From Hexactinellida sp. DTS-2022 (lineage: Eukaryota; Porifera; Hexactinellida), in assembly GCA_028753945.1 (NCBI GenBank), contig JAPNXP010000002.1, positions 14,639,624 to 14,703,623 on the forward strand: a stretch of 64,000 nucleotides of DNA, given 5' to 3'. The position numbers and the translations under genes were made by a program. Below, piece by piece: positions 1 to 64,000 of this stretch. A model generated the notes under the pieces. That model saw only the letters and a list, made by a program, of their open reading frames with translations, was not told where the DNA came from and searched no databases. Position 1 is the stretch's first letter. Each line of letters starts with the position of its first letter.

Positions 1-3000
1 CTCAGTTTGAATGGCTGCTGGACTCCCAGATGTTTCCAGAGCCGGTGCCCTTTGAACAGGATCAGGTAGAAGGTTTCGAGAACCTGTACCTCAGCATCAC
101 TCCCTCTGCTGGAGACATATCCCCCCAAGAGCACGTTAATGTCACCTTGAAGTTCTCGCCTTCTGACGTCATTCAGCTACAAGCTAAACTGATCGCTCGT
201 ATCAAGAACCTACCGCCAGCCAGCTCCGATATCGAAGTTCCGCTGACGGGAGAGAGCGTGATGCCGTACTGCCACTTCGAGCTGCCCACCGTCAGCTACT
301 CGCAGCTGGCCAGCACGCTGGACATAAAGACCAGCACCGCCTCCTACACCACGCCCCTGAATCCGTCCACACGCGTGCTCACCTTCGAGTCCTGCGGGGT
401 GGGGATTAAAGTGGCGAGATCTTTCCACGTAATTAACCCGACTAACCTGACTTACGAGTTCGTATGGCAAACAGATTTAAAAGAGGATGTTACAAAACCT
501 TTCATTTGTCAGACTAAAACAGGCAGCATTTCCGGGGGTAAAAAGTTCGAAATGACTTTTGAATTTCTCCCTTCTACCCTCGAGTACGAGGAGTGTTTGT
601 GGAAGTTCACTATCCCCAGCCTAGCTCTCACAGTCCCGCTGCTATTTATAGGTTACATCGTAGAACCGAAGGTGCTACTGGACAGGTCCTATCTGCACTT
701 TAAGCCGCAGCTGGTGAGTCAGGTGTGTAGAGAGACCGTCTTCTTGATTAACGACGAAGATCGTTCTTACTTCTTTACCGTGAGAGAGACTTCCTGCCAT
801 ATGCCAGGGCACCAGGCTAGTCTGAGTGTCAGCCCGATGTCTGGGACGGTCGCACCGCACTCAAGAGTCCCCATTCTCATAACCCTCCCTCTCAAGAAAC
901 AAGCAGAGCACTCATTCAATCTGAAACTCGATATAAAACACATCACTGAACCTCTCGTGTTGAATGTTAAGGCCAGTTCATTCCTCACAGACGCCAGCTT
1001 GAGAATTAGGAATTTCGCAGGAGAAGAGTTACAGGTGCCCCCGGACACTAAGCAGAAATCTGAAATAATACACACTAACTTCGGGTCTGTACAACTCAAC
1101 GAGAAATCTATACACACAGCGATACTCTGTAATAACGGACTGTTTGCATTCGACTACTTTTGGCGTCTTTCTGAGAAGTGTTTAAAGACAGGGGGGAGTG
1201 AGAGCGAGGGTGGACAGCTGGTTAATATCCAACCACAAAGTGGCCGCCTGGAGCCTCATACCACGTGTCCCGCGGAGCTGTCAGTGTGTCCTGCTGTCCC
1301 TATCAGCCTGAAGGGCTGCAGCTTACAGTGCCACATCAAAGACGGACCTACTTTCTCACTCGGGTTGACTGGGAAAGGCATAAAGCCGTCTCTCCAGTTC
1401 TCATTCACAAAGCACAACTTCGGACTCTGCTTTATATACCACCCAGCTCTCCCATCAAACGAAGTTACACTCACCATTACGAACCACGAGGAGAACCAGA
1501 TCAGTTTAGACCTCCTTCCAATCTCTCTCCCACACTTGTCAGTTAGTTTCACACCTATCATATTAGCACACGGGGCTAGTGCCGAGGCAGAAATAGCATT
1601 CATGCCTCAGGAGGCTGTCAAACACCATGACGTCATCGAGTTCATTATCAACGGGATAACCAAACAACCGATTGATATACTTGGACATGGAACAGAGCTC
1701 AAATTGGAAGCCACAAAGCCTCTAAAAAAATTGGTCAATTTCGGGGTTTTAAGAGTTAATGAGAAAGTGGATAAAACTGTCACCATTACCAATCTAAGTG
1801 CAGCAGCTGTTGAATTTGGTTTACAGCTAAAAGGCTCTACTCCCCTTGATGTCCTCAAATTCACTCCGTCTGAAAATATTAACTTGAAACCGAATGGGGA
1901 CAGTATCAACATACAGCTTACATTCTGCCCTACTTCAAGAATAGAGCAGTTTACTGACGAGGTTCAGTTTGAGGTTCTGCGACTGGTTAAGCCCCTATTC
2001 ATGATATCTGGCTGCTGTCAAGACGTTGATATAAGACTCGCCACTTCTCACCTCCCATTTGGACAGGTGTGTCTCAATAGCAAGAGCTCGCGGCAACTCC
2101 AGCTCTCAAACAAGGGAGACATAGGCGCGCATTTCAAATGGGACCCCGAAGCTTTTAAGCCCGATTTTACTATTACTCCCTCACAGGGGTACATTAGTCC
2201 TAAAATGGAGGTAATATTCTTAATAGAATTCTACCCAAAAGAAATCAATAGTGACATTCGCTACGAATACATTAAATGCGACCTGGAAGGAACAAAACCG
2301 CAATACCTGACACTGACTGGTATGTGCACAGAAATAGTCCCGAAAGAGTCACTACAGTTCACCACACCCGTGCGTACAAGTGAGTCGAAACAGCTCACAT
2401 TGAGTGTACCAAGAATATCTAATGTTATCCACTTAAAACCGACCATCGAAGGAGAGTATTGGTCCGGTCCCGAACTCGTGATACTAGAACCGAACCAGAC
2501 TAAGAACTACGCCATAACCTACCACCCCCTGGAGATGACCTCGGATCACAGAAAGCATTTCGGTTCTATCTTCTTCCCTCTCCCCGAGGGACAAGGTCTC
2601 CTCTATAATCTGACCGGAGTAAGCGAGGCGCCTAAACCTGTCGATAGTCGCACAATAGACGTGCCTTCAAAGCTCAGACACACAGAGTACCTCCCGGTAG
2701 CGAACTGGCTAGTCACGAATCAGAGATTCAAAGTTATCCGGGATATCCTGAAACCTGACCGACCTGACATTTCTCTATCCATACAGGGCCAGGACTATAT
2801 CGATGTGCCTGGTAACTCCAAGAGGGACTACCAACTGCAATTCCATGCGTTTAAGGTCGGCACTACATTCATACGCGTTACTTTCAAGAATGAAGATACG
2901 GGAGAGTACTGTTTCTACTTGCTCACGTTTAAGGCTGTCTCCGCTGGCACAATTGACGTCATCAGCCTCGACACCACAGTCCGCCAGCGTGTTATTCACA

Positions 3001-3815
3001 CCATTCGTGTGCACAACCCTCTGCCCATTCAAGTGAGCATATCTACGAACAGCAGTCTCTATGACATAAGCCTACCCGCCCAGTTCCTGGTGGGGGCTCA
3101 GAGCGAGGGCACCTGCACATTCGAGTACCTGCCTCTCAAGGCTGGAGAGGTCTCAGGGGAGATATCTCTCACTAGCAGTGACCTCGGTATCTACCATTAC
3201 ACGTTACACCTGACAGCTCACCCCAGCCCCCCTGAGCCCCCCGTAACCGTCTTAGGATATCTCGGCTCGACTACCATTCAATCGGTCAGCTTCACCTCCT
3301 ACGCCAAAGCCAACCGTATAGAGTACACGTGTAAAGTTGACCATGCTGACTTTCACGTGGAGCGGACTGTTCTGGCTGCTTCTGCAGCTGGGGGGATAGA
3401 GGTGCAGGTGGACGTGCACTTTGAACCCTCCACTCTGGGTACAATAAACGGTACTCTCTCCGTCTCCTCCCAAACAGGGGGCGAGTACCAGATCCCCATT
3501 ATAGGGGAGAGTAACCTGCCCAACCCTCAGGGCCCGTACGTCATAAAGGCAGGACACAGTGTGAGCATTCCCTTCAAGAACGTGTTCCCAACCGCGGTCA
3601 ACTACCTATACTCACTCGACAACCCGGCTTTCCAGTACCGCGCAGTAGACCAACTCAAACCCAAGAAGAGTTATACTATAACTGTCACTTTTGATCCTAA
3701 ACAAGCTGACTCCTATGGCACTAATACCGCTAAGCTGATAGCCAAATGTCCCCCTGGCAGTGGCGGTAGCCCCTCCAGCATAAGCTGGATATTCTACCTA
3801 AAGGGAATCATATAA
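1..3815 (+). CDS. HYDIN: HYDIN, C-terminal part (ciliary central-pair protein), 5' end outside window
   Basis: The frame is open from the left edge of the window (codons from base 3) through the stop at 3813-3815, so the gene starts upstream; the first internal Met is at base 30. The visible ~1270 residues are a string of Ig-like ASH/MSP-type beta repeats, with recurring patterns such as 'FGSVQLNEKSIHT', 'NFGVLRVNEKV' and 'PFGQVCLNSKS', each followed by 'I.P..G.I.P' turns. The end is typical of HYDIN: a 'GPYVIKAGHSVSIPFKNVF' segment and a final 'WIFYLKGI'. HYDIN is a very large (about 5000 aa in vertebrates) projection protein of the axonemal central pair, needed for ciliary bending. At least 3.8 kb is uninterrupted by introns. 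A degenerate copy of bases ~1078-1150 sits at ~16805-16865. Alternative ASH proteins (CFAP47, CFAP65) fit the C-terminus less well. Confidence 0.85.
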   Translation, partial: QFEWLLDSQMFPEPVPFEQDQVEGFENLYLSITPSAGDISPQEHVNVTLKFSPSDVIQLQAKLIARIKNLPPASSDIEVPLTGESVMPYCHFELPTVSYSQLASTLDIKTSTASYTTPLNPSTRVLTFESCGVGIKVARSFHVINPTNLTYEFVWQTDLKEDVTKPFICQTKTGSISGGKKFEMTFEFLPSTLEYEECLWKFTIPSLALTVPLLFIGYIVEPKVLLDRSYLHFKPQLVSQVCRETVFLINDEDRSYFFTVRETSCHMPGHQASLSVSPMSGTVAPHSRVPILITLPLKKQAEHSFNLKLDIKHITEPLVLNVKASSFLTDASLRIRNFAGEELQVPPDTKQKSEIIHTNFGSVQLNEKSIHTAILCNNGLFAFDYFWRLSEKCLKTGGSESEGGQLVNIQPQSGRLEPHTTCPAELSVCPAVPISLKGCSLQCHIKDGPTFSLGLTGKGIKPSLQFSFTKHNFGLCFIYHPALPSNEVTLTITNHEENQISLDLLPISLPHLSVSFTPIILAHGASAEAEIAFMPQEAVKHHDVIEFIINGITKQPIDILGHGTELKLEATKPLKKLVNFGVLRVNEKVDKTVTITNLSAAAVEFGLQLKGSTPLDVLKFTPSENINLKPNGDSINIQLTFCPTSRIEQFTDEVQFEVLRLVKPLFMISGCCQDVDIRLATSHLPFGQVCLNSKSSRQLQLSNKGDIGAHFKWDPEAFKPDFTITPSQGYISPKMEVIFLIEFYPKEINSDIRYEYIKCDLEGTKPQYLTLTGMCTEIVPKESLQFTTPVRTSESKQLTLSVPRISNVIHLKPTIEGEYWSGPELVILEPNQTKNYAITYHPLEMTSDHRKHFGSIFFPLPEGQGLLYNLTGVSEAPKPVDSRTIDVPSKLRHTEYLPVANWLVTNQRFKVIRDILKPDRPDISLSIQGQDYIDVPGNSKRDYQLQFHAFKVGTTFIRVTFKNEDTGEYCFYLLTFKAVSAGTIDVISLDTTVRQRVIHTIRVHNPLPIQVSISTNSSLYDISLPAQFLVGAQSEGTCTFEYLPLKAGEVSGEISLTSSDLGIYHYTLHLTAHPSPPEPPVTVLGYLGSTTIQSVSFTSYAKANRIEYTCKVDHADFHVERTVLAASAAGGIEVQVDVHFEPSTLGTINGTLSVSSQTGGEYQIPIIGESNLPNPQGPYVIKAGHSVSIPFKNVFPTAVNYLYSLDNPAFQYRAVDQLKPKKSYTITVTFDPKQADSYGTNTAKLIAKCPPGSGGSPSSISWIFYLKGII

Positions 3816-3939
3816 CCTGTTATTCTTATTAATGATTCATTGTATCAATCAATATATATTCCATTAACGTATAGTTGTATATGACAATGTATTTATCATA
3901 TTTAATTAATGTCAATCTTAACATGTTACATTATTATAC

Positions 3940-3945
3940 AATAAA
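3940..3945 (+). terminator. Probable HYDIN polyadenylation signal AATAAA
   Basis: This is a canonical AATAAA 125 bases after the HYDIN stop. The convergent minus-strand gene ends at 3978, only 33 bases further on, so the two 3' UTRs probably overlap. Confidence 0.5.
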
Positions 3946-3977
3946 TAGGACAAACTAAACACAAATAACAAATTAGT

Positions 3978-5930
3978 TCAATTTGTTACTCCTGAACTAT
4001 TCATTAAGCTTTTCTTTGGTTTGCAATATCCCAATGCCCTTGAGAACGTATTCTTCCAAGTATAATAGTTGGACTTGGAAGGGAGAGTAACCATGAAAAT
4101 GCAAATGATTAGAACACGGATTAGAAATGCCTCTATAATGTAGAGCCACCCGGGGTGAATACTGTTTGTCTTCTCCACTCGATAGCAATCTTCTTCGTAC
4201 TTGAAAATAACATCATTTGATCCTCTCATTGACTTCAGTGCATCAAATGTTGTATTGTATACCTCGAGGTTTCCATTCCGGTAAATAGTAGCAGGCCTGA
4301 GTGCAGTGAGGCATCCAAACTCATTTGAGAATATAGCCAGCGTATCGCTTTTATAAATCAGTATATACAAAATAAGGCCGGTTAGTAGAGAGAAAATAAT
4401 GAGGAAAATCAGGATAGCATAGAGCAGTAGTCTGTACTGTAGACTCGATAGTTTGGGTTTACGAATCTTCAGATCGATACTATTAATCGCATTCCATTTG
4501 ATCTTGCACACCACCAGGGGCGTCAGTGTCAATATGCCGAGACAGGATATTATCAATGGTACGAAGTAGAGTGCTAAGCTGGGGAGAGAGCTTGCAGTTA
4601 CGTCGCTATCGGTCACAACTAGCCAGATATAAATTACGAAATACGGTTGCCCTTCTCGTATTCCTAACGTTATAATTACGAGTAGGAGAGGGATTACTAT
4701 CGATATTACCAACTCAGTCACAACTACCCATACGCGTAACTTGTGATTTGTGTTAAATTCAACTGGATAGAGCAGTGTGAGCAGTAGGTTAAGGAGGGTA
4801 AAGTTAATCCAGAAGAAGAACCCAAATATTCCAAAGTGGAAGAGAGCCCCGTACAGGTTGAGTAGGATCTTCTCTGCCTGGGTCTCGTACTGCTTCTGGT
4901 ACGTGTCCGACGGGTCTGGTAGGTCAAATATCACCAGCAGAATCACACAAAATGAAGCGAAAAGATAGAGAAATAGGAGAGTAGGTGTTAGTATTGATTT
5001 GAAGAATTTATGAATTATAGATTGCCGTTTGCCTGACCCTGTAGCACTCTCTTCAAAAAATGGCCTCAAAAGAAATGTACTTAGCGAAATTAAACTCAAT
5101 GCTAACCCAGTTATGGATATACAAGCAATTCCTATGCGTAAAATGGTGCGACCTATGTAACCTGAGGGGTGCCAAAGCCTCTCGATGAAATTATTGGGAA
5201 CACAGGATTGATATATAGAGTCGTATTGATAATCTTCTGGACAGTTGATATTCAACCCGAAAATTATGGTTTGTAGCGTGTTACTGCTATTAGTCGCGTT
5301 TGAGTCTAATACAACACTGCTAGTAGTAACATCTTTTGTAAACGAAACGTCCGAAAAATCGAAAAATAAATGATTTTCTGTAGTGACAACTTTAGGAGCT
5401 GAAAGCAGAGGTGGAAATAAGTACGCTATAAGAATATCTTGAATGGAACAATTTTCTTTGCTACTATGGGCTGTCGTGTTGCAATCTGGGACAGTTAAAT
5501 TTATAATCGTTCCGTTATTTGATAAGTTCAATTCATGACGATAAATTTCATAAACCTCTGTCAATATTTGTAGATCGTTTTTGAAAATTTTACTTACAAA
5601 TATGTACACTATTGGCAAGTTATCAAATGAGCCAGTTGATGTGTTGTTTGCAGCTCTACTGTTGTTGTTTGGCTCAATTCTATCTAGCAAGAAAACAGAC
5701 ACACCACATGCCACCAAACCTGTCCAAATTGCAGCAATTACAATTATTGTTAGCACAACAACAATCGCCTTCTTGCCCTTGCTCCCTATGACATTAACTG
5801 AATCTCTCCAACTAACACTTTTTGCAAATTCCTTTCCCCCGTTGTGCTTGGTTACTTTACTCTCTGTTTCCTTATCTGGCACATTCGGAATTATTATTCC
5901 TTGAGAACCGATTTCACTCATTTGATTCAT
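3978..5930 (-). CDS. Seven-transmembrane receptor-like protein with extra N-terminal anchor
   Basis: The 650-aa single-exon protein starts at the outermost Met; a second Met three codons later is possible. Residues ~55-80 form one hydrophobic segment. Next comes a ~170-residue region rich in N-x-S/T glycosylation sites and cysteines ('DCNTTAHSSKENC', 'INCPEDYQYDSIYQSC'). From ~residue 260 there are seven hydrophobic segments, i.e. a 7TM topology. The TM5-TM6 region ('FVPLIISCLGILTLTPLV', then 'RKPKLSSLQYRLLLYAILIF') and a post-TM7 'SKSNYYTWKNTFSRAL' loosely recall class F (Frizzled/Smoothened) receptors, whose tail motif is KTxxxW; here the spacing is one residue off. No cysteine-rich Frizzled ligand domain is visible. 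It is divergent from the RdRP gene, with 360 bp between the starts. The 7TM topology is well supported, but the family is only inferred; class B/adhesion-like is the alternative. Confidence 0.55.
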   Translation of the reverse strand: MNQMSEIGSQGIIIPNVPDKETESKVTKHNGGKEFAKSVSWRDSVNVIGSKGKKAIVVVLTIIVIAAIWTGLVACGVSVFLLDRIEPNNNSRAANNTSTGSFDNLPIVYIFVSKIFKNDLQILTEVYEIYRHELNLSNNGTIINLTVPDCNTTAHSSKENCSIQDILIAYLFPPLLSAPKVVTTENHLFFDFSDVSFTKDVTTSSVVLDSNATNSSNTLQTIIFGLNINCPEDYQYDSIYQSCVPNNFIERLWHPSGYIGRTILRIGIACISITGLALSLISLSTFLLRPFFEESATGSGKRQSIIHKFFKSILTPTLLFLYLFASFCVILLVIFDLPDPSDTYQKQYETQAEKILLNLYGALFHFGIFGFFFWINFTLLNLLLTLLYPVEFNTNHKLRVWVVVTELVISIVIPLLLVIITLGIREGQPYFVIYIWLVVTDSDVTASSLPSLALYFVPLIISCLGILTLTPLVVCKIKWNAINSIDLKIRKPKLSSLQYRLLLYAILIFLIIFSLLTGLILYILIYKSDTLAIFSNEFGCLTALRPATIYRNGNLEVYNTTFDALKSMRGSNDVIFKYEEDCYRVEKTNSIHPGWLYIIEAFLIRVLIICIFMVTLPSKSNYYTWKNTFSRALGYCKPKKSLMNSSGVTN

Positions 5931-6290
5931 ACCAATTATCTATTTTATTTGTAGATGCTTGTGTTTGCAAATGAAAATCGTTTTTTATTTCATTTTATAC
6001 CAGAGTCCATAATGCGTATGAACATAACTTTCTATACGTTACGTAGACTATAATTATTTTTAGATTAAAGGCTTACGTTACAATCACTGAGCTTGGCTCA
6101 TTTTATGGTCATTAATAAAGTTTTGACGAAAATATGATTAAACATTTACGTATTTAATATTTTACAGTACCGATTACTAAGCAGTATTCCAGTTCTATAA
6201 TTATCTTAAGACTTTTAATTTCAGTTAATTAATATGTAAATTAAGTACAATTTTAATATTTGTTAGAAAGTACTTTCTATCCAAATATAG
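5931..6290. promoter_or_regulatory. AT-rich bidirectional intergenic region between 7TM gene and RdRP fusion gene
   Basis: These 360 bp separate two divergent start codons and must contain both promoters and 5' UTRs unless upstream exons exist. The stretch is strongly AT-rich. No specific box is convincing. A pyrimidine run followed by 'ATATAG' lies directly before the RdRP ATG and could serve as a 3' splice or trans-splice acceptor. Confidence 0.4.
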
Positions 6291-9200
6291 ATGGATTGTA
6301 TAAACTGCTTGACTAGATTACTAAAGACTGACTCTCTCTGTTTTTACAATCCAAGCGAAAAGTCTATTAATCTTATTGTTAAACATGAACAGTTTGTAAT
6401 CCAAGAAACCAATTTTAAGATCGAAGGATCGACAACAAAATGTGACATCAAGTGTCCGAATTGTTCTAGTATAGTTGGGAAAAAGCTCCCAATGGGTCCT
6501 AGTCAGACAATGATCCTGGCATTTGGGAATGAGAAGGTTAAACTACTAAATAGGAGACTTGATAAGAAAACAGAAAAGTGGAGTGTTGTCTTTAAACAAA
6601 CGCCTTTTAATGTCATTTCAGTTCGCACAGATTCCAATTTCTTTGGTAAGCCCCCTAAGCTCCAGAACACAGTTAGCCTTCCACAAACAGAACTAGTAAT
6701 CACACAACCAATAATATTTGCATCTAAGTTACCAGACTTTATATATACTGACTTGCTAACGTCTGACGTTGTCCCCAGGGAGTACCAAATAGCTGCCTAC
6801 ATAGAGGCTCTACAGAGGGACTTGCTAGTAGTTATTCCAACCGGGGCCGGGAAAACATTGATCGCTACTATAGTGGCTGCTAGAATGAAACAACTGAATC
6901 CAGACCTAATGGTCCTGTTTGTTGCAGAGCGAGTGCCACTGGTATTCCAACAGGGAGAGGCGATAAGTTATGACACTGACTTAGATGTCTGTTGTCTCAG
7001 TAGCGAGAATAGCACGAGGTTAAAACGGAATCAGCTGATAGAAGGGGAGTACGATGTTCTGGTGTCTACTGCTGGGGCCTATGTGAACCTAGAACAAGAG
7101 TTGGGTATAAACAGGTTCTGTTGTGTAATTTTCGATGAATGCCATCACGCGAGTAAGGCACACAATTATGTTAAAATATTGGAAAAGATAGGAGAGTGTA
7201 GTGCAGGTAACAAGCCTCGTGTGGTCGGGCTAACTGCTTCTCCTCCCTCTGTTAAAGGAGACTTAGTCGCTACTGAAAAGCTATTGAATGAGTTTAGGCA
7301 ACACTTTTTCAATGCACCTATTTATTACAACAGCTCCTTAGAGAGTACGGCCTACACTGATAAATCGATTGAAAAACAAATAGTCCCTTCAAATAAGGAT
7401 ATCTCATTTATTAGCTACAACAATATTCTTAAAAACGAACTTGTAACGATGGCAAACGTAATTAATAGAACGCTCGGCTCGCCTGTTATTGTAGTTGAAA
7501 ACTGGGGATCTGTTAAAATTAGGTTCCAATTATTAAAGATGTTGTACCATTTAGAAGCTAGTTACAATGTTGCGATTGACGTTACTGTTAAATCAATGAA
7601 GAAGATTTGTACAGCATTAGATATAACAGAAATGTTGGGTGTCACTTATGCAAATAGAATCTTGGAAGATTTGGAAGTCTACAGCAAACTTGAAAATTCT
7701 CAAAATTTATCTCCTAGACTGCAATCATTACGAGAACTCCTTTTGACGTTGGATGCTTTTTCTAAAATTATTATATTCGTTCACACGCGACAGATAGCTC
7801 AGATATTAACCACATTACTGAAAGAAGATCCGGTTATTGTTAGCAAATATTCTCCACAGAAGATAGTCGGTCAATACGGAGTGTTGGGAATGGGATGGGA
7901 AAGCGAGCAAAAGGACATTTTGGAGAAGTTCCGCCACGGCAGCTGTAACCTGTTGGTGAGCACCTCTGTGCTCGAGGAGGGACTAGATGTCCCTGAGTGC
8001 GACGTCGTTATACGGTTTGACGGAATTAAATCTCTAACTTCTTTCAAACAGAGCAAAGGACGGGCTAGAAAACTCGAGGGTAGTAGGTTTATTATGATTC
8101 TATCGGAAGATGAACATGCAGCTTTTAATGACATTCAAGCTAGTGAGTTTATTGTGCGAAAAGTTCTAGAAGAACAGCATTCTCTATGCCCCATACCTAC
8201 AAGACAAACCACGGACATACAGCAGCATATCATGGCTGATACAGTTAAACCTGATAACTCAGACTGTAGTATAATCCAGTCTACAGAGTGTGCTGCTGAG
8301 TTCTACATAGCTGGAGCACAGGAGCCAGTCGACTTACAAGAGTGTATTTCTGAACTTCTGCTAGATAAATATTTCCTCAGAGTGAAGCTTATTGACAAAG
8401 CTAAGAGTAAAGCCGAATGGAAATCAAAGAACATATTTCCCATTTCAGATGCCATGCTTACACTTGGGCTACAGTGTCAGTCACATAACATATATCCAAT
8501 GTATAAGAAGTTAACAGTGGATTGGGATTTTACTCTGAACCATAAGCGTATCCATGTATGGAGTAGAATTCTATTGTCATTCACAAAAGAGCTTCTAACT
8601 ACGGACCACTGGTCTGTGAAATCTATACAATGGGGTAAATTCAACTCTGCTTATTCATTTTATTCTGCCAAACATTGTAAACTGATAAATGGGGAATTAA
8701 GTTTCCAGTTAGAACCATCTACTGTTAAAGGGAATCTTAAGAGAGCCATTCTTATTAAGATTCAAACTGAATTGACAATTCTAATTAACTTTGTTACAAT
8801 ATATAGATTTATATTTGCCGACTGGACTGATGAAGCTGTTACTCTCTATTTCCCATTGTCAAGTAGTCCTATTATTAATCAAAGTGAGGATAAAAATACG
8901 ACAAGACTGACAGCTGAAAATTCTCAATATCTTGAAATGTTTGGACAGTTTCCTGTTATAGGAATCAAACTCGAATATTCTAAATCCAATTGGAGTTATC
9001 TATGGTCATTTTTACATTCATCCACTAACTTTCCTGTCCCAATATTTGATACGCGCATCTCAATACAAACTCCCCAGTTAATAGTACACAACACTCTTTC
9101 GAACCACCCTTCATATTGGGACAAGCTAGTACAAGATTGTTTGTGGGCTTTGTCTGTTCTTAAATGCAGTCGTTATGTGTGCATCCCTGAGGATTCTATT

Positions 9201-12200
9201 GGGCTAATCTCTAAACTTATCGACAGGCATTCTCACCAGTCTTCTTGCGAGTATTCTACTATATCTTTATGGCGCCTCTTATTGGTCATTTCCAGCCCAA
9301 AAGCTCCCTACTTCATGGATTTATTTAAAGAGTTTTCTATGCAAGTACAGTATGTTTACGACAAACAACTTTCCACCCCATTAATTCCACCAAATTATAT
9401 GAACATAGAATGCGCTATGGTGACTCCATCTCGCGTTATTTGTCTCCAACCGATTCTGACCCAATCGAGTAGGCTGTTTAGGAACTATCCGAATGAACGT
9501 TTTCTAAACTTAGCCTTCAGAGACGAGCAAGGACAGCCTCTACAAGCCAAGGGAATATTCATGTTTGTTAAGAAGATAATAAGAACAGGAGTGGAAATTG
9601 ATGGAAATAAATTCCATTTTCTAATTTGTAGCGGGAGTCAGCTGAGAGTGAAACGCGCAATATTTATACACATCCAGGATGCTAAATCGGCTGTTAAAAG
9701 AATAAGTGATATTCGATACGAGTTGGTTGGTAACTCTCCTATTTATAACGAGACAAAGTACCTCTCTCGGCTAGGCCTTTTCTGCACCTCTGATCATCCC
9801 AGTTATTCTATTAGGGAATCAGAAACGCATTGCTTGCCTGACTTGATTGCTACAAATGATTTACTGTTAACTGATGGAGCTGGGAAAATTAGCAGAAGTT
9901 TAGCAATAAAAATAATAAATAAATTAAGAATTGAGAATCAAACGCTTATAGGGAGTCCCTCTGCACTCCAAGTGAGACTAGCCGGGTTGAAGGGAGTGCT
10001 CACAGTTGTTGACAAGGGTTCTGATCCTGATTTTAAGCGTGTCGCCCATCCTTGTGACATTATTTATAGAAAATCTATGAGGAAAATTGATTGGACAGAC
10101 TCAACTCTCTGTATTGTAAAGTATGCCAACTATAACCAATTGTTTCTAAACATGCAATTTATAAATCTGATATCTTCATTAGAGGATTCCCTTAGTAAAT
10201 GGAAACCTGGAATTCGGCTTAAATCACTGTTTGAACAGTACATCAATAACATTGCACTGATATTCACAGATTCTGATATAGCGAATAAAGAGTTACTTTC
10301 TAATCTTGCTAACTACTTTGAAGACATTGTAGCCCATTTTGATATTTTGAGCGAGCCATATCACCTCTCACTGCTCCGCTGTATTTACACATACAAAGTT
10401 AAGACTTTGTTGAAAAGTTCTCGAATTCCTATAAAAGACGCTTGTTTGCTAATGGGGATCCCAGACCCAATTGGTGTACTAAATGATGGAGAGATATCAG
10501 TTAGTTTTCAGACAGAACCTAAATCTGATATAATGAGGTTAAACGGACGTGTGTTAGTTTATAAAAACCCATGTTTGCACCCTGGGGACTTGTTAACACC
10601 GATAGCTGTTGATAAATCCGAGCTGTATTATCTTGTCAATGTGGTAGTATTTCCTACAACTGGTGCCACGTCTCTACCAGCTAGCTCCGGGGGCTCAGAC
10701 TTAGACGGAGACGAGTTCGCTATTATTTGGGACAATACTCTCATACCGCCAAAATGTGCTACTGTAGAACCGTTGAATTATGACTTAGTATTGAAAAGAG
10801 CTTTGGCTTTGAAAGGAAATTGTAACAATGAAGAAAATACTAAAATTCTTGTACAGAACAACCCCTGCATCCAAGACGATTTGGCTGCAGCTTATCACAG
10901 CGTGGTTTCTAATGATTCCCTTGGGATAATATCGCACTACCATCTCTCCATCTGTGACCAGAAGCCTCTCGGAGCCTGTGACCCGTTGTCAGTCGAGTTA
11001 GCTGAAGCTGCCTCCCTCGCAGTAGACTCTCCCAAAACCGGAATAATTCCTGTAATTCCCAAGGAAGCCAAAATGTTAATTGCAGAGAATGGTTATCCAG
11101 ACTTTATGCAAAAAACCGAATACACTTCATATTCAAGCTCAAAATTATTGGGAGAATTCTATCAAATGACCAAGTCCATAGGCTACGAGACATCTGAATG
11201 GAACCAATTAAAGCATGACCTTAAAGGTCAGTTTCAGGGCTGCTACATCCCTGCTCGTGCTTTGAAGACTCAAGGTTATCGCAGTTACTTGAAGGATGCT
11301 AATTTCAGGTATCACGAGTATGCTAATGCGCTACAGAGAATAATGCTTTCGTTTGGCGTGGAGACGGAGGCTGAAGCTATTATGAGTTTAATCATTGAGT
11401 GTCATCCTATGCTGTCAGCGGATAAGGGGAAAATAACAGATTCTCTAAAAACTGCTATAGAGTACCTTGTTCGAGAATTTCGTGAAATATTTCATAGAGA
11501 TACACCTCAAAGTAATCTCCTAGCAAAAGCTTCTGCCTGGTATCAGGCCGCCTACAGTAAGAGAGGAGAGACAGTCTTCTTGTCTTTTCCGTGGATAGTT
11601 GGGGATTATCTATGCCGTATAGCACCTGTTATGACTCATAGTTCAGGCTTGTATAGTTGTATGGGACAATCAGCAAAAGAGTACATTTGCAAGAATAGCG
11701 ATTACATTAAATCTGTTGTGGATTCAAAACTATGTGTGTTGCCACAAGTACAGGCATGCATCAATGAAAATGGACCTCTCTTCACTATCACTGCATTCGG
11801 ATCCGTTCCATGTTATTTGTGTGGACTGCAGTCAGATTTAGATCTGTCAATATCTTTGACTGCAAAGGGCATCGAGACTGTTTCTGGATCAGCTGATTAT
11901 AAGAGTTTGTCGTCTAAACTAAAACAGGCGCATATACTGAATACATTCATATCTCCCTGTGTTACTGAAATATCCAATGAAATACAGAATAAGATAACCG
12001 CGACACCACCCATTATCTCTCTCACCATTGACTCGCCACAAGAGGGATGCACTGAGATACAAATTGACTTAGCAATTGATAGCGACGGTGTTCAAAAGTC
12101 GGAATATATTAAGCGACTTTACGTAGAGACGCGTGGTGTATTCTTCGCTTGGCTTTGGATCATTGTACACTGGGCTAGACATGTAGGCATACTCAAATTT

Positions 12201-14009
12201 CATAGCACACAAGAGAACACAGGGGTTATTTTAACTGCGGAATTTGAAGCATTAGCTTTATACATTTATGAAAGAATGTCTCAAAAACCGAGATGCCGAA
12301 TTCAACGCGATTTCGATTCTTCATTAGACAATTTAATCAAGTCTATTATGAACACAAATATCGATTCTAAATTGGGAATGATGCTGGAAGAATTCTTCAG
12401 GTTGGGTGCTAAAATTACGAAGGAGAGTAACGATATAACTTATACTTGGCCAGTTAGAGGCGAGCCGACACATACGATCTCAAGAGGATCTCTGAAGGAG
12501 ATTTCTGTTCTGTTATTGCAGGCTTGGCACTGCTTAGTATTCACTCGTGATATTTCAACGCTTTTTAACACAAATAATACACAATCTCTTAAAAAACGAT
12601 TTTCACCTTTTATTAGTGATCAGCTTAGGCAATCTACAGAATTCTATCGAACTCTGTTAGAGAAAAAGACTGGAGCTCGTATTGCAATAGAACAAGTCGG
12701 TCGTAATCTCCTGCTTACAGCTAAAGGCCCGGCTAGATCGATTCACGACCTTTACACAGAAATATGTCTAATCGAGAAGAACACTGCGCTCTCTTATAAC
12801 TTCAGAACTCATGCTTGTCATTACATGTTGGATGGTTGCATGTGTTTGGTGATGTACCACCAAGTGACATTTCCCAGGGTTAAGCTACTTACGTACAGTA
12901 CTCCATTATCTAAGCTCCATCATAACTATAATCAGAAATCACATGTCGTGTTAGCTGATAATGCAGTGGATATAAATTGGCTTCAACACTGTGTCGTAAA
13001 ACTACAATCTTTAATGTGGAATCAATTGCAACGTTTTCCCGCGCACGATTCTGACCTTCTGAAGAGGTTGCAGTTTAAAACTAGGTTCGGTTTCTTTTAC
13101 ATTTTAGACGGACTGGAAGCGCTCCAGAATGTTGGAGTTGCTCTTTCTTTAGAAGAATTCGAAAAGTGTTTACTAAATTCCAAAAGGTTCCCTAAACATC
13201 TTCTCAGTCAATACCAAGAAGACGACAATCCCAACAAGTTCGACAAGAAGAAAACACTGCCTAAACAAGCTCGTAAGTCAACTAAGCAAAAAACAAGATC
13301 ATTAAGTAGCGCTTTTTGTCCTGGAATACAAGTGGGGGTGGGCTCTTCACAAAAACCACAATGTGTGTACCAACGAGCTCTCGAGGCCTGTGGATTCAAG
13401 CCAATTGAGTTAGAAAATTCAAGAGTGTGGAGAATTGATGTTAAGGGAACTATTAAGAGAGATTTACAAATTGACTTCAACAGTAATTTTGAAGTAATTA
13501 AAATCGGTGAACGTCCATTTATTTGGATGTTGGCTACAATAGTAGGAGATCGGAGAGATCCTCTTACCATTGATAAAGTACATGATATTAGGTTGCGCGT
13601 TGAGAGCTACAAGTCCATGGACATTGATTCTCAACTGTTTACACATATTTTTCATGATAAAATTGACTCTCCGATCCTTTCGGTAGGAGAAGATGGATTT
13701 CCTATACTTCTTAACAAATATCTCTGTAATCGCGTTAAGTTAATAAAGCACAATGCTTCAATTCAGTACTACAAACTAGACGATTGTATAGCTAAAATAT
13801 GCCTTGGGTTTGAGTACAGTGGAGATAATGTGATGAGATGTAGGCAGTTTTGGGAACTGTCTCTGCATCACAGCGAAACTGAGCTCAGAGAAGCCGTCGC
13901 GTCTGGCTGTAGACTTAAAGATATCCAAACAATTGTCACCAAAGCTGTGGAAATCTCTTTAAAAGTTTCTAATGCAATTTCTCGCATTTTAGGAAATACA
14001 GTTACTTAA
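6291..14009 (+). CDS. Helicase / RNA-dependent RNA polymerase / nucleotidyltransferase fusion protein
   Basis: This is a 2572-aa uninterrupted frame. N-terminus: C3, C6, C51, C55, C58 may bind zinc. Residues ~160-620 are a Dicer/RIG-I-type SF2 helicase: Q-motif REYQ (163-166), Walker A PTGAGKT (183-189), DECH box (282-285), GLTASP (313-318), motif IV IIIFVHTR (493-500), STSVLEEGLDVP (557-568), motif VI QSKGRAR (587-593). Residues ~1040-1700 are a eukaryotic cellular RdRP (QDE-1/RDR family): TDGAGKIS (1194-1201), 'LAGLKGVL', 'KNPCLHPGD' and the catalytic loop DLDGD (1470-1474). Residues ~1790-2100 are a polymerase-beta-like nucleotidyltransferase: G1837-S1838, SDLDL with D1849 and D1851, third acid D1926, then a PAP-type helical domain. 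Every key residue is present. The predicted role is to copy RNA into dsRNA for small-RNA amplification, with built-in unwinding and non-templated 3' nucleotide addition. The tail (2100-2572) is unassigned and has a basic linker near 2325-2345. It is not a viral polymerase type. Confidence 0.93.
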   Translation: MDCINCLTRLLKTDSLCFYNPSEKSINLIVKHEQFVIQETNFKIEGSTTKCDIKCPNCSSIVGKKLPMGPSQTMILAFGNEKVKLLNRRLDKKTEKWSVVFKQTPFNVISVRTDSNFFGKPPKLQNTVSLPQTELVITQPIIFASKLPDFIYTDLLTSDVVPREYQIAAYIEALQRDLLVVIPTGAGKTLIATIVAARMKQLNPDLMVLFVAERVPLVFQQGEAISYDTDLDVCCLSSENSTRLKRNQLIEGEYDVLVSTAGAYVNLEQELGINRFCCVIFDECHHASKAHNYVKILEKIGECSAGNKPRVVGLTASPPSVKGDLVATEKLLNEFRQHFFNAPIYYNSSLESTAYTDKSIEKQIVPSNKDISFISYNNILKNELVTMANVINRTLGSPVIVVENWGSVKIRFQLLKMLYHLEASYNVAIDVTVKSMKKICTALDITEMLGVTYANRILEDLEVYSKLENSQNLSPRLQSLRELLLTLDAFSKIIIFVHTRQIAQILTTLLKEDPVIVSKYSPQKIVGQYGVLGMGWESEQKDILEKFRHGSCNLLVSTSVLEEGLDVPECDVVIRFDGIKSLTSFKQSKGRARKLEGSRFIMILSEDEHAAFNDIQASEFIVRKVLEEQHSLCPIPTRQTTDIQQHIMADTVKPDNSDCSIIQSTECAAEFYIAGAQEPVDLQECISELLLDKYFLRVKLIDKAKSKAEWKSKNIFPISDAMLTLGLQCQSHNIYPMYKKLTVDWDFTLNHKRIHVWSRILLSFTKELLTTDHWSVKSIQWGKFNSAYSFYSAKHCKLINGELSFQLEPSTVKGNLKRAILIKIQTELTILINFVTIYRFIFADWTDEAVTLYFPLSSSPIINQSEDKNTTRLTAENSQYLEMFGQFPVIGIKLEYSKSNWSYLWSFLHSSTNFPVPIFDTRISIQTPQLIVHNTLSNHPSYWDKLVQDCLWALSVLKCSRYVCIPEDSIGLISKLIDRHSHQSSCEYSTISLWRLLLVISSPKAPYFMDLFKEFSMQVQYVYDKQLSTPLIPPNYMNIECAMVTPSRVICLQPILTQSSRLFRNYPNERFLNLAFRDEQGQPLQAKGIFMFVKKIIRTGVEIDGNKFHFLICSGSQLRVKRAIFIHIQDAKSAVKRISDIRYELVGNSPIYNETKYLSRLGLFCTSDHPSYSIRESETHCLPDLIATNDLLLTDGAGKISRSLAIKIINKLRIENQTLIGSPSALQVRLAGLKGVLTVVDKGSDPDFKRVAHPCDIIYRKSMRKIDWTDSTLCIVKYANYNQLFLNMQFINLISSLEDSLSKWKPGIRLKSLFEQYINNIALIFTDSDIANKELLSNLANYFEDIVAHFDILSEPYHLSLLRCIYTYKVKTLLKSSRIPIKDACLLMGIPDPIGVLNDGEISVSFQTEPKSDIMRLNGRVLVYKNPCLHPGDLLTPIAVDKSELYYLVNVVVFPTTGATSLPASSGGSDLDGDEFAIIWDNTLIPPKCATVEPLNYDLVLKRALALKGNCNNEENTKILVQNNPCIQDDLAAAYHSVVSNDSLGIISHYHLSICDQKPLGACDPLSVELAEAASLAVDSPKTGIIPVIPKEAKMLIAENGYPDFMQKTEYTSYSSSKLLGEFYQMTKSIGYETSEWNQLKHDLKGQFQGCYIPARALKTQGYRSYLKDANFRYHEYANALQRIMLSFGVETEAEAIMSLIIECHPMLSADKGKITDSLKTAIEYLVREFREIFHRDTPQSNLLAKASAWYQAAYSKRGETVFLSFPWIVGDYLCRIAPVMTHSSGLYSCMGQSAKEYICKNSDYIKSVVDSKLCVLPQVQACINENGPLFTITAFGSVPCYLCGLQSDLDLSISLTAKGIETVSGSADYKSLSSKLKQAHILNTFISPCVTEISNEIQNKITATPPIISLTIDSPQEGCTEIQIDLAIDSDGVQKSEYIKRLYVETRGVFFAWLWIIVHWARHVGILKFHSTQENTGVILTAEFEALALYIYERMSQKPRCRIQRDFDSSLDNLIKSIMNTNIDSKLGMMLEEFFRLGAKITKESNDITYTWPVRGEPTHTISRGSLKEISVLLLQAWHCLVFTRDISTLFNTNNTQSLKKRFSPFISDQLRQSTEFYRTLLEKKTGARIAIEQVGRNLLLTAKGPARSIHDLYTEICLIEKNTALSYNFRTHACHYMLDGCMCLVMYHQVTFPRVKLLTYSTPLSKLHHNYNQKSHVVLADNAVDINWLQHCVVKLQSLMWNQLQRFPAHDSDLLKRLQFKTRFGFFYILDGLEALQNVGVALSLEEFEKCLLNSKRFPKHLLSQYQEDDNPNKFDKKKTLPKQARKSTKQKTRSLSSAFCPGIQVGVGSSQKPQCVYQRALEACGFKPIELENSRVWRIDVKGTIKRDLQIDFNSNFEVIKIGERPFIWMLATIVGDRRDPLTIDKVHDIRLRVESYKSMDIDSQLFTHIFHDKIDSPILSVGEDGFPILLNKYLCNRVKLIKHNASIQYYKLDDCIAKICLGFEYSGDNVMRCRQFWELSLHHSETELREAVASGCRLKDIQTIVTKAVEISLKVSNAISRILGNTVT

Positions 14010-14144
14010 TTAACCGAGTTTCTATGCAGTAGTTTCATATCTTTATATTATTATTGTATTTTGTGATATAATTTATTTCACCATAAGAACATGATTACGT
14101 ATACAATCATATTAACTAAATACATAAGAAAAGACTAAATATAA

Positions 14145-14150
14145 TAATAA
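14145..14150 (+). terminator. Probable polyadenylation signal of the RdRP fusion gene
   Basis: AATAAA lies 136 bases downstream of the RdRP stop, before the convergent SLC27A gene (last coding base 14223). The 213-bp convergent spacer is otherwise AT-rich and without features. Confidence 0.45.
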
Positions 14151-14222
14151 ATATTCGAATATAGTGGATAACATAAGGCACGCACAGTAAGCAGAGTAAT
14201 ATGAGGGGGGATGGGTAGTAAG

Positions 14223-16157
14223 TCAGAGCCTAAGTTTGCTCTCCATCAAAAGGTCAAATAGTTCAGTGTCGAGAGGCACATACTTGTTGCACCTGGGGTC
14301 GAGAAAGAATATTGGATCAGTCACTGAGTTGACATCAAATCCTGCCTTCTTGAAATTCACCTTGCTGTACTTGTACGTAACTGTCAGCTCCGGTGCCGCT
14401 ATCAATCGGATGAACAGAGGCACAGAGTAGTGAGGTAGCCTCTGCCTGAAGCTGGCCAGCAGACTGTCCAAATCGATCTCGGGTTTAGCAATGGCAGCCA
14501 TGCCCGCTCTACCCTCGATGCCAGGTATGGCAACCGAGTATACAACGACGTCGTCATGACCAATAATAGAAGTGATGATGGATTCCACTTCACTTGTGCT
14601 AACGTTCTCTCCTTTCCACCGGAATGTATCACCTCTTCGATCTAGAAAAGTTAGAAAGCCTAGCTCATTGCAAGATAGCACGTCTCCTGTCCTAGAATAG
14701 GTGTCTCCTTCAATGCAAACATTACGAATAATTCTCTTCTTAGTCGCCTCATCTGACAAATAACCAATGAATTTTTTCGGTCCATCCTTAACCATACCCA
14801 GTATCTCCCCAGGCTCATTGGGTTCACAGCGAATACACAATCCATTCGATGATCGGACAGGCTCGCCTGTCTCGGGATCAAGTTTGGCAAGAAAGTTTAT
14901 GTTATAGAACAATTTTAGGATCGGGATATCCTTCAGAGAAACTGGGAGAAAGCCTACATACCCTGGCTCTGATACGATATTTGCTGTTCCGCCATAGCCT
15001 TCTGTTGAACCGTACGCCTCGATAATCTGTGATATCTGAAACCTATTCTTAAAGTCATGCCATAGACAAGGTCTTAGTCCATTCCCGATTGCTCGAGTGA
15101 CCTTGTGGCCTATGTCCGTAGCTTTATTGGGCTGTGTCAGTAAATAGCGACACAATTCCCCTATGTAGAAGATAACAGTGCAGTTGTGAGTATGACAATC
15201 CTCCCAGAATTGACTCGCACTGAACTTCTGCTTTAGCAGCATGCTACTCCCAGATTCCAGCATCGTGCAACCCGCCAGAAGGAGGGCACTGGTGTGATAG
15301 AGAGGCAGGGTTACATACAGCACGTCATCAGGTACCACATTTGCTATGAGTTTAAACGCAGAGCCAAAAAGGTTGGCTTTATTGTGTGGAATAACACATG
15401 CCTTAGGGAGACCAGTTGTTCCAGATGTGTATATGTAGCAGAAGGTAGACTTAGCAGTGATATTGCTGTCTCTATCATCTGGTGCAGTATTCGGGCAGTC
15501 TCGACTGAGTTGTATAATGTCCCTGTAGTGCGTTGCGGTCTCTCCTCGGCACAGGGAATAGTACAGCATGTTCGTGTCTAGGTGCTCTTCCACACACTTG
15601 ACATTATCACTGAGAGAGTTGGAAACTATTACACCCTTGCATGATGCGGTTTTAATCGCGTGGACCAACTGCTGATCTCGAATGTTGAAGTTTACTAGCG
15701 AAACGGGACAGCCTAGCTGGGATAATGCCACGAGAATAACAAAAAACTCTGGACAGTTCTCTGCAATCAGTGCAACGGTGTCCCCCACCTCTAGACTAGT
15801 GTTTGTTGATATAAAGTTAGACACTTTGTTTGCCGCTGAAACAATGTCTATATAAGTCCATTGCTCATCGTTGAACATAACTGCTACTTTATTTGGGGAT
15901 GTTTCTGCCCATTTCTTCCATTTCTTATGGTAAGTTTCATTTATTTTGATGAATCGCTTTTCTTCTTTTCCAAGATGCACCATCATTTTGACTAGCTTCA
16001 TATCTCTCCTAATGGTTTGTTTTATGCGCCAAATAACATGCCAGCCTCCTAATAGGATGTATATAGAGGGGAGGGTAACTAGAAATGCCATTGCGCTAGC
16101 ACTAGCCCAAGACACTAGGACTCCAAAGATAATCGAGATCCACAACCTTTTCCCCAT
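14223..16157 (-). CDS. SLC27A: SLC27A-type fatty acid transport protein / very-long-chain acyl-CoA synthetase, copy 1
   Basis: This single-exon, 644-aa protein has the usual length for the FATP family (620-690 aa). It has a hydrophobic N-terminal segment (residues ~8-40), an AMP-binding P-loop 'YTSGTTGLPKACVIPH', the adenylation motif 'EAYGSTEG' and the FATP signature 'DRRGDTFRWKGENVSTSEVE'. 'KFSASQFWEDC' and 'YIGELCRYLLTQP' are also typical of SLC27A. The enzymes activate long and very long fatty acids to acyl-CoA at the ER or plasma membrane and so drive uptake. The gene is convergent with the RdRP gene. It is the inverted twin of the gene at 18281-20215. The two differ at few residues except in a dense patch just after the P-loop (residues ~258-275), where copy 1 reads NKANLFGSAFKLIANVV. 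Confidence 0.93.
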   Translation of the reverse strand: MGKRLWISIIFGVLVSWASASAMAFLVTLPSIYILLGGWHVIWRIKQTIRRDMKLVKMMVHLGKEEKRFIKINETYHKKWKKWAETSPNKVAVMFNDEQWTYIDIVSAANKVSNFISTNTSLEVGDTVALIAENCPEFFVILVALSQLGCPVSLVNFNIRDQQLVHAIKTASCKGVIVSNSLSDNVKCVEEHLDTNMLYYSLCRGETATHYRDIIQLSRDCPNTAPDDRDSNITAKSTFCYIYTSGTTGLPKACVIPHNKANLFGSAFKLIANVVPDDVLYVTLPLYHTSALLLAGCTMLESGSSMLLKQKFSASQFWEDCHTHNCTVIFYIGELCRYLLTQPNKATDIGHKVTRAIGNGLRPCLWHDFKNRFQISQIIEAYGSTEGYGGTANIVSEPGYVGFLPVSLKDIPILKLFYNINFLAKLDPETGEPVRSSNGLCIRCEPNEPGEILGMVKDGPKKFIGYLSDEATKKRIIRNVCIEGDTYSRTGDVLSCNELGFLTFLDRRGDTFRWKGENVSTSEVESIITSIIGHDDVVVYSVAIPGIEGRAGMAAIAKPEIDLDSLLASFRQRLPHYSVPLFIRLIAAPELTVTYKYSKVNFKKAGFDVNSVTDPIFFLDPRCNKYVPLDTELFDLLMESKLRL

Positions 16158-16319
16158 TTATTGTCTGTAGTTTTCCAAATCTCTTTGTTATAGTCGCTCT
16201 ATTATAATGAATTCATATTCATAGATATTGATTTCAACTTAATTGAACTCGTGACTTTTCTATTATTAGTTTGCCATGCGTAACTCGGATTTAATTACCA
16301 ACTGAATGACTTGCTCTAT

Positions 16320-16420
16320 TATTTTTGGACGCCAGATCGTAAGATACAAACAAGAGTTCTATTCGATTGAACAGTTTCTAAGCTCGATGCAAACAAATCA
16401 ATGTATTGTTTCTAGCCAGA
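16320..16420 (+). pseudogene. Remnant resembling ERCC4 5' end and first intron
   Basis: Bases ~16325-16345 resemble the start of ERCC4 exon 1 ('GAGCGTCAGATCG' at ~22376 versus 'GGACGCCAGATCG' here). Bases ~16353-16412 match ERCC4 intron 1 up to its 3' splice site (~22718-22775), sharing 'CGATGCAAAC' and 'AATGTATTGTTTC'. The intervening exon 1 sequence is missing. The mirror image is at ~17985-18095 in the right arm. So the duplicated block originally ran from SLC27A across its divergent neighbour ERCC4. The identity rests on short matches. Confidence 0.5.
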
Positions 16421-16505
16421 TCCTATCTGCCTGCCATGTAAATCAAATCAAATTTTTGAAAATTTCATTTGATTTGATTCTAAAATATTACAAATTATTT
16501 TTTAA

Positions 16506-16910
16506 TTGGCGAGCCCAAGAGTTTGTTGCTGCGAACACACATTGTGGTTTTTGTGTACACATTCCCACCCACTTGTATTCCAAGACAAAATATACTACTT
16601 AAAGATTTTTTTGCATAGGTTACTTGAGAACAGGTTTAAGCAGTGTTTTCTTAAACTTGTTGTGATTGTTGTCTTCTTGGTGTTGACTGAGATGTTCGGG
16701 AACCTTTTGGAATTTAGCAAACTCTTTTAGAATTCTTCTAAAGAAACAGAATCTCCAACATTCTGGAGCGCTTCCAGCCTGTCTGAAATGTAAAAAACCG
16801 AACAACCCGTTATTACTGAGTGTTGCTGTGTGTATATGTTTCTGGTTTGAGTAGTACAAAACCGAAGTCTTAATATTTGCTACGGAACATGTCGACATTA
16901 TTCTATCAAT
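16506..16910 (-). pseudogene. Chimeric pseudogene: HYDIN fragment joined to RdRP-protein C-terminal fragment
   Basis: Read on the minus strand, ~16865-16805 matches HYDIN bases ~1078-1150 ('IHTATLSNNGLF' here, 'IHTAILCNNGLF' in HYDIN). It then runs without a gap into ~16800-16506, which matches RdRP bases ~13085-13390, including 'GGAAGCGCTCCAGAATGT' and 'GGAATACAAGTGGG'. Identity is about 80% by eye, with indels and stops. The two sources lie 12 kb apart in the same orientation, and the join falls where both read TTCGGTTT-like sequence. An open frame of 103 codons (16620-16931) covers part of it, but no function is implied. Confidence 0.75.
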
Positions 16911-17039
16911 ATAATATTGTATGGCTCCCAAAGTATTAAAATGTTACTAATTTAGAAACCCACCCGTTATTCCCTGTTAAATTTAATTTCATTACCTATT
17001 TCAGTGACTCCCAAAACTCGAAAAAGTGCGTCGGATATT

Positions 17040-17420
17040 TAGCCATTTGTCATTTTAACACCGCTGATATTCAACAGACTGGCTAACTTGTTGATAAAAT
17101 CTGTAACCATTAACCGACATTAGCGACGGTTAACCGAATCCAGCCTTCTAGGACCTATAATATTCGTTGGAAGCTAGCCTCTAGGTTCATTTTGAATTTT
17201 CAATAATTTGATACCTATTTTTGTAAACAACAACAATACATACATATTCATATTAGAAATTTATAAAAGCGAAATTCGTGTTCAGCATACTTGTTACCTA
17301 TTATAACATTTGGAAGTTAGTTTCTCAAATATAAATGCGGTTTCTATTCCTATTTTTTTCTTTAATACAATCCGGACAAACAAACATACACACAACAATC
17401 GAGTTTCAATAATTAAATTA
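17040..17420 (-). repeat. Dispersed repeat, Helitron-like terminus (copy 2)
   Basis: On the minus strand this copy has the terminal stretch 'CTCGATTGTTGTGTG' followed by TTTGT repeats and 'GTCCGGATTGTA', as in the copies at 20506 and 36437. The order of blocks is the same as in the 20506 copy. Confidence 0.5.
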
Positions 17421-17934
17421 ATTAATTAACAACTTATGAAAATTGGAATTCCCCAATCAAATTATCATGGGTAACATTCTTAATTTACCTAGAATGAATT
17501 GATAGTTAATGTTAAATTTGAAAGCTATGCCGCGAAATGGCTTTTAACTTGATGCACACAGACACGAACGAACAAAGGCCATAAAAAGGGGACTTTGCGA
17601 GGAATTATATTTAATACACCACACAGATTTATATTTCTAAATAATTGGGCTCATCGCTTAGTAAGGCCTTCATCGACTGCTAATTGAGACGCGAAGCGAC
17701 CGAGAGCAAAGATCTGGTAATTTACAAATGGTTTAAAATAACTTGAAATTACTTTGAAAACGATTTGAAAATGAGTTGAAAATCATTTGAAATAATTTGA
17801 ATTACGTGTAATATGAAAATGATTGAAATTTGAAAATGATTTAACTTGATGCCCGCATACACGAACGAACATAGACCATAAAAAGGGACTTTGCGAGGAA
17901 TTTATTTAATATACCATGTAAAGATTTATACTAG

Positions 17935-20240
17935 AATAAAATCAATTTTCAAATAATTGATTTGATTTATAGCCCTGGCAGGCAGATGGATCTGGCCAGA
18001 AACAAATTGATTTATTTGCATCGAGTTTAGAAACTGTTAAATTGAATAGAACTCTTGTTTGTATCCAACGATCTGGCGTCCAAAAATAGTAGAGCAAGTC
18101 ATTCAGTTCGTAATGGAATCCGAGTTACGCAAGGTCAACCAACTAAGTACATAATAATAGAAAAATCACGAGATGAATGTAAGTTGACATCTAACAATGT
18201 ATGTAATTAGACCTATGAATATCATTAGCGCGACTATAAGTACACCGTTACAAGAGATTTGGAGAAACTACAGACAATAAATGGGGAAAAGGTTGTGGAT
18301 CTCAATTATCTTTGGAGTCCTAGTATCCTGGGCTAGTGCTAGCGCAATGGCATTTCTAGTTACCCTCCCCTCTATATACATCCTATTAGGAGGCTGGCAT
18401 GTTATTTGGCGCATAAAACAAACCATTAGGAGAGATATGAAGCTAGTCAAGTTGTTGATGCATCTTGGAAAAGAAGAAAAGCGATTCATCAAAATAAATG
18501 AAACTTATCATAAGAAATGGAAGAAATGGGCAGAAACAACCCCAAATAAAGTAGCAGTTATGTTCAATGATGAGCAATGGACTTATACAGACATTGTTTC
18601 AGCGGCAAACAAAGTGTCTAACTTTATATCAACAAACACGAGTCTAGAGGTGGGGGACACCGTTGCATTGATTGCAGAGAACTGTCCAGAGTTTTTTGTT
18701 ATTCTCGTGGCATTATCCCAGCTAGGCTGTCCCATTACGCTAGTAAACTTCAACATTCGAGATCAGCAGTTGATTCACGCGATTAAAACCGCATCATGCA
18801 AGGGTGTAATAGTTTCCAACTCTCTCAGTGATAATGTCAAGTGTGTGGAAGGGCACCTAGACACGAACATGCTGTACTATTCCCTGTGCCGAGGAGAGAC
18901 CGCAACGCACTACAGGGACATTATACAACTCAGTCGAGACTGCCCGAATACTGCACCAGCTGATAGAGACAGCAGAATCACTGCTAAGTCTACCTTCTGC
19001 TACATATACACATCTGGAACAACTGGTCTCCCTAAGGCATGTGTTATTCCACACCTTAAAGCCAACATGATAGGCGCTGCGTTTGCAGCCTTTGGAAAAG
19101 TGGTACCTGATGACGTGCTGTATGTAACCCTGCCTCTCTATCACACCAGTGCCCTCCTTCTGGCGGGTTGCACGATGCTGGAATCTGGGAGTAGCATGCT
19201 GCTAAAGCAAAAGTTCAGTGCGAGTCAATTCTGGGAGGATTGTCATACTCACAACTGCACTGTTATCTTCTACATAGGGGAATTGTGTCGTTATTTACTG
19301 ACGCAGCCCAATAAAGCTACGGACATAGGCCACAAGGTCACTCGAGCAATCGGGAATGGACTAAGACCTTGTCTATGGCATGACTTTAAGAATAGGTTTC
19401 AGATATCACAGATTATCGAGGTGTACGGTTCAACAGAAGGCTATGGCGGAACAGCAAATATCGTATCAGAGCCAGGGTATGTAGGCTTTCTCCCAGTTTC
19501 TCTGAAGGATATCCCGATCCTAAAATTGTTCTATAACATAAACTTTCTTGCCAAACTTGATCCCGAAACAGGCGAGCCTGTCCGATCACCGAATGGATTG
19601 TGTATTCGCTGTGAACCCAATGAGCCTGGGGAGATACTGGGTATGGTTAAAGATGGACCAAGAAGGTTCATTGGTTATTTGTCAGATGAGGCGACTAGGA
19701 GGATAATTATTCGTAATGTTTGCATTGAAGGAGACACCTATTCTAGGACAGGAGACGTGCTATCTTGCAATGAGCTAGGCTTTCTAACTTTTCTAGATCG
19801 AAGAGGTGATACATTCCGGTGGAAAGGAGAGAACGTTAGCACCAGTGAAGTGGAATCCATCATCACTTCTATTATTGGTCATGACGACGTCGTTGTATAC
19901 TCGGTTGCCATACCTGGCATCGAGGGTAGAGCGGGCATGGCTGCCATTGCTAAACCCGAGATCGATTTAGACAGTCTGTTGGCCAGCTTCAGGCAGAGGC
20001 TACCTCACTACTCTGTGCCTCTGTTCATCCGATTGATAGCGGCACCGGAGCTGACAGTTACGTACAAGTACAGCAAGGTGAATTTCAAGAAGGCAGGATT
20101 TGATGTCAACTCAGTGACAGATCCAATATTCTTTCTCGACCCCAGGTGCAACATGTATGTGCCTCTCGACACTGAACTATTTAACCTTTTGATGGAGAGC
20201 AAACTTAGGCTCTGACTTACTACCCCCTCATATTACTTGC
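17935..20240. repeat. Right arm of the large inverted duplication
   Basis: This is the reverse-complement partner of 14196-16470. It carries the plus-strand SLC27A gene and, upstream of it, the mirrored ERCC4-like remnant (~17985-18095). The flank between 18100 and 18270 has more differences from the left arm than the coding part does. Confidence 0.85.
18281..20215 (+). CDS. SLC27A: SLC27A-type fatty acid transport protein / very-long-chain acyl-CoA synthetase, copy 2
   Basis: This 644-aa single-exon gene is the inverted twin of the 14223-16157 gene. It has the same N-terminal membrane anchor, P-loop 'TSGTTGLPKACVIPH', 'YGSTEG' and FATP signature 'DRRGDTFRWKGENVS'. Differences from copy 1 are scattered and mostly conservative, except for a cluster at residues ~258-275 (LKANMIGAAFAAFGKVV here). 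A further change alters the residue before YGSTE (EVYG versus EAYG). Both copies keep a full open frame and all catalytic motifs, so both are probably expressed. The clustered changes lie in the segment after the P-loop and could alter acyl-chain preference; that is inference. An acceptor-like 'AACTACAG' lies eight bases before both ATGs. Confidence 0.93.
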   Translation: MGKRLWISIIFGVLVSWASASAMAFLVTLPSIYILLGGWHVIWRIKQTIRRDMKLVKLLMHLGKEEKRFIKINETYHKKWKKWAETTPNKVAVMFNDEQWTYTDIVSAANKVSNFISTNTSLEVGDTVALIAENCPEFFVILVALSQLGCPITLVNFNIRDQQLIHAIKTASCKGVIVSNSLSDNVKCVEGHLDTNMLYYSLCRGETATHYRDIIQLSRDCPNTAPADRDSRITAKSTFCYIYTSGTTGLPKACVIPHLKANMIGAAFAAFGKVVPDDVLYVTLPLYHTSALLLAGCTMLESGSSMLLKQKFSASQFWEDCHTHNCTVIFYIGELCRYLLTQPNKATDIGHKVTRAIGNGLRPCLWHDFKNRFQISQIIEVYGSTEGYGGTANIVSEPGYVGFLPVSLKDIPILKLFYNINFLAKLDPETGEPVRSPNGLCIRCEPNEPGEILGMVKDGPRRFIGYLSDEATRRIIIRNVCIEGDTYSRTGDVLSCNELGFLTFLDRRGDTFRWKGENVSTSEVESIITSIIGHDDVVVYSVAIPGIEGRAGMAAIAKPEIDLDSLLASFRQRLPHYSVPLFIRLIAAPELTVTYKYSKVNFKKAGFDVNSVTDPIFFLDPRCNMYVPLDTELFNLLMESKLRL

Positions 20241-21319
20241 CCTATAAGGTATTTATCCACCACAATTCGGATATTTGGTTAAATTTAGTTATTCTTATAT
20301 TTATCACTTATATTATAGCATTTAGTTCATTACACATTATATGGTGATCCTTCGAATCTTCACAATCTATTATTTTCTAGGTTAAAGGACATTTCGCGGC
20401 ATAGCTTTCAAATTTTCATTAATTACCAATTAATTCTGGGAAAATTAAGGATGTTAACATGATAATTTGTTGGAGGAATTATAATTTTAATAATTTGTTA
20501 ATTAATCTATATTATTAAAACTCGACTGTTGTGTGGTGTTTGTTTGTTTGTTTGTTTGTTTATTTATTTGTCCGGATTAGAAGGGGAATAGAAACCGCAT
20601 TTTATTTTAGATAAAAACGAACTTCCAAATGTTATAATAGGTAGACAAGTATGCTGATTACGAATTTCGAATTTATAGATTATAATATGAATATTTATTG
20701 TTGTTGTTTGTAAATAAATTATTCAAAATTCAAAATGAACCTAGAGGCTAGATTCCAACGGTTATTATAGGTCAAGGCTGGATTCGGTTAATCGTTGCTA
20801 ATGTTGTTTGACTTAATGGTAACAGAATTTATCAACCAGTTAGCCAGTTTGTATACCAGTAGTGTTATTGGTAAATTGATGTATAAAATATAAAAATAAT
20901 CTAAATTTTGTTAGAATATGATAACCATAGATCAATTTCCAATCACCGCAAATACATTTTCTGTAACAACATTGTTTCTAATTTACCTAAAGTACGAAAT
21001 GTATCAGTTAAAGTACTTTTGAGGGAGTACTTTTCTAGAGCTGAGTCTTATACTATAGTATAATCAAATTGTTCTAGGTTATTTGTATTGAGTAGGGGGT
21101 GGGCGATTAGCCGGTTAACCGTGGGGAGAAATCGAATCGTAACCGTAGCCTTTGAACGGTTGACCAACCCCACCCTTGTGGAAAAACAAAGCCGCTAAAT
21201 GGTATAGACCTGAGGCAAAAGTAGACAAGAACGAACAAAAGCATTAAATTTTAAGGGGGCATTGTGAGGAAGAGTTTTAATACTCCACATAAATTTATAG
21301 TTCTGAATATCTACTTCCT
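20216..21319. other. Intergenic region, repeat-derived
   Basis: The first ~25 bases finish the inverted arm. Bases ~20390-20900 belong to the dispersed Helitron-like family. Bases ~21190-21300 contain another diverged piece of the 'GAACGAACAAAAGC' unit seen at 17560, 17860 and 58040. No coding potential is visible. Confidence 0.55.
20506..20900 (+). repeat. Dispersed repeat, Helitron-like 5' terminus (copy 1)
   Basis: It begins 'TCTATATTATTAAAACTCGA', followed by 'CTGTTGTGTGG', an imperfect TTTG run and 'TTTGTCCGGATTAGAAG'. The TC start after an A and the AT-rich first 15 bases resemble Helitron 5' ends, but no CTRR 3' end with hairpin was found, so the class is uncertain. Related copies are at 17040-17420 and 35880-36437, both on the minus strand. 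Confidence 0.5.
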
Positions 21320-21811
21320 ATTTACTTCCAACAGCAATAATTTGTATTAATGTATTCAGCTTATAGCTACATAATAACATTAGATACTTCACATGGCTAT
21401 TTAGACAAAACGATATGTTATGTAAAGTATAATAAAATGGCCAAATATTTGAATTTCACTTTTATGGAGGTGTTAAACTCACTAATTATATAATTAGCAA
21501 ATTAAATGTAGAATTTCTGATCATTATGATGCAATGAGAATATACAAGTTCTGATTGCAGATTTGAACTCCAAATGGTCGAATTACTCTAAATGCATAAT
21601 TTAAAATCATTACGATTATTTTCTACTGAGATACAGTCAAATCCCATTTGTGGCACAAGTGGAACGTGGCAGAGACACTTATACCACTTCATGTATATTG
21701 GCTAAAATGACTTGAATTCAAAATATTTTTTCTTTATAACTATAGTGAGTTAAGGTCTTAAACAGCTGCATTAAAATTCCTATTGTTCAAATATTTTGGC
21801 TGGTTAGTGTA
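21320..21811 (-). mobile_element. Tc1/mariner-like MITE (family D), truncated or diverged copy
   Basis: The reverse complement matches the fuller element at 42650-43182 along most of its length, including 'CCATTTGTGGCACAAG' in the middle. The right end 'CTGGTTAGTGTA' is a diverged form of the terminal repeat 'CACTGACCGGCCAAAAG'. It sits directly beside the remnant of the third SLC27A copy. Confidence 0.7.
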
Positions 21812-21815
21812 TGTC

Positions 21816-22176
21816 CAATTAATGTTCATCCTTGAACATAACTGCTACAGTCGAAACTGGTTTTTTTTGCCCCCCTAAATGCATGGAAAAAGAGGCAAAA
21901 AACCCGATACGCAAAAAACCCCGTATTTAACAATATACAGTTCTATGAGGTTATGGAGAAACAAGGAGAAGCAAGGAGGCAAAATAACCCGAATAAGGCA
22001 AGGTTCTACTGTAGCTTCATATCTCTCCTAATGGTTTGTTTTATGCGCCAAATAACATGCCAGCCTCCTAATAGGATGTATATAGAGGGGAGGGTAACTA
22101 GGAATGCCATTGCGCTAGCACTAGCCCAGGATACTAGGACTCCAAAGATAATCGAGATCCACAACCTCTTCCCCAT
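21816..22176 (-). pseudogene. Third SLC27A copy, 5' fragment broken by a MITE
   Basis: On the minus strand, 22176-22014 encodes residues 1 to ~54 of the same SLC27A protein, almost base for base. Then comes a TA-flanked insertion (21846-22013), then ~30 bases matching the region around residue 95 of the intact gene ('TTGAACATAACTGCTA', ~15873-15888). About 110 bases between these pieces are gone, and everything 3' of them is replaced by a Tc1-like MITE. The fragment lies head-to-head with ERCC4, whose start is 191 bp away. This probably preserves the original SLC27A-ERCC4 neighbour pair. Confidence 0.85.
21846..22013. mobile_element. Small TA-flanked inverted-repeat element inside SLC27A pseudogene
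   Basis: The ends read 'TACAGTCGAAACTGG' and, reversed, 'TACAGTAGAACCTTGCC'. The element is ~168 bp and contains G/C runs ('TTTTGCCCCCC', 'GGAGGCAAAATAACCC') that pair across it. The TA flanks and the CAGT start fit a pogo/Tc1-type non-autonomous element. It interrupts SLC27A-derived sequence. Confidence 0.65.
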
Positions 22177-22367
22177 TGTATGACCATTCCAAATCTCTAA
22201 TATACATATAAATTAATTACATATATTCGCACAAGTGATGATTATTCATTGCTGTAGCTGTAATTACCTATGGGGACGATTACTGTATTGTTCTGGTAAT
22301 TCCCACTTAGTAAACAGATTTCGTACCTGTTTCAATCACGAAGAGAATATATAGTTCTATTTGACTG

Positions 22368-25300
22368 ATGGATTTCGAGCGTCAGATCGTTCTGGATACG
22401 CTGGAGGGCAGCAGTCTTGTGATCCTAGCGCGTGGCTTGGGTGTGCACCGCTGTGTGGTGAACCTGCTGAAGCTGCACTGCGAGCCGTCAGGGCTTGTGC
22501 TGGTTCTGAACACGTTTCCGACTGAGGAGTACTACTTCATAGAAATGCTGCAGAGAGAACGCGTTACGTGCGTGCCTAGGTCAGTGACCAGCGAGTTCCT
22601 AGCAAAGGACAGAGAGGCTCTCTACTTGAAGGGAGGAGTTCTATTCATTTCTTCTCAGATTCTAGTCATGGATATTCTACGCAAGTGCTGTCCGGTCAAT
22701 AAAGTAAATACAAACAATAGTTTTCTATTCCATTGAGCATTTCTGAATTCGATGCAAACCAATGTATTGTTTCAGGTTTCTGGTATTATGGTGTATCACG
22801 CAGATACAGTTACTGAACAGACAATGGAAGCGTTCATACTCCGCCTCTACAGAGAGCGAAATAAGACTGGGTTCATCCATGGTTTCTCAGATAGTTGCGG
22901 CTCATTCGTTGGAGAGTTGTTTCAAGTGGATCATGTGATGAAGTGTCTGTTCGCTCGCAACCTCCACTTATGGCCGCGGTTCCACGCCACTGTAAAAGAC
23001 GTGCTTGACCGAGTCAAGCCTGACGTGAGAGAGGTCCACGTGCGGCTGTCTCCCAGGATGGAGCAGATACAGTTCTCCCTCATAGACCTAATCAAACTCA
23101 CCCTGGAACAGCTGGGCAAGAAGGTGCCTTCTGTCGCTTCATTCGACAAATCTCAAGTTAGATTTATGCTTATTATTTTACTAATTTGATAACATAATTC
23201 TATCGGTTCAATCGCTTTTATACTTCAGCTTACAGTTGAGTCCTGCTTGCTGCGCAACTTCGCTCAGTCAGTCCGTCTGCAGCTGGACTCCGTGTGGACG
23301 CAGGTCGGACAGAAGGCTAAGTCTCTCATTGACGACCTCTCCACTCTCCGCCGTCTGCTCTTCTCGCTGCTGCAGCATGACTGTGTCACTTTCTGGTCTC
23401 TCCTGCGACAGATAAAGAGCGAGGTGGAAACCACCGCTCTGCAACAGACCTGCAAGCACGAGTGGCTGTTCATGCAGCCAGCCGACTCACTGCTCGTGGC
23501 GGCCCGAGAGCGGGTGCTAGGGAGGGAGGGGGAGGGGGAGGGGCAGCGGTCTCCGCACTTCCGTCCCAGCGACCCCTCGGACCTGGAGCTGGAGAGCAAT
23601 CCGAAGTGGGCAGTGCTAGCCGACATAGTCGCAGCGCAGCAGCCTGGTATGCAGTCGCTATTCTGCTATAGCCTATAGGACTATACTCTATGCTATTGTG
23701 TAGAGTCCCCGGCTGTGCTTGTGGTGGTTAGCGAGACACAGACGGCGGGCTACCTGCGGCGGCACCTGGAGGGGGAGGGGCGGGAGAGACTGCTGGAGCT
23801 GTATCTCCAGTCGCTAAACAGCTGTTCCGACGGAGAGGAGCAGAGACCGAGGTTCTTCAACTCGCGGAAGCACTATGTCCCGCCCGAGAAGCGTCCCAAG
23901 CTCTCGCGCCCCCTCACCACTCTCGACCAGTGCTTCTCCAAACCTGCCCCGACAGCTGACAGCGAGGACCTGAGTCCCTCTCCCCCCGCCCCCTCCCCCC
24001 GACTTGAGTTCGTGAGCCAGCAGTCCCTCTTGTACCCGCACCAGGCGGCTCAGCTGCTGGAGCAGTCCCGCCCTAAGGTGGTGGTGCTGTACCACCCCGA
24101 GCTAGCCTGGATACGGCAACTGGAATGCTACCAGGCTATGCACCCAGACATGCAGCTCACGGTAAGACTCCTTATAAACCAAGTAGACCTCGCTAATACG
24201 AATACCAGGGGGCCTTAGTAATTTGTTCGTATCATCCGAAATTCGTATTAACCGTACTTGCATGCATTTGTATAGTATAGGCTAGGGCAGCGATTCCAAA
24301 CCTTTTTCAACCGTGGATCAAATACCAAACATTTTGGTGGGTAATACACTAATTTACCATACTACTAATTCTGATATCTTGTGGACCCCAGGTTGGGGAC
24401 CAATGGGCTAGGGGAATTTAACTTTGTACTCTGTAACAGATATTTCGCCTTATCCGTATTCCTACTAACGAGAGTGCTGTAGTTATTACTCCCATGCACT
24501 CTAAGGTTCACTTTTTGCTGTACAAGGACTCGGTGGAGGAGCAGCGGTTCCTGTCCTCGCTGCGCCAGGAGAAAGAGGCCTTTGAGTCTCTGGTTAAACA
24601 CAAGTCCCTGATGGTTATCCCTGAGGACCGGGAGGGCACGGACCCCTCCTGTGCCTACCTCTCTCGGGACCCCTCGGGGCCTGTGCCCGAGGTGTTGTCG
24701 CACCTCTGCGGCGGCCGCAGGGACCTGGCCGAGCGGAGGGTAGTCGTAGACGTGCGGGAGTTCAAGAGCATCCTGCCCGCCCTCATACACAAGCGGGGCA
24801 TCAACATCGAGCCCGTGACTCTCGAGGTGGGCGACTACGTTCTGTCTCCGGACGTGTGTGTGGAGAGGAAGGCCGTGGCTGACCTGGTGCAGTCCCTGGC
24901 GTCGGGTCGGCTGTACCACCAGTGCACCGCCATGTGTCGCTACTACAGTCGGCCCGTGCTGCTCATAGAGGCGCGGGGGGGCGAGCACCTCTGTCTGGAC
25001 AGGAGTGTGCAGGAGAGCAGCCAGGACACCGCGAGCAGACTGGTGCTGCTGAGCATACACTTCCCGAAGCTGCGGATCGCCTGGTGCGAGAGTCCGCTGA
25101 TGGCTGCACAGCTGTTCGACCAGCTGAAGAAGGGCCTGCCCGAGCCCAGCGCCGACAGCGCTCTGGGCATAGGGTCCGACTTAGATCTGTTCGCGGGAGA
25201 GAAGCATCTGGGAGGGGCGGGCGTGGAGGACTTCCTTCTGAAGCTCCCGGGTGTGAGATTCCGCAACCACAGATCTCTGCTGAGAGAGCTGGGGAGCCTG

Positions 25301-25423
25301 GCTCAACTGGCCTCTCTCAGCCAGCAGCGACTGGCTGATATTATCGGGCCGGAGGAGGCGGCTGCTCTTTGGGGGTTCCTGCACAGGAGTACCAAGGATA
25401 CAGGACAGAGCACGCTTAAGTGA
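22368..25423 (+). CDS. ERCC4: ERCC4/XPF, structure-specific DNA repair endonuclease subunit
   Basis: Five exons join in frame to ~836 aa (human 916): 22368-22703, 22776-23156, 23229-23646, 23704-24161, 24506-25423, all with GT-AG introns (72, 72, 57 and 344 bp). XPF pairs with ERCC1 and cuts 5' of lesions in nucleotide excision repair and interstrand crosslink repair. The N-terminal degenerate SF2 helicase-like half starts 'FERQIVLDTLEG' and includes 'YLWPRFHATV'-type sequence (LHLWPRFHATV here). The nuclease domain carries 'VVVDVREFKS', 'VTLEVGDYVLSP' and the catalytic 'VERKAVADL' (ERKxxxD). The C-terminus is a tandem helix-hairpin-helix ('FLLKLPGVRFRNHRSLL'). The low-complexity exon 3/4 linker is rich in GGGAGG repeats. 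Intron 4 is filled by a MITE with a second element nested inside it. Confidence 0.95.
24179..24481. mobile_element. pogo-like MITE (family A) in ERCC4 intron 4, with nested hAT element
   Basis: The terminal repeats read 'GTAGACCTCGCTAATACGAA' on the left and, reversed from the right end, 'TACAGCACTCTCGTTAGTAG'. It fills almost the whole intron 24162-24505. It is a sibling of the elements at 25954, 27156, 28847, 32297 and 49550. It is split by a hAT-like insertion at 24288-24405. Confidence 0.75.
24288..24405. mobile_element. hAT-like MITE nested in family A element, 8-bp target duplication
   Basis: The 118-bp insertion starts CAGCGATTCCAAACC and ends GGTTGGGGACCAATG (inverted, imperfect). 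It is flanked by the exact 8-bp duplication GGCTAGGG (24280-24287 and 24406-24413). The sister element at 27156-27341 shows the uninterrupted site 'TATAGGCTAGGGCAATTAAA'. Confidence 0.85.
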
Positions 25424-25570
25424 TCTCATATAATGGCTGTGTGATATGCAATGAAGGCAGGTATTTTCATAATAACAATTGTATTGTATTGCAGCTGCAT
25501 CTATAATAAGGTGTTTATTAAATATAATTAGTTAACTAATTAGCATTGTAACATACTAACTATAACTATA

Positions 25571-28500
25571 ATGGATCAATTCAAGCCTATCCCAATGGAC
25601 CCCCTAACTCAGCCCCTCCCCACCAACGCCCCCACGCGCCCCCTCGCGGCTTCTAACACCTGCTACGACATTTCTCAGTGGAGCGAGTTTCTGCGGATCC
25701 AGGAGCTCTGGAGCGAGATGGGTCTGCGGGACGAGCCGCAGCGCCTGGAGACGCGCAGCAGGAAACTGAGCGAGAACTGCCACTTGCTGCTCAGCAATAT
25801 CCTCAGAGAAGAGCAGAAGGTTCTGCAGCAACTCAAGGACAACATTCGCTCCTTCACTTCAGAGGTACCTTATGGTTATATTAGATTAATGAGATACTCT
25901 GCACCCTAGTTAATTCGCACATTGGGTATCACATTTGAATCTGTCATTGTATGTACAGTAGAACCTCGTTAGTACGCACGGTTATGACGAAATTCTGGTT
26001 AATACAAACACTATTTGAATCCCCTTCAAAGCCTTTTCATTATAAATGATGTTCGATGATACAAATCCTGATAAAGCGAACGAATTTTGACGATCCCCTG
26101 GTGTTAGTATTAACGTGGTTTGTCTGTATTTATATTTGCTTTTATCAACCCAAATTTATACTACGTACCCTCTAATAAAGGGCCCGATTGTGAGACATTA
26201 GATAGTTAATTAACAATATTACTTAATTATATTCGGGTATTCACTATTATTCACAATATATTCTATGAGTGATAAGAGCTGTTCTCATTAACTACTGCCT
26301 GCATATCTCCCAGATATCCCAGACGTGCACGCAGCTGGCTATATCCAGCCCGCCCGAGCTGTCGGCCGAGGACCTGACGCTCATACAGCGGGAGAGCGCG
26401 CTGCGCAAGGCCCTGGACCAGCTGCGACAGGTGCGGCAGGACAGAGAGGGGAGACAGGAGCGTCTCAAGGAGATGGAGGAAGCCATGTGTCTAGAGCTAG
26501 GGGAGGATCCCGCATTCTCCCAGGGGCTGACGGTTGCTATAGAGCAGAATCCGCATTTCTTAATCAAGGAGGAACAACTACTGGAATACAGAACGGAAGT
26601 TAGTGGAAAATAACTTTTGTAGAACATGTCTGTTACAATAACATTATATCCAGTTCCCGACAATGTTCTTATAACCGGCATCCACTGTAATTATACTATA
26701 AAATAGCTCTAATATGCCTTAATCGCTGCAACATCCCTAGGTGCAGATGCTGGAACACAAGCTGAACTCGCACAAGAGCAAGTTCGCAGCTCACCGAGAG
26801 AAGGCTCTGCAGCTCTGGCAGCTGACCAGCCAGGAGCCGCTGTCGGAGTTCGAGAAATCTGTTCAGGACAACAATGTTAAGCAGCTGACTCTGAGGGAAT
26901 CCACTCTAGAGTCGATGCAGGAGCTGGTGAATAGACTGAGCATGGTGTTTAACGAGATATCCGATCTCTGCGAGGACACGAAGAGAGAGGTGGTTAGTCT
27001 GTGGAGGCGTCTGGAGACTCCGGAGGAGCAGCAGGAGGCTGTCACTAATCAGACCGCTCTCATATGTGCTAAGGTTTGTATTCTATAATCCATAGCATTC
27101 TAAGATAATACTATCTCCTGTGTTGGATAATTGGCTCTATGCATTCATATACATGTACAGTAGACTCTTGTTAATGCGAACACCAGGGGACCGTCGAAAT
27201 CTGTTCGTAACTTCGTATTATCCGGAATTCGTATTAACCGGAGTCACTTGCATGCACTTGTATAGGCTAGGGCAATTAAACTTTAGCTCATTAACCGACA
27301 TCTCGCTTTATCAGTGTTCGTACTAACGAGAGTATACTGTACTGCCTGTATCACTCACTATAGACATGCAGATTTCTCATGAGTGAGAAGAACCGCTTGC
27401 TGGCTATAAAGCAGGAGAACATCGGTAAGTTCATCCACAAGACGAAGGAGCTGTTGGAGGAGGTGTGGGACCGCTGCTACCTGGGTCCCGCCCAGCGGTA
27501 CAACATGTGTCCGGTGTTCTTCTCGGCCCTCCCCCCGGACGAGCCGGTGCTGGAGGCCCTGGAGAGCTCGCTCAGGGGCATGTGTGAGGAGGAGAGAGAG
27601 TTCGATAAGCTGTACGGCGTGGTGCGGAGACGGGAGGAGCTCTGGGAGAAGTACATGCAGCTGCAGGAGAAGACGAATGACCCGAACAGACTTAATAACA
27701 GAGGCGGTGAGTTCTTTGTTAGATAGGTATGGTAGGGCTATTAGTAACAAAGTTGCAACCGAATAGTTGTGTGCCGATTAGCTGAGATTCGGTTGATTAC
27801 CGGACATCGGTATTAGGGCTTTTTTACTATTGGGTTTGTCAATACGATTTCAAGCTGACCAATTAACTGGGTACTACGGCCATATAAGTATAGCATTATA
27901 TTGCTTACAGGGGCTCTGTTGAAAGAGGCGAAAGAGAGGAGTTCTCTCGAGAAACGCATCCCAAGGCTCGAGGTGGAGATTAACAATTTAACAGCTGACT
28001 ACACCCGACAGACTGGCAACACCTTCATACTCCTGGACAAGGAGTACAGCGCTGTTATAGCCGCCCAGTGGTCGGAGCGCAGGAACACTCAGAGGGTGCG
28101 CAAAGCCAGCAGGATGCAGGCGAAAGCGGATCTGATCAAAAATGAGATGAAGTTCGGGAGCACTCCAACGCCCAAAAAGGTTAACTTCAAGCGGCCGCGC
28201 CCCCCCACCACCCCCAAGACCACAAAGGTTCTGGACATGAAGCAGGCCAACGGGTCTGCCAAGAAGCTCTGCTTCAGCTCTCCTCGCAAACCGATCACTC
28301 ACTCCAGTCTCTCCCGAACCGGCGGCAAGGCTAGGAACATGCGAAAGCGCATGTCGCTGGCTAAGCTCCGACATACGGCTACCACAGTCGCTGACAACCC
28401 CAATGCCACGCGCACCCTCAGCTCAAAGGGGTCCCCCGACTGCACAAAGGTTAGCGACAAGACAACCGACTCCCTCAAGTTCCCCGCCTACTCCGAGGCT

Positions 28501-28596
28501 CTGGATGCGAATAACGCCTCTTATCGCGGCTTTTCGGAGGGGATAGATTTCAAGGCTCGCTCCTCCTGCATCCCCACTAACATACAGTTCAAGTAA
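25571..28596 (+). CDS. PRC1: PRC1/Ase1/MAP65 family antiparallel microtubule crosslinker
   Basis: Five exons join in frame to ~646 aa (human ~620): 25571-25864, 26314-26598, 26741-27073, 27364-27706, 27911-28596. PRC1 crosslinks antiparallel microtubules in the spindle midzone and is required for cytokinesis. Most of the protein is predicted coiled coil. The spectrin-type microtubule-binding region is marked by 'NDPNRLNNRGG', split across the exon 4/5 junction, and by 'IPRLEVEINNLTADY'. The C-terminal tail is basic and Ser/Thr/Pro-rich ('STPTPKKVNFKRPRPPTTPK'), as expected for a CDK-regulated tail. The start is 148 bp after the ERCC4 stop on the same strand. Two introns (1 and 3) carry family A MITEs. 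Confidence 0.92.
25954..26128. mobile_element. pogo-like MITE (family A) in PRC1 intron 1
   Basis: It starts TACAGTAGAACCTCGTTAGT; the right end, reversed, reads TACAGACAAACCACGTTAAT. It is about 175 bp with TA at both outer ends and lies within intron 25865-26313. Confidence 0.75.
27156..27341. mobile_element. pogo-like MITE (family A) in PRC1 intron 3, best preserved copy
   Basis: It starts TACAGTAGACTCTTGTTAAT; the right end, reversed, reads TACAGTATACTCTCGTTAGT. The 186-bp element makes up most of intron 27074-27363. The internal 'CGTATTATCCGGAATTCG' is shared with the copy in ERCC4 intron 4. Confidence 0.8.
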
Positions 28597-29027
28597 TTAG
28601 AGACTTTAGGCCAATACACACTTCTTATATCAGGTACTTTATATAGAATCTTGGATACTAAATGGACTACTGGTTTGCATTGATTGATTGATTAACCACT
28701 ATTACTTTCTAAACCTTGTTAGTTTATAGTGTAATATTCTCTAATTGGGCAGCAATTATTCCAGACAGGGGTCTACTGTTCAGTAATATGGAAGTAATAT
28801 ATATGTAATATATATGCGTTTATAATTAGTACACTCGATACAAACTACAGTGACTCGTTAATATGAACTTTGTTCTAAATTTGTTATTATTATCCAGAAT
28901 CACTCGCATTTTTAATGGCTAGGTGATTAAACCTTGTATTTCTTAACCGTTATTTCTATTAGCGATAGTCTACTTTTGATATCTATTAGCGCACTAGTGT
29001 TCTATTCCTATAACGGCAGGGATAATA
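28597..29027. other. Intergenic region PRC1-HDAC6
   Basis: This contains the 3' flank of PRC1, a degraded family A element (28847-28975), and an acceptor-like 'ATAACGGCAG' ten bases before the HDAC6 ATG. Nothing else is recognised. Confidence 0.5.
28847..28975. mobile_element. Degraded pogo-like MITE (family A) upstream of HDAC6
   Basis: It starts TACAGTGACTCGTTAATATG and ends near 'TTAGCGATAGTCTA'. The middle keeps 'TTATCCAGAATCACT' and 'GGCTAGGTGATTAAAC', which align with the PRC1 intron 3 copy. It lies ~50 bp from the HDAC6 start and so is probably within the promoter or 5' UTR. Confidence 0.6.
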
Positions 29028-30725
29028 ATGGCCAGCGATCTAGCAGATCAGATCGGAGCTATGAGCATAGCCGGTAAGAAACGGGACACGGGACTGGTAT
29101 ACGACGAGTTTATGATGAAGCACGAGTGTCTCTCCGAGCACCCCGAGTGTCCTGTCCGCATAAAGCGCATATTCTCGGCGCTGGAGGGGGCGGGGCTGGC
29201 GGGCCGCTGTCAGAGGGTGCCGGCCCGCGCGGCGACCCGAGAGGAGCTCCTGACCGTCCATGCAGAGGAGTACCTGGACGCCATTAAGCGGACCCAGGGC
29301 CAGGCGGCCTCCGTGCTGACACAGGTGGAAGCCAGCTTCAACTCTGTGTTCCTCAACGCGCACACACACGAGTGCGCACTGCTCGCAGCCGGGGGCGTGG
29401 TGGAGCTCACGCGGCGAGTGTGGCAGGGGGAGCTGGCGAATGGGATGGCGGTTGTTCGGCCGCCTGGCCATCACGCGGAGCGAGACAAGGCGATGGGATT
29501 CTGTCTGTTCAATAACGTGGCAGTGGCAGCCGCGCTCGCTGTGAGCAAATGGGGCGCCAAGCGTGTGGTCATCCTAGACTGGGACGTGCACCACGGGAAC
29601 GGAACCCAGAACATGTTTGAGGGCAGTAAGGACGTTCTGTACATCAGTTTTCATCGGTACATGAACGGCTGCTTCTACCCTCCCGGCCAGACCGGCGGCT
29701 GCACCTACAGTGGGACAGGGGACGGGGCCGGATACAACGTGAATATTGGGTGGAACCACCACACCGTCACTGACGGTGACGTCATGGCTGCATTCCATTT
29801 CGTGATTCTGCCCGTGCTGTCGGAGTTCGGTCCGGATCTGGTTATAGTCTCCAGCGGGTTCGACGCCGCCATTGGGGACCCCCTGGGCAACTGCGCGCTC
29901 TCGCCGCAGCTGTTCGGCTGGATGACGCACATGCTACAGCTGTTCGCGGGCGGGAAGCTGGTCCTGGCGCTGGAGGGCGGATACAACCTCGAGAGCATCA
30001 GCGAGGCGGCTGTCCAGTGCGTCCGGTCTCTGCTGGGGGACCCCCTGCCCGCCCCTCCCCCGCTACAGCCCTGCTCAGAAGGAATGCAGGCTATCCACAA
30101 GACGCTTAACGCGCTCTCCCCCTTCTGGTTCAGTCTGGGCAGCCTCAAGTCCCACCTGTCGCTGCTCTCCGCCCCCAGCAGTCCCGACACGAGTCCGCAC
30201 TCGCCGCGAGTGGTGCAGCAGTCGCCGGTTAAGCCGCTGACCCGGTCGGCAGCCAAGGCGGCGGCCCAGGCCCGGCCCGAGGAGGCGGGGCTCCCCATGG
30301 GCACCATAGGCGTCATAGACTCCAGCTCCGACCCCCGCATGGAGGGGCTAGCGGCCGCCGCGCAGGCGCAGGGAGAGGAGAATGTGACTATGTACGCAGT
30401 GCAGCCGCTGCCCACCTGTCCACACGTGCGGGAAATAAGCAAACTTAACCCGGACGAGCTGGAAATCGATGCCAGCGCTAAGTGCGCGGTGTGCGAACAC
30501 TCGCCTGAGAACTGGCTGTGTCTGCACTGCTACAAGGTGCTCTGCAGTCGCTACGTGAATGCACACATGGTGGATCATTTCAATGAGACTAACCACTGTC
30601 TGACGCTCTCCTATTCAGATCTCTCTGTGTGGTGCTACGGCTGTGACAACTATATTAACTCCAGGAATGTAGATCTGCACCCCTACGTGTCACAGCTGCA
30701 TAAAGCCAAGTTTGGCAGCTTGTAG
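29028..30725 (+). CDS. HDAC6: HDAC6-type deacetylase with one catalytic domain and C-terminal ZnF-UBP
   Basis: The single-exon protein has 565 aa; human HDAC6 has 1215 aa and two catalytic domains. Residues ~20-340 are one class IIb HDAC domain that most resembles the second (CD2) domain of HDAC6: 'TGLVYDEFMMKHECL', active-site 'RPPGHHAERDKAMGFC', zinc ligands in 'LDWDVHHGNGTQ' and 'SSGFDAAIGDPLGN', then 'LALEGGYNLESISEAA'. Residues ~345-455 are a low-complexity Ser/Pro/Ala linker. Residues ~460-560 form a ZnF-UBP ubiquitin-binding finger ('CAVCEHSPENWLCLHCYKV', 'VNAHMVDHFNETNH', 'WCYGCDNYI'). HDAC6 removes acetyl groups from alpha-tubulin and links ubiquitin to aggresomes. All catalytic and finger ligands are present, so it is likely active. 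The next gene downstream is also a tubulin-modifying enzyme. Confidence 0.93.
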   Translation: MASDLADQIGAMSIAGKKRDTGLVYDEFMMKHECLSEHPECPVRIKRIFSALEGAGLAGRCQRVPARAATREELLTVHAEEYLDAIKRTQGQAASVLTQVEASFNSVFLNAHTHECALLAAGGVVELTRRVWQGELANGMAVVRPPGHHAERDKAMGFCLFNNVAVAAALAVSKWGAKRVVILDWDVHHGNGTQNMFEGSKDVLYISFHRYMNGCFYPPGQTGGCTYSGTGDGAGYNVNIGWNHHTVTDGDVMAAFHFVILPVLSEFGPDLVIVSSGFDAAIGDPLGNCALSPQLFGWMTHMLQLFAGGKLVLALEGGYNLESISEAAVQCVRSLLGDPLPAPPPLQPCSEGMQAIHKTLNALSPFWFSLGSLKSHLSLLSAPSSPDTSPHSPRVVQQSPVKPLTRSAAKAAAQARPEEAGLPMGTIGVIDSSSDPRMEGLAAAAQAQGEENVTMYAVQPLPTCPHVREISKLNPDELEIDASAKCAVCEHSPENWLCLHCYKVLCSRYVNAHMVDHFNETNHCLTLSYSDLSVWCYGCDNYINSRNVDLHPYVSQLHKAKFGSL

Positions 30726-31028
30726 AGCAGTGACTGTTAATTGGCATGTACATACATAGCGAATATCGTAGCTATAGTTAGAGTATAATGTTCATATTAT
30801 TGTAGCTAGCGAGAACCTATAGATCTGTATTGACTAGTTTGAATCAAAAGGTTATTTATTGAAAATGCAGAAATTATATGTCAATCCCTATTCCTTTTAA
30901 TTCAAGTAATGGGAACAAGCTGGTGTGGTAGTTAATTAATTAATTGATGCAAGCTATTTATGCTAAATGCTACTTATATTACCACTGCACTGTCTGTCCC
31001 ATAACCTCTTCCATACAGCGTATATACA

Positions 31029-34000
31029 ATGACGACACCCGATGCAAGTCTACAGAGTAACACGGCTACAGAAGTGGATTATAACAGTAAAGATACGAAT
31101 GAGATTGTTCCCCAGTCTGTGAGTAAAGGTGAGCATTGTACGACCTTATACTTAGTACATTTATTCAATTATTCAATTATATTTTAAGTGCTTACTTTTA
31201 CATCTTTTTTTGTCTAAAAACCCGGCTTCGCAAAGGTGCATTTTGATGTTAAAGGTATTTTCCGAAATCTCAATCATTTGCTTATTCGAACACCATTAAA
31301 AATTTCAAATTACATTCAGTGCAGAAAAAATAAATTAGAAAAGTTGTAACAAGATATACAGTTCATATATGTAGATTAATTCGATATTCTTATAACAATT
31401 GTGATATGTACTATAAACATAAATGTATTGCCTTCCCACAGACTCAGTGGTGTCGGACGCCGTTAGTCCCGTTAGTCTCTGCAGCGCTCTCAGCTGCACC
31501 GCCTCGGAGCTGCGACTCGAGACAGAGGAGATCGGGGAGACCGGGGAGAGCGAGAGGCGCCGACGCAGGAAGAAGAAGCTCGGCATTAACCTCGCCAACT
31601 GCAAGTACGACTCAGTGCATCGGGTCGCCCGTAGGTTCGGACTGAAGGAGATGGGCGATGAGGAGGACTGGGTTATATTCTGGACAGACGTGTCTGTGGC
31701 CATGGAGCGAGTCATGTCCCTCAAGCGCTACCAGAAGATAAACCACTTCCCAGGCATGATTGAGATATGCAGAAAGGACATGCTGGCTCGCAACATAACG
31801 CGCATGATGCGGCTCTTCCCCAAGGAGTACTACATAAGTCCGAAGAGCTGGTGTCTGCCCAGCGAATGGGCACAGCTGCACGACTATCTCAGAGGGAAGA
31901 AAGGGAACAAGTGCGTATATACACATCCCATTCAATAGTTGACTCTGTAAATATATTTATATTTATACATTCTAGATACCTTATCTTCAAACCCGAGGCC
32001 GGTTGCCAGGGGAAAGGAATCTTCATAACGAAGAATATAAAAGAGGTTAAGCCAACAGAGCGCTACATCTGCCAGGAATACATCCACAAGCCGCTTCTCA
32101 TCGACAACTATAAATTCGATCTCAGAATATACGTGCTTATCACCAGCTGCGACCCGCTCCGTGTGTTCACCTACTACGAGGGGCTGGGCAGGTTCTGCAC
32201 GCAGGAGTACCAGGACCCCACAGGACACAACCAGGAGGAGGTAGCCCCCCCCCCCCCGATCTATAGGGACAATGTCAAATGCATTCACTTAAAATCTATA
32301 ATATACTCTCGTTAATACGAACACGGATAAGAATAATTTTCAGTTTTGACGACAAGGTTAAATTTCCCTAGCCTATATACCGTAAATGCTTTCAAATGAC
32401 TCCGATTAATACGAAGAATATTCGCCCTCCCTGCTGTTTGTATTAACGAGAGTTTGGTATATTTTGTAGGTCTACATGCACTTAACAAATTACGCGATTA
32501 ACAAGCACAGTAAAGACTTCGTACAGGACGACATGTCCGGTAGCAAGAGACGGTTCGTGTCGGTTAACTCCTCCCTCCGAGAGGCGGGTCACGACGTGGA
32601 GCAGCTGTGGGCTGACATGGAGGACGTCATTATAAAAACATTAATTTCTATTCACCCGATACTCAAGCACAACTACAGGCGAGTCAGTCTGATATAACAC
32701 ATACGTATAGATTTGGCCTAATTAAGCGTAGAACCCGATAACCAGATGCTCTACTAAGCCGTCTAAGCGGAATCTACTGTATTTGTTATTTAATACAGGT
32801 AGTCGCGTAATAGCAATTCGTCTGATAGTAAATTTCAGGGTTTCATACAGGGGGTTGTAGGGGGGGCATTTGCCCCCCCCCCTGCTTCTTCAAGTGCCCC
32901 CCTAGAAAAACCACTTACACTACGAAGTTAAATTTATGCCCCCCTTAAGAACATACATATCCCAGAGTGCCCCCTTGAGAATTTACATAACCCAGATTGC
33001 CCTCCTTGTATGCAAATCCTGTATGAAACACTGGTAATGTTTGCTTAATTAATTAAAACCCCAAAAAGCATTTAATGTTAATTATGTAGTATCAGGGTTT
33101 CATTCAGGGGGGGGCGAGGGGGGGCATTTGCCCCCCCTTGGGATTTGAAAAAATATATTGAATCAATGATCAAAGCTGAAACCGCCCCCCCTCACATTCC
33201 CAAAACTCTACTTTGCCCCCCCCCCTTGCCTGAATGTCTGGATGAAACACTGAGTATGTTTCCTAAAATAGCAATATTCGCCTGTTAGCAAGATAATTTC
33301 GTGCAAAATGCGACTTGCTATTACTCGCCTCCACTGTACTTACTATGCTTGTGTGTAGATCCTGCTTCGCGCATCACAGTGTTACGAGCGCGTGTTTCGA
33401 GATTCTAGGGTTCGACATCCTAATCGACCGGAAGCTGAGACCGCTGCTGCTGGAGGTCAACCACTCCCCGAGTTTCCACACAGACGCGCCCATGGACAAA
33501 GACATCAAAGAGGGACTCCTCTTCGAGACCCTCAACCTGATAGACCTGGGCTCCTGCGACAAGCGCAAGTGTCAGGAGGAAGAGCGAAAGCGCGTGCAGG
33601 AGAGGCTGCTCGCGAAGAGACAGCCCAAGGACCGAAAGGAGGAGGAGACGGCGCAGGCTAACTACCTGGAGCATCTCGCTGCTCACGAGAAGAAGCACAC
33701 GCGCGGATTCAAACTCATCTACCCGAATGGAAACGAAGACAAGTACGCGAAGTTCTTTGAACAGAGCGCCTCTCTGTTCGGCGAGACTGCGGCGTCTCGC
33801 GCTCGCCAGGAGTGCGGCCGGAACCAGCGCGAGGAGATGGAGGCGAAGCAGAAGCAGCTGGATGAGTACAGACACGGGCCGGTCAAGAAGCCGCCCTCAT
33901 CCGCCCCCAAGGCCCCCAAGCCCGAGAGCCCCGGGCACGAGAAGACTGAGTCCAAACCCAAGTCTCTCTTCACGCTCTACGACAAGTACAAGAAGCCCCC

Positions 34001-34847
34001 CGCGGCCTCCGCCAGCTCGCAGCCGCCCTCCCTCCCCGAGTGCGAGCGGAGCAGCGGCCGTCCGCTCAGCATACCGGACGAGGAGGAGATGGAGCGCTTG
34101 TCTCTAATGCTGCAGCGAGACAATCTAGTCCGCAGCACTGGCATAGCGGAGCAGCTATACGGCCTCCTGGACGGGGTCAACAGTCCCCCGACTAACCAGC
34201 GGCCCCCTCCCCCCACCCAGCCCCTCCCCATAAACAGACCCATCGTGTACCTGGCTCAGAACAACCAGTACGTCCCCAAGATGCTGCCCAACCTGTTCAC
34301 ACTGGAGCAGGACTTGTCGAGGATATCGGGCCTCGCCAGCAGGGAAAAGCCGGCCATAGACTACTTTCCTAAGCTGAATAAGAAACGGCCGAGCAACTAC
34401 CGTGTCGGCTGCGATATTTCGCAAAACTTGGTACCTGATAACTCTGTTGATTACCGTAGCAACAGTGCTAGCCGCAAGAATTCGTTTGGTACGTGGCCAG
34501 TGAAGTCACAGAGCGATCAGAACATGGCTGTTCGATTTATTAAACAAGATTTCGTTCTCAATACACACTTAATCAGCGCCTGCAATCCGAACACTTTTGA
34601 GGCCCCAGAGCCGATCTCAGTCGTGGGGAGAGGGAGCAAAGGCTCCTCCTCCTCCCTGCAGCTGGTTTCCCAGTCCGCAGCCCTCTCCTACCGCCCCGAT
34701 CTCAGTGTGGTGTGTAGGAAGGCGGGTATCCCTATTGATAGCGTTAAGATGAACAGAACACAGCGAATACGTGAGGCCACAAACTCCATTAAGGTTAAGC
34801 AGCTTGTACTGCAGTCCCAGAGTCAGTCAAACCTATTCTTTCCCTGA
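31029..34847 (+). CDS. TTLL6: TTLL6/TTLL13-type tubulin polyglutamylase
   Basis: Five exons join in frame to ~843 aa: 31029-31128, 31442-31910, 31976-32240, 32470-32678, 33359-34847. TTLL6 elongates glutamate side chains on axonemal alpha-tubulin. The TTL ATP-grasp domain starts near residue 75 ('LGINLANCKYDSVHRVA') and includes 'NHFPGMIEICRKD', 'KPEAGCQGKGIFIT', 'LITSCDPLRVFTY', 'MHLTNYAINKHS' and the catalytic strand 'LLLEVNHSPSF'. The long tail is basic, then proline-rich and disordered. Intron 4 (32679-33358) must use a GC donor (AG|GCGAGT), since only this keeps the conserved 'KHNYR-SCFAHH' join in frame. Introns 3 and 4 contain MITEs. A strong acceptor-like 'CCTCTTCCATACAG' lies ten bases before the ATG, so a 5' UTR intron or trans-splicing is possible. 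Confidence 0.92.
32297..32461. mobile_element. pogo-like MITE (family A) in TTLL6 intron 3
   Basis: The left end has ATACTCTCGTTAATACGAAC; the right end, reversed, reads AAACTCTCGTTAATACAAAC. It fills intron 32241-32469 apart from ~55 bp on the left, and it stops eight bases before the 3' splice site. Confidence 0.75.
32836..33033. mobile_element. Family C G/C-run MITE, copy 1
   Basis: It starts CAGGGTTTCATACAGGGGG and ends CCTGTATGAAACACTG, an inverted pair. It contains paired poly-G and poly-C runs around 'GGGCATTTGCCCCCC'. Flanks GTAAATTT and GTAATGTT could be a decayed 8-bp duplication, suggesting hAT type; the class is uncertain. Confidence 0.65.
33093..33252. mobile_element. Family C G/C-run MITE, copy 2
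   Basis: It starts CAGGGTTTCATTCAGGGGG and ends CTGGATGAAACACTG, with the same layout as copy 1, 59 bp away and in the same orientation. AGTAT occurs on both sides, but the flanks do not show a clear 8-bp duplication. Confidence 0.65.
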
Positions 34848-37565
34848 CAGTACACATCAGATAACAGGTACAGATTCTAACTGATAATAAGCGGCCGAGT
34901 GTGCTTACTTTCAATTGCCATAATATGACGCATGCTGGCTATGCTGCCTATAATATTTTTATTGTAATGCAATCGGGAACTCACTGGAACACTCCTGATG
35001 CCTGTACATGTGTAATCTATTAATATTCATGCAATATACTAAACCGTTATTAACAGGTTTCATTGGTACTATGTCTTTATCGGCAAATCTACGTTATTTA
35101 TAGATATAAATATGATATGAGGCAGCATTAGCAGCATATAATTTGGTGTTTCTCAAATTTTCACTATAAGGCATATTTTATTATTTTTGACAGGTTATTG
35201 CACATCATAGAAACTATTGCATGCAACTAGGTATTATAGCACAATGTTGTATGAAATTTATTGCTTGTTAATTAAATTATCCATAGTTTATATTATTTAC
35301 CTTTGAGTACTATATTAGACGAGTCCTTCGGTCTCGGTCGCGTTGCGACAGATCGGTGCTACGCATCTCAAGTTAACGGCCGCAATGCGGCCTTACTCCT
35401 CACTAAACCTACTAAGTGATAATTATATTTTTTAATTGGTTTAGTATTTTTTAATTGACATGACACTGTTCTGCACCAATGATTAGTTACTTCAACTTAA
35501 GTTAAACACTCTAAAGTCTAGAAATGTTTCGGTGAAACTGAAAGATATTCGGATTCAATTGAAACAGAAAGTGAAAGTTGGGTCAAATCTATTTATACCT
35601 TTAACCCCAAGTCACGTTGGAGTTTTACGTAATAATTTAATAAGATAAATTTGTACTGTAACTTTTGTATTTAAATAGGGAATGTTCTAGAACTTTTATG
35701 GTACATTAATTAGTTAGTAATTAATTCATTAATACTTGACATTATTTCTTAAGATTAATTAGTTCGGGTAACTTTGGTATGTTACGATTTTAGGAGATAG
35801 ATTTGATCTGTTAGCTTTGGAATTTAGAATCGAGACTGTCATGGTAGCTCCTTTTCTCAAAAAGCAACTATAATATACATTGACTCAAGGATTATAAATT
35901 TATAAACGCGAAATTCGTGTTCAGCATACTTGTTTACTTATAATACCCGTTGAAAGCTAGGTTGATTTTGAATTTTCATTTATTTGTTTACCTATTTTGT
36001 GTAAACAACAACAATAAATATTCATATTAGAAATAAGTAAATGCGAAATTTGAAATCAGCATACTTGTTTACCCCTTATAACATTTGTTTACCAATTATA
36101 ACATTTAAAAGTTAGTTTATATTTCATATACGTATATATGCGGTTTCTATTCCCCCATCACTTTAAGTTTAATACAATCCGGACAGGGTTCTCGCTAGGC
36201 CTCTATCAAAATGTACATGCCCTTCTTGAAAGCTATTGTACCCTTTATTCACATGTTGTGAGTGGGCATGTACCCTTTGAGTCAATATTATTATTTGAAG
36301 GTTTCATTAAATCATTGACATTAAGTATTATCTCACTCTCATGTACCCTTACAACGAAAAATCCTGGCGAGAACCCTGAATCCGGACAAACAAACAAACA
36401 CACAAACACACAACAATCGAGATTTAATAATATAGATAATTAGATGCTAATTTGGAGTATTTACTCACTTGTGAATCCATTTTAATAACGGGAGCTCTGA
36501 TTTGTTTGATAACAAGAAACCATTTTCACTATTCTGCGAATGATCGAATTAGAAGTTATTTAGAACATGCTGATTAGTGCCATGTTATCTCTCATTTGTT
36601 CTGAAATTCCCAAAAGGAAGTCTTAACTATACATTATCAAAATGTCCCATATTCAGTTATTATTGGCTTTTCCTTACTATGCTATTCACCATATTTGCTT
36701 ACTAATACAGGAATCAATTTGATTATTACAAAATAATATTTTTACGTGTACTGCAGTCGCATTTAACGATCTCCCAATCTAATCTATCTGGGTTCTGATA
36801 ATGTCAAGCTTAGTAGGGAATTAAATTTATTCTTGACACAATTCCTTGAGTTGTATTGTCCGTTACTATATATATATCAGATTACAATTATATTATTATA
36901 GAGTGGAATACCTTTGTATGGCTGCTAGACAACACACAGATACATTACATACCTAAGCACCAAATCCATCCCCCAACATACCTAAGCACCAAATCCATCG
37001 CCGAACTATATTTTGATTCTACCTGTTACAATTTGTTATACGTACGTACAGTCATAATTTTCTTGATTCGACTAATAAAAGACTAGTCTTAGTATACACG
37101 TATATGCTATTGGTTTACTACTTTATGACTGCTGTAAATTAGGAATTACCTAAGAATTAGGAAGTGAAAATATTAACATATTTTTCTCCAAGCTGATTCT
37201 GATAATCAATTCCATTTAAGATACGAGTTGTTTTGACCAGACTAGACCAGCATTAAATCATTGTTTATTTGAACAGTTTTCCTATGTGTGGGTTTATATT
37301 TATTCTAAACAATCCCAATCTATATACTTTTCATAGCCACTTAGTAAAATCCTATTATGGTTGCTAATTTGTCTCGTTTAGTTAATTCTACCAGTCAGCA
37401 TCAACTTTCTTAAACTTTTGGTACTTTGATTGTTTACTATTTTCGATCAAATATCTAAACACTGCTCTGATAATTGCCCTTAATTGACATTCGAAACTAA
37501 TAAGATACTTTTATTAATTGGAGTGGCGCAATTGGAATATCAATTAATTACCGGTTTCTATTAGC
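34848..37565. other. 2.7-kb intergenic region TTLL6 to FMR1-like gene
   Basis: It is AT-rich with no credible coding frame. Near 35325-35400 is a unit 'CTTCGGTCTCGGTCGC' also present near 57915. Bases ~35880-36437 are a minus-strand copy of the Helitron-like family, with an unrelated ~190-bp piece inserted between 'AATACAATCCGGACA' at 36172 and the repeated 'AATCCGGACAAACAAAC' at 36380. The rest shows nothing recognisable. Confidence 0.5.
35880..36437 (-). repeat. Dispersed repeat, Helitron-like (copy 3), with internal insertion
   Basis: On the minus strand it starts at ~36437 with 'ATCTATATTATTAAATCTCG' and 'ATTGTTGTGTG', then 'GTTTGTTTGTCCGGATT'. 'AATCCGG' occurs twice (36176 and 36380), bracketing ~200 bp of foreign sequence that has the motif 'GGGTTCTCGCTAGG' at one end and 'CCTGGCGAGAACCCT' at the other, i.e. 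an inverted-repeat insertion. Confidence 0.5.
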
Positions 37566-39440
37566 ATGACTGACAGTAATGAGTTCAGTGTAGAAGTGCA
37601 ACAGGAGGGAGGCTGCTGGAAGCCTGCTAGCGTTTGTAATTACTTAGAGAAGAAGAATGTAGTGTGTGTTTACTTGAGAGAAAGTCCAGCAAAGTATATT
37701 TCTTTGAGTTTAGAAAAGGTTAGGTGGCCGAGAGAACCCGAGCAAGCTAAGCGAATTGTTTTGAGAGAGAATGCTCAAGTTGAGTATTGCGAGAAACATA
37801 ATAACTTTATTAAGAATGGCATATATCGGTGGATAACTGGTGAGGTAATAGGAGTAAACAAGGAAAATTGTCTTTTACAAATTTCCGAAGAACAAATGAT
37901 TTTTCCAAACAGTCAATTATTTGCTCATGATCCAAAAAATAATTTCAGAGATGCGGATTTGAAGATATACGCTAGCTGCATTGAACTGAAAAGCATGCCT
38001 TTAAATCTTGAAATTCTTAAGTCTATCTGCAAAGAGGTTCACGCTCTGACTGTCATAGAAAATGAAGATAAGCTCTGTGTCCTCTCTATTGACTCGTACA
38101 CCCCCGATCTGTGCTCCGCTTATCAGAAGAAACAACGCGAATTGTCAAAGAAAAATAACTCTTTACTTGAAGATCAACCAAACTCAGGAACTAAGCTCTA
38201 CACTGATATCTTGGAAATAGAGAAAAGGTTATTAGGGCTTGCATTAGGGTCTAACAAATGTAACATTGACAAAGCACGGTCTACTGAGGGTATTAAGTCA
38301 ATCACATATAAAGACAACTCATTCACAATTGTAGGCATAAGTAGGGAGGCTGTTGATACAGCTGCTCAGCTACTAGATTTCATAAGTGTACTAGAAGAGA
38401 TCCCACTTTGCAACAGACAAAAAGCATTGACTGTCAAACGAGATTCCGATAAATGGAGAGTGCAGCAAGTGGACCTATTCGAAACAGACTCTTCCAAGAA
38501 AATTAAAGTTAACCTAGTTGGCCGCAGAGCGCATGTAGACAAGGCTATTGACTTTATTCAAGCTACAAATATGTTGGACAGATTGGGTGAAAAGAATGAT
38601 CACAAGAACACTCGTAGTTTTCAAACGCATAATTTCACACCTAATTATCACAACAACAAACCTCATCACTACAGGTTTAACAGTGATAGCTCTAATTCCT
38701 ATAAAATAAACAACATGTCTGCAGAACCTGAATCAGAACCCGAATTTGAATTTTCCCCGCTTGGTAGTCCACCAGAGACATTTTCCTCTCCACCTAAGAT
38801 CCTGGCTGTCAAACCAAATAACGCCGATAGCAACAACACAAAATCTGAACAACTGACAACAGAGCCTGCCGCCCCACAGCCTGACACACTTAGCTCAGTG
38901 CCTTATAGAGCTAAGCTTAAAACGCCTGATAATCTGAGATCTGATTCTCCTGAAATTCCTAACAACAGGAACAAGCCATCAAAAGAAATTCCATTTTTGC
39001 ATAAACAGAATTCCGAGCCTACTGGCTACAGACACAGTTGCTCTACGCCCCCAGTAGAGCCAGTACAAGGTACCAAGCACGACCCGTCTAATAGAAAGAG
39101 CCAGGGCCGCCCTAAGTCCAGTGGTAGAACAAACCAACATTATCCGAGGTTTGTAAGATCTGGAGAGATTATTCGGTCAACACGTGGTGGTGGAGACGAG
39201 TATCATAATAGGGAACCTGGACGGTACCAACGGGGTAGAGGGGGGCAAGCGACCAGGGGAAATCAATCAAGAAAATATTCCCAACCGTTTAAAAAATATC
39301 CTTCCGAAACGACCAGTCCGTTAAACGCTCCGATAGAGCAAAGATTTCCCGCTCCGCAGGAAGATTTTAACATTTCGCATGAACTTGTCTTCACTAATAC
39401 TGACACCCCAACAGACAAAGAGGACGAAACTCCGAATTAG
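37566..39440 (+). CDS. FMR1: FMR1/FXR-family RNA-binding protein, divergent
   Basis: This is a 624-aa single-exon protein. Residues ~5-125 are two Agenet/Tudor modules ('FSVEVQQEGGCWKPASV', then 'ENAQVEYCEKHNN', 'YRWITGEVIGVNKENCLLQI'). A KH0-like segment follows at ~135-185. Residues ~205-275 are a KH domain matching FMRP KH1 ('RLLGLALGSNKCNIDKAR', 'SFTIVGISREAVDTAAQLLDF'). Residues ~285-335 are a remnant of KH2. The C-terminal half is disordered and ends in an Arg/Gly-rich patch ('RGRGGQATRGNQSRKY', ~530-565). The family binds mRNA and ribosomes and represses translation, and it can associate with small-RNA effector complexes. The KH1 loop reads GSNK rather than a GxxG, and KH2 has lost its GxxG loop, so RNA binding may rest on the RGG region. 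An acceptor-like 'TTTCTATTAG' lies just before the ATG. Confidence 0.82.
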   Translation: MTDSNEFSVEVQQEGGCWKPASVCNYLEKKNVVCVYLRESPAKYISLSLEKVRWPREPEQAKRIVLRENAQVEYCEKHNNFIKNGIYRWITGEVIGVNKENCLLQISEEQMIFPNSQLFAHDPKNNFRDADLKIYASCIELKSMPLNLEILKSICKEVHALTVIENEDKLCVLSIDSYTPDLCSAYQKKQRELSKKNNSLLEDQPNSGTKLYTDILEIEKRLLGLALGSNKCNIDKARSTEGIKSITYKDNSFTIVGISREAVDTAAQLLDFISVLEEIPLCNRQKALTVKRDSDKWRVQQVDLFETDSSKKIKVNLVGRRAHVDKAIDFIQATNMLDRLGEKNDHKNTRSFQTHNFTPNYHNNKPHHYRFNSDSSNSYKINNMSAEPESEPEFEFSPLGSPPETFSSPPKILAVKPNNADSNNTKSEQLTTEPAAPQPDTLSSVPYRAKLKTPDNLRSDSPEIPNNRNKPSKEIPFLHKQNSEPTGYRHSCSTPPVEPVQGTKHDPSNRKSQGRPKSSGRTNQHYPRFVRSGEIIRSTRGGGDEYHNREPGRYQRGRGGQATRGNQSRKYSQPFKKYPSETTSPLNAPIEQRFPAPQEDFNISHELVFTNTDTPTDKEDETPN

Positions 39441-40760
39441 TGAAAATATGTACATCTTTTTACATCATTCTTAGCCTTTTCTCATTTTTATATTTTTGCT
39501 TTAAATTGGAATTATTTCGCTTTGGACTGTTATTTTTTAACTTTTGTTTGTACTTTTTGGTATTTTATTGTGTGTATAAAATATTCCTTTCATTCTAATT
39601 GCTAAGTTGCTGTTTTATTTAATTAGTGTTTGTCCTGTGAGCATCTGACAGCTAATCAAATACTCTGTATTGAGCAAGATTAGCCCTATATGTTTTCTTA
39701 TTAAGTTAAAAAAAAATGCGAGTCACAGCAAACAATGATCCGTCTCGAGCTGATCATCTTTTTTGATTGAAAGAATATATGAATTTTTAAATGATTTCAT
39801 AGAACTCAAATGAACTTTTTTTAATAAGTTTACAGTTCACCGTTTAAATGTTATAATTTGTGGCGTGGGCAGTTGAAATAATTGTTATGGATAACTGATG
39901 TTATTCAATTAATCAAGTTTATATATTATCTAATGATTATATACCCATAATTTATTAATTTATTTAATTGAGCTATTGCTCTCATTATTGTCAATGTAAC
40001 ATCTGATCTCTTCACTAATTTAGACCCGAAAGCAGTAATTGACTTTAATTTATACCTCAGCACTATTTCATGGAAATCACTTACGACAGATATGCTTGTT
40101 TAATATTGTGCTGTATCGTACTGTTTAATGAGATAATTATATTTACTTGGAACCAGGAAACTAATTTAATTAAGGATTAATAGAGATAATTCCTGTGAAT
40201 TTGAGTTAGTCCAATGGTACCCTATATAAGACAAAGTTATTACTTTGCATTATAGGACTATCTTTTTTAATGAATCTTTCAAATTTTCCTGTTCTATTCG
40301 ATTAATTACATTTATCATGAAAAACTCTCCATTATGTATTAATTAACCATGATTTTCTTATATGTCTCTACACCTGAAGTGATTTTCCTATGAAATTATC
40401 TTCGTTACTACTGTTAATTATTACAGTATTAAATGCAGGAACAGCGAAGTCTCCCCCAAACTGGTGTCTATTATATAGGAATTTGAAATTACGTAATTAC
40501 TGTACTTCCCCCAAATTTTTTATTTTCTGAATTAGTTACCCTACAAAGATTAGAAAAAATTTATGCAATCATATTATTTATTTATATTCATATTTATCTA
40601 GGAGAACCACGTATTAATAGATGCTAAAACGATGTAAACATAAATGCGTTTATTTCACAGATAATTTTAGCTTATTGCTGAAGCCTAGCCATGTGTAGAA
40701 TGCATTTAACACAACTTTAAATAACTTTCGCATGATAGTCATTCAGCCAATCCTATTACT
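39441..40760. other. 1.3-kb AT-rich intergenic region
   Basis: No gene or clear repeat is visible. Several ATAAA-type signals follow the FMR1-like stop within 150 bp. The rest is low-complexity AT-rich DNA. Confidence 0.5.
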
Positions 40761-41012
40761 TCATTCTGGTTTTTCGATCCTCTCTTTTTCAGCGCGCAAT
40801 GACTTCACTTCCGCCTTAAGTTGGGCAAATTCCCTTTGAAGCTTCTTTTTTTCATGCTCGAGTATTTCTTGTAAGTCCTTCATGTCTTCTTCGCTGTCGT
40901 ACTCATCTGAGTCCACGTCAGATCGAAGGTGCTGTCTGCGCTGCGCAATTCGGTTATAACGGCCGCAGTCGCTTTGAGGCCTAGTATGTCTCGTTGTTCT
41001 CCTTGTCGACAT
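40761..41012 (-). CDS. Small charged coiled-coil protein, unrecognised
   Basis: This 83-aa frame begins with an Arg/Thr/Ser-rich head ('STRRTTRHTRPQSD'), then an acidic stretch ('DSDEYDSEEDMKDL'), then a heptad-like Leu/Lys/Glu helix ('EILEHEKKKLQREFAQLK'). The base composition is clearly richer in GC than the surrounding intergenic DNA and the frame ends cleanly, which favours a real small gene. No family is recognised. It could also be the last exon of a longer gene, since no upstream exon can be ruled out. Confidence 0.45.
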   Translation of the reverse strand: MSTRRTTRHTRPQSDCGRYNRIAQRRQHLRSDVDSDEYDSEEDMKDLQEILEHEKKKLQREFAQLKAEVKSLRAEKERIEKPE

Positions 41013-42649
41013 TTAATTTTATGCTGCTTCGTTTTGTAGATTACTATTTCTAATTTCTAATGTACCAAAATCAGAGACCGCTTTCTTTTATATACTCCAG
41101 CTTCATGTTATTTTTGCTATCTAAGCACTTGTTTATGTTTAACTTTTAGGGTTTTTATTCTTTCTTGCATGGTGTTTGGTTACAGCAGTCTGAAGACTAG
41201 TCTGCTATAGCCTAATCCCAGCCGTGTAGCCACGTGTTGTTAATGAAATTATTAACTCACGATTGAGTTTACCATAGTAGGCGGCAGTAATGTACTATAG
41301 TTGTACTAATTGTCTAATTAGATTGATAATCGATTATTACTAGTAATTAATTCTAAGTTGTGTCCTAGCCTAAAGACAAAAGAAGAGATATATTTTGTTT
41401 TGGCCTCAAAATTTATACTGCTTCACTTTGTAATTGAGCAATTAATTATAACTATAATATCATTGTTTAACACACAATTGGTGATAGCCTATTAGTGCCC
41501 GTACAAAATTGTCACATTACCAATTTACGTAATTATTAATCAGCAAAAAATGTCCTATAAACTTAACTTTAATGCTATTAAGTAATGATTATCTCTAAAT
41601 AACAAATAAAATAAACAAGGTGAACATAAATATTTTCGAAATAAGAACGAACGAATCTATTTAAACTAGATTTACGTATAATAGCATATTACGTTAAATT
41701 ACTTGTTTTTATCGAATGTATATTAATGTGTTAATGTGGATATTACTGTACAATAATTGTTTATTATGAAAGCCAACTTATTTTTACAGTCTAATTATAT
41801 TTTTGCCTCGTCATAAAATATAATATTTCACCCCTAAATTGCTTAATTTTCATTTGTTCTATGTTTAATACCTATCAATACGTATTATACATAATACGCG
41901 AGGAGAATTCACGTTTTATAAACTTTGAGGGCAAGTAATTTAAAAATGTGATTTGTAAATAATTTTCCAAATTATCATAGATTATTATATTCTGTCCGAA
42001 TCGTATCATTATTTTCACCCTGGACATTAGTGAATATTTGTTTTGCTGTTTAAATGAATAATTTAAAGCTGGTTATATTTGTGTTTATTAATAGTATTTA
42101 TTTCCGAAAATAACGAATAATTTGAATATTTGGTGTCCATAAACAATGCGAATTCACTTTATAAAAGGTTTTAACTAATTCCTAGTAATCATATTTGAAT
42201 ATTTAATAAAGTAGCCACAGAAAAGCATTCTAGGAAAATGTAGCTTCATTAGCTTCCTCTAATGTAGCCTTCTTTTTGTATTAATTTCTGGCGTCAGTGT
42301 TGATGAATTGTGAGCTAAATTCTAATAAACATAGTTCAATCCAGAATATGTTGCCTAATCCACTGTGATTCTTTCGAAGCCTTTCCTTGCCTGATCATTT
42401 GATCTAATTACTGGAGCTGTCTTCACTTGGGAATTAGTTAGAATTTGGATATTGTAGGTAGTCAATAACAGGAGATAATTTAATCTCCTGTTGTTTTTAA
42501 CTTAGTTTACAACTTTGTTATTTCTTTGTAGGGATTATATGGAAATAACTAAAAACTCGAGTTAATCTAATCTTTAAAATTGAACTTGGCTTCAAACTAA
42601 TTAATTTAATGATGTACAAGTAATACTCGTGTAAATAGCTGATGATATA

Positions 42650-43182
42650 CACTGACCGGCCAAAAGTATTTGAATAAGATTATATTCCAGACACAATATG
42701 CTTCTAATAGTTTGTTGACGGCTGTTTAAACTACTCTAAAATGACTTTAAATGTATTGCTATAGCTCTAAACTTCATAACATTGTTATTTTAATTGAACT
42801 TTATACAATATCCATGAAGTGCATAAGTGTCCCTGCCACTTGTGGCACAAATGGGAATGTGGGTGTATCTCAGTGGAAAATGATCGTAATGATTAGAAAT
42901 GTGCACCTAGAGTAATTAGCTATGTAGTATTCAAATCTGAAATCAGAATTTGTATATTCTAATTGCCTCATAATGATCAGAAATTGTATATTTAATTAGC
43001 TAATTACGTATCTAGTTAATGATTTTAACACGTCCAAATATTTTGCCATTTTATTATACTTAACATATCATTTTATGACAACATCCATTTTGAATCATCT
43101 GCTATGTTATTATACTGCTGGAAGCTTGAATATATGAATTCATGATAGTATTGATGTTCAAATACTTTTGGCCGGTCATGTT
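42650..43182. mobile_element. Tc1/mariner-like MITE (family D)
   Basis: It starts CACTGACCGGCCAAAAGTAT after a TA; the right end, reversed, reads CATGACCGGCCAAAAGTATT. The element is about 530 bp with no transposase frame. 'GACCGGCCAAAAGT'-type termini are typical of Tc1-like elements. The internal sequence matches 21320-21811 in reverse orientation. Confidence 0.8.
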
Positions 43183-43639
43183 GTGAAATTATTTCTAATT
43201 ATGTCAACTAAGATAGAAATCCAAATACCTGTAATGGATAAAATATTATCATTACAAGTCCATTAACTTTAGAACTCTTGAATTCACTACGTATTTGTGT
43301 TGCAAGCTGCATGCAGCAGTTGCACAAATAGAGATATCTCCATAGTTTGTCCTCGGAACCCCAAACATATTACGTGTGCTGATGTAGGATTAGTGTGACC
43401 ATGTTAAATTCCTCTCCTATCTGGGTACATTATGGCTAGCTACCACTTAACTACACTTATATATCATAACTATTATCTAATAGACATGGTGGGCATATGA
43501 TTGCCATATATTTATTTAATTCACTTCACGAAACAATGAAATTAACTTAGAGTTATTTATTTTGAACTTTTTCCTCACATTATTCATTACCAGATGATCT
43601 ATACATATATCTCGGAATAATAATTTATAATACCGGTAC

Positions 43640-43811
43640 TACAGTGGTGTTCGCCTATAACAAGTCGCATTTTGCACAAAATTTGCTTGCTAATAGGCGA
43701 ACTTGCTATTAGAGGAACAGAATTAACATTAAATGCTCGCTTGGGGACAGAAAATGGCTTGTTAATATAGCAATATCTATTAGAGCAATTGCTATTAGGC
43801 GAACACTTTGA
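43640..43811. mobile_element. Family B MITE upstream of PPP1R42
   Basis: The left end TACAGTGGTGTTCGCCTATA pairs with the right 'ATTGCTATTAGGCGAACACT'. Inner repeats of the form 'GCTATTAGxxGAAC' recur. It is probably pogo-like (TA flank, CAGTGG start). Its diverged sibling lies in TTLL6 intron 4. Confidence 0.7.
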
Positions 43812-43847
43812 ATTTATTACAGCTGATTAGTTAGATACAGTTCTCAA

Positions 43848-44855
43848 ATGTTTCATTTGACCCCTGATTTCCTAATCCGCTGTGCTAACCAGTACAACCG
43901 GAAGCGAGGAGAGAGTAAAGAGGAGTACCTCCGTAGAATTACACATCTTTACTGCGCTGAAAAAGGCATAGCCTGTATTGAGAACTTATCTCAGTGCTCT
44001 AGCCTAACAGTGCTCTACTTGTACGACAATCTAATAAACAAAATAGAGAATCTTGAATTCGCAAAATACCTAACACATCTCTACCTACAGGGCAATAACA
44101 TTACTAAAATAGAAAATATATCTGCACTGAAATCCCTTAGGAAACTGTATCTGGGTCGTAATAGCATTACCGTGATAGAAGGGCTAGACCAGTTGCAGCA
44201 GTTAACTGAATTGCATATTGAGTATCAGAGATTGCCGTTGGGAGAGAAGATACTTTTCGATCCCAAGTCGATCGTCGCTATAATCACTTCGCTATCAGTC
44301 CTAAACATAGCAGGAAATGGGCTTGAATTTTTGGGGAATATAAAACTGTTGAGTCGCCTCGGCTCATTGAACGCATCTGACAACCACATCAGTAGCATAT
44401 TAGACGTCTGCAAGGTGATCTCGAGCTGGGGCAGACTGACCTGTCTCCAGCTACAAGGCAACCCTGTCACTAAGAAGCACCGATATAAAGAGTCCCTCAT
44501 AACCAGCTGTAGCTCGCTAAGCACGCTGGATGGAAACGAGGTGAGCGACATTTCACGTTTGTTTCTGGTTAACTGGAAGAAAGCAAAAGAGACCAGACGC
44601 AAACTTAATCTTATTCGTCAGACAAAGTCCTTTAACGAGAATCTAACTGCTGAAATAAAACTGCCTGCTATACCGGCTCTTATGGCATTGAAAACCACAG
44701 ACAAACAGTACGGATCTCTGTCTAAGCTGGACGAGGCTGGGCAAGGAAAGTTCCCAAACATATTTGTTCCCTACTCCCCACAGGCCGCTAAGAACATATC
44801 AAACTGGACGAAAGAACAGTTGACTAAGCACGATACTTCGTGCAGTTCGTTGTAA
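43848..44855 (+). CDS. PPP1R42: PPP1R42 (leucine-rich repeat protein, PP1 regulatory subunit 42)
   Basis: This is a 335-aa single exon; human forms are ~310-360 aa. SDS22-type leucine-rich repeats run from residue ~45 to ~230 ('LTVLYLYDNLINKIENL', 'LTHLYLQGNNITKIENI', 'LRKLYLGRNSITVIEGL'), followed by an LRR cap and a basic tail. The N-terminus ('HLTPDFLIRCANQYN', 'EYLRRITHLYC') is the family's conserved lead-in. The protein binds PP1 and localises to microtubule-organising centres and basal bodies in ciliated and germ cells. It fits with the other ciliary genes here (HYDIN, TTLL6). Confidence 0.87.
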   Translation: MFHLTPDFLIRCANQYNRKRGESKEEYLRRITHLYCAEKGIACIENLSQCSSLTVLYLYDNLINKIENLEFAKYLTHLYLQGNNITKIENISALKSLRKLYLGRNSITVIEGLDQLQQLTELHIEYQRLPLGEKILFDPKSIVAIITSLSVLNIAGNGLEFLGNIKLLSRLGSLNASDNHISSILDVCKVISSWGRLTCLQLQGNPVTKKHRYKESLITSCSSLSTLDGNEVSDISRLFLVNWKKAKETRRKLNLIRQTKSFNENLTAEIKLPAIPALMALKTTDKQYGSLSKLDEAGQGKFPNIFVPYSPQAAKNISNWTKEQLTKHDTSCSSL

Positions 44856-45445
44856 CACTGTTCTCCTTATAAGGTGTATTATTTGCTAATGTATTATTAC
44901 ATACGTCACTCTATACTAGTTTGATGCTAAGTTCATAAATAATCAAATTGCTACACAACAACTTTATTATGACCAGTTTGGAAATGGCTTTGGCTTAGCC
45001 AGGAAATCATATTAGAAAAGGTGTGGATGATAAGTAATTCCTATCAACAATTATTTTTTGGGAAACTGTGTAGATCATAGTTTACAGTATACCATTAGAA
45101 CAACATGTAACAATACATTGAGTATTACATAGTAGCAATATGTGGCCTCGAATTACTATTTTGATTCCTATTGACTATTGAGAATTAATTAATTAATGAT
45201 TTTATCTCCACTTATAGAAATAAGTAACCACTGACTATATTATTTCATCCCACCTAACTACATGGATTCTACTTGTGTATAATATATGTAGGCATTGCAT
45301 TGGCTATTCAGGTGTTTTATAGATTCCGAACTCCAATAATAGGAAATTACAATTTAGAATTTGAGCAATCATATTTGCTAGGACATCCTAAACTCGCTTT
45401 AGTGTGAATAGTCAACACAGATTCACAAAGCTAGAAATCCGTTGA
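44856..45445. other. Intergenic region PPP1R42-VPS35L
   Basis: This is 590 bp of AT-rich DNA between two genes on the same strand. No repeat or regulatory site is recognised. Confidence 0.45.
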
Positions 45446-48352
45446 ATGTCAGAAACGAGTCAGTGGCGACCCAAACCCAGGGACTACAGAGACGAACGCC
45501 AGCGCCTGCTGCCGCCCCTCCCCTGCTCCTCTCACCCTCTGGACGGGTACATCCCCGCCCCCTTACACACCTCTGTTCCTGTGGAGAAAGAGGACGCGGG
45601 AGGCCCTCTCTCCTCCAGGGGTCCGAAGTTCGCGGAATCTAGCAGCTCTGTCGTGTTTGACCCCCTGGGCGCGAGTCTGTCCGTGGACAACCCACTCCTG
45701 ACCTCGGCCAGCCTCAGCTCGGATCCGTTCATCTCTGCCCTGACGGAGTCCTCGCGAAAGGAGCAGAGGGGGGAGGTGTTCCAGGAGCTGCCAACGGAAA
45801 GAGAGTTCGAACCCTGGACCGCAAAGCGAACGAATATCCTCGGCAAGTACACCACAAGCGAGCGGCTCTCTATAACGACGAGCTTCCTGACTGAGGAGGA
45901 GAGGGAGCGACTGGAAGTTAAAGCTAAGGTGGCAGCTGGCGACAGGACCAAAAGCAGACTGGAACAGCTGGACGCCACCGAGGAGGGGTCCATGCGGGAG
46001 ATGCTGAATCTCTCGCAGAAGGAATATGTGAAGAAGATCGACGAGATGCACAAGGGGCTGATCCGAGCGTGGGACCAGGAGCAGCGCGTGAAGTGTCTGA
46101 AGATAGCTATTCAGTGCTCCAAGCTCTTGGGAGATGTCTCAGTGATTCTCTTCTATCCGTCCAAGTTCGTGCTTATAACCGATATACTGCAGTCGTTCGG
46201 AGACCTGGTGTTCCAGCGGATCTACAAAAAGTGTTTACAGGATTCTGGCATAAAGATAGAGATCTCTCCCGACCAGTTCGACTTCTCAATGGTGACAGAT
46301 TCCGCGAGGGAGACCTGTAGGAACTGGTTCTACAAGATAGCCTCTATCCGCGAGCTGATACCGCGCTACTACACAGAGGTGGCTATTCTTAAGTGCTACT
46401 CCTTCCTCACAAAGTCGGAGTACTCACAGGCCCTCTGTCGACTGGCAAACACCACCAAAGGCATCGGACACCCGCTAGTGTCCCTCTACGCCAGGTGCTA
46501 CATAACCAGACTCGGAATGGAGATAGCACCGGACATACGAGTGTACCTGCTGCCCCTGTTCACAGACTTTCTGCTCTCGGTCCCCCAGTTTAGCTCCCTG
46601 CCCGTAACGAGCACCCTCTCCAAACAGAACCTGGACCAGAACCAGTTCGCCGCTCTCTTCGTTCCGGGCGTGGAGTGGATCCTGCAGTGTCTGGCCTTCC
46701 GAACTAACGACAGTATATTCGACGAGATTCTACAGGCCATACAGAAGAACACGAATAACTCGCTGGTCCTGAATGCCACTATGTCCATGTTTCCGCCTTC
46801 GTACATCTCTGCCCGGGCTGCCCTATTCGTGGAGCTAATCAGAGACACCACAGAGCTGGGACTGCCCAGGTCCCAGCTGTTCCGCAGTCTGGGCGTGAGC
46901 GTTCTGCTCACAGACCCGCCCCCCGAGCAGAGGAAGGATCTGCTCAATTCCGTGTGGAAGCAGGTCACAAAGCTGGAGCACCCGCAGCTGTACATTGAGT
47001 GCGCAGAGATCTGGTCTGAGTACGCGGCTAAACATTTCGGTAAGAATGTCATAAATAAGATAGCCGGTGACGTCATAAAGCATATGAGCGAGAGTCGTGC
47101 GTTCGAGTCGCACTACACTCAGCTGTCCAGCATTATGACAAAGATACTGACGCATGTTCATGATTTTAATGTTCTCTTCTCTCTGGACAACTTTCTCCCT
47201 TTCCTGGACATGTTCCAGAAGGAACAGGTTAAGGTTGAGGTCTGTAGAGGGATTCTGGAGTCTTTTGTAAAACACCAGACAGTGACGACACACGATCCTG
47301 TCATTCTAAACTCGATGCTATTTGTGTCTAAGACGATACACGACTCTCTGAATGCGCTCTCTCCCGAAGACGAGAAGAGACAAGTGGCGTCGCTAATCAA
47401 ACAGTTCGTGTCTGTTGTAGACTTCGGAAAGGACTTTGAGCAGCAACTCGGCTTCTATGTTGAGGCCAGAGCTTCCTTCACCAATCTAGACCTCGTTCTT
47501 ATGCGGTTAGTGCACGCTGTCAACACGTTGGCAATGCGCACATTAGTGCGCATCAAAGGCAAACACACCAACAAGACAGTCGGGTTTGTGCACGCGTGTG
47601 TGGCCTACTGCTTCATAACGATCCCGTCGCTCTCTAGCGTGCCCTCTCGTCTTGAGCTGTACCTGCTGTCTGCTCAGGTCGCGTGTCAGAACGGGTGTCT
47701 CTCTCAAGGCGACGATCTCATGGAGGCGGCCCTGCAGCTGCTCTCAGACCTCCCGGAGAAAATGGAAGTCGAGCAGAAAACCGTATCTTCCGACGGGTAC
47801 CTGTCAAACTACGTTTCTAATTTCCTGTCTACTCTCCTTCTGGTGCCCGACAACCCAAGCAAATCTACGCTATATCTCCTGAGACAGCTGCTCAACGTAA
47901 TAGCCGAACTGAAGTGGTCCGTTAAGCTCCAGGGCCGCATGTCAGTATATCTCCAGGCGCTCAGCCTCCTTAACGCTTACGCACAGTCGCACTACCTGTA
48001 CTCCATCCCTCGGATCGAGAGCAACCAGACGCTCTACGGAGGGGACAAGAGATTCATCGGCGAGATAGCTAAGCTAGCAGATATAGTTATTAGCGAGGTT
48101 GATGAGTTTATAAGCAGTCAGGAAATTGACGAGATGGAGAAATGGAAGGCTAGTCTCATGCTATTTAACCAGTTGATAATCACAAGCGATCTCGTTACTA
48201 GCTCCTCAGCTCAGGAGCTAGCTTGTAAGCTGTGGACATACTGCAAGGCAAGAAGTTCCTACGACGAAAAACTATTCCAGAAAACTAATAATTATGTGAA
48301 AATTTGCAAAGAAAAAGGCTCAACTCCCCTCCCAACAGAGCTGTTTACGTGA
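45446..48352 (+). CDS. VPS35L: VPS35L (retriever complex scaffold subunit)
   Basis: This 968-aa single-exon protein is colinear with human VPS35L (~963 aa). The N-terminal linker is disordered ('VVFDPLGASLSVDNPLL'). It is followed by 'FEPWTAKRTNILGKYTTSE', then the helical-solenoid body with 'IQCSKLLGDVSVI', 'FYPSKFVLITDIL', 'WFYKIASIRELIPRYY', 'NFLPFLDMFQKEQVKVEVC', 'DFEQQLGFYVEARASF' and 'VHACVAYCFITIPSL', and near the end 'SLYGGD'-type sequence (TLYGGDKRF). Retriever (VPS35L-VPS26C-VPS29) works with the CCC and WASH complexes to recycle membrane cargo such as integrins from endosomes. Codon use is strongly G/C-ending, unlike the AT-rich genes around it. Having no intron over 2.9 kb is unusual for this gene. 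Confidence 0.95.
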   Translation: MSETSQWRPKPRDYRDERQRLLPPLPCSSHPLDGYIPAPLHTSVPVEKEDAGGPLSSRGPKFAESSSSVVFDPLGASLSVDNPLLTSASLSSDPFISALTESSRKEQRGEVFQELPTEREFEPWTAKRTNILGKYTTSERLSITTSFLTEEERERLEVKAKVAAGDRTKSRLEQLDATEEGSMREMLNLSQKEYVKKIDEMHKGLIRAWDQEQRVKCLKIAIQCSKLLGDVSVILFYPSKFVLITDILQSFGDLVFQRIYKKCLQDSGIKIEISPDQFDFSMVTDSARETCRNWFYKIASIRELIPRYYTEVAILKCYSFLTKSEYSQALCRLANTTKGIGHPLVSLYARCYITRLGMEIAPDIRVYLLPLFTDFLLSVPQFSSLPVTSTLSKQNLDQNQFAALFVPGVEWILQCLAFRTNDSIFDEILQAIQKNTNNSLVLNATMSMFPPSYISARAALFVELIRDTTELGLPRSQLFRSLGVSVLLTDPPPEQRKDLLNSVWKQVTKLEHPQLYIECAEIWSEYAAKHFGKNVINKIAGDVIKHMSESRAFESHYTQLSSIMTKILTHVHDFNVLFSLDNFLPFLDMFQKEQVKVEVCRGILESFVKHQTVTTHDPVILNSMLFVSKTIHDSLNALSPEDEKRQVASLIKQFVSVVDFGKDFEQQLGFYVEARASFTNLDLVLMRLVHAVNTLAMRTLVRIKGKHTNKTVGFVHACVAYCFITIPSLSSVPSRLELYLLSAQVACQNGCLSQGDDLMEAALQLLSDLPEKMEVEQKTVSSDGYLSNYVSNFLSTLLLVPDNPSKSTLYLLRQLLNVIAELKWSVKLQGRMSVYLQALSLLNAYAQSHYLYSIPRIESNQTLYGGDKRFIGEIAKLADIVISEVDEFISSQEIDEMEKWKASLMLFNQLIITSDLVTSSSAQELACKLWTYCKARSSYDEKLFQKTNNYVKICKEKGSTPLPTELFT

Positions 48353-48427
48353 CCAGTTCTCTCTGAGCTAGTATTGTATCGAACTTATATGTTGTGGTGT
48401 ATATAATAGAAATAGTTTTGTGGCAAA

Positions 48428-48433
48428 AATAAA
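48428..48433 (+). terminator. Probable VPS35L polyadenylation signal AATAAA
   Basis: This is a canonical hexamer 76 bases past the stop, followed by a T/G-rich stretch ('GGGTTTATTTGTTTTG'). Confidence 0.55.
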
Positions 48434-49549
48434 TTACTTACTTTGCATATAATTGGGTTTATTTGTTTTGACATTATTCCTTAATTTTAGCTAATCTATG
48501 CCAAATTTGTTCCAATTACTTTGTAGATACTAAATTTTCTCAACATTATACATATCTATAATAAGTTATTAACTATGGAATTACATTATATCAGCCATCA
48601 CCTTTTCTAATGTAATTTTCAGGTCATTTTTCCAACACCAAATTTACCTTTGCGAAGCGGGTTTTTATATTGAAAAGGTGTTGGCCGATGTATAAGTAAG
48701 CCCAATAGTTATTAGGTAGAAAGATGAATTTTCACAATTCTTGCATTCATCACATAGTGTACATTTTCTTCCAGGAATAGAATAATATTGAGTTAATTGG
48801 ATTATCTCGCTTTATCAAGCCAAATGCCTGACCAGACAATAAATGTTTATTTCACACATTAAAAGGAAGATTAATGTAATTATATGTTCTGTATTACCTG
48901 GTTCACAATAGATGGCGTTTTCCTTACACGTCCATTTTAGGCTACAAGAAGCTTTTTCACAATGTCACGTGAATAATATCACTGATCTGTGGAAATATTA
49001 TACTTATTCGTTGCGTGTCAACAGCCCCATGTTAACATTAACTATATGTTATCGTATCGCTAAGAGATTTACTATATTTGTAATTGTTAGTTCAATGTAA
49101 ATACGGCGTTTTTGTCGCACTTGCTTCTGATACCAAAAAGTTTTTGCCAATGATAATGGCTTCTAACAAGTTTACATCTAGAGTTTAATCATATACTACC
49201 ATCTTGAATATTCATTTGCTGATCTTATCATATTTTTAGTGTTATCTAGATATTCGTTTAAGGTTCATTGGCGAACCCAACCAAAATTACTTTCTTGGAA
49301 GACACAATAGCTATTTTCTTTCATGTCTGCTGGTCTGGTTAGGTTAGTATGTCAACCAGTATGTTATTGACACTGCATACCATGTGCACCAAGTGATCTC
49401 TAGACTATTCTCCCGCTTCTCTGGAATTCATCTTTCAAGGAAATTTTATTTATTGCAAATGTACTTGTAATCAAATTACGTATGTGGATTATACATTAAT
49501 TTAAGACAAATATTAAATACAATTGAAATTAAATTCCTACTACAAATGC

Positions 49550-49637
49550 ATGTAAGTAAGTGACTCCGGTTAATACGAATTTTCCTGACAAATTTTTACG
49601 GTTGCCTGGTGTTCGTATGAGCGAAAGTTTACTGCAA
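49550..49637. mobile_element. Right-hand fragment of a family A MITE
   Basis: 'TGACTCCGGTTAATACGAA' matches the middle of the TTLL6 intron 3 copy ('TGACTCCGATTAATACGAA'), and the end 'GGTGTTCGTATGAGCGAAAG' is a decayed right terminus. The left half is missing. Confidence 0.55.
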
Positions 49638-50356
49638 TTAATTAAAACCTACTTCGCCTACTTTCTACCTTCACTCCGCACAATGGGACACAAATTGTTT
49701 ATATTTTAGTTCAAATACGTTGTATATTTTCTCACATATTTGTTCACATCACTGCAATATTAGAAGTAACAATCGTTTGGAGCGTTGGACACAATTAGGG
49801 AATAATAAATTGTAGTATTTCTACAATTAAATATGTATAATTATTCAACTGTTTAGGTCCTTTAGGAAGACAATTTAATATGCAAAAATGTGTATTAATT
49901 TGAGGGCTCTCGAGGTGCTTTATTTTGTCTCTTCTTCCGTCTAAATACTGATATCAACTTAAGACTTACAAAATCTATGCATTTATAACTACGTTCACTT
50001 ATCACCCTGGATAAGACTGTGAATAAGGAGTAATACTGTTTTACGACAGTTTACTTATGCTACCTCTATACTATAACCAGGGAGACTCCATAGCAAAGAC
50101 GGTAAGTAAACCGTCATAAATAGAAAGTATCCTTGTAGTAAGAGAAGTACGTAAATCCTGATAAGTAAACAACAGATCATTAATTACTTAAGACTACCAT
50201 GGATTAGCTCTCTCCCTCGCATATCTCACTTGTCTTAATACTGAAGTTCTGATAAATATGGCATCATACTATCATTACTATCCACATATTTGCCTCACAC
50301 CTCCTACAGGACACATTAAATTTACATCAAAAATAAAATTATTAAAGTTTCTAATT

Positions 50357-53300
50357 TCATTTACTTGGATTTCCTTTCATCTTTTCGTATACTTTTTCTA
50401 AGAGTATACAGTAGCGATGCTTTCCATTGAGCTGATCCAAACTGTGATTCGCAATTCTTCCCATTTTCAGCCTATCTGCTATACGGAATGGGGCGAATAA
50501 CCAATGAGCTAACTCATGACACGACGGTAGCACCTCATCTGATGAGGGCAAGCTCCACACACTACAGGCTACTCCGTCCACTATTATCATACTGTTATAC
50601 GTTACAGGCGAATAATAGCCTTCCGAGTAAAGAGAGCGCGATACGTTAACCACAGGCGTAGGATCGCAACGAGCGTTAAGGGAATTGATTACAAAAACTA
50701 CATCTCCTATTCTCACTTTCCCCGCTGCCATAAGCTCCGCTGATTGTAGGCTATTAATACAATTGTTTTGTGGGCTGCATAGCACTAGATGTTGCGGTGT
50801 TAACGTTAATGTACCGTCCTTATAGTGTATCTGTATGAACTCCCCGTTAGTTACTGTTGTTATCAGGTGTGCCCACATGTATACCTTAGAGTATACTAGC
50901 TTGAGGGATTTTCTGTCTATTGACAAGACATAATCCCCTGGCTCAAGTCTTTCAATTGGAATCTTAGTGCCGCCTTTGAGAACAACAGTTGAAGAGCCCG
51001 GGAAACATCCATCGTCTGGATTAATCTTAGTTTTTGATTTTATACTCTGACCTTCTCTTGTATTTTCATCAATTAATTCGTCAAATATTTCATTTGTGTC
51101 ACCCTCTTTTTCAGAACTTCCCTGTGTGTTGTTGTGCCCTGTCTGTTCAGTTTGTCGGTTCGATTGCTTCGTTGTGGATCGCGGTATCGGCACTGGCCTA
51201 ACATTCAAAGGTTGTTTCGGAGGAAGTGGTCCTGATATAGTTGATGATCGTTGCGTCGATAACTGTTGCTCAAGTTTGTCCATAACATTTTTCTTTGTTA
51301 CCGCTCGTCTGGGGACTGGTTCTGGCTTGCCATTACTCTGTAAAACTGGGTTGGGAGGCGTTAAATCTTCTAGCAAGTCTTCGCTTATGTCTAAGTTAGT
51401 ATAGCTACTCCCTTTCTCCAGCTGATTAGCTTTAGTGCTATCAGCGCTAGCGCTCTGTATCAACTGCGGTTTCGGTTTGAGGGCGGGTCTCAAGGGTAGC
51501 ATTGTGATAATCTTTTTGGGATCATATTTGTCGCCAGGGTGTGCAGGTAGCGATTCCCCGATTCTGGCTTCTACAGGTCTTTTGGGGGTAATTATGGGAT
51601 TGGGGTAGTTGGGTGGTTTAATTGGTACTTTTGGCAAACTCTTAATATGCCCCTCGTTTTGTTTTGTTTCGCTTTCGTTAGTTTGTATGAATTCCACTGT
51701 TTCCTCTTTATTCTGTGGGTTTTCAATTATGACGAAACTATCTAGACTTCGCTTTGCCCTAAATGGCGGAATGGGTTTCACGTTTGTTTGGGGGTTAGCT
51801 AGCAGGTGAGAGAATTCTAGTTCGTTGTTGCTATACGATATATTAGCGCTATCTGGGTGTGTGCTGTCAAACGCCTCTTTCACCAGTTCTCCTTTCTCAC
51901 TGTTTACCAATTTTGCGAAAAAGTAGATTGGAACAGTCGTGAGGGAATGTTCGAATATCACGGGCTGATCCGACAGCGACTCGAGCCAACTTAGATACTG
52001 ATCCGATCTTAACTTCCCGAATTTATCTGGAAATTCATCTGTATTCCCTCCTAAATATTGAATAGAAGACTGTTCGATCCCTCTCATCATTCCGTAATTA
52101 CTCTCATCGTCTTGTTGCTCCCAATCTTTGCTCAGGTTTTTCAGTCGTTCGATGTGCCCCTCTATTCCTATTTGGATATCCCGAATTGGCATGTTACGAT
52201 TTGGCGGTTTGTAGTTACCTTGGAGAAATCCCCCTGCGCTCCCCTTTATAATAACCCAATAGCCATAGTTGACAAAGAATTCTTTAAATTCATTGTTGAA
52301 TTCGCCTTTACACTTCTCAGTCTCGTTCGGCAAACTTACTACAGCTTTATTAAATTCAGAGTTTAACGAGATATTCCTAAAATCGAGAGCTATAGTGAAA
52401 ATGTACTCTTCTACGCCAAAGTAGAATCCCTCCAAAAAACCGCAAACTACGTCATCACTGTTCTCTTTGTATTTTCGGACATTTGCTATTGAATCGCAAT
52501 CGCTTCGAATTAGCGAGGTTCTGCCATAGCTTACATCTAGCTTCTTACACTGCGAAACAGTGTAGCGAATAGGAATCTTTTTCACCAGAGTAGAGTTAAA
52601 GACGATTTTATCCGATTCTACAGGTTTAAATACTTCTTTCGGAGCGAGTTGTTCGCAAAACCATTCAAATCCTTTTCCAATAACCCCTAACGATTCCCCT
52701 GAGTAGATTGTATTGTCAATTTCAAGCACACTCATAACAATGTATTTTTCAATGCTGTTAAGTGGGCATTTCTTCTGTTTTAAGATCAGTTTGTAAGATT
52801 TTTGCAATTCTTTGAATGTTTTAATGTTATGCGATTCCAAAACCCGGAATAAGGGATCGAAAAACCCTTTCTCTTCAAAGGAAACTTCGGGGAACTCCTG
52901 GTAAATTTCATCTTTTCTCTCCCGTATAAATTTATCCAGGATTAACGCTACCTCTGTTTTAGTGTTGAGGGTTAAGTTTTTGCTGAGCTCTTCTGACCAT
53001 TTGATTCTACATCTCTCAATGTACTTTTTGTCTATCCTAACTTCGTCTACAATGTGTCTTTTCTCAATTTTCCCCTCCAAATGACGACTCCCAAAGAAGA
53101 TACGTACCGCTTCAATCCCTACCTCATCATTACAGTTTTTCATTTGCTTCTTCATTGCATTGTAAAGGTTTAATGGTTGTTTCTTGCCATCTCTCAGTAG
53201 AGTGAAATCCCCACACGCCTTCAAGTTATTATCTACGTATCTGTTCTCAATCATAACTACAGGTGCCGTTACTCCCAAGAATTCCCTAGAGAGTTGTCGC

Positions 53301-54043
53301 ATGCGTTTCTTCTGAGCTTTACAGTCCTCATTGTATTTGCGCTCGGGTATCGCCCATGCATGAGTCAGTATGAACACCACGTTAGGTCGCTCTGTGTCCA
53401 CTATGTCCAGCTGTGAGATGGCGCGTAACATTTGTGAGGTTTTTGCATTCTTACCTATTATCCTATTATCCACCGCTCGTATCACTATGAGGATAATGTT
53501 TGGGTAAATTTTCAATGTCTTACAGCCTAAATGCGGATGTGTGGTTATGAAATTCTCCATTAACGCGAAATTAAACGCGTCCATGTCTTTGGATCTGGTA
53601 TCGTCCCACCCAGGCGTGTCGATAAATCCTATCTGTAGGTTGGATACCCTCCAATGGTCGCTCTCCATTGAAGACACGTACTCGCAGACCTCGCTTGTAC
53701 AGGACTGCGTGCTCGAGACGGGTATCAGCCCCTCGCGGTTGAACAAGTGGTTTAGAGTTGATGACTTACCAGCGCCAGATATCCCATACATATAAATAAT
53801 AGCTTCGTTACAAGAGCGATGCGCCTTCAAGCTGCTGCCCATCATGTTCATAGCGGGATGGTTAATGTTCTTCATGTACATCATGTTAGCTTCGTATATT
53901 GTTCTCGGGAGTGGGATGCAACTGCCCTCCTCCCCTTCCTTACACCCTTCGTACCATTTTGTTGTAGCCGCCATTATTGTGGGGAGTGGTTGTCCGAATG
54001 GGACAAACATAATATCTGATGTTTTAGCAGCCATGCCTCTCAC
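50357..54043 (-). CDS. AIG1/Toc-type GTPase + MACPF-like region + Hedgehog-type Hint domain
   Basis: This is a 1228-aa single-exon protein. Residues ~80-320 form a septin/AIG1/Toc-class GTPase: Walker A GISGAGKSST (87-96), switch II DTPGWDD (142-148) and a strand 'NVVFILTHAW' where TKxD would lie. Residues ~430-720 resemble MACPF/perforin: 'YGYWVIIKGSAGGFL' (about 593-607) sits where MACPF proteins have their YGTHY...GG signature, and 'YLSWLESLSDQPVIF' matches the later W-S-P segment. Residues ~720-1010 are a Pro/Ser/Lys-rich linker. From C1013 ('GCFPGSSTVVLKGG') a complete Hint domain follows: 'LEPGDYVLSIDRKS', the T-x-x-H motif TPQH (1082-1085), and 'VTYNSMIIVDGVACSV' with 'HELAHWLFAPFRI' as in Hedgehog. 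Hint should self-cleave at C1013. No signal peptide is seen, so it is probably cytosolic. An immune or membrane role is inference. Confidence 0.82.
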   Translation of the reverse strand: MRGMAAKTSDIMFVPFGQPLPTIMAATTKWYEGCKEGEEGSCIPLPRTIYEANMMYMKNINHPAMNMMGSSLKAHRSCNEAIIYMYGISGAGKSSTLNHLFNREGLIPVSSTQSCTSEVCEYVSSMESDHWRVSNLQIGFIDTPGWDDTRSKDMDAFNFALMENFITTHPHLGCKTLKIYPNIILIVIRAVDNRIIGKNAKTSQMLRAISQLDIVDTERPNVVFILTHAWAIPERKYNEDCKAQKKRMRQLSREFLGVTAPVVMIENRYVDNNLKACGDFTLLRDGKKQPLNLYNAMKKQMKNCNDEVGIEAVRIFFGSRHLEGKIEKRHIVDEVRIDKKYIERCRIKWSEELSKNLTLNTKTEVALILDKFIRERKDEIYQEFPEVSFEEKGFFDPLFRVLESHNIKTFKELQKSYKLILKQKKCPLNSIEKYIVMSVLEIDNTIYSGESLGVIGKGFEWFCEQLAPKEVFKPVESDKIVFNSTLVKKIPIRYTVSQCKKLDVSYGRTSLIRSDCDSIANVRKYKENSDDVVCGFLEGFYFGVEEYIFTIALDFRNISLNSEFNKAVVSLPNETEKCKGEFNNEFKEFFVNYGYWVIIKGSAGGFLQGNYKPPNRNMPIRDIQIGIEGHIERLKNLSKDWEQQDDESNYGMMRGIEQSSIQYLGGNTDEFPDKFGKLRSDQYLSWLESLSDQPVIFEHSLTTVPIYFFAKLVNSEKGELVKEAFDSTHPDSANISYSNNELEFSHLLANPQTNVKPIPPFRAKRSLDSFVIIENPQNKEETVEFIQTNESETKQNEGHIKSLPKVPIKPPNYPNPIITPKRPVEARIGESLPAHPGDKYDPKKIITMLPLRPALKPKPQLIQSASADSTKANQLEKGSSYTNLDISEDLLEDLTPPNPVLQSNGKPEPVPRRAVTKKNVMDKLEQQLSTQRSSTISGPLPPKQPLNVRPVPIPRSTTKQSNRQTEQTGHNNTQGSSEKEGDTNEIFDELIDENTREGQSIKSKTKINPDDGCFPGSSTVVLKGGTKIPIERLEPGDYVLSIDRKSLKLVYSKVYMWAHLITTVTNGEFIQIHYKDGTLTLTPQHLVLCSPQNNCINSLQSAELMAAGKVRIGDVVFVINSLNARCDPTPVVNVSRSLYSEGYYSPVTYNSMIIVDGVACSVWSLPSSDEVLPSCHELAHWLFAPFRIADRLKMGRIANHSLDQLNGKHRYCILLEKVYEKMKGNPSK

Positions 54044-54607
54044 TCATTTGCATAGTTTTCAGTATCATTCTCTTATTAATATATATGGTAGTATTTGACA
54101 AAGGCATATTACAAGGAGTATGTATATTATCTCGTATTACATTACATGGTCGCTTATCGTTTTCACTTATAGGATTTTTGCTACCATATTTTGCCTGATT
54201 GAAGTTAGTTTATGTAATGTTCTCCTAAGCTATAATTCGACACCAAAAGTGCATGCATTTCTACAAATAATTAATTACTACCCAGTAGAATTATAGCTAG
54301 TTATAATAGTAATCATATAATTGTGTGGCCAATTAATTACTAACTTAGTTGTTAGAGTTTGAGTTTAAGTCAAATATGTTTGGTGCCCTCTTTAATTAAA
54401 ATTCTATTTAGTCTCTTCAAATGAGTACACGAAGCCAAATAATTTCTTTAATACGTCACTCAGTACATAAATAATCTGCGAATAGCAATACTTATATCTA
54501 GACACAATCATTAAATTTCCAAAATATCTCGATTCATTCGCGATAATGATAAAAACTCAATGAAATAAAAGCAGATAAGCACACAATATACACACCCTAA
54601 TATTATA
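54044..54607. other. Intergenic region between GTPase-Hint gene and TRPM gene
   Basis: This is 564 bp of AT-rich DNA containing the promoter of the GTPase-Hint gene and the 3' flank of the TRPM gene (both on the minus strand). No motif can be assigned. Confidence 0.4.
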
Positions 54608-57600
54608 CTATACATTATTCCTCCTCCCTGCCCAATACTTCTCTACTATGTCATGAGCGTTATAGAATGAGAACAGAGGCAAGTAAGTAGTTACGTTATT
54701 TATTCTCTTACTCTCAGTGTTACTACTCGAGTATTCACTTTTATTAGAAGCAACGCATTTGCATGGACACATTGAACAGCAATAGAAAAGGCAGTTAAAG
54801 AGCGGAACTACTATATATATGTTTGTGTAGCTAATTAGGTTGAAAGGAGGGGGCCAATATGACCGCTCTTGGTACTCTAACACGAGAGTGAAGAACAGGG
54901 TTTTGTAGATGGTCATGGCATTGTCTAGCACTTCGTCGTACACCTTGGTAAAGTAGGAGATCATAAGATTTAACAACAGGACATTGCTGACCATAATCCA
55001 TACTGCGATTAGCGCATACGCAACCCATGTGAGCGACTCCCAAAAGTATATTGAGGAATCTGGTTGCTCACTCGTAAAGTTGTACACCAGATTGTTAACC
55101 GCGTCTAGCCCATACTCCCCGAATATTTGGAAGTAGGGAGGGAACAGGATCAGCTGTGCCACTCTAGCGGGTTCCACTTTGTCCGGGTCGAACAGCACGT
55201 ACTGAGCAATACTAAAGCAATAGGTCATTACCAGTAGGATCACTAGGAACTTTATCATGCGTATAAACGCGAAATATAGTGTGTATAACAGGAGTCCCCA
55301 GCTGCGCTTCAATAGAACAAACTGAAATATCCGAATTGAATAGAGCATGGCCTGAACGCTATAGAATATCCGCACTATAACTACGAATACTCTAACGTGA
55401 GAGTAATGGTTGACAGAAATAAACCGTAGTGTAATAGAGATTATGAACCAGACCATAATTAATATATCTAATGTGTTCCAAATATCGTTTGCATAGTCTT
55501 TAAAACTGGTCCATAGAGTGACTCTTAACTGGCCCTCACTGTATGCTCTCGACACAGCATTAGAAAAGCTGTTCTTACTATGTTCGAGGTCTACTTTCCA
55601 CTTAAATATCGTTATAATCTGGTGGACCTCATCCAATAGGTAAGCACTGGACCAAACAATGTAGATATAGTCGTACGCTGTGAGATACGTGGGTCGCCAG
55701 AAGAACAGTAGATTAACAGTATAGGTTATAATGAATATAAAGTAGGCCGAACCGTGTAGTAGGAAGGTTGATCTTGGAGAGATTAGTCTGCGGAGGAACC
55801 AGGCAAAGTTTAATCTCAGTTTTTCAAATTTATCATACGCCTCTTTTTCTTCCGCCAATTTTCCAAACGTTTTTCTTTCCTTAATATCACTGTTCTTCTT
55901 AAACTTTGACGATAGTAACAAGCTTTGAAAAGATTTAGCTTGATTACGTAAATCCTACAACAATATTATAACTATAGAATTATTTTATGAGTTTCCAATT
56001 TAAACTAACCTCTATTTTCTTAAAAGATTCCAAATCTCCATTCCAGACCTTTGTCAGGTATAATTGAACAATGTTGTGAGTGAAGAACTCCTTAGCTTGA
56101 CATTCGTAGGCTAATTCTATCACTGGGCGTTTGTTCCATAGAATTATACTTGTATTGAGTATCGGTTCAAGAAAATACTTGCCATCTTTTATCGCGGTTT
56201 CTAATAGTTTTATTGCAATGCTTACGAAATTTATTGCACTCTCCTCTAACTTGAGAGATTCGTCGTCACTAACACTTGTTTTTCTAGAAATATGTTTGAG
56301 AATAAAATATATTGCGAGGGCGTTTCCAATTTGAGAAGCAATTCGCAGCGTTTGGTCATTTTTTTCAATTTCATTTACTTCGCTCATTTGTAGTCCACTG
56401 AACTCCAACATCAGTTCAGATACCCCGTATCTCTTCGAAACGGATGCCCATATAAGGAGGTATTCTGCGAAATATGACACTGAAAAGGGAATATTAGTTC
56501 TCTTTTTCGGATATTTCCAAACTAACTTCAACTTGCTTATAACTCCCAACAACTTATCACTAATCTCCACCACTTCATTATTCGTTTCCAATTTATTTAT
56601 AATTTCCTTCACAGTTCTCCGAGTCCATGTCGCTAGCAGATTCTCCTCAACAGATATTCTATACAAATCACAGAATATCCTATCGATAAGGCTGGTGAAC
56701 CACCTGACTCTATTTCTGCTTTCAGGTGTTGTAAGATTATCCTTGTTCTCCTCGCAACACAGCAACATGCTTAATTCTCTTAAATCGAAATATATTTGGA
56801 AAACTCTTGACTGTAAGAACTCTCGTAACATTTCAACAGTACCGAAGGCAAATAAGTGTAGAAAACTGGTATATAATGAGCCTCTATCTCTCTTTATTTC
56901 TTCTTTAATCTTCTCAACAATCTCAATCTTTGAAATTCTTCTCCTCACACGATTTATGTCACCAGTATGGATGGCATAGTTCAGATCATAGAGACACAAA
57001 GCGTAATTATTGTTTTGAACAGATAGCGCCTCGAATGCTGTGTCATCCGCCAATTCAAGGATCAATTCGAATAGAGTAGGGCCTTCTCTATTGTAGAAGA
57101 ACTGATTACTTAGCATTAACTCTTTATCTGCCCCATTCCTATCTGATTTAACTACTGCAATGCAATCTATACTGATACAATCTTCCTCAATTGTAAAGTC
57201 ACCGTCCACTTTTCTAAAGTCAATACTAACTATAATTACGTTATGACGCTCCGCTTGTAACCTTAGCTCCCTGTTCTCAGATAAATATTCTGCTCCTATA
57301 GTAAGGCCAGAACCGACCTCAGTTTCACAAGTATTATTTTGTTTGCCATTTATCGGTATAATATTATTTTGTACCTTATTCTGTATTGACTTAGCTTTGC
57401 GTTTGTGCATAAGTGTGTTTATTTCGTGTAACGACTTTTTAACTATTTCATTTGCTAGATCGCCTTCCGTGTATATCAGTGCATTTTGGTAGCGGAGCAG
57501 GCTGTCCAGTGTTAGGCCTAGTATCGTGTATGTGTTAGCTGGAAACTGTGCACAGTCTATGTAAGGGAAATATATAATAATTTTCGGCAAATCTAATGTA

Positions 57601-57755
57601 CAAACTGTAGGAGGCATTGTCTTATCAATTTCAAACATATTATCTGCATGTTTGTTCTCGTAGAGCTCTTCTTGTCCAGCTTTTTCTCTGTGTATCTCTT
57701 TCAATCGAAATTCTTGATTTTCTAGTAAGATCGAGTCGTTAGAAGAAAAAGCCAT
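54608..57755 (-). CDS. TRPM-family cation channel, divergent
   Basis: Two exons on the minus strand, 57755-56010 and 55954-54608, join in phase 0 to ~1030 aa. The intron is 55 bp (GTTAGT...TTGTAG). The N-terminal ~580 residues are the cytosolic TRPM homology region: a degenerate SLOG-like start ('ALIYTEGDLANEIVKKSL') and the helical repeats ending in 'ILWNKRPVIELAYECQAKEF', 'HNIVQLYLTKVWNGDL'. The C-terminal exon holds six transmembrane helices, a pore with 'PPYFQIFGEYGLDAV', S6 'NVLLLNLMISYFTKVYDEV' and the TRPM-type post-pore 'LVLEYQERSYWPPPFNLI'. No C-terminal kinase or NUDT9 domain follows, so it is a channel-only type. TRPM channels pass Ca2+ or monovalent cations in response to temperature, Ca2+, lipids or redox; the ligand here cannot be inferred. 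Confidence 0.85.
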
Positions 57756-59289
57756 TTAATAAGATTTCACTAATTAAAAAGGTAAAATGGCCCAAATGAT
57801 AGTAACAAAACTCGGTAATATATTCAGTTGTTCAGCTAATATTGTATATGGTACAGTCCGTAAGAATTATAGCCTGGCACCTAATGGTACACCAAAAACT
57901 TATTATAAATAATACGAGTTCTTCGGTCTCGGTCGCTTTGCGAGGGTTCGACACTGCTTCGCAGCCTTACTACGTCATGAGAGTATAAATCTGTGTGATG
58001 TATTAAATAAAATCCTCACAAAGTCCCATTTTTTATGGCCTTTGTTTGTTCGTGTCTAAGCGTTTCAAGTTAAATGCCATTTCGCGTCCTAGCTTTCCTC
58101 AAGTTACCATTCATTACCAATTAATTCTGGATTAATGGCTCAATAAATTCAGCTGCATCATAATATAATACTTCCGTAAATAAAACAGTATAACAATACA
58201 AGTTTAATCCGAAATCAAAAAGTCTTTTAACTAGCCTACAATCCCGTTACTATTAATTTCCTCTGCTCGCGTGCTCGATTGATTAATTACTGTTACTTAC
58301 TATAATAAGGATAGCTCAGTCCCAGACAGTTTATGTTATGATTTGACTGACCAGTATTCTTCCTGTATTAGGAGATAGATGCAGTTTCCCTCTCCGACAC
58401 TGAAAATCCGAATAAGTTCGTCAGGGTAGAAAACAGAATAGAGAAAACTATAGTCTAGTTGAACTTTATATGGATTTATATTGACACTAATACCTATTCT
58501 AAACTAGAATATTAGCGTCTAATCGCCTAACAGCTTCATTAGAATCGAATTAAAATATAATTATTACGTAAAATAACAGTGAAACTTTAAAATTTCTCAA
58601 AGGTGTAATACAGTTAATTCTAAAGAGGGAATATTTTGGGAGTGGTTTTCTGAAATGAAAACTGTTGGAGTTATAACTTAATTTGTTATTTATTACGTCA
58701 TGTACGAACAATGTGTATACAGGTTTCATAATGAGTTAACCTGTCTTCGAAACCTGGAGTCAATCCGATCGGAACTTATGCCAAAATACCTATCCTATTA
58801 CGTCATAATCCCCAAATTTCGCTTCAAACCAGATCGTTTTGCAGTACAAACAAATTTTCAGATCTCTAGAGCAGTGGCGGGCAACCAAAATCCTTGGGCC
58901 CATGAGCCCCCATGCGGGCCTCAAAATTTATCAGTTCCTGCGACGACTAATACTCGTAAGTAAGATATGGAATATATAATTTGTATTACCATTACTAATT
59001 ATCACGCGGGCTGCGGGCCTTATATTGAGTTTGAAAAGAGGTAGGCGGACCCCAGAATCTTGTCTCGTGGGACCCGCGTTGCCCACCGCTGCTCTAGAGC
59101 ATATATGGTGTTTCCAAATTATTCTGGACAAACAAACAAACAAACAAAAGAAACAAGTGTGTTTTTAATTTAATGAAAGTATGTTTATCTTAGAAAATTG
59201 ATTTATGTTTAAGCATTGATATTTGTGAAAAGCATAGTATTTACAGCAGAGTCAATGAGCATATTAATCATTTGAAAATACAATAGTTA
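57756..59289. other. 1.5-kb intergenic region with dispersed repeats and a hAT-like MITE
   Basis: Bases ~57915-58100 contain the 'CTTCGGTCTCGGTCGC', 'CTCACAAAGTCCC' and 'CCATTTCGCG' blocks of the dispersed family seen in the SLC27A region, in inverse orientation to 17530-17640. Bases 58872-59091 are a hAT-like MITE. No gene is seen. Confidence 0.5.
58872..59091. mobile_element. hAT-like MITE with exact 8-bp target duplication
   Basis: The 220-bp element starts CAGTGGCGGGCAACC and ends CGTTGCCCACCGCTG (inverted, two to three mismatches). It is flanked on both sides by CTCTAGAG (58864-58871, 59092-59099), itself a palindrome. The interior repeats GGGCC/GGCCC-type pairs. No transposase is encoded. 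Confidence 0.9.
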
Positions 59290-60270
59290 TTATCTGATTC
59301 TTCTCTCTTCCAAGTATTTCCCAAACACAACTGCAAATAGTCCAGTGATTATCAGCACTGCTCCAATGTACTGGAGGGGATTAAGAACTTCTCCGTTGAT
59401 TAGATAGGAACCAATGAAACAAGGTATAACTTGCAAGGGCCAGAATGCCGTTACAATACTAGTATTGGTCTGTGAGTTCGCCCATGTTATCAAGGAGTAA
59501 CAGAAACAAGAAGTTATAAAAACAGCATATATAAGAGCAACCCATTCTTCTTGGGATAAGTAGAAAGCCTCGGGCGTGTTAGCATAGTAGAGACTGGCCA
59601 AACTGATAAAGATAGAACCTGTCATGTAGGTCCATGTAATGACCCAAATTGGATGATTGCGCCATTTATTGTTTGGTTGGTCGAATATAAATATTTTCTG
59701 ACACACATAGTATATACTAGTCAATATTGTACTGAAAAATATAATTGTAAACCCTAATGGGGAGTGCTCAGGGCTCGTGGTATTCTGTCTTGCTGAATTA
59801 AAAAAGGTCATTATAATCGCGCCAAAAACTGCGAACGATAGCCCCAATAGTTTAAGCCAAGTTGGAAACACCTTTATGCTGGGTACCTTCTCTGTACAAG
59901 TGATTATGGTTAACAAAGTTGTCCATATGGGAATGATCTGTTGGAAAATAGTAGTGATATTGGCACCAACAAGTGTTAAACTGAGTAGGTAGAGCACCTG
60001 ACAAAAGAAAACCCCGATTAAACCCAGCCCCATGAATACCAAACAGTCGTTCCATTTCGGTATTCCCAACCATCCATCAGAAATCAGCGCGAGTATAAAG
60101 AATACTGGGAACGAACAAACGTCTCGAGCCATACAGAAAATTAAAGGATTTCCTTTAATTCCTACTCCTAGATTTCGGGCTATCACTGGGTATAAACCAA
60201 AGCCAGTTTGTGCGGTTATTAACGCCAGAACAATGATTCCAAAGTTTCGTGTGGGTTTAGCCGACTTCAT
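59290..60270 (-). CDS. EamA/DMT-superfamily transporter, array copy 1
   Basis: The 326-aa single-exon protein has ten predicted transmembrane segments in two EamA halves. The first half is at ~10-150 ('LALITAQTGFGLYPVIARN' lead-in; 'FQQIIPIWTTLLTIITCTEK' is the typical helix 4). The second half is at ~175-320, ending 'YIGAVLIITGLFAVVFGKYL'. The fold and the helix-10 ending resemble drug/metabolite transporters such as plant WAT1-like and animal SLC35-type proteins. The substrate is unknown. It is the most downstream member of a tandem minus-strand array of four, and the C-terminal ~60 codons are almost identical among copies. Confidence 0.8.
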   Translation of the reverse strand: MKSAKPTRNFGIIVLALITAQTGFGLYPVIARNLGVGIKGNPLIFCMARDVCSFPVFFILALISDGWLGIPKWNDCLVFMGLGLIGVFFCQVLYLLSLTLVGANITTIFQQIIPIWTTLLTIITCTEKVPSIKVFPTWLKLLGLSFAVFGAIIMTFFNSARQNTTSPEHSPLGFTIIFFSTILTSIYYVCQKIFIFDQPNNKWRNHPIWVITWTYMTGSIFISLASLYYANTPEAFYLSQEEWVALIYAVFITSCFCYSLITWANSQTNTSIVTAFWPLQVIPCFIGSYLINGEVLNPLQYIGAVLIITGLFAVVFGKYLEERRIR

Positions 60271-60489
60271 AACAAATAAAATGGCAGCAAATAGACCTAT
60301 ACCCTAGTACAATATTGTTAAGATACTCATTAAAACAGTACTTTGACACGTTTGTTGAAAACTTATATTCGAGTAAATAATTCTACATATTAGATTTGTT
60401 AACTATACACTGAACAAAACTATTTAGGAATCAAATAATTTTGAAATAAATTTAGTTAAACAAAAATATAATCCCAAACGATTTGCATA

Positions 60490-61482
60490 TTATTTTCGTT
60501 CTGTATTTTCCCTCTTCTCTTCCAAGTATTTCCCAAACACAACTGCAAACAGTCCAGTGATTACCAGCACTGCTCCAATGTACTGGAGGGGGTTGAGAAC
60601 TTCTCCGTTGATTAGATAGGAACCAATGAAACAAGGTACAACTTGGAAGGGCCAGAAAGCCGCAACAATGCTAGCACTGGTCTTTGAGTTAGCCCAACCA
60701 ATAAGAATAAAACACAGACAGGAAGTTATTATAATGGCATAGACAATAGCTAACCATTCTTCCTGTGAGATATAGAATGCAGAGGGGGTGTTAACGTAGT
60801 AGAGACTGGACAGACAAATGCATATCGCACCGATTAGGTAGCTCCAGGTAGTAACCCAGATAGGATTATTGCGCCACTTATTATTCGGCTGATTAAATAA
60901 GAATCTCTTCTGACACACAAGATATATTGATGTTGGCGAAGTATTTAATAATAAAAATATATACCCAAGCCATGAATAGTTAAACGTATTACTATCCTGT
61001 GATGACGGGTGAAATAAACTCATTTCAACCGCTCCACAAACTGCAAGCGATAATCCCAGCAGTTTAAGCCAAACAGGAACTGTTCTGATACTAGGCAACT
61101 TCTCTGTACAAGTTATTATAGTTAGAAAGGTAGTCCATATGGGAATAAGCTGTTGGAAAATAGAAGAGACGTTAGCGCCTACGAAAGCAACACCGAGTAG
61201 GAACAACAGCTGGCTTAAGAATATCCCGGTTACCCCAAGTACTATAAATACCAAACAGTCTCTCCAATTCGGTATTCCCTGCCATCCTTCTGATATCAAT
61301 GAGAGTAACACCAACACTGGGAAAGCACAAGCGTCCCGCACCATACAGAATACCAATGGGTTAGCTGTGCTCCCTATTCCGAACCTCTTAGCTATTACTG
61401 GATACAAACCAAATCCAGTTTGTACAGTTAATAACGCCAGAACAATGAAGCCAAAGTTTCCAGTAGATTTAATATACCTCAT
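60490..61482 (-). CDS. EamA/DMT-superfamily transporter, array copy 2
   Basis: The 330-aa single-exon protein is a paralogue of the genes on both sides, with the same ten-helix plan: 'LALLTVQTGFGLYPVIAKR' at the start, 'QQLIPIWTTFLTIITCTEK' in helix 4, and 'VVPCFIGSYLINGEVLNP' in helices 9-10. The hydrophilic tip after helix 5 ('HPSSQDSNTFNYS') is the most variable part. It lies 219 bp upstream of copy 1, too close for much independent regulation. The charged cytosolic tail 'GKYLEEKREN' is shared with copy 4. Confidence 0.8.
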   Translation of the reverse strand: MRYIKSTGNFGFIVLALLTVQTGFGLYPVIAKRFGIGSTANPLVFCMVRDACAFPVLVLLSLISEGWQGIPNWRDCLVFIVLGVTGIFLSQLLFLLGVAFVGANVSSIFQQLIPIWTTFLTIITCTEKLPSIRTVPVWLKLLGLSLAVCGAVEMSLFHPSSQDSNTFNYSWLGYIFLLLNTSPTSIYLVCQKRFLFNQPNNKWRNNPIWVTTWSYLIGAICICLSSLYYVNTPSAFYISQEEWLAIVYAIIITSCLCFILIGWANSKTSASIVAAFWPFQVVPCFIGSYLINGEVLNPLQYIGAVLVITGLFAVVFGKYLEEKRENTERK

Positions 61483-61799
61483 TGCTATATCTTAATACAT
61501 ATTTGAGTAATTCACTATAAATACTACTATAATTAAGATTAATTAATTAGTAACCCATATCTTTGGTGGGGGAATTTCACGGGAGCCTCCGTGAATTTCA
61601 CCCCCACTATTGTACGAATATCCATGATGGGGGCACGAGCGCATGTTTAATGCAACATAGCTTTCAAACTGGTGCAACGTGTACGGTATCGTGTATTAGG
61701 TTCTACTGGTTAATCCCAGGAACAATGAAAGTATTTGGACTAACTAGGGAGGGATTTCTTACAGCCATGATTAATTAACATAATATTAATATAATACTG
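61483..61799. other. Intergenic region with a small G/C hairpin
   Basis: Within 317 bp of AT-rich DNA, bases 61566-61608 form an imperfect inverted repeat: 'GGTGGGGGAATTTCACGG' then GAGCCT then 'CCGTGAATTTCACCCCCAC'. This could be a very short insertion or a structured 5' flank of copy 2. No gene is seen. Confidence 0.4.
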
Positions 61800-62822
61800 T
61801 TAATTATTGATTTGAGTATAACTTTGTTGTTTTGTCCTTTCCCCCTTCTCTTCCAAGTATTTCCCAAACACAACTGCAAACAGTCCAGTGATTACCAGCA
61901 CTGCTCCAATGTACTGGAGGGGATTGAGAACTTCTCCGTTGATTAGATAGGAACCAATGAAACAAGGTACAACTTGGAAGGGATAGAAAGCCGTTACAAC
62001 ACTAGCATTGGTCTTTGAGTTAGCCCATGCTAATAGAGTATAGGAGAGACCAGAAGTTATTAAACTTGCAAATGCTATTCCTATCCATTCTTCCTGTGAG
62101 ATATAGAATGCAGAGGGGGTGTTAACATAGTAGAGACTGGACAGACAAATGCATATGCCAGCAAATAGGTAGCTCCAGGTAGTAACCCAGATTGGGTGGT
62201 CACGCCACATATTATCCGGCTGATCGAATATAAATCTTTTCTGACACACATAATAAATGCTCATCAGTAGAACGGAAAGCAGCACAGTGATATAGCCAAT
62301 CCACGTGTGACGGTCGAAGGTACTTTCTAATGATGAGTGAAATAAAGTCATCTCAATTGCTCCCGCGATAGCAAACATAATTCCAACTAGTTTAAGCCAA
62401 GTAGTTAATGTCTTTATGTTAGGGACCTTCTCAGTACGAGTGATTACTGTTAGAACGACAGTAATTATGGGAATAAGTTGTTGAATTATAACCGTTACGT
62501 TGGCACCAATGAAAGGAACAGAGACCAAATAAAACAGCTGGGTTAAGAATAAACCGATTACGCCTAATACTACGAATACCAAACAATCTTTCCATTTCGG
62601 TATTCCAAACCATCCTTCAAAGAGCAGCGCAAATACGAACAACAGGGGAAAGCAACATATATCCCGTAACATACTGAAAATTAAGAGATTAGACTTACTC
62701 CCTATACCCAACCTCTTGATAACTACTGGGAATAAACCAAATCCGGTTTGTGCAGTTATTAACGCCAGTACAATAAGGAAAATATTTCCAGATGACTTAA
62801 TATAAGAAATAATAGTCAACAT
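61800..62822 (-). CDS. EamA/DMT-superfamily transporter, array copy 3
   Basis: The 340-aa single-exon paralogue carries the same landmarks: 'LALITAQTGFGLFPVVIKR', 'IQQLIPIITVVLTVITRTEK', 'PDNMWRDHPIWVTTWSYL' and the shared tail 'GAVLVITGLFAVVFGKYLEE'. The N-terminus is slightly longer than in the other copies (a second Met lies before the first helix). The first half is clearly more diverged from copies 1 and 2 than the last 80 residues are. Confidence 0.8.
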   Translation of the reverse strand: MLTIISYIKSSGNIFLIVLALITAQTGFGLFPVVIKRLGIGSKSNLLIFSMLRDICCFPLLFVFALLFEGWFGIPKWKDCLVFVVLGVIGLFLTQLFYLVSVPFIGANVTVIIQQLIPIITVVLTVITRTEKVPNIKTLTTWLKLVGIMFAIAGAIEMTLFHSSLESTFDRHTWIGYITVLLSVLLMSIYYVCQKRFIFDQPDNMWRDHPIWVTTWSYLFAGICICLSSLYYVNTPSAFYISQEEWIGIAFASLITSGLSYTLLAWANSKTNASVVTAFYPFQVVPCFIGSYLINGEVLNPLQYIGAVLVITGLFAVVFGKYLEEKGERTKQQSYTQINN

Positions 62823-63311
62823 CAGTACGTACTTGTTCCTTGTGACTCTAATAATAAATAACGAGTAATTTAGATACCGAGTTATAGTTTAGTTTTGTAT
62901 TTATAAGCTTCAATATTTTATTTGATGTTCCATTAAGGCTAAACAATGCAGCCTAATAATGCAACTCGAGTCCATATTAATATATAATGTTGATCTTAAG
63001 AATAAATAACTTCTTTTGTGTTAATCTATAATAGGAGTAGCACGGGTCCGGCTGGTCTTGGTATGCCATGGCAGGATCAGTTTTCATTGCTGTAACTATA
63101 TGTAGGAGGGTCCAGTTTTGACCGTCGACTTTACATAGCCGTACGACGGGTGTATTGTTGATTTGATGTGCGTTACTAAGCCAAGGTTAACTATGCTATG
63201 CGTATATGCTTAATAACAAAATAATGTAATCAAATAGCAAATTTTAATATCTAAAGAAGTATACGATACAATCAAAAATATATTATATACTGTATTATAA
63301 AATAAATTGAA
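62823..63311. other. Intergenic region between array copies 3 and 4
   Basis: This is 489 bp. Bases 63030-63130 are somewhat richer in GC ('GGGTCCGGCTGGTCTTGG') but match no other part of the window and have no coding frame of note. Nothing else is seen. Confidence 0.4.
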
Positions 63312-63740
63312 TTAACTTTGTTGTTCCGTATTTTCCCTCTTTTCTTCCAAGTATTTCCCAAACACAACTGCAAACAGTCCAGTGATTACCAGCACTGCTC
63401 CAATGTACTGGAGGGGATTGATAACTTCTCCGTTGATTAGATAGGAACCAATGAAACAAGGTACAACTTGGAAGGGCCAGAATGCAGCAACAATACTAGC
63501 ATTGGTCCTTGAGTTAGCCCAACCAATAAGAATATAAGAGAGACAGGAAGTTATTATAATGGTATAAATAAGGGCAGCCCATGTATCCAGGGAAATGTAG
63601 AATGCAGAGGGGGTGTTAACGTAGTAGAGACTGGACAGACAAATGCATATCGCACCAATTAGGTAGCTCAGGTGATAACCCAGATTGGACGACTTCGCCA
63701 TTTATTGTCCGGCTGATTAAATATATATTTCTTCTGTAGC
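63312..63740 (-). pseudogene. EamA/DMT transporter copy 4, 3' part only, frameshifted and truncated by a transposon
   Basis: The last ~120 codons match copies 1-3 closely ('CICLSSLYYVNTPSAFYIS', 'VVPCFIGSYLINGEV'). Near 63669 one C is missing relative to the siblings (GGTAGCTC-AGG versus GGTAGCTCCAGG), which shifts the frame. Homology continues for ~65 more bases and then stops at 63740, where a repeat-rich hAT-like end begins. The remaining 5' two-thirds of the gene are not in the window. It is probably a pseudogene unless the rest lies beyond the insertion and the shift is a sequencing error. Confidence 0.75.
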
Positions 63741-64000
63741 CAGGGTTGTTTGATTTAAATCATTGATTTAAATCATGATTTAAATCAATGATTTTTATTA
63801 ATAAGAATCATGATTTTAATCAAAAATCCGATTTTAATCAAAAATCCGATTTTAATCAAAGAAGTCTGATTTAAATCAAAAAAGTCGGACTTTTTTGATT
63901 AAAATCAGATTTTTTATGTCTATTGTTTTTTGCGAAAAGAAAAGAAAATACATTGATAATGAGTCAAATTACATTGATAATGAGTCATTAACAATGTAAT
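63741..64000. mobile_element. End of a hAT-like element with ATTTAAATCA subterminal repeats
   Basis: It begins CAGGGTTGTTTGATTTAAAT right after TCTGTAGC, the candidate 8-bp target site. Then come multiple direct and inverted copies of ATTTAAATCA, 'GATTTTAATCAAAAATCC' and 'AGTCGGACTTTTTTGAT' up to ~63915, which can fold on themselves. CAGGG termini with dense short subterminal repeats are typical of hAT transposons. The other end is outside the window, so size and coding capacity are unknown. Confidence 0.65.

Follow-up and report, generated by a model that had tools for sequence, protein, structure and literature searches.

Introduction

The components of the fission yeast RNA-directed RNA polymerase complex (RDRC), Rdp1, Hrr1 and Cid12, are separate subunits. 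Hrr1, for which orthology with the superfamily 1 (SF1) helicase ZNFX-1 is reported, acts together with the RNA-dependent RNA polymerase (RdRP) and the predicted poly-A polymerase Cid12 (PMC9276528). In Caenorhabditis elegans, the tails made by RDE-3 recruit an RdRP (PMC12265681), and the RIG-I-like helicase DRH-3 is involved in secondary siRNA production (PMC8476169). Single proteins with the order DEAD, Helicase_C, RdRP have been reported for the RDRs of Dictyostelium, oomycete, Hydra and Nematostella; the same report ties this fusion to the loss of the helicase from Dicer in Dictyostelium, Hydra and Nematostella (PMC4791657). A helicase domain was later reported in Nematostella Dicer1 (PMC12768352).

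The amplification of RNAi has been called the sole known function of eukaryotic RdRPs in a study that, for amphioxus, reports RdRPs yet no evidence of secondary siRNAs (PMC6396948), and in Nematostella amplification was looked for and reportedly not found (PMC12768352). Here we analyse a glass-sponge gene whose product carries a Dicer/RIG-I-type helicase, an RdRP and a putative nucleotidyltransferase (NTase) in one chain. We consider it probable, at roughly 60%, that this product is a genuine multi-enzyme protein of the sponge RNA-silencing amplification pathway, one that would tail its template and copy it.

A single reading frame encodes the helicase, the RdRP and the nucleotidyltransferase

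The gene lies in the window, that is, the whole 64,000-nucleotide stretch analysed (C11:14639624-14703623, in a genome of 112.4 Mb and 18 contigs). Between positions 6291 and 14009 its frame contains no stop over 2572 codons, while the other five frames contain 101 to 253 stops each; the chance of such an open frame at the given base composition is about 1e-76. A genome-wide search with the RdRP family PF05183 gave ten matches, of which seven lie in long open frames and three are fragments at a single locus on contig C1. Five of the seven long frames carry the NTase with its catalytic residues intact, and we refer to them as class A: the window protein (2572 aa), C15 (2590 aa), C11b (2784 aa), C7 (2608 aa) and C4 (2231 aa, from the first Met). 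Their overall identity is 40-55%. The features of the window gene are as follows.

6291..14009, plus strand: whole gene, a single open frame (2572 aa) without visible intron; its four paralogues have frames of 2231-2784 aa
6291..6665, plus strand: N-terminal four-cysteine domain (C3, C6, C55, C58), weak zinc-domain match (Yippee / RIG-I C-terminal domain)
6741..8210, plus strand: Dicer/RIG-I-type SF2 helicase, residues 151-640 (Pfam ResIII, DEAD, Helicase_C; PDB AncD1D2)
6837..6857, plus strand: Walker A, PTGAGKT (183-189), by motif check
7134..7145, plus strand: DECH (282-285), by motif check
8049..8069, plus strand: helicase motif VI, QSKGRAR (587-593), in five of five copies
9381..11621, plus strand: cellular RNA-dependent RNA polymerase, residues 1031-1777 (PF05183; PDB 7eu0)
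10698..10712, plus strand: RdRP catalytic DLDGD (1470-1474), in five of five copies
11622..11771, plus strand: RdRP-NTase linker; the same place in paralogue C11b holds an in-frame repeat
11772..12620, plus strand: predicted Cid1/PAP-type nucleotidyltransferase, residues 1828-2110 (Pfam, genome-wide profile search, hhalign)
11799..11804, plus strand: NTase GS (1837-1838), in five of five copies
11835..11843, plus strand: NTase DLD (1849-1851), in five of five copies
12066..12068, plus strand: NTase third acid, D1926, in five of five copies; in register with the D of standalone NTases (hhalign)
12369..12482, plus strand: PAP-associated-like segment (LG..LEEFF), residues 2027-2064, by eye and hhalign alignment
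12621..14006, plus strand: conserved C-terminal region, fold unassigned, residues 2111-2572 (34-50% identity among five copies)
16535..16803, minus strand: decayed local fragment of the C-terminal region, 81% identical to 13085-13368, with stops in the matched frames

The earlier note on this DNA had claimed one uninterrupted helicase-RdRP-NTase frame with these motifs, and both the frame and every motif position (PTGAGKT, DECH, QSKGRAR, DLDGD, GS, D1849/D1851 and D1926) proved exact. It had also spoken of a single machine into which the animal had fused all three enzymes; the fusion is real and recurs in the paralogues, but the window gene is one of five.

The predicted RdRP and the predicted Dicer/RIG-I-type helicase are unambiguous assignments. 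PF05183 matched residues 1044-1625 with an E value of 7.4e-113 (378.7 bits against a cut-off of 23.8), covering profile positions 1-580 of 582 and therefore a full-length RdRP domain, and in the PDB comparison residues 1031-1777 matched RNA-dependent RNA polymerase 2 (7eu0) at 1.1e-51. The helicase was recognized in Pfam by ResIII (1.2e-18), Helicase_C (1.9e-18) and DEAD (3.3e-17). Among the best 60 of the 109 PDB matches of the whole protein, the first for the helicase part was AncD1D2, a reconstructed ancestral Dicer helicase (7.1e-40), and the best ones for this part were Dicer and RIG-I-like proteins. Motifs I, II (DECH), III, V and VI are all present in the window protein. Motifs I-III are found in all four copies in which the main frame extends over them (in C4 the frame is broken upstream of residue 333), and motifs IV-VI, as well as the RdRP signature DLDGD (DxDGD), are kept in all five class-A copies.

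The nucleotidyltransferase is divergent but keeps its catalytic residues

The earlier note had placed an NTase near residues 1790-2100. Profile searches recovered it there, narrowly on Pfam alone, with the relatives and hhalign adding support. In the whole window protein, MTPAP-like_central (PF22600) matched residues 1812-1938 with an E value of 1.9e-6, its 28.5 bits just exceeding the cut-off of 27, and the domain scanned alone reached 30.6 bits. All five NTase domains matched PF22600 when scanned alone and listed at E up to 10, the best at 4.2e-7. When the whole genome was searched with PF22600, four of these five frames exceeded the cut-off with 27.2-33.2 bits (three paralogues, 27.2-29.2), and C15 was absent from the matches.

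Further support came from three ordinary Cid1-family NTases that stand alone in this genome (L023, L039 and L040). In hhalign, the profile built from the five fused copies matched these at a probability of 84% and an E value of 7.2e-6; the alignment spans 186 columns and brings GS, DxD and the third acid into register, so that the fused and standalone proteins share the GS...DxD...D triad and an aligned palm; segment 2027-2064 aligned with the LG..LEFF part of the standalone enzymes. Unlike the fused NTase, the standalone proteins have a clear PAP_assoc of their own, and their scanned frames gave no RdRP or helicase match. A PDB profile search with the alignment of the five NTases returned no NTase and one chance match, and single-sequence AlphaFold gave meaningless models for this domain (pLDDT 33.6) and for the N-terminal one (34.6).

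These data bear on a rival explanation, a real fusion whose NTase is a remnant, an inactive polymerase-beta fold with a structural or regulatory role, in a protein that works as an ordinary helicase-RdRP of the Dictyostelium or cnidarian kind. The weak Pfam scores fit it, since four of the five copies fell under the PF22600 cut-off in whole-protein scans (E 0.0038, 1.0e-4, 1.5e-4 and 5.7e-5; 17.8-23.7 bits) and PAP_assoc (PF03828) was found in none of the five by Pfam up to E 10. However, G1837, S1838, D1849, D1851 and D1926 are invariant in the five copies in spite of an identity of only 40-55%, and inactive NTase remnants usually lose the metal-binding acids. The NTases are 45-59% identical to one another, which equals or exceeds the identity of the RdRPs in four of the ten pairs, all of them with C15, and is lower in the other six. 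We consider a remnant improbable. By its conserved residues and alignments, the NTase is real but divergent, and it is probably an RNA-tailing enzyme.

The ends of the protein are conserved

The earlier note passed over two parts of the protein, the N-terminal four-cysteine domain and a conserved C-terminal region of 460 residues. In the N-terminal domain (residues 1-125), cysteines C3, C6, C55 and C58 are invariant in the four copies aligned. Yippee-Mis18 matched this domain in three of four members (best, 4.3e-4) and RIG-I_C-RD in one of four (0.0025), with the window protein below the cut-off in both cases; we take these two families to share one fold. When used as a query, the domain gave five matches in the genome, each heading a class-A gene, and a PDB profile search with its alignment gave nothing meaningful and one chance match. 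These properties would suit a zinc domain of the kind that senses RNA ends in RIG-I. The C-terminal region (2111-2572) is 34-50% identical among the five copies; it matched no Pfam family in any member, and no PDB entry in a profile search, both up to E 10.

The architecture is repeated at dispersed loci and kept by selection on the protein

The five class-A loci are dispersed over four contigs of 3.6-15.6 Mb. Their flanks (0.7-1.3 kb per side) have nothing in common at corresponding sides, and the sole match is one of 67 bp between non-corresponding sides of C15 and C4. A search with the window NTase plus C-terminal region found no genome copy beyond six loci, except for the decayed fragment in the window itself (~16530-16810). 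The architecture is therefore present at six loci, with frame and catalytic residues kept in five, one of them split by a transposon, and the sixth decayed.

In C4, a gap of about 3.6 kb separates residues 1-332 from the remainder, and it holds what we take to be a P-element type transposon, a gene encoding THAP and TNP-like RNase H domains. The insert is flanked by an 8-bp target-site duplication and by inverted repeats that show no difference for at least 200 bp, so that the insertion looks recent. The sixth locus, on C1, is what remains of a class-A gene most like C7, which it matches in ten pieces spread over all three frames. Eight of the pieces have internal stops; the two stop-free pieces are both in the NTase region, in different frames. 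This decayed copy is a natural control for the intact frames elsewhere. In C11b, a 27-bp repeat of 18.7 copies runs in frame and without indels between RdRP and NTase, which indicates that this junction is a tolerant linker.

Third codon positions were more divergent than first and second ones in all 56 pair-by-domain comparisons (within the helicase, C4 contributed the C-terminal half only), which points to protein-level constraint on every part. We built five domain trees (FastTree, 100 resamplings), leaving out the N-terminal domain and the N-terminal half of the helicase. The split joining the window copy with C15 appeared in all five trees (75-100 of 100 resamplings) and that joining C11b with C4 in four (69-99 of 100), whereas the tree of the C-terminal half of the helicase joined C4 with C7 instead (78 of 100); perhaps some gene conversion took place among the copies. 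Since the copies are only 40-55% identical and the domain trees are mostly congruent, the fusion probably occurred once, before the duplications, and was then maintained. The existence of four more such genes suggests an RNA-silencing amplifier built as one machine and not as separate parts.

An assembly chimera, or read-through between neighbouring genes taken for one protein, is extremely improbable on this evidence. Rare run-on transcripts are indeed reported in glass-sponge long reads (PMC10282587), but the domain order is the same at five loci on four contigs, the frames are intact at this level of divergence and the flanks are unrelated apart from the 67-bp match, so that all five loci would have to be misassembled alike. 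A polyprotein separated by 2A skipping was rejected, NPGP being absent from all seven proteins.

A second class of RdRPs is fused to a UPF1-like helicase

The other two long frames, C18 (2079 aa) and C8 (2111 aa), constitute class B. They are 54% identical to each other and 18-21% identical to class A, and they consist of an N-terminal P-loop domain (AAA_28, 1.9e-16 in C8 and 5e-6 in C18), the RdRP and a C-terminal helicase with AAA_11/AAA_12. DLDGD, GPPGTGKT and DEA are kept in both. In the PDB comparison, made for C18, the closest match was UPF1 (8e-58), with ZNFX1 less close (9.5e-40). Pfam detected no NTase in C18 at E up to 1e-4, nor in C8 among the best 25 of 34 families, and the class-A NTase query matched neither protein.

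The fusion of an RdRP to an SF1 helicase is not unprecedented, as the amphioxus RdRP candidate BL02069 has AAA_12 (PMC6396948). In this respect BL02069 resembles class B; it is unlike the window gene, and the figure legend that describes it mentions neither an NTase nor an SF2 helicase (PMC6396948).

Silencing partners and host genome

The Piwi domain gave 15 matches in the genome; for six of these the frame is 895-1052 aa long and the domain complete or almost complete. One Dicer, in a single frame of 1551 aa, combines a helicase and Dicer_dimer with two RNase III domains, and its PAZ match fell just short of the cut-off (28.4 versus 28.8 bits). A second Dicer-like gene consists of two adjacent frames, and in a third frame two RNase III domains occur together with dsrm. 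Partners for siRNA production are thus present. Because a Dicer of this genome keeps its helicase, a move of the helicase out of Dicer, as in the Dictyostelium model, finds no support here.

That the window protein is an RNAi amplification enzyme is plausible from its domains. Caution is needed, as the presence of an RdRP does not prove RNAi, as amphioxus and Nematostella illustrate. The protein might instead act outside siRNA amplification, in the innate sensing of viral RNA or in the tailing-led degradation of aberrant RNA, with dsRNA synthesis as a signal. Its Dicer/RIG-I-type helicase and the weak RIG-I-CTD/Yippee-like N-terminal domain would suit such a role, and some animals are described as having RdRPs without detected secondary siRNAs (PMC6396948, PMC12768352). 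Set against this are the helicase-bearing Dicer and the several Argonaute/Piwi frames in the same genome, along with the statement that eukaryotic RdRPs have no known function other than RNAi amplification (PMC6396948). We regard such a role as unlikely, and amplification as the better reading.

We also weighed whether the gene is foreign to the sponge, either as a contaminant or by horizontal acquisition. In favour of this, no intron was seen. On the other side, the five loci are dispersed on megabase-sized contigs, the neighbours of the window gene (CFAP65-like, AMP-binding, and HDAC with zf-UBP) look like the usual genes of an animal with cilia, and the Dicer and the six Argonaute/Piwi proteins of the sponge are likewise each encoded in one open frame. 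Single-exon genes are described as numerous in a glass sponge (PMC10282587). A foreign origin is very improbable, with an ancient transfer before the duplications still conceivable, and we treat the gene as the sponge's own.

The collections of prokaryote genomes (81 pattern matches) and viral contigs (47) yielded no confirmed relative, which does not help in placing the gene. No Wnt was found in the genome in a search run without a positive control. The genome has at least 16 homeobox matches, some presumably Msx-, NK2-, Six-, Islet-, POU- and PRD-like, and many of its long genes occupy single frames. On the homeobox set we rejected the non-animal, protist host that the missing Wnt could have suggested, and glass sponges are reported to be without Wnt (PMC10282587, PMC10280926).

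Proposed mechanism

In the mechanism that we propose, the helicase would load on, or move along, a target RNA and open it, and the N-terminal domain may sense RNA ends. Where the target has been cleaved or is aberrant, the NTase would extend its 3' end without a template, and the RdRP of the same chain would enter the template at this tailed end. The product would be dsRNA or antisense siRNAs, to be used by the Dicers and Argonautes of the genome.

A broader proposal, possible but doubtful, is that in glass sponges the RNA-directed RNA polymerase complex was remade as fusion proteins, in two ways: a five-copy family with sensor, helicase, RdRP, tailing NTase and C-terminal region, which would copy the template that it had itself tailed without releasing it, and a two-copy family of RdRP plus UPF1-like SF1 helicase. 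If this is true, the five-copy family would be the first self-contained tail-and-copy enzyme of RNA silencing. The conserved covalent link between an RdRP and a probable tailing NTase is a hint, in the Rosetta-stone style, that the tailing of a template and its copying go together in more organisms, in line with the nematode work on RDE-3. The fused protein offers one recombinant protein on which this coupling can be tested, and one genome with two helicase families fused to RdRP offers a clean comparison.

Comparison with known systems

The window protein shares the order DEAD, Helicase_C, RdRP with the Dictyostelium, oomycete, Hydra and Nematostella fusions, a likeness of domain order alone. 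The portions of PMC4791657 that describe these helicase-RdRPs mention no NTase, although their domain diagrams are based on Pfam, which barely sees the sponge NTase. A divergent NTase could have been overlooked in cnidarian or other sponge RdRPs. The open-access literature, to which our search was largely confined (most subscription papers and preprints lay outside it), contained no report of an NTase added to a helicase-RdRP. The novelty asserted by the earlier note thus stands for the three-way fusion within that literature, and is reduced by the helicase-RdRP half already described in Hydra and Nematostella (PMC4791657). The combination appears to be a new variant, in a five-gene family, on a published helicase-RdRP theme.

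With the fission yeast RDRC (Rdp1, Hrr1, Cid12), the window protein has in common an RdRP, a helicase and a Cid-family NTase (PMC9276528). The name "single-chain RDRC" is apt insofar as RdRP and NTase share one frame, but it fails for the helicase. Taking the latter as the counterpart of Hrr1 was mistaken, because Hrr1 is the SF1 orthologue of ZNFX-1 (PMC9276528) while the window helicase is SF2 of the Dicer type, with AncD1D2 as its best PDB match; the RdRPs fused to SF1 helicases in this genome are those of class B, for which the searches showed no NTase.

In C. elegans, RDE-3, DRH-3 and the RdRPs RRF-1 and EGO-1 provide a parallel to the fused parts, with target tailing that recruits the RdRP and a RIG-I-like helicase (PMC12265681, PMC8476169). 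There the proteins are separate and the tail is poly-UG, whereas any tail made by the sponge NTase is hypothetical. The sponge fusion would do in cis what RDE-3 tails and the recruitment of the RdRP do in trans in C. elegans.

Other RdRP genes and Dicer

The two RdRP frames of this genome without an NTase match (class B) are 54% identical to each other, and both keep DLDGD and the helicase motifs. One Dicer occupies a single 1551-aa frame. Coordinates are counted within each stretch (L).

L013 239-6475, minus strand: class B frame (AAA_28 P-loop, RdRP, UPF1-like SF1 helicase)
L014 3449-9781, plus strand: class B frame, same domains
L036 2679-7331, minus strand: Dicer with a helicase, a dimer domain, a PAZ match of borderline score and a pair of RNase III domains

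Repeats in the paralogues

In paralogue C11b, the RdRP-NTase linker contains a coding minisatellite whose copies are free of indels.

L010 6334-6838: minisatellite, 27-bp unit, 18.7 copies

On the C4 contig, a P-element-like THAP transposon (L022 683-4292) sits within the helicase-coding portion of the RdRP gene; it has an 8-bp target-site duplication and inverted repeats identical over at least 200 bp.

Surroundings of the window gene

Downstream of the gene lies a 2.4-kb inverted repeat, each arm of which carries one 644-aa AMP-binding ORF that we take to be SLC27-like. Transcription across 14117-20303, if it occurs, could produce a long hairpin.

14117-16482 and 17932-20303: arms, 93% identical
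16535-16803, minus strand: decayed copy of part of the gene's C-terminal region (81%), between the arms

Further along, three tandem ORFs share 73-77% DNA identity; an additional partial copy of their unit was observed near 63277-63736. The combination of domains within the single 1228-aa ORF is unusual.

59290-62822, minus strand: three tandem ORFs, 326-340 aa
50357-54043, minus strand: 1228-aa ORF, P-loop GTPase (AIG1/MMR_HSR1), MACPF and Hint module
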